Origin: Comamonadaceae bacterium
GTDB taxonomy: Bacteria; Pseudomonadota; Gammaproteobacteria; Burkholderiales; Burkholderiaceae_C
Length of the DNA stretch: 43,686 nt
Direction of reading: 5' to 3'
Assembly: GCA_947464995.1 (NCBI GenBank)
Contig: CANHZG010000003.1
Span: 1-43,686, forward strand
A model generated the notes under the pieces. That model saw only the letters and a list, made by a program, of their open reading frames with translations. It was not told the DNA's origin and searched no databases. A program made the position numbers and the translations under genes. Below, piece by piece: positions 1-43,686 of this stretch. Within the stretch, counting starts at the first letter, position 1. The number at the start of each line of letters is the position of its first letter.

Positions 1-3000
1 AAGCCGATGTAAGTTGCCGGGCAGGAGCGCGGAGTTTTGCCAATCGGGGTTTGGTCCACTTCGAGCACGCGGTCTACGGACTCAAAGCCGCTGACGCTGT
101 TGCAGCCGGTCCAGCGGATTTTTTCGCCAGCGTCCAGCGCGTCGCGTCCGGCTTTGGTACTGCGCTTTTGCACGCCGGTTTGCACATTGGCCAGTAACAC
201 GTCACGCGCGAGCGTCGATTTGCCTGAGCCTGAAACGCCGGTAATCGCCACCAAGCGTTGCAGTGGAATATGGGCGGTGACGTCTTGCAGGTTGTGCAGG
301 TTGGCGCCGGTGACGGTGAGCCAGTCGATTTTTTGGGCTGATGCGCTTGCTGGGCTGGCAACGGGCGCCGGCTGCATTTGCTGCACAACTGCCAAATCGG
401 CATCCACCCCGGGGGCGCCCGCTGCTGCGCCAGACATGTGGGCACTGCGGCGCTCTACCAGTGCGGCGTAATCGGCGGCTTCGCGGCTACGAACGGCCAA
501 GTCGGCATTGGCTAGTTCACTGGTCGTTTGTTGCGCGGCGGCCACCGCAGCCTTTGCCGCTTTGGCGCTGAGTTTTTTGCTCGGTTGCGCCGCGTACCCC
601 ACGGAGGAGAGCGGCACAGACGTCTCAAATGAAGCCATTGCACGCCGCACACCCAAAGGATGGCGCATGGCATGCAACAAATAGCGCCCGGTTTGCGACT
701 CGGGTGCGGCCTGCACGTCGGCCACCGAGCCTTGCGCCACCAGACGGCCACCGCGTTTGCCAGCGCTGGGGCCAATGTCGATGATGTGGTCGGCAGCGCG
801 TATGGTGTCCTCGTCGTGCTCTACCACCACCAGGGTGTTGCCCTTGTCGCTCAGGGACTGCAGGGCGCCCAATAGAATTTTGTTGTCGCGCGCGTGCAGT
901 CCGATGGTGGGCTCATCAAGCACGTAGCACACGCCTTGCAGGTTGCTGCCCAGTTGCGCGGCCAGGCGGATGCGCTGCGCCTCGCCGCCGCTCAAGGATG
1001 GTGCGCCCCGGTCCAGCGTCAGGTAGCCCAAGCCCACTTCTTCCAAAAACTCTAGGCGGCTTTTGATCTCAGGAACCAGGTCGCGCGCAATATCGGCCTC
1101 ACGCTGGCTCAAGCCCCCGGCCAATTGCAGGCTTTGCACCCAGGCGCGTACGTCGCTCACGCTCAGGGCGGCGATGTCGGCAATGCCCACGCCGCAAAAG
1201 CGCACGGCGCGCGCGGTGGGGTTTAGGCGCGTGCCGTGGCATTGCGGGCAGGCGGTGTCGGCCAGGTCTTCGATGTCGGCCTCGGCAAAGGTTTGCTCGC
1301 GGCCCTGGTTGTTGTCGTCTTTGACCGAATCGTCAAACACCTTGCGCTGGTCTTTGGAAAGCAGCAGGCCGGTGCCTACACAACCAGGGCACCAGCCGTG
1401 TTTGCTGTTGTAGCTAAACAGGCGCGGGTCCAGCTCGGTGTACGACGTGGCGCAGACCGGGCAGGCGCGCTTGGTGGAAAACACCTCGCAGTGGCCTAGG
1501 CCCACGGTGCTGGCGCCCTGCTCCATCGCTGCCCGCAATCCATCGAGTTGGCTCATGACATGAACTACGCCCTTGCCGTGGGTGAGTGCCGTGGCCAGGG
1601 CCGCGCGCAGCTGCGCTTCTTGCGCCGGGTGCACATCCAGGCTGGCTACCGGCAGCTCAATGTGGTGCTCCTTGAAGCGGTCAATGCGCGGAAACCCGCT
1701 GGTCGGCACAAACTGGCCGTCGATGCGCAAATGGGTAAAGCCGCGCGGGCGCGCCCAGTCGGCCAGCTCGGTGTACACGCCTTTGCGCCCCACCACCAGC
1801 GGTGCAAGCAGGCCGATGTGCTGGCCCCGGTAGGTTTTGAGCAACTGCGCGGCGATGCTGTCGGCGCTTTGGGGTGCCACGGCGGCGCCGTCGTGGATGC
1901 AATGCTGCGTGCCCAGCTTGACGTAGAGCAGGCGCAAAAAGTGCCAGACCTCGGTGGTCGTGCCCACGGTGGACTTGCGCCCGCCCCGGCTCAAGCGCTG
2001 CTCAATGGCCACGGTGGGTGGAATGCCGTAGACCGCGTCCACCTCGGGCCGCCCTGCAGGCTGCACGATGGCGCGGGCGTAGGCGTTGAGGCTTTCCAGG
2101 TAGCGGCGCTGGCCTTCGTTGAACAGGATGTCAAAGGCGAGCGTTGATTTGCCGGAGCCGCTGACTCCGGTGACTACGCTGAATTTTCCTCTTGGGATGT
2201 TTACGCTTAGGGATTTGAGGTTGTGTTCTTTGGCGTTGACGATGCGGATATTGTTTGCGTTCCCCCCCTCACTCCCCCCGCCCTCTCTCGCCCCCGCCGG
2301 GGCGAAAGAGGGAGCTATAACAGCCACATTTGATCGCGCGTTTTTAGTCAGGGGACCACTGGCCACTACCAAATACTTTGCCGAGGGCTCGGCCACAACG
2401 TGGACCACGCCCATGGCGGCGGCGTAGTCGCGTAGGGCTTTGCCAGTGTGGCTGGTGGGGTGGAGCAGCAGGTCTTCGGGGGTGCCGTAGGCCACTACTT
2501 CGCCGCCGGCGTCGCCGCCTTCGGGGCCTAGGTCGATCAACCAGTCGCTGGCACGGATGACGTCCAGGTTGTGCTCGATTACTACTAGCGAGTGGCCTAC
2601 GTCCAAGAGCTTGCGCAGCGCGCGCATGAGCTTAGCGATGTCGTCAAAGTGCAGACCGGTGGTGGGTTCGTCCAGCATGAACAGCGTGCCCCGGCGCGCC
2701 AGCGCCTGGCGGCTGGCGCTGCTGGCTTTGGCGGCTTCGGCCAGAAAACCAGCCAGCTTGAGGCGCTGCGCCTCGCCGCCCGAGAGCGTCGGCACGGGTT
2801 GGCCGAGCTTGACGTATTCCAGGCCCACGTCGACGATGGGTTGCAGGGCGCGGATCACATCGCGATCATGGGCAAAAATTTGCGCTGCTTCGCTCACGGT
2901 CAGGTTGAGCACATCGGCCACGTTCAGCAGCACGCTGGGCTGGGGGCCGGGCGTTTGGCGCTCAATCACCACCTCCAAAATCTCGGGGCGGTAGCGCTTG

Positions 3001-5489
3001 CCGTCGCAGTCGGGGCAGCGCAGGTAGACGTCGCTCAAGAACTGCATCTCGATGTGCTCAAAACCCGAGCCTGTGCAGGTGGGGCAGCGGCCATCACCAC
3101 TGTTGAAGCTGAATTTGCTGGCGGTATAGCTGCGCTCACGCGCCAGCGGCGCCTGGGCGAACAGCTCGCGGATCGAGTCCCAGGCGCCCACAAAACTGGC
3201 CGGGTTGGAGCGCGCGGTTTTGCCAATGGGCGACTGGTCGACAAACACCACTTCGCTGAGCTGCTCGGCGCCCAGCAGGCGGCTGTGGGCGCCGGGGGTC
3301 TCAGTAGCTTTGCCGAAGTGGCGCAGCAGCGCCGGGGCCAGCACGTCTTGCACCAGCGTCGATTTGCCCGACCCGCTGACGCCGGTAATGCACACCAGGC
3401 GCTGCAGCGGTATCTCGACAGACACGTCTTTGAGGTTGTGTTCCGTGGCGCCTTCCAATACCAGGCGCGGCGTGTTGATGCCGACCATGCGCTTGAAGCC
3501 CATGCCCACTTGTTTGCGTCCGCCAAGGTAAGCGCCGGTCAGGGTGTCAGCGCCTTTGAGGTCTTCGGTGCTGCCGTCAAACACGATCTGGCCGCCCTTT
3601 TCGCCGGGGCCGGGGCCCATGTCGATCATGCGGTCAGCTGCCAGCATCACAGCCGGGTCGTGCTCCACCACCACTAAGGTGTTGCCGGCATCACGCAGGC
3701 GTTGCATGGCCACAATGATGCGGTGCATGTCACGCGGGTGCAGGCCGATGCTGGGTTCGTCCAGCACAAACAAGGTGTTGACCAGCGAGGTGCCCAAAGC
3801 AGTGGTCAGGTTGATGCGCTGCACCTCGCCACCGCTGAGCGTGCGGCTTTGGCGGTCCAGCGTGAGGTAGCCAATACCGACTTCGCACAGGTATTTCAGG
3901 CGGGTGGTGATTTCTTCGAGCAGCAGTTTGAGGGTTTTGGTTTCTGCTTCGGAGGCAGCTGGAAGCGCGGACTGGGCCTGCAACAAGTCAAAAAACCGGC
4001 GCAGACGGTCCAGCGGCATGAGCATCATGTCGTGCAGGCACAGGCCGGGCAGACTTTCTAGCTGCGTGCGGTTCCACTTCACGCCTTGCGGCAAAAAGCG
4101 TTTGGCCGGGGGCAGCACCGTATCGGCCTGGGCTTGGTTGCCGATGCGCCACAGCAGGCTCTCGGTTTTCAGGCGTGCGCCGCCACAGGTGCCGCAGGGG
4201 GTGTAACTGCGGTACTTGGACAGCAGCACCCGGATGTGCATTTTGTAGGCCTTGGTTTCCAGGTACTCAAAAAACCGGCCCACACCAAACCAGTGTTGGT
4301 TCCACTTGCCGTTCCAATTCGGCGAGCCGGTGAGCACCCAGTGCTGCTGCTCGGGCGTGAGCTTGTACCAGGGCGTGTCGCGCGGAATGCCTGCGGCCTC
4401 GGCATGGCGCATCAGGTCATCCTGGCACTCTTTCCAGGCCGGGGTCTGCATGGGCTTGATGGCGCCCGCGCGCAGCGTGAGCTTGTCATTGGGAATCACC
4501 AGACCGTAGTCCACCCCCACCACGCGCCCAAAACCCCGGCAGGCCTCGCAGGCGCCCACCGCCGAGTTGAAGGAAAACATGGACGCAATCGGGTCGGTGT
4601 AACGACGGTCGCTGCTGGGGCAATGCAAGCCGGTGGAAAGGCGCCAATCGGGCGCAGGCGCAGCGGTGGCGTCACTTGCTGCATCCTCGTCCGGCACCAC
4701 GTACACATTGAGCCGCCCACTGCCACGCTTGAGCGCCAGCTCAATCGCCTCCAGCACCCGCGCCTTATCGGCACCTGCGATGCGAAAACGGTCGGCCACC
4801 ACATCGAACACCTTGCGCGCTGCAAGCAAATTGGGGTCAGATTCAAGCAAATTGGGGTCAGATTCCAATTCCCGACGGGAATTGGAATCTGACCCCAATT
4901 TGCTTGACCCCGGCTTACCGACCCCCAATTCACGCTCGGCGTGGATCCGGGTGAAGCCGCTGGCACTGAGCCACTGGGCCAGTTCCTCGGCACTGGTTTG
5001 GGCAGGAAGTTCAACCGGAAAGGTCAAGACCAGGCGCGGGTTGTTCTGGGCCTCAGCCAGACGCGCAAGTGCGGCGTAAATTGTCTCGGGCGTATCGTGT
5101 TGCACCGGCAGGGCCGTGTCTTGATCAAACAGGCTAGCGGCCCGGGAAAAAAGAAGCTTGAGATGGTCGTTAAGCTCGGTCATCGTGCCCACGGTGGACC
5201 GGCTGGAGCGCACAGGGTTGGTCTGGTCGATGGCGATTGCCGGGGGTACGCCTTCGACTTTGTCCACCGCCGGTTTGTCCATGCGGTCCAGAAACTGGCG
5301 CGCATAGGCGGAAAAGGTTTCGACGTAGCGCCGCTGGCCCTCGGCGTACAGCGTGTCAAACACCAGACTCGACTTGCCCGAGCCACTCGGGCCGGTGACG
5401 ACCGTCAGCTCACCGGTGCGGATGTCGAGGTCGAGGTTCTTGAGATTGTGCTGCCGCGCCCCGCGAATGCGGATGGTGCCTTGGGACAT
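1..5489 (-). CDS. uvrA: Tandem (double-length) excinuclease ABC subunit UvrA, 3' partial
   Basis: DNA-damage recognition ATPase of nucleotide excision repair (partner UvrB), cytoplasmic. The minus frame opens at ATG 5489 and stays open to the left edge: 1829 residues, no stop. A usual UvrA has about 940. Two UvrA units follow each other. Unit 1 has Walker A GPSGSGKSS near residue 33, signature LSGGEVQRINL near 551, a second Walker A near 700, zinc-module pairs CPTC/CPDC near 800-830 and a second signature LSGGEAQRLKL near 900. Unit 2 begins near 1080, with Walker A GVSGSGKST near 1105, CPVC and CPGC, a signature near 1498 and a fourth Walker A near 1748; the rest lies outside. Oddities: residues 195-223 are encoded by a palindromic repeat, the linker near 1060-1070 by another hairpin, and the first zinc module of unit 1 has Cys290 but Ser where its CxxC partner should be. 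I recall double-length UvrAs from Burkholderiales. Family assignment is certain; retention of normal activity is not. Confidence 0.96.
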   Translation of the reverse strand, partial: MSQGTIRIRGARQHNLKNLDLDIRTGELTVVTGPSGSGKSSLVFDTLYAEGQRRYVETFSAYARQFLDRMDKPAVDKVEGVPPAIAIDQTNPVRSSRSTVGTMTELNDHLKLLFSRAASLFDQDTALPVQHDTPETIYAALARLAEAQNNPRLVLTFPVELPAQTSAEELAQWLSASGFTRIHAERELGVGKPGSSKLGSDSNSRRELESDPNLLESDPNLLAARKVFDVVADRFRIAGADKARVLEAIELALKRGSGRLNVYVVPDEDAASDATAAPAPDWRLSTGLHCPSSDRRYTDPIASMFSFNSAVGACEACRGFGRVVGVDYGLVIPNDKLTLRAGAIKPMQTPAWKECQDDLMRHAEAAGIPRDTPWYKLTPEQQHWVLTGSPNWNGKWNQHWFGVGRFFEYLETKAYKMHIRVLLSKYRSYTPCGTCGGARLKTESLLWRIGNQAQADTVLPPAKRFLPQGVKWNRTQLESLPGLCLHDMMLMPLDRLRRFFDLLQAQSALPAASEAETKTLKLLLEEITTRLKYLCEVGIGYLTLDRQSRTLSGGEVQRINLTTALGTSLVNTLFVLDEPSIGLHPRDMHRIIVAMQRLRDAGNTLVVVEHDPAVMLAADRMIDMGPGPGEKGGQIVFDGSTEDLKGADTLTGAYLGGRKQVGMGFKRMVGINTPRLVLEGATEHNLKDVSVEIPLQRLVCITGVSGSGKSTLVQDVLAPALLRHFGKATETPGAHSRLLGAEQLSEVVFVDQSPIGKTARSNPASFVGAWDSIRELFAQAPLARERSYTASKFSFNSGDGRCPTCTGSGFEHIEMQFLSDVYLRCPDCDGKRYRPEILEVVIERQTPGPQPSVLLNVADVLNLTVSEAAQIFAHDRDVIRALQPIVDVGLEYVKLGQPVPTLSGGEAQRLKLAGFLAEAAKASSASRQALARRGTLFMLDEPTTGLHFDDIAKLMRALRKLLDVGHSLVVIEHNLDVIRASDWLIDLGPEGGDAGGEVVAYGTPEDLLLHPTSHTGKALRDYAAAMGVVHVVAEPSAKYLVVASGPLTKNARSNVAVIAPSFAPAGAREGGGSEGGNANNIRIVNAKEHNLKSLSVNIPRGKFSVVTGVSGSGKSTLAFDILFNEGQRRYLESLNAYARAIVQPAGRPEVDAVYGIPPTVAIEQRLSRGGRKSTVGTTTEVWHFLRLLYVKLGTQHCIHDGAAVAPQSADSIAAQLLKTYRGQHIGLLAPLVVGRKGVYTELADWARPRGFTHLRIDGQFVPTSGFPRIDRFKEHHIELPVASLDVHPAQEAQLRAALATALTHGKGVVHVMSQLDGLRAAMEQGASTVGLGHCEVFSTKRACPVCATSYTELDPRLFSYNSKHGWCPGCVGTGLLLSKDQRKVFDDSVKDDNNQGREQTFAEADIEDLADTACPQCHGTRLNPTARAVRFCGVGIADIAALSVSDVRAWVQSLQLAGGLSQREADIARDLVPEIKSRLEFLEEVGLGYLTLDRGAPSLSGGEAQRIRLAAQLGSNLQGVCYVLDEPTIGLHARDNKILLGALQSLSDKGNTLVVVEHDEDTIRAADHIIDIGPSAGKRGGRLVAQGSVADVQAAPESQTGRYLLHAMRHPLGVRRAMASFETSVPLSSVGYAAQPSKKLSAKAAKAAVAAAQQTTSELANADLAVRSREAADYAALVERRSAHMSGAAAGAPGVDADLAVVQQMQPAPVASPASASAQKIDWLTVTGANLHNLQDVTAHIPLQRLVAITGVSGSGKSTLARDVLLANVQTGVQKRSTKAGRDALDAGEKIRWTGCNSVSGFESVDRVLEVDQTPIGKTPRSCPATYIG
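2281..2312. repeat. GC-rich inverted repeat in the uvrA inter-unit linker
   Basis: Arms 2281-2294 (ccctctctcgcccc) and 2299-2312 (ggggcgaaagaggg) pair at 13 of 14 positions around a 4-base loop. Next to it lies a run of C-rich sequence (2262-2280). It is translated within uvrA as a low-complexity Gly/Ala/Pro/Glu linker (APSFAPAGAREGGGSEGG) joining the two UvrA units. The style matches the CCCTCTC...GAGAGGG hairpins common between genes in betaproteobacteria, so a repeat probably became coding here. Confidence 0.65.
4823..4906. repeat. REP-like palindrome with 21-bp tandem copy, inside uvrA
   Basis: Bases 4844-4906 form a perfect palindrome: two 31-base arms around one central base at 4875. 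The outer 21 bases of the left arm (4844-4864, core ttggggtcagatt) are repeated directly just before it at 4823-4843. A weaker copy (aattgggggtcgg on the minus strand) may follow near 4920-4935. The 84 bases equal 28 codons, so the uvrA frame is kept; the minus strand reads SDSNSRRELESDPNLLESDP. This resembles REP/REPIN-type dispersed palindromes, normally intergenic. No REP-associated transposase lies in the window. Confidence 0.85.
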
Positions 5490-5537
5490 AGTGAATGCTC
5501 TCTGGAATGGGGAGCAGCATTCTAGGCAGTGGTGGGG

Positions 5538-6011
5538 TCAAGTTTGGAGTGCGTGCGCCAATTCTTGGCAGGCTTCGGGGCCGAGCGCGGCCTCGATCTT
5601 GGGCAAAAGCAATAGCAAGTCATCGCAACCAGCGGCCGACTCCACGGCCAGGTTCAGACGAAACCCCCTCAGACCCAAGCTGGCAGTGAGCTGTGTGGCC
5701 AGGGATTTGGCCAGGGTGTAACGCGCCTGTGCATTGTGCGTGGGGGGCAGCGAGGCTTCAACAGGGGATGCGCTATCGGACTCCATGGCAGGTGGCTCTG
5801 CGCGGGGCGCTTCCAACGCAAGCACCAAACCACTCTCCAATAGATGCTGCACGTCGGCCCAGGTGGCGCCCAAGCCAGCCGTTGCAGCCAGTACCTGGTC
5901 GGCGGTCTTTATGCCGTCAAAAAGAATAAAGCAGGAACGCTGACAGGCAGAAAAAAGGGGCGAACGTTGCTTGAACGCTTGTTGCCCTTTTTCCGTTTTC
6001 GAGTATTGCAT
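5538..6011 (-). CDS. Conserved hypothetical protein, 157 aa
   Basis: I do not recognise a named family with certainty. The soluble protein starts MQYSKTEKGQQAFKQRSP and has no signal peptide or membrane segment. The N-terminal part (about 1-70) looks like a small helical or winged-helix module, including CFILFDGIKTADQVL and a following helix. A Pro/Ala/Glu-rich linker (about 70-95) leads to an alpha-helical C-terminal half ending LGPEACQELAHALQ. From memory, proteins with this N-terminus are frequent in Comamonadaceae, sometimes as a module in regulators; that is recollection, not sequence proof. It lies 48 bases upstream of uvrA on the same strand and may be co-transcribed, but no functional link is visible. 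Confidence 0.75.
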   Translation of the reverse strand: MQYSKTEKGQQAFKQRSPLFSACQRSCFILFDGIKTADQVLAATAGLGATWADVQHLLESGLVLALEAPRAEPPAMESDSASPVEASLPPTHNAQARYTLAKSLATQLTASLGLRGFRLNLAVESAAGCDDLLLLLPKIEAALGPEACQELAHALQT

Positions 6012-6059
6012 CCAAGCAAGTATAGGTACTCGCCATAAACAATATTGCTTTCGTTAATT

Positions 6060-6224
6060 TTATTTCGCTTCGCTGGCAGCCTGTACCGGTGCGGCGGCTG
6101 GCGCCTCGGTGTGTGCGGCGTCGCCGCCGTGCTTTTCACCGCCCATATCAATATCTCCACCCTTGCTCAATATATAGATCGCCAAGGCCGCAAACACGGC
6201 AAATCCCACTGCAATTTTCCACAT
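6060..6224 (-). CDS. Small single-pass membrane protein, 54 aa
   Basis: The predicted protein starts MWKIAVGFAVFAALAIYILS, a single N-terminal membrane helix with three aromatic or basic residues at its edge. A short hydrophilic tail follows, with GGDIDMGGEKHGG and an Ala/Pro-rich C-terminus. I chose ATG 6224 because GGGG lies six bases before it; ATG 6230 would sit directly on that GGGG. A longer start at 6251 would lie inside the terminator hairpin. The reading frame begins straight after the U-tract of the upstream transporter terminator, so its mRNA must come from read-through or a promoter buried in that hairpin. The function is unknown. Confidence 0.6.
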   Translation of the reverse strand: MWKIAVGFAVFAALAIYILSKGGDIDMGGEKHGGDAAHTEAPAAAPVQAASEAK

Positions 6225-6234
6225 AGCCATCCCC

Positions 6235-6261
6235 AAAAAAAAGGCCCTCACAAAGAGAGCC
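6235..6261 (-). terminator. Rho-independent terminator after the MFS transporter gene
   Basis: On the minus strand, ggctctc (6261-6255) pairs with gagggcc (6249-6243) around a 5-base loop, with one G-U pair, followed by eight T (6242-6235). It lies about 60 bases past the transporter stop. Confidence 0.85.
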
Positions 6262-6270
6262 TGTAAATTA

Positions 6271-6291
6271 CCCCGACCGCGAGGGCCGGGG
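6271..6291 (-). other. Second hairpin just after the transporter stop
   Basis: On the minus strand ccccggcc pairs with ggtcgggg around ctcgc (one G-U pair). There is no T-run. It lies between the transporter stop and the true terminator. Next to it, 6295-6309 carries three tandem copies of caact. It may protect the transcript 3' end or assist termination. Confidence 0.5.
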
Positions 6292-6322
6292 CGTCAACTC
6301 AACTCAACTCAAGCACAAAGCA

Positions 6323-8083
6323 TTAGTCGTTGGCGTAAATGTCCACATCCTTGGTTTCGCTAACGAACAGGCCACCGATCACGACAGTTGCACCCGCAAT
6401 GATGACCGGGTACCAAAGCCCGTTGTACATATTGCCGGTCTGGGCCACGATCGCAAAAGCGGTGGTGGGCAGCAGGCCGCCAAACCAGCCGTTACCGATG
6501 TGGTAGGGCAAGCTCATGGACGTGTAACGGATGCGGGTGGGGAACATTTCAACCAGCATGGCGGCAATAGGGCCGTACACCATCGTTACCAACAACACCA
6601 GGTAGGTGAGGATGATGACCACGGTAACTTTGTCAAACTTGGCCATGTCCGCCTTGGCAGGATAACCAGCGGCTTTGAGCGCTGCACTCAGCTTGCCCGA
6701 GAAGACCGCGTCTTTGGCGGTTTTCTCGCCACTCAGGGCCTTTACGCTGGCGGTTGCGGCGCCGATGGCTTTGGCGTCCTTGGTCTCTGCGGCGTTCAGG
6801 TCGGCCAATTTCTTCTCAGCGGCTTCTTTGGCGGCAGCGATGTCCTCGGGCGTGACGACGGTCAGCACTTCGGTTTCACCCACTTTGATCACCGCAGGGG
6901 TTCCGGCAGGTGCCACCACGTTGTCGTAGCTCACCGATGCAGAGGCCAGCTTTTGCTTGGCGATGTCGCACGACGAGGTGAACTTCTTGGTGCCCGTGGG
7001 GTTGAACTGGAACGAGCATTCCGCAGGGTCGGCCGTAACCGTGACCTTGGCAGCGACTTGCGCAGCAGCCAAATCGGGGTTGGCTGCCTTGGTCAAGGCC
7101 GTGAACACCGGGAAGTAGGTGACCGCAGCCAAAAAGCAGCCGGCCAAGATGATGGGCTTGCGACCGATTTTGTCGGACAAGGCACCAAAGACGATGAAGA
7201 AGGGTGTGCCGATGACCAAAGAGATGGCGATCATGATGTTGGCCGTGGGGCCGTCCACCTTGAGCGCTTGGGTCAGGAAGAACAAGGCATAGAACTGGCC
7301 CGAGTACCAAACGACGGCTTGGCCGGCGGTCAGTCCAATGAGCGCCAAAATCACAATTTTCAGGTTTTTCCATTGTCCAAAGGCTTCGCTCAAGGGCGCT
7401 TTAGACGTCTTACCTTCGGCCTTCATCTTGGTGAAAGCGGGCGACTCATTCATGCTCAAACGAATGTAGACCGACACGCCCAACAACAAGATGGAGACGA
7501 TGAAGGGAACGCGCCAGCCCCAATCGGCAAAGGCTTCTTCGCCAATAAGCGTACGGGTACCCAAAATCACCATCAAACTCAGGAACAGGCCCAAGGTTGC
7601 GGTGGTTTGAATCCACGCGGTGTAAGCGCCACGCTTGCCTTGGGGCGAATGCTCGGCCACATAGGTCGCAGCGCCGCCGTACTCACCACCGAGCGCCAGG
7701 CCTTGCAGCATGCGCAGCGCAATCAGGATCACCGGAGCGGCAGCACCAATGGTCGCGTAATTGGGCAAGATACCGACGATAAAGGTCGACAAGCCCATGA
7801 TCAGGATCGTGACCAGAAAGGTGTACTTGCGTCCGATCATGTCGCCCAGACGGCCAAACACCAGCGCGCCGAATGGGCGCACTATGAAACCGGCAGCAAA
7901 CGCCAGCAGGGCAAAAATGAAGGCCGAACCTTCATCCAAACCACTGAAGAACTGCTTGGCAATAATGGCCGCCAAAGAGCCGTAGAGGTAAAAGTCGTAC
8001 CACTCAAAAACAGTGCCGAGGGAGGAAGCGAAGATAACTTTCTTCTCTTCTGCCGACATCGGGCGCGGTGCTGCAACTGCCAT
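6323..8083 (-). CDS. MFS transporter, metabolite:H+ symporter (MHS) type, with large loop insertion
   Basis: Inner-membrane secondary transporter of the sugar/MHS branch of the major facilitator superfamily (ProP, ShiA and KgtP are relatives). The protein has 586 aa from ATG 8083, which has GGAG about ten bases upstream; an earlier ATG (8146) has no good site. Family marks: SLGTVFEWYDFYLYG in helix 1, GRLGDMIGRKYTF in the loop 2-3, a GALSDKIGRKP repeat at the start of the second half, and PTRIRYTSMSLPYHIGNGWFGG late in the protein. Usual members have about 430-450 residues. The excess is a hydrophilic insert at about 333-480 between two membrane helices of the C-terminal half, with two cysteines (ECSF, SCDI) and an Ala/Lys/Glu-rich helical stretch. 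The topology suggests the periplasmic side. The substrate is unknown. It is monocistronic, with a terminator at 6235-6261. Confidence 0.9.
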   Translation of the reverse strand: MAVAAPRPMSAEEKKVIFASSLGTVFEWYDFYLYGSLAAIIAKQFFSGLDEGSAFIFALLAFAAGFIVRPFGALVFGRLGDMIGRKYTFLVTILIMGLSTFIVGILPNYATIGAAAPVILIALRMLQGLALGGEYGGAATYVAEHSPQGKRGAYTAWIQTTATLGLFLSLMVILGTRTLIGEEAFADWGWRVPFIVSILLLGVSVYIRLSMNESPAFTKMKAEGKTSKAPLSEAFGQWKNLKIVILALIGLTAGQAVVWYSGQFYALFFLTQALKVDGPTANIMIAISLVIGTPFFIVFGALSDKIGRKPIILAGCFLAAVTYFPVFTALTKAANPDLAAAQVAAKVTVTADPAECSFQFNPTGTKKFTSSCDIAKQKLASASVSYDNVVAPAGTPAVIKVGETEVLTVVTPEDIAAAKEAAEKKLADLNAAETKDAKAIGAATASVKALSGEKTAKDAVFSGKLSAALKAAGYPAKADMAKFDKVTVVIILTYLVLLVTMVYGPIAAMLVEMFPTRIRYTSMSLPYHIGNGWFGGLLPTTAFAIVAQTGNMYNGLWYPVIIAGATVVIGGLFVSETKDVDIYAND

Positions 8084-8248
8084 AGTTTTGTCTCCAATCG
8101 TTGAAAGTCCCCAAATGAGGAACGCTTCTATTCTTGGCCAAGGCACTGACCCTGCTCTTACGTGAAAATAACGCCAGCTTGCGTCAAACTGACCGAGCGC
8201 TGACCAACTAGGGGCAAACCCTCGCCCCGCGTTTCGCCATGCGGCAAA

Positions 8249-8893
8249 TCAGGTTTGCCGTGGCGGCAAGCCCGTCGGCACGGTCGCAGCCCCATTCCAG
8301 GCGCTGTCGGCAAACCAGGCACCACCGTTCAGGTAGTCGCGCAACATGGGCAGCGCGTCCAGGCCCCAAAACACCTTGCCGTCGACGGCATAACTGGGCA
8401 CGCCAAACACGCCCTGGGCGATGGCGCCGTCGGTGTGGGCTTTGAGTTGGTCTCGTACCTCGTCACTACGGGGGTCCCGCACGGGCGCAAGTTCGGCGCT
8501 AAGCGCTTGCAAGCGCTGGGTGTCGGCAGCGTCTTGGCCGCCCTCCCACACATGGCGAAACAAGGTTTCACACACATAGCGATTGGGCAAGCCCTGCGGG
8601 TCGCTGGCCACGGCCAGGCGCAATAGGCCCAGCGGGTTGAAAGGGTGGGCCGTGGGCATCTCCAAACGAACGCCTTGCAAGTGGGCCAGCCATTGCGCTT
8701 GGCGGTAGACCCACTCGCGCTTGCCCGGCACCTCAGCCGGTCCCAAAACCTTGCTGTGTTTTAGTAAACCGCCCAAAAACACCGGCTGGTAGCGCACCGC
8801 GTAGCTCAAGCCATCCAAGGCGTCGGGCAAGGCCTTGAACGCCAAATAGGCATAAGGCGAAATAAAGTCCAGGAAAAAAGTGATCTGCTTCAT
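8249..8893 (-). CDS. 2-hydroxychromene-2-carboxylate isomerase family protein (DsbA-like, GST-kappa fold)
   Basis: The 214-aa cytoplasmic thioredoxin-fold protein starts MKQITFFLDFISPYAYLAF, the typical N-terminus of the HCCA isomerase/GST-kappa branch of the DsbA family. In that branch a Ser in FxSPYxY replaces the redox CxxC, and glutathione is the usual cofactor. The C-terminal region has GVFGVPSYAVDGKVFWGLD, the cis-proline loop and strand typical of the fold. Characterised members act in naphthalene catabolism, but most genomic copies have no assigned substrate. The ATG overlaps the stop of the DUF1289 gene by four bases (ATGA), so it is the last gene of a short operon with HMG-CoA lyase. 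A role in aromatic or acyl-CoA breakdown is only inferred. Confidence 0.85.
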   Translation of the reverse strand: MKQITFFLDFISPYAYLAFKALPDALDGLSYAVRYQPVFLGGLLKHSKVLGPAEVPGKREWVYRQAQWLAHLQGVRLEMPTAHPFNPLGLLRLAVASDPQGLPNRYVCETLFRHVWEGGQDAADTQRLQALSAELAPVRDPRSDEVRDQLKAHTDGAIAQGVFGVPSYAVDGKVFWGLDALPMLRDYLNGGAWFADSAWNGAATVPTGLPPRQT

Positions 8894-9189
8894 TTCAAAA
8901 ACTCCAGGCGCTGGCCAATGCGCTGCCAGGTTTCGCGTTGTTCTTGGTCCGAATTACCGGCCCAGGCGCCAATCTCTTCAATGGTGCGCAAGCAACCCAG
9001 GCACCAGCCGGTTTGCTGGTCCATCTGGCAGACCGAGATGCAGGGCGAAGGCGGCGCGTAGCGCGTGGCCAGTGCCTCGGGCAAGCGCGCGGCGAGCAAA
9101 CGCTGGTACTTAGTCGCCGGGTCGGGAGGTGCTCGGCGACGCAGGCGATCGGCCGCTGGCGCGGGTGAGCGTGGGGTATCAATTGGCAT
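8890..9189 (-). CDS. DUF1289 domain-containing protein, 99 aa
   Basis: A small protein with a cysteine-rich core at about residues 48-75, PSPCISVCQMDQQTGWCLGC followed by LRTIEEIGAW. The four cysteines (C50, C54, C63, C66) are typical of DUF1289 and probably bind a metal. The N-terminal 45 residues are basic and proline-rich. I chose ATG 9189, the start nearest to the domain that fits the operon; it overlaps the 3' end of the HMG-CoA lyase gene by 11 bases. Upstream in-frame starts would lie deep in that gene. Its stop overlaps the isomerase start by four bases. The biochemical function is unknown for the family. Confidence 0.85.
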   Translation of the reverse strand: MPIDTPRSPAPAADRLRRRAPPDPATKYQRLLAARLPEALATRYAPPSPCISVCQMDQQTGWCLGCLRTIEEIGAWAGNSDQEQRETWQRIGQRLEFLK

Positions 9190-10090
9190 GGCGGCGCGAT
9201 AGCAAGGCGGTGGTGGCGCGGGAGTTGGGCGCTCGCTGCAGGTGCTGGCTGATGAACGCGCTGGCGTCCACCAAACCCTCGAGGTCGATGCCGGTGTCAA
9301 CGCCCATGCCTTGGAGCATGAACACCACGTCTTCGGTGGCCACATTGCCGGTCGCGCCCTTGGCATATGGGCAGCCACCCAGACCGGCCACCGAGGTGTC
9401 AAAGCTGGAAATACCCAACTCCAAGGCAGCCAAGGTATTGGCCAGCGCCTGGCCATAGGTGTCGTGAAAGTGGCCCGACACGGCGTCTAGCGGGTAGTGG
9501 CGCAGCGCAGCGTCCAGCGCCGCCTGCACCTTGCGCGGCGTACCCACGCCAATAGTGTCGGCCACGCCCACGTGCTGCACGCCCATCTCGCGCATCAGCC
9601 GCGCCACCAGTGCCACCCGCTCGGGCGCAATCTCGCCTTCGTAGGGACAACCCAGCGCGCACGATATGGCGCCGCGCACGGCCACGCCCTGGGCCAAGGC
9701 AGCGGCCACCACCGGGCGAAAGCGCTCCATGCTTTCACTGATGCTGCAATTGATGTTTTTCTGGCTAAAGGCTTCGCTGGCGGCGCCAAACACCACAATT
9801 TCATCGGGCTGGCTGAGAAGCGCGGCGTCCAAACCCTGCATATTGGGCGTGAGCACCGAATAGCGGACGCCCGGTTTGCGTTGGATGCCCGCCAACACCT
9901 CGGCGTTGTCGGCCATTTGCGGCACCCACTTCGGGGAAACAAAGCTGGTGACCTCGATGTTTTTCAGGCCTGCCGCCTGCAAGCGGTGCACCAGCTCGAT
10001 CTTGACCGACGCCGGTACGGCCTGTTTTTCATTTTGCAAACCGTCGCGTGGTCCGACTTCGACCAGGGTGACGCTTGGGGGCAGTTTCAT
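9179..10090 (-). CDS. mvaB: Hydroxymethylglutaryl-CoA lyase
   Basis: Cleaves 3-hydroxy-3-methylglutaryl-CoA to acetyl-CoA and acetoacetate, the last step of leucine catabolism; a cytoplasmic TIM-barrel enzyme with a divalent metal. The 303-aa protein starts MKLPPSVTLVEVGPRDGLQNEKQ, the usual HMGL-like N-terminus with the catalytic Arg/Asp (RDG). It contains the metal-binding HFHDTYGQA and, near the C-terminus, the signature GLGGCPYAKGATGNVATEDV with the active-site cysteine. ATG 10090 matches the family start; a 15-residue extension from 10135 (MGSQNPCPLC...) looks non-native. No clear Shine-Dalgarno is seen before 10090. First gene of a three-gene overlapping operon. Other leucine pathway genes are not in the window. 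Confidence 0.95.
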   Translation of the reverse strand: MKLPPSVTLVEVGPRDGLQNEKQAVPASVKIELVHRLQAAGLKNIEVTSFVSPKWVPQMADNAEVLAGIQRKPGVRYSVLTPNMQGLDAALLSQPDEIVVFGAASEAFSQKNINCSISESMERFRPVVAAALAQGVAVRGAISCALGCPYEGEIAPERVALVARLMREMGVQHVGVADTIGVGTPRKVQAALDAALRHYPLDAVSGHFHDTYGQALANTLAALELGISSFDTSVAGLGGCPYAKGATGNVATEDVVFMLQGMGVDTGIDLEGLVDASAFISQHLQRAPNSRATTALLSRRHAN

Positions 10091-10161
10091 AGGGCAGAGA
10101 TACAAACAGAGTGGGCAAGGGTTTTGACTCCCCATTATCTTTCCCAGCGCGCCGAAGGGGC

Positions 10162-11151
10162 TTAGGGGGCTTTTTTAACCTTCGCCCTAGGGTGCGCAGC
10201 GTCATAGGCCTTGGCCAGGTGCTGAAAATCGAGGCGCGTGTAGACCTGGGTGGTGCTGATGTTGGCGTGGCCCAGCAGCTCTTGCACGCCGCGCAGGTCG
10301 CTGCTGGACTGCAGCACATGGCTGGCAAACGAGTGGCGCAGCATGTGCGGGTGCACTGGCGTGACCATGCCGGCTTGCAGGCTGCGCCGCTGCAGGCGCT
10401 GCCAGACCGACTGCGCCGTCAAACGCGTGCCGTGGCGCCCCTGAAACAGCGCGGCCGATGCATCAGCGCTTTGCGCCTGCGCCACCGTGTGCCCGGGTGC
10501 TTCAAGCGACGCGCCGGTTCCACGAAGTGCCAACCAGCGCTCCAGCGCGCGCAAGGCCGCGGCCCCCACCGGGACGCTGCGCCGTTTGGAGCCCTTGCCC
10601 AACACATGAGCCTCTGCGGCTTGCATGTCGATCCAGCCCTTGGCTTGCGCGCTGGCCACCACGTCCAGGCCCACCAGTTCACCCACGCGCAGGCCGCTGC
10701 CGTACAGCAACTCCACCATGGCGCAGTCGCGCGCTTCCAGCCAGGCGTCGTCGTCACTGTGAAAGTCGGCAAACTGCACCGCGTCGTCCACGCCCAGGGC
10801 TTTGGGCAGCGGCTTGGGCGCCTTGGGCGAACGCACGTCTTGCACCGGGTTGCTGGCCACCAGACCTTGGCGGCCCAGCCAGGCGTAAAAGCCGCGCCAG
10901 CCGCTCAAAATCAGCGCAATGCCGCGCCCGCTGCGCCCGCCGCTGTGCATGGTGGCGACCCAGCGGCGGATGTGGTGGTTTCTGACGTCCAACAGCGCCA
11001 CCCCCTTGCCAGCGGGACTGGCCACGGCGGCAGCAAACTTTTGCAGCTTGGCCAGATCCAGCGCGTACAACTCGACGGTACGGGCAGCCAGGCGCTTTTC
11101 TACCCGCACATGCTCCAGATAGCCCTCGATCAGCGCGCTGTCGGTGTGCAC
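10162..11151 (-). CDS. xerC: Tyrosine recombinase XerC
   Basis: Site-specific recombinase that, with XerD, resolves chromosome dimers at dif during division. The 329-aa protein has an N-terminal SAM-like core-binding domain (about 5-100) and a C-terminal catalytic domain. All catalytic residues are present: R155 (GSGLRVGEL), K186 (GKGSKRR), H269 and R272 (HPHMLRHSFASH), H295 (LGHANISTTQVY) and nucleophile Y304. A segment of about 25 residues between 210 and 235 is richer in Ala/Gln/Ser than usual and looks like a loop insertion. It lies 19 bases after the DUF484 gene in the dapF-DUF484-xerC order also found around E. coli xerC. Confidence 0.95.
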   Translation of the reverse strand: MHTDSALIEGYLEHVRVEKRLAARTVELYALDLAKLQKFAAAVASPAGKGVALLDVRNHHIRRWVATMHSGGRSGRGIALILSGWRGFYAWLGRQGLVASNPVQDVRSPKAPKPLPKALGVDDAVQFADFHSDDDAWLEARDCAMVELLYGSGLRVGELVGLDVVASAQAKGWIDMQAAEAHVLGKGSKRRSVPVGAAALRALERWLALRGTGASLEAPGHTVAQAQSADASAALFQGRHGTRLTAQSVWQRLQRRSLQAGMVTPVHPHMLRHSFASHVLQSSSDLRGVQELLGHANISTTQVYTRLDFQHLAKAYDAAHPRAKVKKAP

Positions 11152-11170
11152 GGGCGGGGCGGCAAGCGGT

Positions 11171-11869
11171 TTAGCGCAAGCGGCTCAGGGCGGCGCTGGC
11201 CACCTCGCCAATGCGCGACAAAAAGTCAGTTCCCATGCCGCCATGAAAGCGTTGGGGGTCCATGGACGCCAGCACCAGCATGCCAAAGGCCGGCGCAGTG
11301 CTACCGGCCTCACCGCTGCGCAGCGGGATCAGTGCCAGCGAAGTCGCGGCAGCGGGCTTGTCCAGCCACTCCACCGCTTCAAAGCCGGTGTTCAAACCGC
11401 AAAAGGGCTCGGCCAGGGACGAGGCAAACAGCTTGGCCTCATCAGTCACGCCCTGCACAAAGTCGGCGTCGGCGTGTTCGCTGGCCAGGCCCCACAGGCG
11501 CACGCTGACCTGCGGCACGGCGAACTGGTCCTTGATGTCTTGCGCAATCAGACCCGGCAGCGTGTGTGCCTGGGGCACCAGCAACAGACCGCGCGCCCAG
11601 CGCAAGATTTTGTCGGACAGCAGCACGTTGTCATTGCCGTGGCGAATCATGTCCATGATGCGCACTTCCAGCAGTTTGATTTTTTCGCGCAGCATTTCCG
11701 CCTGGCGCTCTTGCAAGCTGACCGCGCGGTGGCTGTGCGGGCTGGTAATTTGCACCGCCGCCAGCAGCTCAGAGTGTCGTAAGAAAAAGTCCGGCGTATT
11801 GGCCAGGTAATTGGCAATATCGTCTTCGGTGATCGGGTTGTTCAGGCTTTGGTCGGTGAGCTGGGTCAT
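11171..11869 (-). CDS. DUF484 family protein
   Basis: A 232-aa cytoplasmic protein. The N-terminus (ITEDDIANYLANTPDFFLRHSELL) is the hallmark of DUF484, which sits between dapF and xerC in many proteobacteria. A helical, coiled-coil-like stretch (about 50-85, QERQAEMLREKIKLLEVRI) follows. The remainder resembles a GAF-type sensory fold, including FGMLVLASMDPQRFHGGMGTDFLSRIGEV near the end. No catalytic residues are recognised. The start at 11869 lies 25 bases after the dapF stop. The biological role is unresolved; the fixed position next to xerC is the only functional hint. Confidence 0.92.
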   Translation of the reverse strand: MTQLTDQSLNNPITEDDIANYLANTPDFFLRHSELLAAVQITSPHSHRAVSLQERQAEMLREKIKLLEVRIMDMIRHGNDNVLLSDKILRWARGLLLVPQAHTLPGLIAQDIKDQFAVPQVSVRLWGLASEHADADFVQGVTDEAKLFASSLAEPFCGLNTGFEAVEWLDKPAAATSLALIPLRSGEAGSTAPAFGMLVLASMDPQRFHGGMGTDFLSRIGEVASAALSRLR

Positions 11870-11894
11870 AGTGCTTGTGGTACAGGTTGAACAG

Positions 11895-12764
11895 TCAGAG
11901 GGAGGCGGGGAATTCGATCTCGCCGGTAAAAACGGTCACTGCCGGGCCGGTCATCAAAACGGACGCGCCGCCACCTGCCCAGGCAATGGTGAGCACGCCG
12001 CCACGCGTGTGGACATCGACGCACGCGTCCAGCAGGCCCCAGCGAATACCGGCCACCACCGCCGCGCAGGCGCCGCTGCCACAGGCCAGGGTTTCACCCA
12101 CACCGCGCTCATAGACGCGCAAGCTGATCTGGCTGCGGCTAACAATTTGCATGAACCCGGCGTTGACATGGCGTGCAAAGCGCGGATGCTGCTGCACCAT
12201 AGGGCCTTGTGTTTCAACCGGCGCGTTATCCACATCGGCCACGCGCTGCACCGCATGCGGGTTGCCCATGGAGACGGGGGCGATCCAGACGGAAGCGCCG
12301 CTGTCGCCTAGCGCCAGCGGCCAGCTTTGCCAGTCGCCATCGGCCTGCGGCGTGAGGCCCTGGGTGTCAAACGGCAGTTGGGCTGGCTCAAACACGGGTG
12401 GGCCCATGTCCACGGTGACCCTGCCGTCAGAGGTGAGTTCGGGCTCGATCACGCCCTTCATGGTTTTAACGCGCAGCCGGTCCTTGTGGCTCAGGCCTTG
12501 GTCGCGCACAAAGCGGGCAAAGCAGCGCGCGCCGTTGCCGCACTGCTCTACCTCGGCGCCGTCTGCGTTGTGGATGATGTATTCGAAGTCAATGTCAGGG
12601 CCGGGCGAGGGCCGCACAGTCAGTATCTGGTCCGCACCCACGCCAAAGTGGCGGTTGCCCAAATAGCGGTAGTGCGCCGCCGTCAAGCCCAGCGGGCCAC
12701 GGGTTTCGTCCAGCACCACGAAGTCGTTGCCGGCGCCTTGCATTTTGGTAAACGGGATGCGCAT
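11895..12764 (-). CDS. dapF: Diaminopimelate epimerase
   Basis: Converts LL- to meso-diaminopimelate for lysine and peptidoglycan synthesis, without a cofactor, using two cysteines as acid and base. The 289-aa protein starts [19 protein letters not shown], as usual for DapF. C75 lies in [16 protein letters not shown] and C228 in [14 protein letters not shown], the two catalytic motifs. The substrate loop SMGNPHAV is present. First gene of dapF-DUF484-xerC. The start codon lies eight bases after a good -10 box, and no Shine-Dalgarno precedes it, so the transcript is probably leaderless or nearly so. A TTG three codons upstream (12773) overlaps the -10 box and is unlikely. Confidence 0.96.
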
Positions 12765-12772
12765 AGGCGCCA

Positions 12773-12801
12773 ATTATCGACCGGCACAGCGCCGCTGCCA
12801 A
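12773..12801 (-). promoter_or_regulatory. Sigma-70-type promoter of dapF operon
   Basis: On the minus strand TTGGCA (12801-12796), a 17-base spacer and GATAAT (12778-12773) match five of six consensus bases in each box. The expected start point (12766-12764) coincides with, or lies within two bases of, the A of the dapF ATG. Confidence 0.75.
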
Positions 12802-12867
12802 AAACCGTCGCGCCACCTAGGCCCAGCGGCGCACCCCCGAGCGTGCGTTTGGCTGCAAAATGGCTGG

Positions 12868-13800
12868 ATGCCACGCCACTCCCAAATCCTCGATTCCGCC
12901 GCCGGGCCCCTGCCCGCCCCCACCGACTGGCAAACGCTGGAGCCGGTCCCCTTGTTGCGCAATGTGCTGCGCCTGACCGCGCCCAACCCCGGCTTCATGA
13001 CCGGCCCCGGCACCAACAGCTACCTGGTGGGAGACGCCCACACGGGCTTTATTGCCATCGATCCCGGCCCGGCCGATGCCGACCACGTGGCCCGACTGTG
13101 GGCGTCAGCCATCCACCCCGACGGCAGCGGTGGCAACCTTCGCATGATTGTCTGCACCCACTCGCATGCGGACCATTCACCTGGTGCGGCGCCTTTGCAA
13201 GCGTTGTGCGCGCAGGCGGGCGTCCAAGCGCCCATTCTTGGCCTGACATCCGCCCCCACGGCGCGTGCCAACAGCTACTTTGTGCCCGACGCCGCGCTGG
13301 CACACGGCCAGCGCCTGGTGCTTTCGCGCTTAAGCGGGCAAGACAGTCATACGCTGCAAGCCATTCAAACCCCTGGCCACGCTGCCAACCACGTTTGTCT
13401 GTTGCTGGAAGAGGACGGCCTGCTGTTCTCAGGCGACCACATCTTGAACGGCAGCACCACCGTGATCGACCCGCCCGACGGCCATATGGGCCACTACCTG
13501 GATTCGCTAGACCTATTGCACCAGGCCTGCACAGCCCACGGCGTGCAGTTCATCCTGCCCGCCCACGGCCACGCCATGCCCGACGCACTGGGCGCGATTG
13601 CCCATCTCAAAGCGCACCGTCTCGCCCGCGAGGCCAAGATAGCGGCGGTAATGCATGCCAACCCCAACGGCGACCCCGACCAATGGCTGCCCTTGGCCTA
13701 TGACGACGTCAACCCGCGCCTGTGGCCGGTGGCCAAGCGCTCGCTGCTGGCGCACGTGGAACATATCCAGTGGCTGCAGTCGAGCGGACGCGCCGCATGA
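12868..13800 (+). CDS. Metallo-beta-lactamase-fold hydrolase (LACTB2/RNase Z-like branch)
   Basis: A 310-aa cytoplasmic protein with the binuclear metal-binding fold. It has PGTNSYLVG near residue 48, the metal motif THSHADHSPG (HxHxDH) near 96-102, a second histidine in TPGHAANHVCLLLEE, the aspartate in LLFSGDHILNGST, and a late histidine in LPAHGHAM. The C-terminal 60 residues carry the helical winged domain found in LACTB2-like proteins, ending DVNPRLWPVAKRSLLAHVEHIQWL. Human LACTB2 is an endoribonuclease; bacterial relatives are mostly uncharacterised thioesterase- or lactamase-like hydrolases, so the substrate is open. I chose ATG 12868 because earlier in-frame codons lie in the divergent dapF promoter. 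Its stop overlaps the next gene by four bases (ATGA). Confidence 0.88.
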   Translation: MPRHSQILDSAAGPLPAPTDWQTLEPVPLLRNVLRLTAPNPGFMTGPGTNSYLVGDAHTGFIAIDPGPADADHVARLWASAIHPDGSGGNLRMIVCTHSHADHSPGAAPLQALCAQAGVQAPILGLTSAPTARANSYFVPDAALAHGQRLVLSRLSGQDSHTLQAIQTPGHAANHVCLLLEEDGLLFSGDHILNGSTTVIDPPDGHMGHYLDSLDLLHQACTAHGVQFILPAHGHAMPDALGAIAHLKAHRLAREAKIAAVMHANPNGDPDQWLPLAYDDVNPRLWPVAKRSLLAHVEHIQWLQSSGRAA

Positions 13801-14594
13801 GCACCAAGCCCCCGGAATTACCGGGCGAGCGCCTGGCAAAGCGCGTGGCGCAGCTGCTGGGCTGCTCGCGCAGCGAGGCCGAGCAATACATCGAAGGCGG
13901 CTTTGTGCGGGTGGACGGCGTGGTGGTGGAAGACCCGCCGTTTCGCGTTCTGCAACAAGCGGTCACGGTGGACGCCAACGCCAGCTTGCTCAACCTGAGC
14001 GCCATCACCCTGGTGCTGAACAAACCGCCAGGCTGGCTGGACGGCTTGACCGAGGCGCCGATTCCCAGCCCGCACTACAAGGGCAAAAAGCCCAAGGTGC
14101 ATACCGCGCGCGAACTGCTCACGCCTGCGCACCGCAGCCCCACGGATACGAGCGACACGCGCGTGCTCAAACGCCACTTCAACGCCCTGGAGGCCAGCGC
14201 GGCGCTGGAAACCGGCGCCAGCGGGCTGGTGGTGTTTACCCAAGACTGGCGTACCCAGCGCAAACTGACCGAAGACCTGGCGGTGATGGAGCATGAGCTG
14301 ATCATCGAAGTGCAAGGCGAAGTCCTGCCCGAGGCGCTGATCCCGATCGAGCGCGCGCTACGCGACGAGCGACAGCGCCTGCCGCACGCAAAAGTGAGCG
14401 TGGGCAGCTCAGGCCCGCAGGGCAGCAAGCTTCGCCTGGCGGTCAAAGGCGCGCACCCCGGCTTGGCGGCACACCTGTGCGAAATCGCCGGGCTAGAGCT
14501 GGTCGCCCTGCGTCGCATTCGCCTGGGGCGTGTGGGCTTGGGCGACGTGGCGCCGGGGCAGTGGCGCTACCTGGGCGCGCACGAGCGGTTTTGA
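13797..14594 (+). CDS. S4-domain pseudouridine-synthase-like protein (RsuA/RluB/E/F family), catalytic Asp apparently absent
   Basis: A 265-aa protein. An S4 RNA-binding domain lies at about 12-55 (ERLAKRVAQLLGCSRSEAEQYIEGGFVRVDGVVV). The synthase-like core then begins with LVLNKPPGWLDGL. In this family the catalytic motif is GRLDxxTSGLL; here the aligned segment reads SAALETGASGLVVFTQD, so the Arg is Ala and the catalytic Asp is Glu. The downstream core (QRKLTEDLAVMEHELIIEVQGEV and the C-terminal GLELVALRRIRLGRVGLGDVAPGQWR) is well preserved, and there is no frameshift. It may be an RNA-binding protein that lost pseudouridylation activity, or a variant with altered chemistry. It is translationally coupled to the hydrolase gene. 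Confidence 0.85.
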   Translation: MSTKPPELPGERLAKRVAQLLGCSRSEAEQYIEGGFVRVDGVVVEDPPFRVLQQAVTVDANASLLNLSAITLVLNKPPGWLDGLTEAPIPSPHYKGKKPKVHTARELLTPAHRSPTDTSDTRVLKRHFNALEASAALETGASGLVVFTQDWRTQRKLTEDLAVMEHELIIEVQGEVLPEALIPIERALRDERQRLPHAKVSVGSSGPQGSKLRLAVKGAHPGLAAHLCEIAGLELVALRRIRLGRVGLGDVAPGQWRYLGAHERF

Positions 14595-14624
14595 ACCCGC
14601 TTAGCCCCGGCTGCGTGGGGCAAC

Positions 14625-15239
14625 TCAGGCCGGATGCACCACGACCAGCCAGCCGCTAGCAGGTGACTTGGCCGTGTTGCGGATGGCATGGGGCCGGTCC
14701 GCAGCGTAGCGGGCCGTTTCGCCGGGCTTGAGGCGCTGGGTTTCGTCACCCGCCGATACCTCCAGCGCGCCGCTTTGCACCGTCAGGTGCTCGCGCGCGC
14801 CGTCTTCGTGGGCGCTGGACTCCAGGGCGCCACCAGGCTGCACCGTCAGCGCATACCACTCAAACTGCCCGGCCAGCTCAATAGGTCCCAGGATGCGCAG
14901 CTCGCACAGCCCGTCCGGGCTGCGCAACGAAGGTGCGCTGTGCACTGGCACAAAGCCCATGGCCGGTGCGGCAGCGGGCGCGGCGGCGCCCAGCAGCTCG
15001 GCCAGCGGCACGCCCAAGGCATTGGCCAGGCGCCAGACCACGGCCACCGTCGGGTTGGCCTGGGCACGTTCGATTTGCGACAGCATGGACTTGGATACGC
15101 CCGCCAGGCGCGACAACTCATCGAGCGACAGCGCCCGGCTTTGGCGCAATGCCGCCAGGGCAGCGCCAACGCGCGGTGGCTCAGCGGCAGGTGCAGCCTT
15201 GGCCGCTGTGGAACGTAGCGAAGGAGAACGGGAGGCCAC
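14625..15239 (-). CDS. XRE-family transcriptional regulator with C-terminal cupin
   Basis: A 204-aa DNA-binding regulator. The helix-turn-helix (about 25-75) includes LRQSRALSLDELSRLAGVSKSMLSQIERAQANPTVAVVWRLANAL, and a cupin_2 effector domain (about 120-200) follows, with LTVQSGALEVSAGDETQRLKPGETARYAADRPHAIRN. I chose GTG 15239, preceded by AAGGA at good distance; an ATG at 15281 would place the start inside the operator-like repeat. It is divergent from kbl-threonine dehydrogenase with 101 bases between the starts, and the shared region holds an inverted repeat. It may therefore repress or activate threonine catabolism and itself; that is inference. The cupin probably senses a small metabolite. 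Confidence 0.88.
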   Translation of the reverse strand: MASRSPSLRSTAAKAAPAAEPPRVGAALAALRQSRALSLDELSRLAGVSKSMLSQIERAQANPTVAVVWRLANALGVPLAELLGAAAPAAAPAMGFVPVHSAPSLRSPDGLCELRILGPIELAGQFEWYALTVQPGGALESSAHEDGAREHLTVQSGALEVSAGDETQRLKPGETARYAADRPHAIRNTAKSPASGWLVVVHPA

Positions 15240-15260
15240 AAACAATCCTTTATAGTGCGT

Positions 15261-15282
15261 TTTGTTCGATATAAAGAACAAA
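15261..15282. promoter_or_regulatory. Operator-like inverted repeat between XRE-cupin gene and kbl
   Basis: Perfect 7-base arms tttgttc (15261-15267) and gaacaaa (15276-15282) are separated by 8 bases. A direct repeat tttatagtg occurs on both sides (15249-15257 and 15287-15295). On the plus strand it supplies a possible kbl -10 (TATAGT 15289-15294); on the minus strand TATAAA (15254-15249) could be the regulator's -10. The layout fits a site controlling both divergent genes. Confidence 0.55.
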
Positions 15283-15340
15283 TGAGTTTATAGTGAACGA
15301 ATGCCATGCCATTGTGCACGACCCTTCTACAAGGCTACCC

Positions 15341-16582
15341 ATGTCCACAACCCCAGCCCCCCGCACACCGTTTTTCGACCACCTCGCCGCCGAACTGGCC
15401 TCGCTCAAGGCTGCAGGCTTGTACAAGGACGAGCGCGTCATCACCAGCGCACAGGGCGCGCACATCCATACCCGGGCCGCCGACGGCAGCGCGTGCGAGG
15501 TGCTCAACCTGTGCGCCAACAACTACCTGGGCTTGTCCTCGCACCCGGCGGTGGTAGACGCAGCGCACGAAGCGCTGCGCACCCACGGCTACGGCCTGAG
15601 CTCGGTGCGCTTTATTTGCGGCACGCAAGACATGCACAAAACCCTGGAGACACGCCTCTCGCGCTTTTTGGGCACTGAGGACACGATTCTTTATGCCGCC
15701 GCCTTTGACGCAAACGGTGGTCTGTTCGAGCCGCTGCTCGGTGAAGAAGACGCGGTCATCAGCGACGCGCTGAATCACGCATCCATCATCGATGGCATTC
15801 GCCTATGCAAGGCCAAGCGCTACCGCTACCAGCACAACGACATGGCTGATTTGGAGCGCTGCCTGGCGCAAGCGCGCTCGGACGGTGTGCGACATACCTT
15901 GGTATTTACCGACGGCGTGTTTTCCATGGACGGCACGGTAGCGCAGTTGGATGTGATGCGCCGCCTGTGCGACAGCCATGGCGCGCTGCTGGGCGTGGAC
16001 GAATGCCATGCCACCGGCTTCATGGGCGCCACCGGGCGCGGCACGCACGAGTACCGCGGGGTGTGGGGTCAGGTGGACATCATCACCGGCACACTGGGCA
16101 AGGCGCTGGGCGGCGCCTCGGGTGGCTTTACCAGCGGGCGACGTGAGGTGATTGAGCTGCTGCGCCAGCGCTCGCGGCCCTATTTGTTTTCCAACACCGT
16201 CGCTCCCATGATCGTGGGTGCGTCGATTGCGGTGCTGGACTTGCTGGAAGCCTCCACCGCATTGCGCGACCAGTTGGAAGAAAACACGCGCTACTTTCGC
16301 CAGGCCATGGCGCAAGCGGGCTTTGCGATTGCACCGGGCGAGCACCCCATCGTGCCGATCATGGTGTTTGACGCACAGGTGGCGCAGCGGCTGGCCGCAC
16401 GTCTGCTGGAGCTAGGCGTCTACGTGGTCGGCTTTTTCTTTCCGGTGGTGCCCCAAGGTCAAGCGCGAGTGAGGGTGCAGCTTAGCGCCGCCCACAGCCG
16501 GGCGGACCTGGAGTTTGCGGTGACAGCTTTTGCCCAAGCCGGGCGCGAACTAGGCTTGATTTCCACAGGGAGCGCGCTATGA
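15341..16582 (+). CDS. kbl: Glycine C-acetyltransferase (2-amino-3-ketobutyrate CoA ligase)
   Basis: A PLP enzyme of the alpha-oxoamine synthase family that cleaves 2-amino-3-oxobutyrate with CoA to glycine and acetyl-CoA, completing threonine breakdown. The 413-aa protein has NLCANNYLGLSSHP near the start, GLSSVRFICGTQDMHKTLE, DALNHASIIDGIRL, the cofactor aspartate in VDECHATGFMGATGRGT, and the Schiff-base lysine in TGTLGKALGGASGG. The C-terminal domain includes FFFPVVPQGQARVRVQLSAAHS. I chose ATG 15341, which has AAGG ten bases upstream and gives the usual N-terminus; ATG 15293 would add 16 residues covering the promoter. Its stop overlaps the dehydrogenase start (ATGA). Confidence 0.96.
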   Translation: MSTTPAPRTPFFDHLAAELASLKAAGLYKDERVITSAQGAHIHTRAADGSACEVLNLCANNYLGLSSHPAVVDAAHEALRTHGYGLSSVRFICGTQDMHKTLETRLSRFLGTEDTILYAAAFDANGGLFEPLLGEEDAVISDALNHASIIDGIRLCKAKRYRYQHNDMADLERCLAQARSDGVRHTLVFTDGVFSMDGTVAQLDVMRRLCDSHGALLGVDECHATGFMGATGRGTHEYRGVWGQVDIITGTLGKALGGASGGFTSGRREVIELLRQRSRPYLFSNTVAPMIVGASIAVLDLLEASTALRDQLEENTRYFRQAMAQAGFAIAPGEHPIVPIMVFDAQVAQRLAARLLELGVYVVGFFFPVVPQGQARVRVQLSAAHSRADLEFAVTAFAQAGRELGLISTGSAL

Positions 16583-17559
16583 GCCAGGACTGCATTTTGG
16601 TCATCGGGGCCAACGGCCAGATTGGTACGGAGTTGGTGGAAGCGCTGGTGCAGCGGCATGGCGCGCAGGCCGTCATTTCCAGCGACATTGCCGCCCAAGC
16701 GCGGCCCGAAACCCGGCAACTGGGCGTGCGCCACGTGGCGCTGGACGCCACCGACTCCCCTGCGCTGCAAGCGGTGGTGGAGCGCTTTGCGGTCACCCAG
16801 GTCTACCTGCTGGCCGCCGCCCTTTCGGCGCGCGCCGAACAGCACCCGGCATGGGCCTGGGACCTGAATATGAAGAGCCTCTTGAACGTGCTGGAGTTGG
16901 CGCGCAGCCACCACCTGCGCGTGTTTTGGCCCAGCTCGATTGCTGCCTTTGGCCCCAGCAGCCCCAAGGTAATGACGCCGCAAACCACCGCCATGGACCC
17001 GACTAGCGTCTACGGTATCTCCAAACTGGCGGGCGAGGGTTGGTGCGCTTGGTACCACCGCAACCACGGCGTGGACGTGCGCAGCCTGCGCTACCCCGGT
17101 TTGGTGAGCTGGAAAACCCTACCCGGCGGCGGTACCACCGACTACGCGGTGGAAATCTTCCATGCTGCGCTGCAAAGCGGGCGCTACACCAGCTTTTTGG
17201 CCGCCGACACGGCGCTGCCCATGATGTACATGCCCGACGCCATTCGCGCCACGCTGGAGCTAATGGACGCGCCGCCCGAGCGCATCCGTCAGCGCTGCGG
17301 CTACAACCTCGCAGGAATAAGCTTTACGCCAGCGCAAATCGGCCGGGCCATTGCGCACCAGTTGCCGGGCTTTGCGATGGACTACGCCCCGGACTTTCGC
17401 CAGCAGATCGCCGAGAGTTGGCCCCAGTCGATTGACGACCGCACGGCGCAAGACGATTGGGGCTGGCGCGCGCGCTTTGACCTGGATGCGATGGTGCAGG
17501 ACATGCTGGAACACCTGCGCCCGGCGTACATCCGGGGTGATACGCGCTTAGCGGCCTGA
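16579..17559 (+). CDS. SDR-type L-threonine 3-dehydrogenase (NAD-dependent epimerase/dehydratase family)
   Basis: Oxidises L-threonine to 2-amino-3-oxobutyrate with NAD, feeding Kbl. The 326-aa protein is of the extended short-chain dehydrogenase family, not the zinc-dependent Tdh of E. coli. The NAD-binding loop ILVIGANGQIGTELVEAL lies at 5-23, YLLAALLS-type strand VYLLAAALSARAEQHP near 75, the catalytic triad region WPSSIAAFGP with VYGISKLAGE (Tyr-x-x-x-Lys) near 142-152, and the threonine-dehydrogenase-typical RYPGLVSWKTLPGGGTTDYAVEIF after it. SDR-type threonine dehydrogenases of this architecture are known from Cupriavidus and Flavobacterium. Coupling to kbl by a four-base overlap strongly supports the assignment. 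Confidence 0.93.
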   Translation: MSQDCILVIGANGQIGTELVEALVQRHGAQAVISSDIAAQARPETRQLGVRHVALDATDSPALQAVVERFAVTQVYLLAAALSARAEQHPAWAWDLNMKSLLNVLELARSHHLRVFWPSSIAAFGPSSPKVMTPQTTAMDPTSVYGISKLAGEGWCAWYHRNHGVDVRSLRYPGLVSWKTLPGGGTTDYAVEIFHAALQSGRYTSFLAADTALPMMYMPDAIRATLELMDAPPERIRQRCGYNLAGISFTPAQIGRAIAHQLPGFAMDYAPDFRQQIAESWPQSIDDRTAQDDWGWRARFDLDAMVQDMLEHLRPAYIRGDTRLAA

Positions 17560-17642
17560 AATACACGGGGTGCGGCACCCACCAGAGGGGCTGGTGCCAC
17601 GGGTAGGATGCGGGCCTGTTTCAGCCACGCGCCCAGTCACCC

Positions 17643-19598
17643 ATGTCCAACACCCACGACGAATACCGCCCCGACATCGACGGGCTGCGGGCTATTGCCG
17701 TGTCCATGGTGGTCCTGTTCCATGCGTTTCCCGGTGCGCTTAGCGGCGGATTTATCGGGGTCGACGTCTTTTTTGTTATTTCCGGCTACCTCATCACGCG
17801 CCTGATCCTGCGCGCCGCGCAGGCGCAGCAATTGAGTTTGCGCCACTTTTACGCCCAACGGGTGCGTCGCATTTTTCCGAGCCTGCTGCTGGTGTTGGCA
17901 ACCTCGCTGGTGGCGGGCTGGTTCTGCCTGACGGCCACCGAGTTCGAGCAGCTTGGGCGCCACGCGGCCAGCGGCGCGGTGTTTGTGGCCAACTTTATGC
18001 ACTGGCGCGAGGCCGGCTACTTTGACAACGCGGCCGACACCAAGCCCTTGTTGCACCTGTGGTCGCTGTCCATTGAAGAGCAGTTTTACCTTTTTTGGCC
18101 CCTGGCCATGCTGCTCTTGCAGCGCATGCCGCGCCGGGCCCTGGCTGTGCTGCTGCTGGTGCTGGCTGCCTCATTGGCCTACAGCTTGCGTCTGGCTTGG
18201 AGCGGTGATTTCACAGGAGATTTTTATTCGCCACTGAGCCGGTTTTGGGAGCTCTTGCTGGGCGGCGCATTGGCCTTTGTTTTGCTAAAACGCCCGCTGT
18301 GGGGCCGCGCGTGGCGTCCCGCCGCGGCGGTCGTGGGCTTGGCAGGCTTGCTGGCGAGCGGTTTTTTGCTGCACAAGTCCATGCCCTTCCCGGCCCACTG
18401 GGCCCTGCTGCCCACAGTGGCGGCCGCCTTGCTGATTTTTGCCGGGATGTCCAATCCGGTGAATACGGTGTTGCTAGCGTCACGGCCCCTGGTTTTTGTT
18501 GGCTTGATTAGCTACCCGCTGTACCTGTGGCACTGGCCCCTGTTGGCCTTTTCGCGTATCTTGGCAGCGCAAACGCCACCGTGGGAAGTACGTTTCTTGT
18601 TGGTCCTGCTCAGCGCGCTGCTGGCCTGGTTGACCTACCGGTGGATAGAGCGCCCCATTCGGTTCGGCCACCATAAGCGGCGTGCGCTGGTGTGGCTCAG
18701 CCTTTTGGCGGTGCTGGTTTTGGTGTGCGGACACACGATCAATAGACAACATGGCTTTCAATCGCGCCAGTTTTCCATGATGGCGGCCGACCCCGCGTCG
18801 CTGGTGGTGGGCGCCGCACGCGCGTCGATGCAAAAGAAGTGCACGCTCGACGAACACAGACAAGAAGTTTTTGAGTGGTGCTACACCGACGCGCGGCGCA
18901 CACCACCCGGGTATGCGGTCTTGGGTGACAGCAAGGCAGACGCGTTGGTGCACGGCCTGATCAGCCAATCACGGCCAGACCAGAGCTGGTTCATGGTGGG
19001 CGCAATCAACCCCCTGCTGGGCGTGGACCACCCGAGAAGCCAGGTGCTTATGGTGGCCCTGGATCGCAACCCCCAACTCCAGGTTGTCGTATGGGCCAAC
19101 GCCTTGCGCGGCATGTTTGGGCTAGACCCCCAAACCGGCGCCATCACACAGACGGTCAGCGCCGAGAAAATAGACGCCAACGTCGCCCTTTATTCCCAGT
19201 GGATTTCACACTGGATCAAGCAGGGCAAGCAGGTGGTCTTTGTGGTGGACAACCCCACCCTAGCCGACCCTTACGACTGTATACGCGGGGGCTTGACGCC
19301 GTTTGAATCGCTCAACACTGTGCTTCGCCGCCGCGAAAACCCCGCCTGCCAGATCGCCTACGCCGATCACCTCAAGGGCACAGCAGCCTATCGGCAATTT
19401 GTGGCCCAACTCCAGCGCGAGAACCCAAAATTAATCGTGCACGACAGTGCGGACCAACTGTGCGATACCCAGGCCGGTATTTGCAGCATTTCACGCGATG
19501 GGCTGTATTTGTACAGCTATGGCGACCATGTGTCCGACCACGGCGCGCGCCTGGTGGCGCGGGCGCTCTTGGCCAAGCTCGATGCAGCCAAGCCATAA
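17643..19598 (+). CDS. OafA/YrhL-type membrane acyltransferase with C-terminal SGNH domain
   Basis: An inner-membrane acyltransferase that probably O-acylates a surface glycan (O-antigen, exopolysaccharide or peptidoglycan). The 651-aa protein starts YRPDIDGLRAIAVSMVVLFH, the acyltransferase_3 N-terminus with its conserved His near 27. About ten membrane helices follow to about residue 365, including LLHLWSLSIEEQFYLFWP and ISYPLYLWHWPLL. The periplasmic C-terminal part (about 380-651) is an SGNH hydrolase-like domain with GDSKADAL near 425 (GDS block; Lys replaces the common His) and a catalytic Asp/His block GDHVSDHGA near the end. No polysaccharide genes neighbour it, so the acceptor is unknown. 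Its stop lies only 24 bases from the 3' end of rnpB on the other strand. Confidence 0.92.
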   Translation: MSNTHDEYRPDIDGLRAIAVSMVVLFHAFPGALSGGFIGVDVFFVISGYLITRLILRAAQAQQLSLRHFYAQRVRRIFPSLLLVLATSLVAGWFCLTATEFEQLGRHAASGAVFVANFMHWREAGYFDNAADTKPLLHLWSLSIEEQFYLFWPLAMLLLQRMPRRALAVLLLVLAASLAYSLRLAWSGDFTGDFYSPLSRFWELLLGGALAFVLLKRPLWGRAWRPAAAVVGLAGLLASGFLLHKSMPFPAHWALLPTVAAALLIFAGMSNPVNTVLLASRPLVFVGLISYPLYLWHWPLLAFSRILAAQTPPWEVRFLLVLLSALLAWLTYRWIERPIRFGHHKRRALVWLSLLAVLVLVCGHTINRQHGFQSRQFSMMAADPASLVVGAARASMQKKCTLDEHRQEVFEWCYTDARRTPPGYAVLGDSKADALVHGLISQSRPDQSWFMVGAINPLLGVDHPRSQVLMVALDRNPQLQVVVWANALRGMFGLDPQTGAITQTVSAEKIDANVALYSQWISHWIKQGKQVVFVVDNPTLADPYDCIRGGLTPFESLNTVLRRRENPACQIAYADHLKGTAAYRQFVAQLQRENPKLIVHDSADQLCDTQAGICSISRDGLYLYSYGDHVSDHGARLVARALLAKLDAAKP

Positions 19599-19621
19599 GC
19601 CGGGTTTTGCGGCCGGTGGAC

Positions 19622-20004
19622 AAAAGTGTGAAGCCCACCGTTACGCCGGATTCTGTGCATGCGGGGTTGCCCCTGCATGTGACCACCATTAATCTGGGCC
19701 CTGGGTCACCCCAAGGCTCGGTGCTACCTACCCGCCAACTCCGGGGGTCCCGGTCAGGACGTTGCGGCGAACCGCTGCGCTTTACGTTGGCCTACTTGGT
19801 ATTGCTGCGCGTAGAGATTGCCCGTTTCACCCGAACTTAATCGGCTCGTCTCTGTTGCTCTGATCCTCACCTTATGCCGCTCCCTTGCGGGCGCGGGTTT
19901 CAGTGGACAGCCGTTAGCTGCTACGCTGCCCTGCGCAGTCCGGACGTTCCTCCAGTGCTCTGTTTCCAGAATTGCACCAGCGGTGGTCTGGTGGGCTTCA
20001 CATC
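19622..20004 (-). ncRNA. rnpB: RNase P RNA (class A)
   Basis: Catalytic RNA that trims tRNA 5' leaders. On the minus strand the ends pair as helix P1: tgtgaagcccacc at the 5' side (20003-19991) with ggtgggcttcaca at the 3' side (19639-19627), 13 perfect pairs. Helix P2 follows: gaccacc near the 5' end with ggtggtc before the 3' conserved block. Conserved region I is gaggaacgtccggact (19952-19937), the agagcaacagaga block lies at 19861-19849, and conserved region V is acagaatccggcgtaa (19656-19641). The length of about 383 nt is normal. The exact ends are estimated from P1. No open frame in the region looks like protein. Confidence 0.93.
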
Positions 20005-20007
20005 CCG

Positions 20008-20035
20008 ATTATCGGTGCGTCACATATCCATATAA
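20008..20035 (-). promoter_or_regulatory. Probable rnpB promoter
   Basis: GATAAT (20013-20008, minus strand) lies 4-7 bases before the expected 5' end of RNase P RNA. A weak -35 (TTATAT, 20035-20030) stands 16 bases upstream. The remaining bases to 20107 are the cysK leader, where no clear promoter was found. Confidence 0.5.
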
Positions 20036-20107
20036 CCCTGCGGATCTTCAAACTACCGCAAAATAGTGCCGTATCCCCTCGATAACCACCAAAAACGGAG
20101 ACCACCC

Positions 20108-21028
20108 ATGAGAGCCGACACCATCCTGCAAACCATTGGCAATACCCCGCACGTACGCATCAACCGCCTGTTTGGCGAAGGCGCCAACGTATGGATCAAG
20201 TCCGAGCGCAGCAACCCCGGCGGCTCGATCAAAGACCGCATTGCGCTGGCCATGGTGGAGGCCGCCGAGAAAAGCGGTGCGCTACAGCCTGGCGCCACCA
20301 TCATCGAGCCAACCTCGGGCAACACCGGTGTGGGCCTGGCCATGGTGGCCGCGGTCAAAGGTTACAAGCTGGTCTTAGTCATGCCCGATAGCATGTCTGT
20401 CGAGCGTCGTCGCCTGATGCTGGCCTATGGCGCCAAGTTTGACCTGACGCCCCGCGCCCTGGGCATGAAAGGCGCCATCGCCCGCGCGCACGAGCTATCT
20501 GCCGCCCTGCCCGGCAGCTGGATTCCGCAGCAGTTTGAGAACCCGGCCAACGTCGAAGTGCACACGCGCACCACGGCACTGGAAATATTGGCCGATTTCC
20601 CCGAGGGGCTGGATGCCATCATCACCGGCGTGGGCACGGGTGGCCACATTACCGGCGTCGCGCAGGTACTCAAAAAATACTGGCCCAAGCTAAAGGTGTT
20701 TGCGGTCGAACCCAGCCAAAGCCCGGTCATCAGCGGCGGCGCGCCCTCGCCCCACCCGATCCAGGGCATTGGTGCCGGCTTTATCCCGAAAAACCTGCAC
20801 ACCGAGCTGCTCGACGGCGTGATCCAGGTCGACGCCGAACCGGCGCGCGAAATGGCCCGGCGCAGCGCCGCAGAAGAAGGCATGTTGGTGGGTATTTCCA
20901 GTGGCGCCACGCTAGCCGCCATTGCGCAAAAGCTGCCTGAGCTGGCCGCAGGCGCCAAGGTGCTGGGCTTTAACTACGACACGGGCGAACGCTACTTGTC
21001 GATTGAAGGCTTTTTGCCCGCCGAATAA
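20108..21028 (+). CDS. cysK: Cysteine synthase A (O-acetylserine sulfhydrylase)
   Basis: A PLP enzyme that makes L-cysteine from O-acetylserine and sulfide, in the cytoplasm. The 306-aa protein starts [22 protein letters not shown]. The Schiff-base lysine is K42 in [11 protein letters not shown]. The substrate loop is [20 protein letters not shown], and the phosphate-binding Gly-rich loop is [16 protein letters not shown]. The C-terminal [11 protein letters not shown] holds the serine that contacts the pyridine nitrogen. ATG 20108 has CGGAG eight bases upstream; an ATG at 20066 would extend into the rnpB promoter region. It is followed by a strong bidirectional terminator shared with purH. 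Its isolation from other sulfur genes suggests a housekeeping copy. Confidence 0.93.
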
Positions 21029-21057
21029 GCCCGCCGCAGGAGCGCAAGGGAAGAAGG

Positions 21058-21084
21058 AAAAAGGGGGCCTGGCCCCCTTTTTTT
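21058..21084. terminator. Bidirectional terminator between cysK and purH
   Basis: Arms aaaaagggggcc (21058-21069) and ggccccctttttt (21071-21082 plus extra T) are perfect complements around one base. A-runs and T-runs on the two sides give a U-tract in both directions, ending cysK (+) and the dusB-fis-purH operon (-). Confidence 0.92.
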
Positions 21085-21101
21085 GACCCCTTTTTTTCCG
21101 T

Positions 21102-22688
21102 TCAGTGGCGGAAATGCCGCACGCCGGTGTAGACCATGGCCACGCCGCGCTCGTTGGCGGCATGAATCACCTCGTCGTCGCGCACGCTGCCGCCGGGCTG
21201 GATGATGCAGGTGGCGCCCGCGTCCACCACCACGTCCAAGCCGTCGCGAAACGGGAAAAACGCGTCGCTGGCCACCACCGTACCAGCCAAGGACAGACCC
21301 GCATGTTGGGCCTTGATGCTGGCAATGCGGGCAGAGTCCAGGCGGCTCATCTGGCCCGCCCCCACACCCCGGGTCTGGCCGTCCTGGCAAAACACGATGG
21401 CGTTGGACTTGACGTACTTGGCCACTTTCCAGGCAAACAGCATGTCTTGCAATTGCGCCGCCGTCGGTTGCACGGTGGTAACGACCTTGAGGTCGGCCAG
21501 CGTGAGCACCTGGTTATCGGCGGTCTGGATTAGCAGTCCCGAGCCGATGCGTTTAACGTCCACCGCGTTGCGCCCCTGGTCCCAGGCGCTGGGACCGCCC
21601 ACCTCGCCCAGCGCGTGGGGCAGCGCAATTTGCAACACGCGCACGTTGACCTTGGGCCGCAGCACCGCCAGCGCCTGCGGCGTAAACGCCGGCGCCATCA
21701 ACACCTCAACAAACTGTTTGGTGATCTGCAGCGCAGCGGCTTCGTCGACCGTGCAATTGAAGGCAATGATGCCGCCAAAGGCCGATGTGGGGTCGGTAGC
21801 GAAGGCCTTGGCGTAGGCGCCCAGCGCGTCTGCGCCCAGCGCCACGCCGCAAGGGTTGGCGTGTTTGACGATGACGCAGGCCGGTGTGTCAAAGCTCTTG
21901 ACGCACTCCCAGGCGGCGTCGGCGTCGGCGATGTTGTTAAAACTCAGCTCCTTACCCTGCACTTGCACGGCAGTCACCAAAGACCCGGGCGCTGGGTACA
22001 GGTCGCGGTAAAACGCAGCGTGCTGGTGCGGATTTTCGCCATAGCGCAGGTCTTGCAGCTTAATAAAGCGCGCATTGGACTGGGCAGGAAACGCGGCCAT
22101 GCTGCCGTCGGCCTGGATGCTCGACAGGTAGTCGCTGATGGCGCCGTCGTACTGGCTGATGCGGTTAAAAGCCGCTACTGACAGGGCAAATTTGGTCTTG
22201 TCGCTCACCACGCCTTTGGCTTGGAGTTCCGCCAGCACCACAGCGTATTGCGACGCATGGGTCAGCACCGCCACATCTTTCCAGTTCTTGGCCGCGCTGC
22301 GCACCATGGCCGGGCCGCCGATATCGATGTTCTCTATCGCGTCTTCCAGCGTGCAGCCGGGCTGGGCGACCGTAGCCTCAAACGGGTACAGGTTGACCAC
22401 CAACAGGTCGATGGTGTCAATGCCGTGCTCGGCCAGGGCCGCCATGTGCGCGGGCAGGTCGCGCCGCGCCAAGAGGCCGCCGTGCACGCGCGGGTGCAGG
22501 GTTTTGACGCGGCCGTCGAGCATCTCAGGAAAACCCGTCATCTGAGCCACCTCGGTCACTGGCAGGCCACTGTCGGCCAGCAACTTGGCGGTGCCGCCAG
22601 TAGACAACAGGCGCACGCCCAACGCGTGCAGCGCTTGGGCCAATTCCACGATACCGGTTTTGTCAGAGACTGAAATCAGTGCGTTCAT
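21102..22688 (-). CDS. purH: Bifunctional AICAR formyltransferase / IMP cyclohydrolase
   Basis: Catalyses the last two steps of purine synthesis: AICAR to FAICAR with 10-formyl-tetrahydrofolate, then ring closure to IMP. The 528-aa protein begins [20 protein letters not shown]; the cyclohydrolase (MGS-like) domain covers about 1-195, with [11 protein letters not shown] and [15 protein letters not shown]. The formyltransferase domain (200-528) contains [16 protein letters not shown], the catalytic Lys-His in [25 protein letters not shown] and the C-terminal [22 protein letters not shown] 22688 overlaps the fis stop by four bases and gives the family N-terminus. Last gene of dusB-fis-purH, a conserved order in betaproteobacteria. 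Confidence 0.97.
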
Positions 22689-22918
22689 AAAAGGTCGTGT
22701 TCCAGTAGTTTTTTGCGAAGGGTGTTGCGGTTCAGGCCCAGCCATTGGGCGGCCTTGGATTGGTTGTTGGCTGCGGCCACCATCACGACTTCAAGCAGGG
22801 GCTTTTCCACGGCCCGCACCAGCATGTCGTGCAGGCCATGGGGCTCCATGCCGTCGATGTCACGAAAGTAGGCTTCCAGGCTGGTGCGTACAGCCTCGTC
22901 CAGTGTGTTGCTGCTCAT
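22685..22918 (-). CDS. fis: Fis family nucleoid-associated DNA-binding protein
   Basis: A 77-aa DNA-bending protein that shapes the nucleoid and tunes transcription and recombination. The C-terminal helix-turn-helix reads [21 protein letters not shown], nearly the canonical Fis sequence. The N-terminal part ([19 protein letters not shown]) forms the dimerisation helices. It is shorter than the 98-aa E. coli Fis, lacking much of the flexible N-terminal arm, as is common in betaproteobacteria. Both ends overlap their neighbours by four bases (dusB upstream, purH downstream), so the three genes are translationally coupled. Confidence 0.95.
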
Positions 22919-23976
22919 AGCGCGGTTTCCAGGCGGTCAAAAGGGTTCATCAATGGGGCTGTATCCGTGGCGGTGGCGCGCGCAGGCAGCCGGTCTGTGG
23001 AGTCGCCTAGGGCGTCGAAAAAACCGGCCACAGCGCGCAACTGGGTGGCACTGTCGTTCAGAGCGTTAAAACGCGTGCGAAATTCCTCGCCACCGGCCAA
23101 GGCGCGCACATACCAGGCGATGTGCTTGCGTGCGGTGCGTACCCCGCTGAACTCGCCGTACAGGCTGTAGTGGTCGTGCAAATGCTCCAGTAGCAGGCGT
23201 TTGACCTCGCACACCAGCGGCGGCGCCAGGTGTTCGCCGGTCGCCAAAAAATGCGCGATCTCGCGAAATATCCAAGGCTGGCCCTGGGCTGCGCGCCCAA
23301 CCATCAAGGCGTCAGCCCCGGTGATGCGCAGCACGTCGCGCGCTTTTTCGGGGCTGTTGATGTCGCCATTGGCCACCACCGGAATGCGCAGCGCGGCCTT
23401 CACGGCGGCCACCGTGTCGTATTCAGCCGCGCCTTTGTAGCCCTGCTCGCGGGTACGGCCATGCACCGTGACCATTTGCACGCCCGCATCCTGTGCAGCC
23501 AGTGCGATAGACAGCGCGTTTTTGTGGCTTTGGCACCAGCCGGTGCGCATCTTCAGCGTCACCGGCACGCCGGACGGCGCGCAGGCTTGCACCACCGCGT
23601 CGATGATGGACAAGGCCAATCCTTCGTCTTGCATCAGGGCGGACCCCGCCCATTTATTGCAAACCTTTTTGGCCGGGCAGCCCATGTTGATGTCGATGAT
23701 TTGGGCACCACGGTCGATGTTGTAGCGTGCCGCGTCGGCCATCATGGCCGCGTCGGTACCGGCAATTTGCACGGCGATGGGGCCGGGCTCGCCGTCGTGG
23801 TTGGCGCGGCGCGAGGTTTTGAGCGTGTCCCACAAATCGCGTCGCGAGGTCACCATCTCGCTGACCGCGTAGCCCGCGCCCAGGCGTTTGCACAGCTGGC
23901 GAAAAGGCCGGTCCGTCACCCCTGCCATGGGCGCGACAAACAGGGAATTTGCCAAGGCAAATGGACCGATATACAT
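22915..23976 (-). CDS. dusB: tRNA-dihydrouridine synthase B
   Basis: A flavin enzyme that reduces uridine to dihydrouridine in tRNA D-loops with NADPH. The 353-aa protein starts MYIGPFALANSLFVAPMAGVTDRPFR. It has the catalytic cysteine in DINMGCPAKKVCNKWAGSAL, the FMN contacts KMRTGW and TVHGRTREQGYKG, then VVANGDINSPEKA and GADALMVGRAAQGQPWIFREI. The C-terminal helical RNA-binding domain includes GVRTARKHIAWYVRAL. First gene of dusB-fis-purH, overlapping fis by four bases. A TAGAAT -10-like box lies about 50 bases upstream, but without a convincing -35. Confidence 0.96.
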   Translation of the reverse strand: MYIGPFALANSLFVAPMAGVTDRPFRQLCKRLGAGYAVSEMVTSRRDLWDTLKTSRRANHDGEPGPIAVQIAGTDAAMMADAARYNIDRGAQIIDINMGCPAKKVCNKWAGSALMQDEGLALSIIDAVVQACAPSGVPVTLKMRTGWCQSHKNALSIALAAQDAGVQMVTVHGRTREQGYKGAAEYDTVAAVKAALRIPVVANGDINSPEKARDVLRITGADALMVGRAAQGQPWIFREIAHFLATGEHLAPPLVCEVKRLLLEHLHDHYSLYGEFSGVRTARKHIAWYVRALAGGEEFRTRFNALNDSATQLRAVAGFFDALGDSTDRLPARATATDTAPLMNPFDRLETAL

Positions 23977-24100
23977 AGTCAGGCGGGTGGGGTTGGGGGC
24001 AAGAGGCGCTGTTTTTGGCGCCGGGCTGCTTATTCTACCTGCCTAAAATTTCAGCAGATGGAAGAATTTTTGGAATGGTTCATGCCCGGTTTCCCCTACC

Positions 24101-24106
24101 TATACT
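24101..24106 (+). promoter_or_regulatory. Candidate -10 box of the yqaA-like gene
   Basis: TATACT is a strong -10 match, nine bases before the ATG at 24116; the best -35 at proper distance (TTCATG, 24079-24084) is weak. The implied start point lies at or within about three bases of the start codon. Confidence 0.4.
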
Positions 24107-24115
24107 GCCCCATCC

Positions 24116-24592
24116 ATGGAATCGCTCCTGCAAACCGTCCTGAGCCTGTTGGCCTTGCCTGAGTACGGGCTGCTCACGGTGTTTGTGGTGTCTTTTGTAT
24201 CGGCCACCTTGCTGCCGCTGGGCTCAGAGCCCGCCGTTCTGGGGCTGATACAGCTCAACCCAGAGGGCTACTGGTCGGTCATTGCGGTGGCTACCGTTGG
24301 CAACACGCTGGGCGGTGCGCTGGACTGGTGGATGGGCTATGGCGCTAGCCGCGTGGTGCGCCATGACAAACCGGGCTCAGCCTACGGGCGGGCGCTGACC
24401 TGGCTGAAAAAACTCGGCCCCAAAGCCTGCCTGCTGGCCTGGTTGCCCATCGTAGGCGACCCGCTGTGCACCGTGGCGGGCTGGCTCAAGCTGCCATTTT
24501 GGCCCTGTGTGGCCTATATGTTGGTCGGAAAATTTCTGCGCTACGTGGTCTTGACAGTAGCGTTTTTTACCGGCATTCGCCTGCTGCACTAA
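24116..24592 (+). CDS. YqaA-like inner-membrane protein (VTT/DedA-related)
   Basis: A 158-aa integral membrane protein with about four hydrophobic segments: LLTVFVVSFVSATLLPLGSEP near the start, a central VIAVATVGNTLGGALDWWMGY, and two C-terminal segments (LLAWLPIVGDPLCTVAGWL, YMLVGKFLRYVVLTVAFF). The glycine-rich GNTLGGALDWWMGYGASR and the PIVGDPLCTVAGWL block are typical of YqaA, a small branch of the VTT/DedA-related family; members are linked to lipid transport, but YqaA itself is not well characterised. A TATACT box ends ten bases before the ATG and no Shine-Dalgarno is visible, so the message may be leaderless. Its stop lies 19 bases from the convergent ccmI end. Confidence 0.88.
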   Translation: MESLLQTVLSLLALPEYGLLTVFVVSFVSATLLPLGSEPAVLGLIQLNPEGYWSVIAVATVGNTLGGALDWWMGYGASRVVRHDKPGSAYGRALTWLKKLGPKACLLAWLPIVGDPLCTVAGWLKLPFWPCVAYMLVGKFLRYVVLTVAFFTGIRLLH

Positions 24593-24611
24593 GCGCCACC
24601 GACGGCGGCCT

Positions 24612-25814
24612 TTAGGGTTTGACCGTGTCTTTGATTTCCAGCGCGATGCCTTGCGTGCCCAACGCAACCGGAGCGCTCAGGCCACTGAAATCGCCAGGCT
24701 GCGGTATGGCGTCACCGCTTTTGCTGATGCGCGCGCCCACCACCACCTGCGCGACAGAGGACAAACGGGCCGCTGGAGACATGGACTTACTGTCGTCCAA
24801 GGTAAACGCATAAGGCAGGTCTTTAACCTGCTTGCGCTCAGCGGCCAGGGGCATGCGGCTGTCAGCCGGTCGGGCAAAGATAAACACCGTGTCCGTCGGA
24901 CTGACCTGGGCGCGCAGCGCAGCAGACAAACTCACCGTGCCGCTGACCGAGGCGTTGGCGGCGCCGGGCTTAGTCGCTGGCGCGCCGCTGGCTGCCGTGG
25001 GCGCCGGGGGTGACAAAGGCCCAGAGGTGCCCGCAGGTTCGGGCGCGGGTGGGGGTGCACCGTTAGCCAGGCTGCGCGCTTCTTGCAAGCTGGAGACCAC
25101 GCGCTGCACCAGGGCATTTTCAGGTGGTCCCATTTTTTCCACCTGGCCCCAGTAGCGCACGGCCAAGGCGTAGTCCTTGCGGATAAAGGCGTCGGTTCCG
25201 GCCAGCGCCAGACCCTTGAGGTTGTTGGGATCGAGCTTGAGCGCGCGCTGGATCAAGGCCATGGGCTCGCCAGTGAGCGAGTGCTGGTTTTTGACCGCCA
25301 GGGCGTCGGCATAGTCCACCAGCAGCGAGGCGTCGTCTTTGCGCAAAGCCAAGGCGCGGGAATAGGCCCTTAGCGCGTCTTCGTTGCGTTCCATCACGCT
25401 ATACGAACGCGCCAGCATCGCCCAGCCTTCGCCGTCGTCGGGGTTTTGCTGCAGCCGCTCGGCCAGCTTGTCCACCATGGCCACAATTTGCGCCGCACTA
25501 CCTGTTTGTCCTGCGTCTTCACTGGCAGAGGCATCCTCGCGTCCGGCAGCACCGGTGTACCAGTACCCGGCGCCAGCCACCAGCACAATGGCCAAGGCCA
25601 GGCCAGCGAGCAAGCCCAACGGTGTTTTGCCTGGCGCATCCGCAGCGCCAGCCGCTGGCGTGTCGTGCAGCAGCAAATCGAGCAGTCGGCGCTCCAAGGC
25701 GGCGGTTTCTTGTGCTAGTTGGGTTTTCGTGAGCCGGCCTTGGTCATGGCGCTCCTGCAGTTGTGCCAGCTGGTGCTTGAAAGGGGAAACAAGGGGGTGC
25801 AAGGGATTCGCCAT
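24612..25814 (-). CDS. ccmI: Cytochrome c biogenesis protein CcmI (lacks the usual first membrane helix)
   Basis: An apocytochrome c chaperone of the System I heme-ligation complex; its periplasmic TPR domain holds the CxxCH-containing substrate C-terminus. The 400-aa protein has a cytoplasmic helical N-terminus (HQLAQLQERHDQGRLTKTQLAQETAALERRLLDLLL), one membrane helix at about 66-86 (LGLLAGLALAIVLVAGAGYWY), TPR repeats at about 110-245 (WAMLARSYSVMERNEDALRAYSRALAL), a Pro/Ala linker and a C-terminal beta-rich domain (about 295-400). Standard CcmI begins with another membrane helix before the loop; here a stop codon (25820-25818) lies two codons before the ATG, so no in-frame extension exists. 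Last gene of the ccm operon, seven to ten bases after ccmH. Confidence 0.9.
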   Translation of the reverse strand: MANPLHPLVSPFKHQLAQLQERHDQGRLTKTQLAQETAALERRLLDLLLHDTPAAGAADAPGKTPLGLLAGLALAIVLVAGAGYWYTGAAGREDASASEDAGQTGSAAQIVAMVDKLAERLQQNPDDGEGWAMLARSYSVMERNEDALRAYSRALALRKDDASLLVDYADALAVKNQHSLTGEPMALIQRALKLDPNNLKGLALAGTDAFIRKDYALAVRYWGQVEKMGPPENALVQRVVSSLQEARSLANGAPPPAPEPAGTSGPLSPPAPTAASGAPATKPGAANASVSGTVSLSAALRAQVSPTDTVFIFARPADSRMPLAAERKQVKDLPYAFTLDDSKSMSPAARLSSVAQVVVGARISKSGDAIPQPGDFSGLSAPVALGTQGIALEIKDTVKP

Positions 25815-25823
25815 GGCTCAATT

Positions 25824-26297
25824 TCAAGAAGAAGGGTGGTCCGGGGCCGCGCTCGGCTCTTCGGGCTCAAACTGGTCGGCCGCCATGCGGCTGCGTCGGC
25901 GCAGCACGATAAACAGCGAGCCCAAGCCGATCACCACCATAGCCGCTGGACCCAGCCATAACAGCGCCGTGATCGCCTTGAACGGCGGGCGGTACAGCAC
26001 AAAATCGCCGTAGCGCGCGGTCATGTAGTCGGTGATTTCCTGGTCGGTCTTGCCCGCTTGCAGCATTTCACGCACTTGGCGGCGCAGATCCACGGCCAGT
26101 TCGGCATGCGAGTCGGCAATCGTTTGGTTTTGGCACACCAGGCAGCGCAATTCGCTGGCAATGGTCAGCATGCGGGCTTCCAGTGCAGGGTTATCTGCGG
26201 CTGGTGCCGCATCGTTGGCCCAGGCGGCGCCCATCACACAGGCCAAAAGGACAGACAAAATGCCCGCCAACAGCAGACTTGTTGGGTGCTTAGCCAT
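25824..26297 (-). CDS. ccmH: Cytochrome c maturation protein CcmH (apocytochrome thiol reductase)
   Basis: Keeps the apocytochrome CxxCH cysteines reduced for heme attachment, in the periplasm. The 157-aa protein has a signal peptide at about 1-27 (SLLLAGILSVLLACVMGAAWA). The redox motif is in ELRCLVCQNQTIADSHA (C52, C55), the hallmark of the family, followed by LAVDLRRQVREMLQAGKTDQEITDYMTARYGDFVLYRPP. A C-terminal membrane helix (about 111-131, ALLWLGPAAMVVIGLGSLFIVL) anchors it. Its start overlaps the end of ccmG by eight bases. Confidence 0.95.
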   Translation of the reverse strand: MAKHPTSLLLAGILSVLLACVMGAAWANDAAPAADNPALEARMLTIASELRCLVCQNQTIADSHAELAVDLRRQVREMLQAGKTDQEITDYMTARYGDFVLYRPPFKAITALLWLGPAAMVVIGLGSLFIVLRRRSRMAADQFEPEEPSAAPDHPSS

Positions 26298-26820
26298 TGA
26301 GCTTCCTCACCAAAGGTTCAATTTGCGTTCGAATCACCTCGGGCGTCACCGGGCCGATGTGCTTGAAACGCACCACGCCCTCGCGGTCGATGATGAAGGT
26401 CTCGGGCACGCCGTAGACGCCAAAGTCAATGCCCACACGGCCATCCAAGTCCGACAGCGATGCGGTGTAGGGGTTGCCAAAGTCGGCCAGCCATTTCAGC
26501 CCGGCGGCGCGTTGGTCTTTGTAGTTCAGGCCGTAAATCGGCAGCGTTTTGGCCTTGGAAAACTCCACCAGCAGGGGATGCTCCTGGCGGCAGGCGACGC
26601 ACCATGAGGCCCATACGTTAAGCATCCAGACCTGGCCCAGCAGGTCATCGCGGGCAATCTTTTGTTCGGGCGCATCTAGCCGCGCCAACGCAAAGGCAGG
26701 CGCCGGTTTGCCAATCAGCGGGGATGGCACTTCCTTGGGGTCCAGCTTGAGCCCGGCGCCCAGGAACAGCACCAGTACCAAAAAGATACCCATGGGTAAC
26801 AAAAATTTCAGGTATTTCAT
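26290..26820 (-). CDS. ccmG: Thiol:disulfide interchange protein CcmG/DsbE
   Basis: A membrane-anchored periplasmic thioredoxin that reduces the CcmH-apocytochrome disulfide. The 176-aa protein has an N-terminal anchor (LKFLLPMGIFLVLVLFLGAGL, 4-24). The thioredoxin domain carries the active site WCVAC (C74, C77) in LNVWASWCVACRQEHP, and the CcmG-typical acidic insert YGLNYKDQRAAGLKWL. The cis-Pro region reads VYGVPETFIIDREGVV. I chose ATG 26820 because it overlaps the ccmF stop by four bases and gives a proper anchor; a longer frame would extend into ccmF. Confidence 0.95.
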   Translation of the reverse strand: MKYLKFLLPMGIFLVLVLFLGAGLKLDPKEVPSPLIGKPAPAFALARLDAPEQKIARDDLLGQVWMLNVWASWCVACRQEHPLLVEFSKAKTLPIYGLNYKDQRAAGLKWLADFGNPYTASLSDLDGRVGIDFGVYGVPETFIIDREGVVRFKHIGPVTPEVIRTQIEPLVRKLNG

Positions 26821-28775
26821 GCCGCCGTTCCCGTTTTGCGGCGGTAGCGCCGGTCGGTCACCGCCAGCCAGCCGCCCAGCGCCATAAGTAAGCAGCCGCC
26901 CCAAATCCAGTCAATAAACGGCTTGACGTAAACACGCACGATCCAGGCACCGCCCTCGACCTGCTCGCCCAGCGACACATACAGGTCACGCGTGACGCCG
27001 GCGTCGATTGCGGCCTCGGTCATCGGGTTTTGTTGCACGCGATAAATGCGCTTTTCCGGGCGCATCTCCAGCACCGATCCGCCCTCGCGCGCCACCTGCA
27101 TCTGGCCTTGCATGGCGACGTAATTCGGCCCTTGCAGCTCCTTGACGCCGCCAAAGGTAAAGGTATAGCCGCGCACCGTAGTGGTGTCGCCCACCGCCAT
27201 CTTGACGTCGCGCTCGACCTCGTAGGTCTTGACCATCACCACGCCAAAGCAAAACGCGGCAATGCCCAGGTGCGCCAACATCATGCCGGCCAGCGCGCGC
27301 GGAATTTGGCGCGCTTTGGCGGGTGCATCGGCCCAGGAACCGCCCGCTGGGTGGACACGCTCCCAGAGGTCGGTGGCCACCGAGCCCACCACCCAGAACG
27401 CCATCAACAGCCCCAAGGTCGAGACCAGGCGCACTTCACCGGCCAATGCACCCACGCCCAGGGAAGCCAGTACTGCCACTGCTGCGGCCCAGCGCAGGCG
27501 CAATGCAAGCGAGGGCAAATCGGTTTCCTTCCAGCGCGCCAAGGGGCCCACACCCATCAAAAACACGGTGGGCGCCATCAACGGCATAAACACCGCATCG
27601 AAATATGGCGGACCCACCGAAATCTTGCCCAGCCCCAAGGCGTCTAGCAACAGCGGGTATAGCGTTCCCAGCAAGATGGCCAGTGCCGCCACCAGCAAGA
27701 GCACGTTATTTCCTAAGAGCGCCGACTCTTTGGACCACAACGCAAAGCGCTTTCCCAATCCCACGGTAGGCGCACGCCAGGCGTACAAGGCGAAAGACGC
27801 ACCGACCACCACGGTCAAAAACGCCAAAATAAACAAACCCCGGCGCGGGTCGGTGGCAAAAGCGTGCACCGACGACAACACGCCCGAGCGCACCAAGAAC
27901 GTCCCCAAGAGCGAGAACGAAAACGCCAAAATAGCCAGCAGCACCGTCCAGGACTTGAAGCTATTGCGCTTTTCCGTCACCGCCAGCGAGTGGATCAGCG
28001 CCGTACCCAAAAGCCAGGGCATGAGCGAGGCGTTTTCCACCGGATCCCAAAACCACCAGCCGCCCCAGCCCAGTTCGTAATAGGCCCACGAACTTCCCAA
28101 GGCGATGCCAATGGTCAAAAACATCCAGGCCACGGTGGTCCAGGGCCGTGTCCAGCGCGCCCATGTGCTGTCCAGGTTACCGCCCAAGAGCGCGGCAATG
28201 GCAAAGGCAAAAGCCACCGAGAAGCCCACGTAACCCATGTACAACATGGGCGGGTGAATGACCATGCCCGGGTCTTGCAGCAAGGGGTTGAGGTCGCGAC
28301 CATCGGGCGGCGCGGGAAACAGCCGGTCAAACGGATTGGACGTGAGCAGCATGAACAGCAAAAAGCCCACACTGACCAAGCCCATCACCGCCAAAATGCG
28401 CGCCACCACAACCTGCGGCAAATGGCGGCTGAAAGCGGCCACCGCCACCGTCCACAAGCACAGCATTTGCACCCACAGCAGCAGCGAACCCTCGTGCCCG
28501 CCCCAAACGCCGGCAATACGATACGCCAGCGGCAAGGCAGTGTTGGAATTGGACGCCACATACAGCACCGAAAAATCGTGCCGCACAAACGAAGCCACCA
28601 GACAGACAAACGCCACCACCACGAGCACAAACAGCGTGTAAGCGCCCGGCCTGGCAATCGACATCCAGTCCCTGCGGCCCGTTGCTGCACCGGCCATCGG
28701 CACCGTGCCCAGCGCTAGGGCCACACCCAGGGCCAGCCACAGGGCGAAGTGGCCTATTTCAGGAATCAAAGTCAT
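26817..28775 (-). CDS. ccmF: Cytochrome c heme lyase subunit CcmF
   Basis: A large integral membrane subunit of the System I heme ligase that takes heme from CcmE and attaches it to apocytochromes. The 652-aa protein has about 14-15 membrane helices. The tryptophan-rich heme-handling motif is [19 protein letters not shown] near 240, preceded by conserved histidines in [11 protein letters not shown] and [14 protein letters not shown]. The C-terminal periplasmic domain (about 510-620) includes [19 protein letters not shown]. The start overlaps ccmE by four bases; the stop overlaps ccmG by four. Confidence 0.97.
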
Positions 28776-29227
28776 TTCGCAGGTACCAAAGTTTGCGCCG
28801 CCTTTGCGTTGGCAATAGCGGCGTTTTTTAAAGCCTCGGCGGCTTCGGGCGGCATGTAGTTCTCGTCGTGCTTGGCCAGCACCTCCTTGGCCTGGAAAAC
28901 GCCGTTTTCCAGCTGCCCCTGGGCCACCACGCCTTTACCCTCCTTGAACAGGTCGGGCAAGATGCCAGAGAACTCCACCGGCACCGTCTTGGCGGTGTCG
29001 GTCACCTCAAAGCTCACCTTCACGCCGTCTCGCTTGACGCTGCCGGCCACCACCAGGCCACCGAGACGAAACGTGCGTCCGTTGGGCACCTCTTTGGCGT
29101 CAATTTGGGTGGGGGTGTAAAAAAACACCAGATTGCTCTGGAAAGCGTTCAGCACCAGCGCCGTGGCGGCGCCGACAACGGCGACGATTCCCAGTGCGAT
29201 GGCCATGCGTTTGCGCCGTGGCGTCAT
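28772..29227 (-). CDS. ccmE: Cytochrome c maturation heme chaperone CcmE
   Basis: A periplasmic membrane-anchored heme chaperone that binds heme covalently through a histidine and passes it to CcmF. The 151-aa protein has a basic N-terminus and one helix (about 8-28), an OB-fold beta-barrel (45-115, [25 protein letters not shown]) and the heme motif [10 protein letters not shown] with H120 and Y124. Start and stop overlap ccmD and ccmF by four bases each. Confidence 0.97.
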
Positions 29228-29397
29228 ATGTCCGTGTCCTCTTTGTGTTCATGAACCTGTGCAATCGCACGACGCTGCCGCTGTCCTGCGGCGCGTACCT
29301 CCAACAGCAATACCAGCACCACCACCGAGTAGGAGCCCCAGACGTACAAGCCATAGCCACCCATAGCCCAAAAGTCGTTCCAGCTGGCCCAGATCAT
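29224..29397 (-). CDS. ccmD: Heme exporter protein CcmD
   Basis: A small membrane subunit that helps release holo-CcmE from the CcmABC complex. The 57-aa protein reads [20 protein letters not shown] at the start, then [19 protein letters not shown]: the one membrane helix, with the MGGYGLYVW motif typical of CcmD, followed by a basic tail. The ATG at 29397 overlaps the ccmC stop by four bases, which decides the start; the same frame is open further upstream only inside ccmC. Confidence 0.92.
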
Positions 29398-30122
29398 GCC
29401 GCCACCTCCTGCGCCCAGTGGGTGTGGCGCTCGCGCTCCAGAATAATGCTGCGCACCCGGTACAGGGCCATGGCGATGCTGTAGGCCCAAAAAGCCAAGG
29501 CCATCAGCAGCATCGCCCACAACATGGTTTGCGCCATGCTCGAACCCTTGGTGACAGACACCGAAGCGCCCTGGTGCAAGGTGTTCCACCATTTCACCGA
29601 AAAATAGATGATGGGCACGTTCACCGCCCCTACCAAGGCCAGCAGGCCACCAGCCTTGTCGGCGCGACGCGGGTCGTCAATGGCGCTGGTCAGGGCGATA
29701 TAGCCCATGTACAGAAAAAACAAAATCAACTCGGACGTCAGGCGCGCGTCCCACACCCACCAGGCGCCCCACATGGGCTTGCCCCACAGGGCACCCGTCC
29801 ACAGCGACAAAAAGGTAAACAGCGCACCCGTGGGCGCCAGGGCCTGGGTCATCATGCCCGACAGACGGGTGTTGAAGGTAAAGCCCAAAAATGCCCAAAA
29901 CGCCATGGCCAGGTAAATCACCATCGACATCCAGGACGCTGGCACGTGCACAAAGATGATGCGGTAGCCCTCGCCTTGCTGAAAGTCGGTGGGGGCGACA
30001 AAAAAGCCCAGGTACAAGGCGGCCAGCGCCAGCGCCGCCGCCAGCACGGCAAACGGCCGCCAGAGCTTGCCCGCCAAGGGGTAAAAGGTTTGGGGCGCAG
30101 CCCAATGGAAGATTTTCAACAT
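29394..30122 (-). CDS. ccmC: Heme exporter protein CcmC
   Basis: A membrane protein that presents heme to CcmE on the periplasmic side. The 242-aa protein has six membrane helices. The tryptophan-rich motif WGAWWVWDARLTSE near 120 and flanking histidines (IIFVHVPASWMSM and KWWNTLHQGASV) bind heme. The sequence is full length and typical. It lies three bases after ccmB and overlaps ccmD. Confidence 0.97.
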   Translation of the reverse strand: MLKIFHWAAPQTFYPLAGKLWRPFAVLAAALALAALYLGFFVAPTDFQQGEGYRIIFVHVPASWMSMVIYLAMAFWAFLGFTFNTRLSGMMTQALAPTGALFTFLSLWTGALWGKPMWGAWWVWDARLTSELILFFLYMGYIALTSAIDDPRRADKAGGLLALVGAVNVPIIYFSVKWWNTLHQGASVSVTKGSSMAQTMLWAMLLMALAFWAYSIAMALYRVRSIILERERHTHWAQEVAA

Positions 30123-30125
30123 GGT

Positions 30126-30791
30126 TTATTCCAGCGAAATACGCAGTGCCGCGGCACACATCCAGGGGCCAAAAAAGGCCGCCAATACCAGCATGGCCAT
30201 CAGAATCGACACATGGGCAGCGTAACCGATGCCGCTGATCTGGGCCTCCACCGCCCCGGCGCCAAATACCAGCGCCGGAATATACAAAGGCAGTACCAGC
30301 AGCGACAGCAGCACCTCGCCTCCACGCACGCCCAGCGTCAGCGCCGCGCCGACCGCGCCGATCAGCGACAACAAGGGCGTGCCCACCAGCAGCGTCAGCA
30401 CCAAAGCCTCCATGGCGCCGCCGTCCAGGTCAAACTGCACGGCCAGCAGTGGGGCCAACAAAGCCAGGGGCAGACCCGACAACAGCCAATGCGCCAGTAT
30501 TTTGGCCCCCACCAGCACCGGCAGCGGCGTGGACGACAAGGCCATTTGCTCCAGCGTTCCGTCCTGAAAATCGGCCGAGAATAGTCGCCCGAGCGAAAGC
30601 AGGCTGGCCAGCAAAGCGCCTACCCACAAAATACCTGGGGCGATCTTGCGCAAGACGCCCAGCTCGGGGCCGATGCCCAAGGGGAAAAGCGTGGCGACCA
30701 CGACAAAAAAGAACAGCGCGGTCAGCACCTCGCTCTTGCGGCGCATAGCCAGGCGCAGATCGCGCTGCACAACGGCAACAAATGAATTCAT
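30126..30791 (-). CDS. ccmB: Heme exporter protein CcmB
   Basis: The integral membrane subunit of the CcmAB ABC complex. The 221-aa protein has six membrane helices, an N-terminal RDLRLAMRRKSEVLTALFFFVVVATLFPLGIGP, and the characteristic LFSADFQDGTLEQMALSSTPLPVLVGAK loop. The start overlaps ccmA by four bases. It works with CcmA to release heme-loaded CcmE from CcmC. Confidence 0.96.
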   Translation of the reverse strand: MNSFVAVVQRDLRLAMRRKSEVLTALFFFVVVATLFPLGIGPELGVLRKIAPGILWVGALLASLLSLGRLFSADFQDGTLEQMALSSTPLPVLVGAKILAHWLLSGLPLALLAPLLAVQFDLDGGAMEALVLTLLVGTPLLSLIGAVGAALTLGVRGGEVLLSLLVLPLYIPALVFGAGAVEAQISGIGYAAHVSILMAMLVLAAFFGPWMCAAALRISLE

Positions 30792-31402
30792 GCGCCCAAC
30801 CGCAGGCTTGCACCCAACCCGCGCAAGAGGAGCGGCTGGTGGCTAGTCAAAAGCGCCATGCCACCTTGGCTGACGTGCTCAGAAATGGCCTGCGCCACCA
30901 GGTCCTGGGCCTGCGCATCCAGCGCCACGAAGGGTTCGTCTAACACCCACAGGGGCGCGCTTTGCAAAAACAGCCGCGCCAACGCCACGCGGCGCTTTTG
31001 GCCCTGCGATAGCACCCGCACCGGCAAACGGGTGCGCCCGCGCAAGCCCAGTCGCTGCAAGGCCGATACCGCTTTCGAGTGCTCGAAGCTGCGTCCCGCA
31101 ATGGCGGCGTCGGCTTGCAGGTTTTCCAGCGCGCTAAGTTCTTCTTTAAGCGCCAGTGCGTGACCCAAGTACAGCAGTTCAGCATGAAACGCCTCTGCCG
31201 CCTGGGCCAGCGGCTGCCCGCGCCAGCGCACCTGGCCCTGGGCCGGTGGCGTAAACCCACTTACGATGCGCAGCAAACTGGTTTTGCCCGATCCGTTGCC
31301 GCCTTCCAAGTGCAGCCACTGGCCAGCGTTCAAGTCGAAATTCACCCCAGAGAACAGGGTTTGGTCGCCGCGAACGCAAGACAGGTCAGAAACAGAAAGC
31401 AT
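30788..31402 (-). CDS. ccmA: Heme exporter ATP-binding protein CcmA
   Basis: The ATPase of the CcmABCD complex. The 204-aa ABC protein has Walker A GGNGSGKTS (34-42), the signature VLSQGQKRRVALARLF, Walker B LWVLDEPFVALD and the switch histidine in LLTSHQPL. The signature LSQGQ rather than LSGGQ is normal for CcmA. It starts 11 bases after the stop of the tetraheme cytochrome gene, with no promoter-sized gap and no strong Shine-Dalgarno, so the ccm operon is probably read from the electron-conduit genes upstream. Confidence 0.96.
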   Translation of the reverse strand: MLSVSDLSCVRGDQTLFSGVNFDLNAGQWLHLEGGNGSGKTSLLRIVSGFTPPAQGQVRWRGQPLAQAAEAFHAELLYLGHALALKEELSALENLQADAAIAGRSFEHSKAVSALQRLGLRGRTRLPVRVLSQGQKRRVALARLFLQSAPLWVLDEPFVALDAQAQDLVAQAISEHVSQGGMALLTSHQPLLLRGLGASLRLGA

Positions 31403-31413
31403 GCAGTGGTGGT

Positions 31414-32007
31414 TTATTCGTCGGGATCTACGTATTCTTTGGGCAGGTGGTGGGCAATACCTTTGTGGCAGTCAATGCAGGTTTTACCCTCTTCCTTGGC
31501 TTTCATGTGCTTCTTATATGGCGTTTGCTTTTGCAGCTCGGGGCTCATGGCCTCAAACGCATGGCAATTGCGGCATTCGCGGGAATTATTTTCTTTCATG
31601 CGGTCCCACTCGTGGGTTGCCAGCTCCATGCGATGCGCCTCGAACTTTTCTTTGGTGTCGATATAGCCCGTGAGCTTACCCCACACTTCGAAACTGGCCT
31701 TGGCCTTGCGGACCATTTTATGCGTCCACTCCTTGGGCACATGGCAGTCCGAGCAGGTAGCCCGTACGCCGGTGCGGTTGGAGAAGTGAATCGTCTCTTT
31801 GTATTCCTGGTACACGTTGTCCCGCATTTCGTGGCAAGTGGTGCAAAACTCCAGCGTGTTGGTAGCCTCCATGCCGGTATTAAACGCACCCCAAAACAAG
31901 ATGCCGATCACAAAAAACAGGCTCGAGATCGCCAGCAAGGAATACTTTGCGCTGGGCTTGTTGACCCATGTCCAAAAGCGCTTGATCGCACCGGGGTTGT
32001 TTTCCAT
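31414..32007 (-). CDS. Tetraheme c-type cytochrome of the NapC/NirT/CymA family
   Basis: An inner-membrane quinol dehydrogenase (or quinone reductase, if run in reverse) that links the quinone pool to periplasmic electron carriers. The 197-aa protein has one N-terminal helix (about 23-41, SLLAISSLFFVIGILFWGAF) and a periplasmic domain with four heme sites: CTTCH (C55), CSDCH (C85), CRNCH (C145) and CIDCH (C177). The block TLEFCTTCHEMRDNVYQEYKE is typical of NapC/NirT proteins. Its place after the decaheme cytochrome and barrel genes matches CymA in Mtr/Mto-type extracellular electron-transfer loci. No nitrate or TMAO reductase genes neighbour it, which argues against NapC or TorC roles. Confidence 0.93.
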   Translation of the reverse strand: MENNPGAIKRFWTWVNKPSAKYSLLAISSLFFVIGILFWGAFNTGMEATNTLEFCTTCHEMRDNVYQEYKETIHFSNRTGVRATCSDCHVPKEWTHKMVRKAKASFEVWGKLTGYIDTKEKFEAHRMELATHEWDRMKENNSRECRNCHAFEAMSPELQKQTPYKKHMKAKEEGKTCIDCHKGIAHHLPKEYVDPDE

Positions 32008-32040
32008 TTTTTTGACTCCTTGCTGTTAATCCAATGGGAA

Positions 32041-32058
32041 CGGGACCGTTCGGTCCCG
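32041..32058 (-). other. Intercistronic hairpin between barrel and tetraheme genes
   Basis: cgggaccg and cggtcccg form a perfect 8-base stem around tt, inside the 94-base gap between the barrel gene (stop 32102) and the tetraheme cytochrome gene (start 32007). No T-run follows on the minus strand, so this looks like an mRNA-processing or stability element setting relative expression, not a full terminator. Confidence 0.6.
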
Positions 32059-32101
32059 TCCGTTTTACGAAGGTTGATGGGGGTGGACCTGGGCCAGTTC
32101 C

Positions 32102-34429
32102 CTAGAAGCTGTAGACGTAGGTCACTGTCATCACATTGAGTGAATAGTTGGGGGCTGTTTGGTTGGTCGCCAGCATCGAATTCGGGTTGGAGCCGTAGAG
32201 CAATCCGTTGTAGTAATAGTCCTGGCTCACCAGTTTTTGGAACAGGTAGCCCAGGGTCACTTTGCTGGCCTTGTCGACCTGGTAGTTGCCGGTGAGTTTG
32301 AAGCTAACCAACTCGGCTTTGACCTCGGGCAAGGATCCGCAGGACAGGATGCGGGCATCGCTACACGCTACGCCACCCGTGGTGGTGGTGCTGTAGTTCA
32401 ACACTGTGGCGTAGTTGGAGGCGCCCACGGAGTAGCTCAGGTCGCCCACCACTTCCAGCCGGCCGCCCATCAGGCCGCTTTTTTTGCTGCTCAGGCCCAC
32501 CGTCAAGTCTTCGGTTTTGAGCCGGTTGCTCCAGGTGGCGCCCGCCGGTATGGCGATGGCCGTGGCGGATGCGGCGCTTGCGCCCTGGGCCAGCGAGCGC
32601 TGCTCGTCGGTCAGGTCCCGCTCGTTGGACTGCTGTGTGGCATAGGCCGTGACCGAGCTGGTGTCGCTGTAGTTGTAGGTGGCGTCCAGGTTGGCACCCC
32701 TGCCCGAACCGGACTGCACGCCGTAGGTCGAGTCGTAGCTGTCGTTGCTGTAGCGGGCACTCAGGCCCACGCTCAAGCGCTCATTGGCTTGCCAGTTCAG
32801 GCCGGCCTTGGTCATTTGCTGGGTGCGCGAGGCGTCAAAGAAGGGGTAGAAACCCAGGAAGTCGCCACCGTTCAATCCCTTGGTGGTGCCCATTGTGGTG
32901 CCGGTATCGCCACCGCGCACGCCGATCATGGCCACGATGGCTTTGGGGTCGGACGTGGTCACGCGCTTGCTGTACGAATAGCCCACATTGGTCGACAAGT
33001 CTTCGGTAGCCGCCGCCCGGTAGGTGGCGCTGAGCTTGTCGTCGTTGCTAGAGACTGCGACCACGCAGTTGGTGCCAGCGGTGTAGCTGCTTCCACCCGT
33101 GGCGTACTGGTTACACCAGCGCGACACGTCTTCGCGGTTGTAGGCCAGGCGTACGCGCTGGGTCTTGTCGATGCGGTAGTCACCGGCCAACTCCGCTTGG
33201 TTCTTTTTGAAGCTCAGCGGGGTATTGGGGTAGTAGGCAATGTTATTGGCACCAATGGCCTGGAAGTTGTAAATCGACGACGCCGTTTGGTTGTCACGCA
33301 GGTCGTATTTGTAGCCAGCCGACAACGTCAAGTCACGTGTGGTTTGGTCGGTGACTTTCAGGTCCGCGTGCTGGGTCACCACCACGCCGTCGAGCGAGGT
33401 CTTGGAGTTGCCTGCCGCCGTGCCCGTGTTGACGTACATGAACGAGTCCACCACAAACGGGTCGTTTTGGGTGTTGCGCGCCGATGAAACCGAGCCCGTG
33501 AGCTTGGTCGTAGGTGTGAGCCCGTAGCCGCCGCTCAGGCTGAGTTGGTGAAAGTCATTGCCTGGCGCCGTGCTCATGGTCTGGCTGTTGGCGGCGGTGG
33601 CAAAGGTGGTGAAACTCACCCGGTCATAACCATCCCGAAAGAATGAGCCGTAGTAGGAACCACTCAGGTGCGCGTTATCACCCGTCCAGTTCAGCGCCAG
33701 GTTGACCGTGTCGGTCTGGTAATTGGTCGGGTTGGGCAAGATGGATACCGCTTCACCAGCAGGTGCGGTGCCCGATGTGGCAAAACCGGCCGAACCAAAA
33801 GCCATCAGTTTGGAGCCGGTTTGGTCCAGGTGGTTGTAGTCAAACTTCAGGCCCAGGCGGGAGTTGATTTCCATCCCGGCGCTCAAGATGGTGTTCTTGC
33901 GGGTGCTGTCAATATTGAGGTTGCGGTAGGCCGCCAACTGGGCCGCCGTCAGGCTCGTTGTGTTGCTGGCCAAGCCAAAGCCTGGCAGGGTAAAGGTGTT
34001 GGACCCGGCGGTCCCGGTGTACGGCGTTTGGTAGCTGTCTGAGAGGTTGTGGCGCAACTCGTCGTAGTTCAGGCCAATGCTCCATTGCCCTTGGTCACTG
34101 ACATTGGCGCCCAGTGCGCGCGAGGTCGTTCCCAGGTCGCTGGCCTTGATTTCCCAGCGCTGGGTGCCCGTGTCCGCACCGTAGGCGTCGCCGCCGCGGA
34201 TGTTGACATTCACAACCACGCCGCCATCGGCCTTGTTGAGCCCGTTGTATTCGCCAAACTTGGCCGAAGACTGGGTCGGGGCGCCCACGCCCACCTCGAC
34301 TGTGCTGGTGGGGCGGGTGAGCGCGTCGGCACTGTCTTCCTGGGCAAACGACAAGGCGGGCGCCACACAGGCGGCCAACACGGCCGCTGCCAAGCGGCTC
34401 AGGGTGAAAAGTTCTTTATTCGATTTCAT
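32102..34429 (-). CDS. mtoB: MtrB/PioB-family outer-membrane beta-barrel (decaheme-associated porin)
   Basis: The barrel that sheathes the decaheme cytochrome so electrons cross the outer membrane. The 775-aa protein has a signal peptide (about 1-30, LSRLAAAVLAACVAPALSFA, mature from QEDSADA), then many alternating amphipathic strands with frequent Tyr/Leu/Asn pairs (for example GQWSIGLNYDELRHNLSDSY and LNLALNWTGDNAHLSGSYYG-like repeats), ending VMTVTYVYSF with the C-terminal Phe expected of outer-membrane barrels. It lacks the N-terminal CxxC of Shewanella MtrB and is closer to PioB/MtoB. Mature cysteines occur only as two close pairs (WCNQY...TNCVV and ACSDARILSC), probably disulfides in surface loops. 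It starts 16 bases after the decaheme gene. No MtrC-type surface cytochrome is present. Family assignment is strong; direction of electron flow is not. Confidence 0.9.
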   Translation of the reverse strand: MKSNKELFTLSRLAAAVLAACVAPALSFAQEDSADALTRPTSTVEVGVGAPTQSSAKFGEYNGLNKADGGVVVNVNIRGGDAYGADTGTQRWEIKASDLGTTSRALGANVSDQGQWSIGLNYDELRHNLSDSYQTPYTGTAGSNTFTLPGFGLASNTTSLTAAQLAAYRNLNIDSTRKNTILSAGMEINSRLGLKFDYNHLDQTGSKLMAFGSAGFATSGTAPAGEAVSILPNPTNYQTDTVNLALNWTGDNAHLSGSYYGSFFRDGYDRVSFTTFATAANSQTMSTAPGNDFHQLSLSGGYGLTPTTKLTGSVSSARNTQNDPFVVDSFMYVNTGTAAGNSKTSLDGVVVTQHADLKVTDQTTRDLTLSAGYKYDLRDNQTASSIYNFQAIGANNIAYYPNTPLSFKKNQAELAGDYRIDKTQRVRLAYNREDVSRWCNQYATGGSSYTAGTNCVVAVSSNDDKLSATYRAAATEDLSTNVGYSYSKRVTTSDPKAIVAMIGVRGGDTGTTMGTTKGLNGGDFLGFYPFFDASRTQQMTKAGLNWQANERLSVGLSARYSNDSYDSTYGVQSGSGRGANLDATYNYSDTSSVTAYATQQSNERDLTDEQRSLAQGASAASATAIAIPAGATWSNRLKTEDLTVGLSSKKSGLMGGRLEVVGDLSYSVGASNYATVLNYSTTTTGGVACSDARILSCGSLPEVKAELVSFKLTGNYQVDKASKVTLGYLFQKLVSQDYYYNGLLYGSNPNSMLATNQTAPNYSLNVMTVTYVYSF

Positions 34430-34445
34430 AATAAATCCCCTTGAA

Positions 34446-35453
34446 TTAGCGTTGGAAGTAACCGCCGGCAGGGCTGTTGGTCCCGTGCACCTGCCTATGG
34501 CAGTTCATGCACGAAGCGCCCACCAGGTTTTTGCTGGGGTAGAGCGCGGCACCCGAGGGGCCTACGGTAGAGAGTCCGCCTTGGCGACCTGCTGCATTGG
34601 GGCCGGCCGGTGTGCCGCTGGCATGGGTACCGTCATGGCACTCTTGGCACAGGAACGGTGCACGTGATTTCAGCAAAGGCGTGATGTTCGAGCCGTGGGG
34701 CGTGTGGCAGTTCGAGCAGTCTTCGGTCACCGGTTGGTGTTCGAACAGGAACGGACCGCGTTTTTCCGCATGGCACTGGTAGCAGGTCTCGGTCACGGTG
34801 TTTTTCTTCAACATCTTGGGGCCGGTCGATCCGTGCGGGTTGTGGCAGTCCGAGCAACCCACTTTGCCCTCGGCCACCGGGTGGTGCGAGATTTTTTTGC
34901 CGTCAGCGCGTTGGTCTTTGTGGCAGCTGTAGCAGACTTCCGCCTGGGTCTTTTTGTCTTGCAGCTTGTCTTTCGGACGGTGCACCACGTGGCAGTCGTT
35001 GCAGGCCACTCCATTGTTTTGGTGTTGTGCGCCATCCCAGTTGTTGCGCTTGCCACCCTTGTGGCAGCTAAGGCACTGGTCAGCACGGTCTTTGTCGCCT
35101 GAGGCGGCATACACGCCCTTCTTGAACACATGGTCGGGAGCCACACGGCCTTTGCCGCCGGCGTCACCCTTTAAGTGGTCGGCGCTGGCGCCATGGCAAG
35201 ACTGGCAGGTAGGCGTGCGCGCATCGCCGCGCACGCCGTGTTTGGTTTGGTACAGGCTCAAAACAGGTGCGGTCTCACTCTCGTCGTGGCACTTGGTACA
35301 GACCGCATCCTTTTTCAAGGCCTCTTGCGCCAAGGCCGACTTGGTCGCCCCGCTAGCGAGCTCGGGCAGTTTGTTGTCCTGCGCCCATGCCGAAGTGGCC
35401 ACCAGGCCACAGGCCACCATGCCGGCGGCTAAGAAGGTACGGATTCTTTTCAT
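34446..35453 (-). CDS. mtoA: Decaheme c-type cytochrome of the MtrA/MtoA/DmsE family
   Basis: A periplasmic multiheme wire inserted in the outer-membrane barrel. The 335-aa protein has a signal peptide (about 1-24, FLAAGMVACGLVATSAWA, then QDNK). It contains exactly ten CxxCH motifs, with first cysteines at 52, 83, 127, 141, 164, 190, 214, 236, 259 and 305. Distal histidines recur in HGV, HHPV, HQPV and HGTN-like contexts, and the CSDCHNPHGSTGPKM and CSNCHTPHGSNITPL repeats are typical of MtrA, which has about 333 residues. I chose ATG 35453, with GGGGA seven bases upstream; ATG 35465 would add four residues. It lies 41 bases after the monoheme cytochrome gene. In Sideroxydans the homologue MtoA acts in Fe(II) oxidation, in Shewanella MtrA acts in Fe(III) reduction. 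Confidence 0.94.
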   Translation of the reverse strand: MKRIRTFLAAGMVACGLVATSAWAQDNKLPELASGATKSALAQEALKKDAVCTKCHDESETAPVLSLYQTKHGVRGDARTPTCQSCHGASADHLKGDAGGKGRVAPDHVFKKGVYAASGDKDRADQCLSCHKGGKRNNWDGAQHQNNGVACNDCHVVHRPKDKLQDKKTQAEVCYSCHKDQRADGKKISHHPVAEGKVGCSDCHNPHGSTGPKMLKKNTVTETCYQCHAEKRGPFLFEHQPVTEDCSNCHTPHGSNITPLLKSRAPFLCQECHDGTHASGTPAGPNAAGRQGGLSTVGPSGAALYPSKNLVGASCMNCHRQVHGTNSPAGGYFQR

Positions 35454-35494
35454 GTGTTTCCCCATCAGGTTGTCAGGTGTGCGGTGTGGGGGCC

Positions 35495-35854
35495 TTACTG
35501 GGCCAAGATCCACTGCACCAGGTTTTTGATCTGGGCCATGTCTTTGGCCGGAGAGGTCTTGACGACCTTGTGTTCTTCTTCGTGCCCGTCTGGGAACTTG
35601 GCTTTTTCGCCCGACATGATGTGTTCGATCAAACGCGCTTCAGCCCCGGCCTTGCCCTTGTACTTTTCAGCCACGCTCTTGTACGAGGGGCCGTCTTTGT
35701 CTTTGTCAATGGCGTGGCATTTCAGGCAGTTGTTCTGCCGCGCCAGGCCTTTGGCGGCCTCTACGTCCACCTCAGCATGCACAGCGCACGCTGCGCCAAA
35801 CAGTGCTGCACCGACCAAGCACGCCGCCAAACGGGATTGAAATTTCTGTGTCAT
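35495..35854 (-). CDS. Periplasmic monoheme class I cytochrome c (MtoD-like)
   Basis: A small soluble electron carrier. The 119-aa precursor has a signal peptide (about 1-27, LAACLVGAALFGAACAVHA, mature from EVDVE). The single heme motif is CLKCH (43-47), with KDKDGPSYKSVAEKYKGK after it as in cytochrome c551/552-type proteins. The axial methionine is either M80 or M106. Lys/Asp-rich surfaces suggest docking to multiheme partners. I chose ATG 35854, preceded by AAGGTGA; a longer start at 35899 would spoil the signal peptide. It is the first gene of the cytochrome-conduit cluster. A monoheme MtoD accompanies MtoAB-CymA in Fe(II)-oxidising Sideroxydans, which is the closest known arrangement I can name. 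Confidence 0.9.
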   Translation of the reverse strand: MTQKFQSRLAACLVGAALFGAACAVHAEVDVEAAKGLARQNNCLKCHAIDKDKDGPSYKSVAEKYKGKAGAEARLIEHIMSGEKAKFPDGHEEEHKVVKTSPAKDMAQIKNLVQWILAQ

Positions 35855-35973
35855 TGCGTTCACCTTGTCAAAAGTACCGAAGAGGGGTCTGGCAGGCACA
35901 GGCCAACCAGAGACTTGGGTGCAGTTTGCAGATGAAGGCAGTGGGGCGCTATCGGACAGGGATGAAAGTGGGC

Positions 35974-35989
35974 CTAGGAATATTCCTAG
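35974..35989. promoter_or_regulatory. Perfect 16-bp palindrome upstream of the cytochrome cluster
   Basis: ctaggaatattcctag is fully self-complementary, in the 152-base gap between the response regulator stop (36007) and the monoheme cytochrome start (35854). It is AT-centred with no T-run, so it looks like an operator more than a terminator. The adjacent LuxR-type response regulator is an obvious candidate binder. No clear -35/-10 pair was found nearby. Confidence 0.55.
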
Positions 35990-36006
35990 CCCAGATCAGA
36001 AAACGG

Positions 36007-36657
36007 CTAGTCGCGCGTCGCGTCGTCGAGCAAATGGTGTTCCAGTGCGTAGCGAACCAGCTCGACCTGGCTGCCCATGTTCATTTTTCCCAAAATATGG
36101 GATTTGTGGGTGCTGACGGTTTTGATGCTCAGTGAGAGTTCCAGGGCCATGGCCGTCATGCTCACGCCGCGCACGATGCGGCTAAACACCTCAAACTCGC
36201 GGTCCGTCAGCGCCAGGTGGGGCAGATCATGGCCACCGGGGGCCACGTCGTTGGCCAGCAGTTCGGCCACCTGGGGGCTGATGTAACGCCCTCCGGCAGC
36301 CACCTTGCGCAGGGCCGGCACAAGCAAATCCATATCGCCCTCTTTGGACAGGTAGCCCGAGGCCCCGGCGCGGATGGCGCGCACGGCGTACTGCTCCTCG
36401 TGGTGCATGCTAAAAATCAATATCGGCAGGCGTGCGCGTTCGGCCCGGATCAGCTTGATCAACTCCAGCCCGTTGCGCCCGGGCATGGAAATGTCCAGTA
36501 TCACCACCGCCCAGTCCCGTTTGCGCACCCACTCCAGCGCCGCGTTGCCGTTGTCGGCCTCACCGGCCACCACAAAATCGGGTGTGTCGGAGAGCAGGTT
36601 TTTGAGGCCATTGCGGATGATGGCGTGGTCGTCAGCCACCAGCACTTCGTGTTTCAT
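36007..36657 (-). CDS. NarL/LuxR-family two-component response regulator
   Basis: A 216-aa transcription regulator. The receiver domain (1-120) has the acidic pair D9-D10, phosphoacceptor D55 in VVILDISMPG and K105 in GYLSKEGD. The LuxR-type DNA-binding domain (about 148-208) reads LTDREFEVFSRIVRGVSMTA, then LSLSIKTVSTHKSHILGKMN. Its start overlaps the stop of the sensor kinase by four bases, so they are a cognate pair. It lies directly upstream of the multiheme cytochrome cluster on the same strand, so control of extracellular electron transfer genes is likely, but the sequence does not prove it. Confidence 0.94.
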   Translation of the reverse strand: MKHEVLVADDHAIIRNGLKNLLSDTPDFVVAGEADNGNAALEWVRKRDWAVVILDISMPGRNGLELIKLIRAERARLPILIFSMHHEEQYAVRAIRAGASGYLSKEGDMDLLVPALRKVAAGGRYISPQVAELLANDVAPGGHDLPHLALTDREFEVFSRIVRGVSMTAMALELSLSIKTVSTHKSHILGKMNMGSQVELVRYALEHHLLDDATRD

Positions 36658-38705
36658 ACCGCGCCCTCCTGCGCCAGGGCTGCGCCTTGCGGGGGCGCGG
36701 CCAAAGTCTCCAATGCAATGCGCACCTGCACCGACGTGCCAGCGCCCGCACTGCTGACCAACTCCAGGCTGCCGCCCACCATACGGGCGCGCTCACGCAT
36801 GCTAATCAGGCCAATGCCGTCACTCCCGCGCTCAGCGCCCATGCCACAGCCGTCGTCGCGCACGGTCAAGACCAAAAAACCGTCCTGCGCCACCAGATCC
36901 AGCCACACCGCGCGGGCCTGCGCGTGGCGCACCACGTTGGTCAAAGACTCTTGCACGATGCGAAACAGCGCCGTGGCCAGCTCATCGCCCTGCACCAGAT
37001 CTTGCGCGGGCAGATTCATCACCACCTGCAAACCACTGTGCTTGCAAAACTCACGGGTTTGCCACGCTACGGCATCGGCAAAACCTAGCTCGTCCAAAAT
37101 CAAGGGGCGCAGCTCGGACGATATGCGGCGCACCGACATGATGGCCCCGTCCAGCGTTTTGCGCATCTCGTCCACCGCCTCCTTAGACGACAGCGCACTA
37201 TGGCCACGCCCGGCGATCCAGGCTAGGCTGAGTTTGAGACCGGTGAGTTGCTGGCCCAGGTCGTCGTGCAACTCACGCGAAATACGGCTGCGCTCCTGCT
37301 CGCGCACCGTTTGCTGCGAGGCATACAAGTCACGCAGCTCCTGGTTCAAGGCGGCCAGCTCGCGCTGGGCGCGGCGCTGCTGGGTCACGTCGCGCAGCAC
37401 GGCAGTCATTTGCAGCTTGCCGTCAATTTCGGTCTTGGAGATGGACGACTCGATCGGAAACTCGCTGCCGTCGCTGCGCCGGCCGTAAATTTCCAGCTGC
37501 TCAGCCATGGCCCGCGGTACCTCGCGGGTCTGGGAAAAATCGCGGACCTGCGCGTCATGGCGCGAGCGAGCGCGCTCGGGCAACAAAAGACTCAGCGGCT
37601 GGCCTATGGCGGCCTCGGAAGACAGGCCAAACATGGCCTGCGCCGCCGGGTTAAAGAGCTGGATGGTCAGCCCCTCATCAACCGCCACGATCGCGTCCTT
37701 GACCGAATCCACCGTGTGCAAATAGCGCTCGCTGACGTTGTTCAGCGCCGCTTCAAGCAGCTCCTTGCGGCGCAGCTTTTGCGTCAGCACAAAAGCCATA
37801 AACACGGTGAATAGGCACAGCGCTGCCACGGACAGGGCAATGGGAACAGCAATTTCCCGCCAGGCCGCCAGGCTTTGGTCCTCCTCGTCGGTCACGCTCA
37901 GCAACAGGGGAAAGTCGTTCAAACGCCCCAGCGCAAACAGTTGGCGCGCGCCGTCGCCGCTGGTGTGAACCATGCTGCGCACCGCCTGGCCGCGCGCCGG
38001 CAGCTGCTCCCCGGTCAGCTCTACCGCGGGCCCGCCCAGGTCATTGCCGCGGTGGGGAAAACTGGCCATCAAGGTGCCGTCTTCCTGGTAAATCGCCATG
38101 GGGCGCACAAAGTCAAGTTTGACCTGGTAAAAAAGCGCCTCAAACCGGGCAATGTCCAGGGCCGCCACCACCACGCCGCGAAAGCTGTCATCGTCGTTGC
38201 GCATGGCGCGCGCCATGTGCACCGTCCAACGCCCGTCATCGTGGTTTCGGTGCGGCTTGTCCATCACGTAGGTGCTGCTTTTTCCACTGGCCAGCGCCTG
38301 AAAATACGGCTCATCGTCCACCGCACGGTCCATGGCCTGCATGCTTTCGGACGAATTCACCACCTGCCCTTGGGCATCTACCAGCGAGAGCGAGCGCAGC
38401 TGGCGCATGCCCGCCACGCGGGTGGCCAATAGCAAATGGGTCATCTCACTGTCCAGCGGAATTTTGCTGCCATAGCTCGACGCCAAGCGCTCCTGCACGC
38501 CCTGGAGCACGATGTCTGCACCCTGCAAGTACTGCTGAGTTTGCTCCATGAACATTTCGGTCAGGCTCACCGTCTCCAGGCGCGCGTGCTCTAGCTCGCG
38601 CAGGCGCAAGCGCCAAAGCAAGAACGTGGACGACAGCAGCACGGCGACCAAGATGGCCACCGCCAGAACACCCACGGCCTGGGAAGAACGAATTTGCAGA
38701 CGCAT
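36654..38705 (-). CDS. Membrane sensor histidine kinase with dCache-like and PAS domains (NarX/DegS-type)
   Basis: A 683-aa sensor. One membrane helix (about 10-33, AVGVLAVAILVAVLLSSTFLL) is followed by a periplasmic PDC/dCache-like domain (34-280, including LRSLSLVDAQGQVVNSSES and FRGVVVAALDIARFEALF), a second helix (284-306), and a PAS domain (about 320-440, DSVKDAIVAVDEGLTIQLFN). The kinase part is of the HisKA_3 type: the H-box RSRISRELHDDLGQQLTG holds the phosphoacceptor His near 480, then HATPase motifs TNVVRHAQAR near 588 and DDGCGMG near 620. I chose ATG 38705, with GAGG just upstream; earlier starts lie across inverted repeats. The periplasmic ligand is unknown. The kinase precedes and overlaps its response regulator gene. 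Confidence 0.93.
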   Translation of the reverse strand: MRLQIRSSQAVGVLAVAILVAVLLSSTFLLWRLRLRELEHARLETVSLTEMFMEQTQQYLQGADIVLQGVQERLASSYGSKIPLDSEMTHLLLATRVAGMRQLRSLSLVDAQGQVVNSSESMQAMDRAVDDEPYFQALASGKSSTYVMDKPHRNHDDGRWTVHMARAMRNDDDSFRGVVVAALDIARFEALFYQVKLDFVRPMAIYQEDGTLMASFPHRGNDLGGPAVELTGEQLPARGQAVRSMVHTSGDGARQLFALGRLNDFPLLLSVTDEEDQSLAAWREIAVPIALSVAALCLFTVFMAFVLTQKLRRKELLEAALNNVSERYLHTVDSVKDAIVAVDEGLTIQLFNPAAQAMFGLSSEAAIGQPLSLLLPERARSRHDAQVRDFSQTREVPRAMAEQLEIYGRRSDGSEFPIESSISKTEIDGKLQMTAVLRDVTQQRRAQRELAALNQELRDLYASQQTVREQERSRISRELHDDLGQQLTGLKLSLAWIAGRGHSALSSKEAVDEMRKTLDGAIMSVRRISSELRPLILDELGFADAVAWQTREFCKHSGLQVVMNLPAQDLVQGDELATALFRIVQESLTNVVRHAQARAVWLDLVAQDGFLVLTVRDDGCGMGAERGSDGIGLISMRERARMVGGSLELVSSAGAGTSVQVRIALETLAAPPQGAALAQEGAV

Positions 38706-38723
38706 GGTCCTCAACCTGGGAAA

Positions 38724-38751
38724 GCGGGGGTCAAAGTACCATTTCCCCCGC
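38724..38751. promoter_or_regulatory. Inverted repeat in the sensor kinase leader
   Basis: gcggggg (38724-38730) and cccccgc (38745-38751) are perfect arms around 14 bases, starting 19 bases upstream of the kinase ATG. It could be an operator or a leader hairpin that limits translation initiation. Confidence 0.4.
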
Positions 38752-38758
38752 ACATATC

Positions 38759-38777
38759 CACCGCAAAGGCTGCGGTG
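38759..38777. other. Hairpin between transglutaminase gene and sensor kinase
   Basis: caccgca and tgcggtg form a perfect 7-base stem around a 5-base loop, 58 bases past the transglutaminase stop on the minus strand. There is no T-run, so termination of the upstream operon here is uncertain. Confidence 0.4.
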
Positions 38778-38834
38778 CAAACCGGTAGAGACCACTGTAG
38801 CAGAAGGGGATTTTCTGCCCCGCCTGAGCGGCCC

Positions 38835-39827
38835 CTAGACAGGTGCTGGCACCCAGGGCTCCACCGTCACCCGCACATTCAGCGTGTGGTTGGCGCCACC
38901 CTGCAACACACCGCGCAGGGGCGACACGTCGGCAAAGTCGCGCCCCACCGCCAGGCGCACATAGTCCAAGCCCGGGGTGCCCAGGCCGGCGCGGTTGTTG
39001 GTGGGGTCTAGATCCAGCCAGCCGCCATGGGGCAGGCCGCGCGCACCGCCCAGGTCCGCCAGGTACACCGCCACCCATGCGTGCGAGGCATCCGCGCCGA
39101 TCAGGCGCGGCTGGCCGGGTGCGGGCTCGGTGAGCAGGTAGCCGCTGACGTAGCGCGCAGCCAAACCCACTGAGCGCAAGCAAGCCAGCATCACGTGGGC
39201 AAAGTCCTGGCACACACCCCGGCGCTGGGCCAGCACCTCGAGCGCCGGGGTGCTGATTTCGGTGCTGTGCGACTCGTACACAAAATCGTGGTGCACGCGC
39301 TCCATAAGGCAACACACCGCCTGCGCCAGCGGCCGTCCAGCGCCAAAGCTGGGTGCCGCATAGGCCGCAAAAGCCGCATCCACCGGGGCGTGGTGCGATG
39401 CGTAACTGAACTCACTGGCCGCCATACCGGGCTGGCCCGAGGCGTAGCACAGCAGGTCGCGTACGGACTCCCACGCCATGCCCGTCAGTTGTGCCTGCGC
39501 CAGCGCGACTCGCCCATCGTCCATTGGCGCAGCGTCTGGGGCTTCCATGGCATCGACCAGGTCACCCTGGGGCCAGTGGGTGCGCACCTGGCTTTGGGCG
39601 CACACGCGCAAATGCTGGTGAAACGAAGACATCGCCCAGTAGCTGCGGTGGTTGCCAAAAGCGTCCATTCGGGTGTCGGGGTCGGCACACGGCGGGTCCA
39701 CATCCATGCGGTGGCCCAGACAGGTTTGGTAGGGCGTATGGGGCGGCTGCAGGTGCGCCATGTGCTGCGCGGTGTCCACGCCGGGGGCGTAGTCGTAGCT
39801 GGTTTCGTGGGTGATGCGCAGCAGCAT
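38835..39827 (-). CDS. Transglutaminase-like cysteine peptidase-family protein
   Basis: A 330-aa cytoplasmic protein without signal peptide. The N-terminal beta-rich domain (MLLRITHETSYDYAPGV through about 90) is the bacterial transglutaminase-like N-region. The catalytic triad of the papain-like core is complete: C206 in RRGVCQDFAHVMLA, H249 in GADASHAWVAVYL and D274 in GGWLDLDPTNN. Its start follows the stop of the ATP-grasp/alpha-E gene without a single base between (TAAATG). Proteins of this type regularly cluster with circularly permuted ATP-grasp and alpha-E genes and probably cleave or transfer peptide bonds in a peptide-tag system; the substrate is unknown. Confidence 0.93.
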   Translation of the reverse strand: MLLRITHETSYDYAPGVDTAQHMAHLQPPHTPYQTCLGHRMDVDPPCADPDTRMDAFGNHRSYWAMSSFHQHLRVCAQSQVRTHWPQGDLVDAMEAPDAAPMDDGRVALAQAQLTGMAWESVRDLLCYASGQPGMAASEFSYASHHAPVDAAFAAYAAPSFGAGRPLAQAVCCLMERVHHDFVYESHSTEISTPALEVLAQRRGVCQDFAHVMLACLRSVGLAARYVSGYLLTEPAPGQPRLIGADASHAWVAVYLADLGGARGLPHGGWLDLDPTNNRAGLGTPGLDYVRLAVGRDFADVSPLRGVLQGGANHTLNVRVTVEPWVPAPV

Positions 39828-42536
39828 TTAGGCGCCTATGCTTTGGCTGGCTTCGCCGCTGTGGGCAAAAAACAAGGTGTTGAGGCTGTCGGAGGTTGCG
39901 CGCGCGGCGTCACGGCAGTCTTGCAGCAGATCCAGCAACGCTGGAGTGGTTTGCATGCCGTCGGGGCACAGGGCTTGCAAATCGGCGTTCACCAGTTGCG
40001 GTACGCGCGCGGCCAGGGCCTGCGTGCCACCGTCGGCCAGGTTGCCCATGCGCGCCAGGCGCGCGCGCAGCGTGTGCGCCACCCAGCCCAGGGCGCGCGG
40101 GTTGTCGGCATGGGTCAGCAGCAGCTCCAGCAAAGCGTCCACGGTGCGCGACTGCTGGTACTGGGCGTGAAAGCTGATGGTGCTGTCAAACAACGCCAGC
40201 ACGGCGTCAAACCCGGCCTGCTCTTGCAGCGCGCCCACCGTGACGGCGCTGGCCAGGGCGTGGGCCAAAAAGTCCAGCCGTTCAATATGGCGGCCAATGG
40301 AGAGCAGGCGCCAGCCGTCGTCACGCGTCATGCGGTCGGTTTGGGCGCCGGTGAGTGCGGCCATGAGCTGGCTGGTGCGCACCAGCACGCGCTGGGCCTG
40401 CACCGGGTCGTGGGGGTCGCTCACGTCGGGCTGTGCCAGGGTGTTCTGCGCCTGCTCGATCAGGCTCCAGTGCTCAGGCGAGAGCCGCTCGCGCACGCAA
40501 GACGCGGCCAAAAAAACTGCTTTGAGGTTAAAAGCCAGGCCCGTTGTGTGCTGGGTGTCCCACAGCCCAGCCACCAGCGAACGCTCAAACACCCGGCGCG
40601 ACTGCTGGGCCGCAGGCACACCCGCGACCACCAGACCGTGTGCGACCGCGAGGCCATTGAGCCAGGCCACCAGCGGGGCACAGGTTTGGTCCTCGCCGCC
40701 CAGCACATCAAGCGCCAGGCGCGACAAGCGCAAGGTGTTCTCGCTGCGCTCGGTGTAGCGGCCCATCCAAAACAGGTTTTCAGCGGCGCGGCTGGTGACG
40801 ATGCGCTGGCGGTGCGCTGGCGCCGACGTGGCAGGCCCCAGCGGCACGTCTGCCACCAAGGGCGCCAAGGGCACGTCAATCGTGGTCTGGCTTTGCGACT
40901 GGCTTTGTCCTGCGCTGTGGGCTTGGGTCTGGCTTTGGTCGGGGGGTGTTGCCTGGGGGGCGCCCAAGCGGCCGGTCAGCACCCACACGTCGGCGCTGCT
41001 GCCGCCGCGCTGCATGGACGCTATGCCCTCACGCGTGCCCAGGCGCGCCAGGCCACCGGGCAACACGCTCCAGCCGCCCTGCGCGTTGGCCAGGGCAAAC
41101 ACCCGCAATACCACCGGGCGCACGCCAATGGACGGTGCCAGCGCATCGGCCTGCCAGACCGGCGTGTGCGAGATCGGCAAAAAGGCCTGCAAGGTGTGGG
41201 ACGCGCCATCGCGAAAAATGCGGCCCGACCACTCGTCGCGCTCGCGCTGCGACAGCTTGCGCCCCACCACGGGCTCAAAACTGTTGCGCCCCGAAAACGC
41301 CGGGTAGCTGGGCTTGATCACGCAGTCGGCCATGCGTGGCAGCACCTGCTGCATGGCACTGCGTTCGCCGCACCACCAGCTGGGGATGGCCGGCAGACGC
41401 AGCTCCTCACCCAGCAGCGACTGGGCCAGCGCTGGCATAAAGCCCAACAGGGCGCTGGACTCCAAAAAGCCCGAGCCCGGCGCGTTGGCCACCAACACAT
41501 TGCCCGCGCGCACCACTTGCAACAAGCCGGGCACGCCCAAGGTCGATTCGGCGCGCAGCTCCAGCGGGTCCAGCCAGGCGTCGTCCACGCGCTTGAGCAC
41601 ACCGTGCACGCGCTGCAGTCCTTGCAGGGTTTTAAGGTAGAGCTTTTGGTGGCGCACCAGCAGGTCGCCGCCTTGCACCAGGGTTAGGCCCAGGTAGCGC
41701 GCCAGGTAGGCGTGCTCAAAATAGGTTTCGTTGTAGGGGCCGGGCGTGAGCAAGGCGATGTGTGCGTCAGCGCCAGCGGGTGAACGCTGTTTCAGGCCGT
41801 CCACCAAAGCGCGGTAGGCGTCGGCTAAGCGCTGCACCGGCATGGCGTCAAACGCCTGCGGAAACTGGCGCGAGATGAGCAGTCGGTTTTCAAGCAAATA
41901 GCCCAAACCCGAAGGCGCCTCGGTGCGCTGCGACAACATCCACCAGCAGCCGTCGGGGCCGCGCGCGAGGTCAAAAGCGGCCAGCGCCAAGTGCTGGCCA
42001 CCCACGGGTGCCACGCCTTGCATGGCGTGCAAATACCCCGGGTGGCCTTGCACCAAGGCGGCGGGTAGCATGCCGGTTTTCAGCAGGCGCTGCCCACCGT
42101 AGGTGTCGTCCATGATGTGTTCAAGCAAGCGCATGCGCTGCAACACACCGGCTTCAATTTGCTGCCAGCTCAAGGCATCCACCATCAGCGGGAAAAGGTC
42201 CAAGGACCAGGGGCGCTGGGGCCGGTCGGCGTCGGCGTAGACGTTGTAGGAAATACCGTTGTCGCGCACCTGGCGCTCCAGTTGCGCCATGCGCGGGTTC
42301 AGGCCCATCAGGCCTTGCGGCCCCAGGTGGTCGATGAACTCAGACCAAGGGCCGCTCAGCGGCACAAAGCCACTGTTGGGGGCCTGCCCGGCGTCCACCC
42401 CGCCGCGCAGCTCGTCCCAGACTCCGGCTGGCGCGGCCTGCGCCTGTCTCAGCAAAGCCGGGTTGCCCAGGCTGTTCGCCAGGCCAGCGGCGCGCGCTGA
42501 CCCCGGCAGGGGCGGCAGGGTTTTGAAGTTTTCCAC
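39828..42536 (-). CDS. Circularly permuted ATP-grasp type 2 / alpha-E (DUF403) fusion protein
   Basis: A 902-aa fusion. Residues about 60-530 are a circularly permuted ATP-grasp domain (DUF404/407), with NGISYNVYAD, a central LLTPGPYNETYFEHAYLARYLG, LVQGGDLLVRHQKLYLKTLQG, NAPGSGFLESSALLGF and VIKPSYPAFSGRNSFEPV. A Ser/Gln-rich linker (about 545-575, QSQTQAHSAGQSQSQSQ) joins it to the alpha-E domain (about 595-890), recognised by SRAAENLFWMGRYTERSENTLRL and SIGRHIERLDFLAHAL. In many genomes these are two separate genes; betaproteobacteria often fuse them. The ATP-grasp fold predicts ATP-dependent ligation of a carboxylate to an amine. It lies between the DUF2126 and transglutaminase genes on the same strand. 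Confidence 0.93.
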   Translation of the reverse strand: MENFKTLPPLPGSARAAGLANSLGNPALLRQAQAAPAGVWDELRGGVDAGQAPNSGFVPLSGPWSEFIDHLGPQGLMGLNPRMAQLERQVRDNGISYNVYADADRPQRPWSLDLFPLMVDALSWQQIEAGVLQRMRLLEHIMDDTYGGQRLLKTGMLPAALVQGHPGYLHAMQGVAPVGGQHLALAAFDLARGPDGCWWMLSQRTEAPSGLGYLLENRLLISRQFPQAFDAMPVQRLADAYRALVDGLKQRSPAGADAHIALLTPGPYNETYFEHAYLARYLGLTLVQGGDLLVRHQKLYLKTLQGLQRVHGVLKRVDDAWLDPLELRAESTLGVPGLLQVVRAGNVLVANAPGSGFLESSALLGFMPALAQSLLGEELRLPAIPSWWCGERSAMQQVLPRMADCVIKPSYPAFSGRNSFEPVVGRKLSQRERDEWSGRIFRDGASHTLQAFLPISHTPVWQADALAPSIGVRPVVLRVFALANAQGGWSVLPGGLARLGTREGIASMQRGGSSADVWVLTGRLGAPQATPPDQSQTQAHSAGQSQSQSQTTIDVPLAPLVADVPLGPATSAPAHRQRIVTSRAAENLFWMGRYTERSENTLRLSRLALDVLGGEDQTCAPLVAWLNGLAVAHGLVVAGVPAAQQSRRVFERSLVAGLWDTQHTTGLAFNLKAVFLAASCVRERLSPEHWSLIEQAQNTLAQPDVSDPHDPVQAQRVLVRTSQLMAALTGAQTDRMTRDDGWRLLSIGRHIERLDFLAHALASAVTVGALQEQAGFDAVLALFDSTISFHAQYQQSRTVDALLELLLTHADNPRALGWVAHTLRARLARMGNLADGGTQALAARVPQLVNADLQALCPDGMQTTPALLDLLQDCRDAARATSDSLNTLFFAHSGEASQSIGA

Positions 42537-42583
42537 TGAAAGGGATTATTGCCGCGGACGGGCCAAGCGCGCGCAGGCGCGCC

Positions 42584-43686
42584 TCAGGCCGGGCAGCGCC
42601 GCAAATCCAGCGTGAACGGAAACTCCGCGCTGGGCGCCAGCGCCGCATTGGGCTGGGGCACCTGCATCGCGCCCGGCGTGTGGCCCATGCGGGCAAAGCG
42701 CGCCATGCGTCGGCTCTCGGCCTCGTAGGCGTTGACCGGCAAGGTGTCGTAGGCCAAGCCGCCGGGGTGCGACACAAAGTACTGGCAGCCGCCCAGCGAA
42801 CGCTGCATCCAGGTGTCCACCACGTCAAAGGTCAGCGGAGCATGCACGCCAATGGACGGGTGCAGCGACGAGGGCGGGTTCCAGGCCTTGTAGCGCACGC
42901 TGGCCACAAACTCGCCCACCACGCCGGTAGGCTGCAGCGGCAGCGCGTTGCCATTAACGGTGACGGCGTAGCGGCTGCTGTTGAGGCCATTGACCTTGAC
43001 CTCCAGGCGCTCCAGCGACGAGTCCACGTAGCGTGCCGTGCCGCCGGCTGAGCCTTCTTCGCCCATCACGTGCCAGGGCTCCAGGGCATTGCGCAGCGTC
43101 AGTTGCACGCCCTTGCTCTGAATCTGCCCCACCAGCGGGAAGCGGAACTCAAAGTGCGGCGCAAACCAGGCCGCGTCAAAGGCAAAACCGGCCTCTTGCA
43201 ACTCGGTAATGACGTCGTCAAAGTCTTCTTGCACGCCATGCGGCAGCAAAAACCGGTCGTGCAGCTCGGTGCCCCAGCGCGTCACAGGGGCCAGGTAGGG
43301 CTTATCCCAAAAGCGCGCCACCAGGGCGCGCAGCAGCAACTGCTGCACCACGCTCATGCGGGCGTGCGGCGGCATCTCAAAGGCACGCAGCTCCAGCAGG
43401 CCTAAACGGCCCGTGGACGAATCGGGCGAGTACATCTTGTCGATGCAAAACTCGCTGCGGTGGGTGTTGCCGGTCACATCCACCAAGATATTGCGCAGCG
43501 TGCGGTCCACCAGCCAAGGCGGCATATAGGTTTCAGTGGCTTTGGGCGCACCCTTCACCGTCTTGGCTTGCTCGCTCAGCCGGTGAATCTCGCGCAGCGC
43601 AATTTCCAGCTCGTAAATCTGGTCATTGCGCGCCTCGTCTACGCGGGGGGCCTGGCTGGTGGGGCCGATGAACATGCCGCTGAACA
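42584..43686 (-). CDS. DUF2126 transglutaminase-family protein, C-terminal part (5' partial)
   Basis: The minus frame is open from the right edge (…[21 protein letters not shown]) to a stop at 42584: 367 visible codons. The gene starts outside the window; full-length family members have about 1100 residues with an N-terminal transglutaminase-like domain followed by DUF2126. Visible family features include [56 protein letters not shown], then [20 protein letters not shown], and a C-terminal beta-rich region with [22 protein letters not shown]. No catalytic residues of the transglutaminase part lie in the visible portion. First visible gene of the ATP-grasp/transglutaminase cluster, with a 47-base gap to the next gene. 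Confidence 0.9.

Follow-up and report, generated by a model that had tools for sequence, protein, structure and literature searches.

Why does an extracellular electron conduit lie directly ahead of a complete cytochrome c maturation (ccm) operon, and could one switch govern both? This question is raised by a 43,686-nucleotide stretch of DNA, the whole of which is called the window here. The host is a freshwater bacterium. Window gene calls and family profile matches recovered every conduit and ccm gene that the earlier note had read from the letters, all on the minus strand and at the same positions. The features are as follows.

38835-39827, minus strand: flanking gene upstream of the block, preceding ccmA in conduit-less relatives and without an NCBIfam match; presumably transglutaminase-like
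36654 to about 38708, minus strand: sensor histidine kinase (Pfam dCache_1, PAS, HisKA_3, HATPase_c); a GTG at 38795 may give a longer reading frame
36007-36657, minus strand: NarL/FixJ-type response regulator (Response_reg and GerE), overlapping the kinase by 4 nt
35975-35988, no strand assigned: palindrome TAGGAATATTCCTA, by its conservation upstream of mtoD a candidate operator for the response regulator
35949-35956, minus strand: candidate second half-site TCCGATAG, separated from the palindrome by 18 bp, read by eye from aligned rows
35495-35854, minus strand: mtoD, periplasmic monoheme cytochrome (1 CxxCH; 139.7 bits to 4XXL; KFPDGHEEEHK conserved)
34446-35453, minus strand: mtoA/mtrA, ten-heme periplasmic cytochrome (10 CxxCH; TIGR03508 284 bits, cut-off 192)
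32102-34429, minus strand: mtoB/mtrB, outer-membrane barrel of the MtrB/PioB family (TIGR03509 442 bits, cut-off 240; PF11854 396 bits)
31414-32007, minus strand: tetraheme NapC/NirT-type (ImoA/CymA-like) quinone oxidoreductase (4 CxxCH; PF03264 250 bits)
31403-31413, minus strand: tetraheme-ccmA gap, 11 nt
30788-31402, minus strand: ccmA (TIGR01189 221 bits)
30126-30791, minus strand: ccmB (TIGR01190 250 bits)
29394-30122, minus strand: ccmC (TIGR01191 233 bits)
29224-29397, minus strand: ccmD (TIGR03141 41 bits; start read from the sequence)
28772-29227, minus strand: ccmE (NF009729 209 bits)
26817-28775, minus strand: ccmF (TIGR00353 761 bits), sole copy found in the assembly
26290-26820, minus strand: ccmG (DsbE; TIGR00385 177 bits)
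25824-26297, minus strand: ccmH (TIGR03147, an NrfF model and its sole match, 110 bits, under cut-off; assigned by operon order)
24612-25814, minus strand: ccmI (TIGR03142 29.8 bits, cut-off 29.3; CycH domains)

The conduit carries 1 + 10 + 4 = 15 hemes with exactly ten CxxCH motifs in mtoA, as had been counted before, and its assignment to the Mto-type set is borne out by the 139.7 bits of MtoD to 4XXL, which is Sideroxydans MtoD according to an excerpt of PMC4412085. With KFPDGHEEEHK conserved, the window's MtoD may also share the bis-His heme of that protein. MtoA/MtrA gives 220 bits to 6r2q_A, and the tetraheme protein stays under the TIGR02161 subfamily cut-off (294 vs 310.6 bits). All nine System I genes, ccmA-I, form one run (ccmH under the cut-off of its only model), with the reported 4-base overlaps at A/B, C/D, D/E, E/F and F/G, an overlap of 8 bases at G/H, and short gaps rather than overlaps at B/C and H/I. 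These are the same nine genes as in System I CcmABCDEFGHI elsewhere, sited here behind an electron conduit. The two-component system, the palindrome, and the phototrophy and RuBisCO genes (the latter outside the window) do not figure in the earlier note.

The candidate for a common switch lies immediately upstream of mtoD, where a HisKA_3 kinase and a receiver-GerE regulator together make up a two-component system. Among the regulator's best 25 of 97 NCBIfam matches and the kinase's equivalogs, none reached its cut-off. The regulator adjoins a conduit in 18 of 29 loci of the genus; contig ends truncate several of the remaining loci. The palindrome TAGGAATATTCCTA occurs exactly, and once each, in 12 of 103 genus genomes, including one exact copy in the host's own assembly; 11 of the 12 genomes are MtrB-positive, and in all 11 it stands just upstream of mtoD. 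Among the 12, the genome G404 carries its exact copy without a conduit: neither a conduit nor a regulator gene was matched within the 11 kb inspected there. Near-copies in the host assembly (contigs C64, C63 and C1) lie inside open frames and were set aside. A match of at least 11/14 is found in 34 of 41 distinct stretches downstream of the response regulator, the other 7 falling below it, and is reached by 3 of 880 mononucleotide-shuffled stretches. From this conservation we infer that the response regulator binds the palindrome.

At the other end of the conduit, the tetraheme-ccmA gap measures 11 nt in 12 of 14 tandem genomes, the window included, and 8 nt in the remaining two. Because the block is syntenic in relatives and the gap is kept at 11 or 8 nt, the adjacency appears to go beyond chance. 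A terminator was looked for in this gap and none was found; 11 nt could hold neither a terminator nor a complete promoter. Scans of 24000-39000 were uninformative on both counts, giving 1 promoter-like site vs 2.9 expected, with a model of the sigma-70 consensus only, and 23 terminator-like sites vs 17.8 expected (sd 4.4). Wider spacing occurs elsewhere: 68-128 nt in six further tandem loci, which leaves room for a promoter in between, and 700-2060 nt in three loci of the Gallionella type.

Three relatives (G433, G478 and G487) hold ccmA at the same site with no conduit, 107-108 nt after the flanking gene. Their upstream stretches are alike (z 6.0, 6.4 and 26.2) and unlike the two upstream intergenic stretches of the window (z -1.2 to 1.3). 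Since the window retains only the last ~10 nt of the upstream sequence shared by these relatives, transcription of its ccm operon probably relies on read-through out of the conduit genes. When the upstream stretches of the conduit-less relatives were aligned locally with the window, one of six alignments scored above all its shuffles (22.5 vs a maximum of 18); it falls inside mtoB, where the close sister of that stretch gives no match. An origin of the conduit-less sites by independent deletion was also weighed; the likeness of their upstream stretches makes it improbable. The flanking-gene trees have 5 and 9 tips, with some weak nodes.

The ccm operon appears to be the general maturation system of the cell. 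No second ccmF or ccm operon was found by profile search of the 89% complete assembly, nor was System II ResB, and G483 (99% complete, same layout) likewise has one ccmF and no ResB. As no other system for cytochrome c maturation was found, ccm at this locus is, on the gene content of the assembly, housekeeping rather than conduit-dedicated, and the remaining c-type cytochromes of the cell must depend on it too.

Taken together, these data lead to the explanation that we consider best, with slightly better than even confidence: an MtrC-less Mto-type conduit with its own two-component system, which by read-through would co-regulate the sole ccm operon found, and which would carry electrons inward. 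The sensor kinase would detect a cue and phosphorylate the regulator, which would then bind the palindrome before mtoD and switch on mtoD, mtoA, mtoB and the tetraheme gene. Transcription would continue across the 11 nt, meeting no terminator, into ccmA-I, which here is without the upstream sequence present in conduit-less relatives. Because transcription would run through, a single switch would increase the 15-heme conduit together with the apparatus that matures all c-type cytochromes of the cell. The likeliest course for electrons would be inward via MtoA/MtoB, with Fe(II), minerals or reduced organic matter as donors, in support of dark or light-driven autotrophy. Gene content, layout and their conservation are observed; the read-through, the direction of flow and the signal are inferred.

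As to how such an arrangement arose, a self-regulated conduit may have landed between the housekeeping ccm operon and its promoter, thereby gating all c-type cytochromes, those of respiration and photosynthesis included, and may have done so independently with other ccm lineages; this promoter capture is plausible, with the balance somewhat against it. The MtrA and ccm trees show similar conduits joined to different ccm lineages. Eight changes of linkage were counted on the ccm trees, a number that could be up to two fewer: "linked" there means near a conduit, so that conduit gain or loss also scores as a change, and two genomes labelled "not linked" do not display their state (G492, whose contig is cut at ccmA, and G440, whose contig starts at ccmE). 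G451 and G493, both among the 14 tandem genomes, were left out of these trees, having no ccmF on the sequence available. Conduits of the same subfamily without adjoining ccm exist (G474 and G448; G440 is seen for 1.1 kb only), so the linkage is not required. Among the named MtrA loci listed, 20 of 80 carry at least two ccm genes, as do 13 of the 35 that span at least 18 kb; the 80 overlap the unnamed loci (e.g., L231/G486, L232/G488, L233/G440 and L250/G476). A plasmid origin was rejected: among 72,556 plasmid records MtrA matched just one, a Photobacterium replicon of 2.1 Mb, with 33% identity.

Within inward flow, the electrons might feed a photosynthetic reaction centre via MtoD, much as in PioABC of Rhodopseudomonas, a version that we regard as somewhat unlikely. 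It is made a live option by the reaction-centre, bacteriochlorophyll and RuBisCO genes of the metagenome-assembled genome (RuBisCO, cbbX, prk, bchP and a pufM fragment-pufC-crtADC group). A reaction-centre match occurs in 10 of 17 genomes with window-type MtrB (at least 44% identical, our own cut, with G473 and G476 left out of the 17) vs 23 of 86 others in the genus (Fisher p 0.02, kinship ignored). Against this, seven of the 17, some of them incomplete, have no reaction centre, nor do G473 and G476; the window assembly is counted on a 41-residue pufM fragment at a contig end; and the association disappears when all MtrB types are pooled (13/38 vs 20/65). The PioABC system of R. palustris TIE-1 likewise combines an MtrAB-type conduit lacking MtrC with phototrophy genes in the genome, whereas the window has MtoD and the tetraheme protein in place of a PioC-like neighbour; no PioC-like high-potential iron-sulfur protein was found among the neighbour genes scanned.

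A rather unlikely alternative to read-through is that conduit and ccm are passive neighbours, ccm being transcribed from a promoter of its own within the tetraheme gene or mtoB and the conduit occupying a permissive site beside a housekeeping operon. As the only maturation system found, ccm is needed at all times, the three relatives hold ccm at this site with no conduit, and ccm is native to the site in Parahaliea, one case in the main text of PMC8805035. Synonymous identity is raised in one window of the tetraheme gene, codons 91-105 (0.81 vs a gene mean of 0.69). However, there is no conservation peak at the 3' end of that gene, where the last three windows give 0.73, 0.70 and 0.76 vs 0.69; all 14 genomes keep the gap at 11 or 8 nt, and the linkage recurs with different ccm lineages.

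Outward flow through the conduit, with Fe(III), humics or electrodes as acceptors, is unlikely. Excerpts of PMC8552755 and PMC10734462 describe, respectively, Rhodoferax MIZ03 as both oxidising and reducing iron and Shewanella MtrAB alone as reducing dissolved Fe(III) and electrodes, and MtrCAB is operable in reverse according to the main text of PMC8805035. In the opposite direction, no MtrC/OmcA gene was detected when the assembly (89% complete) was searched with TIGR03507 (0 matches), as the earlier note had it for this locus, and this absence favours electron uptake, as judged from the assembly, without proving it. The MtrA belongs to an MtrC-poor clade (43 tips, with a neighbouring cytochrome of at least eight hemes at 1 locus in the stretch seen), the assembly has RuBisCO and phototrophy genes, and MtoD and the tetraheme protein belong to the Sideroxydans set. 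The Mto cluster of Sideroxydans lithotrophicus ES-1 has the same mtoD, mtoA, mtoB and tetraheme ImoA/CymA, also without MtrC, and two loci titled Sideroxydans (L240 and L245) are 65-70% identical to the window in MtrA and 61-74% in the tetraheme protein. The window differs in having the kinase/regulator pair and the palindrome before the conduit and ccm after it; no ccm was found within 15.5 kb in L240 and 21 kb in L245. A route from MtoD to CymA is contradicted for Sideroxydans, where MtoD interacts neither with ImoA, its tetraheme protein, nor with MtoA (excerpt of PMC13390432).

The proposal of the earlier note that ccm is extra capacity, a copy placed here to match the 15 hemes of the conduit, agrees with the tight and recurrent linkage and with the distribution in the genus (CcmF, full or partial, in 37/38 MtrB-positive vs 34/65 MtrB-negative genomes; ResB in 1/38 vs 29/65) but is very improbable, as no other system was found for the remaining cytochromes c, 34 genomes have CcmF without MtrB, and three conduit-less relatives keep the same ccm. 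In these counts, 96 of 103 genomes match CcmF at E ≤ 0.001 and 71 were counted (65 over the cut-off and 6 partial at contig ends), the 25 weak matches dropped being 24 short ones in frames of another protein and a 26-residue end piece in G419. For ResB, 34 of 103 genomes match and 30 were counted; those dropped, all MtrB-positive, are three short matches above the cut-off (G424, G444 and G479; 39-46 bits) and one below it (G473; 18.8 bits). With these four included, ResB stands at 5/38 vs 29/65 (Fisher p 0.001, kinship ignored), and the genomes with both maturation systems number 9 instead of 5.

The description of the conduit as directly continuous with ccm holds as regards adjacency, but the arrangement is not unique, as an mtrCAB-ccm adjacency was published in 2022 (Baker et al., PMC8805035, main text), of which the MtrC-less tandem form is a variant. 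In both, a conduit stands beside a complete System I operon with no duplicate System I. The published clusters, as described there, carry MtrC, whereas the window assembly yielded neither MtrC nor System II, its ccm follows the conduit in tandem after 11 nt, and the regulator-palindrome pair described above is conserved; in the 2022 main text the terms two-component, response regulator and histidine kinase have 0 occurrences.

The adjacency already noted becomes a testable regulatory design, with a single conserved candidate operator before conduit and ccm, and within this genus the palindrome is a rare genomic marker of such conduits. The conduit-less alleles of G433, G478 and G487 provide a natural control for whether gaining extracellular electron transfer rewires cytochrome c biogenesis. 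With its phototrophy and RuBisCO genes, the clade is a candidate for light-driven electron uptake beyond the usual models, and the conserved, signal-controlled switch ahead of the block may set conduit and heme attachment together.

The gene set, heme counts and 11-nt gap between the tetraheme gene and ccmA described in the earlier note were all borne out on the minus strand by gene calls, heme-motif counts and profile matches. The window is an entire contig, C3 (43,686 bases), from an assembly of 2.74 Mb in 279 contigs (89% complete, 3.5% contaminated). Upstream of the conduit, domain profiles additionally revealed a dCache-PAS-HisKA_3 kinase and a NarL-type regulator, both absent from the earlier note, with 152 nt separating the end of the regulator gene from mtoD. 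At 3-5489, a UvrA-like frame of at least 1829 aa, in which ABC ATPase parts are repeated, runs off the contig.

Loci were mapped around MtrB, the conduit marker (58: 29 in the genus, 29 in the family), and around CcmF, the System I marker, in the genus (40). The order flank gene (transglutaminase-like, 38835..39827, minus strand)-kinase-regulator-mtoD-mtrA-mtrB-tetraheme-ccmA-I-vtt-dusB is found, whole or partial and with the tetraheme gene and ccmA sharing one contig, in 14 genomes including that of the window; 11 nt separate the tetraheme gene from ccmA in 12 of them and 8 nt in two. At the same locus in G473 (L161/L228) and G476 (L229), the genes enclosed by a conserved mtoD and a conserved tetraheme gene are a divergent mtrA (62-63% identical) and a barrel of 931 residues (mtrB 27% identical), which on sequence comparison suggests an apparent swap or replacement of the mtrAB cassette. 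The flank gene-kinase distance is 1373 nt in L077 (G483) and L075 (G471) and 71 nt in L080 and L081; by eye, the start of the longer stretch resembles an acyltransferase piece.

The conduit-ccm arrangement is real and conserved, and its kind is already known. In Baker et al. 2022 (PMC8805035), six mtrCAB clusters adjoin complete ccmA-I and two adjoin partial sets; these eight are accompanied by no duplicate System I, and System II lies elsewhere in four. Presence of MtrC was a condition for inclusion in that study, whereas none was found for the window conduit. The literature accessible, partly as excerpts and largely without subscription papers, yielded no account of an MtrC-less tandem arrangement, of the regulator pair or of the palindrome described below.

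The earlier note had proposed that ccm supplies maturation capacity matched to the conduit; it is instead the housekeeping system, since a single ccmF and no ResB, the System II marker, were found in the window's own assembly (89% complete) and in G483 (99% complete, same layout). Across 103 genus genomes (65 full and 6 partial CcmF matches taken in, 25 weak ones left out), CcmF occurs in 37/38 MtrB-positive vs 34/65 MtrB-negative genomes and ResB in 1/38 vs 29/65, counts that ignore kinship; four weak ResB matches left out, all in MtrB-positive genomes, would raise the former to 5/38. CcmF alone is present in 66 genomes, ResB alone in 25, both in 5 and neither in 7 (62, 25, 9 and 7 with the weak matches added), so that Systems I and II are nearly mutually exclusive across the genus. 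Open frames with 24-25 CxxCH motifs lie close to ccm operons of another lineage in L163 (G448) and L179 (G437).

An MtrA-alignment scan of one genome per species (84,980 species) yielded at least 592 stretches and 581 confirmed loci. Among the best 80 of these 581, at least two ccm genes accompany 20, and 13 of the 35 that span at least 18 kb. Within the same 80, ccm follows the tetraheme gene in tandem at 68-128 nt in four Comamonadaceae, one uncultured beta proteobacterium and Ramlibacter albus loci, and at 700-2060 nt in three Gallionella-type loci; the remaining linked loci include divergent arrangements. In the close MtrA relatives L234, L235 and L263, the adjoining ccm genes belong to a different lineage. 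Linked and unlinked states change 8 times on a ccm tree of 68 tips (shuffled-label mean 22.7), a count that could drop by up to two because two tip labels are unknown. Three genomes, G433, G478 and G487, have the same flank and ccm genes without kinase, regulator or conduit, and MtrB has no match in them (99%, 100% and 91% complete, respectively). A ccm tree of 46 genomes places G478 and G487 as sisters of the window genome (support 1.0); G433, weakly placed (0.81), and G463, G464, G466 and G494 branch elsewhere in the same clade. Given these scattered positions, the conduit has come or gone repeatedly at or near the ccm locus, whether by gain, loss or recombination.

The lack of an MtrC/OmcA surface cytochrome, claimed earlier from the window, was upheld by a search of the whole assembly (89% complete), which found no family member. 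The window MtrA belongs to a 43-member clade with one neighbouring large cytochrome across the stretches examined. Contigs C217, C278 and C250 of the same assembly (L219, L220, L227) carry RuBisCO with cbbX, prk and bchP, together with pufM fragment-pufC-crtA-crtD-crtC. The missing MtrC/OmcA, the MtrA clade and the RuBisCO and phototrophy genes favour electron uptake, possibly light-driven, but of the 17 genomes with window-type MtrB no more than 10 show a reaction centre. According to PMC13390432, neither ImoA nor MtoA is bound by MtoD in Sideroxydans, and MtoD may pass electrons to a high-potential acceptor; in a phototroph, we infer, that role would fall to the reaction-centre cytochrome.

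Between regulator and mtoD lies a palindrome, a candidate operator (35975..35988):
TAGGAATATTCCTA
At least 11 of its 14 positions are matched in 34 of 41 distinct stretches downstream of the regulator gene, while the best score among 880 mononucleotide-shuffled stretches is 11, attained by 3 of them. Of 103 genus genomes, 12 carry the exact motif (A or T allowed at position 8), each at a single site, and a reversed control pattern occurs once among the 103. The window's assembly has one exact copy. MtrB is present in 11 of the 12 (Fisher p 5e-5); in all 11 the motif is directly upstream of mtoD, and in 10 it lies between regulator and mtoD, the regulator of G438 being 2.4 kb off. The twelfth genome, G404 (L213, C1:1824452-1824465), has no MtrB match, and neither conduit nor regulator was matched within the 11 kb examined around its palindrome. 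An exact copy is absent from 27 of the 38 MtrB-positive genus genomes; many of these have a near copy, and in some the stretch examined contains no regulator of this kind. By eye, a second element, TCCKATA, is common 18 bp downstream of the palindrome in the stretches that follow the regulator gene.

In the conduit-less G433, G478 and G487, 107-108 nt separate the end of the flank gene from the start of ccmA, and the G433 stretch resembles those of G478 and G487 (z 6.0 and 6.4). Sequence comparison found these stretches unlike either upstream intergenic stretch of the window, which retains the last ~10 nt before ccmA. In local searches against the 24-40 kb region of the window, five of six comparisons fell within their shuffles; the sixth exceeded its shuffles (22.5 vs 18) and lies in mtoB, where the sister sequence has no match. 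Synonymous identity in the tetraheme gene is 0.69 overall and 0.70-0.76 in the last windows, with a peak of 0.81 at codons 91-105. What is added to the known adjacency is evidence for ccm coming under the conduit's control: a housekeeping operon is now probably governed by the conduit's own switch.
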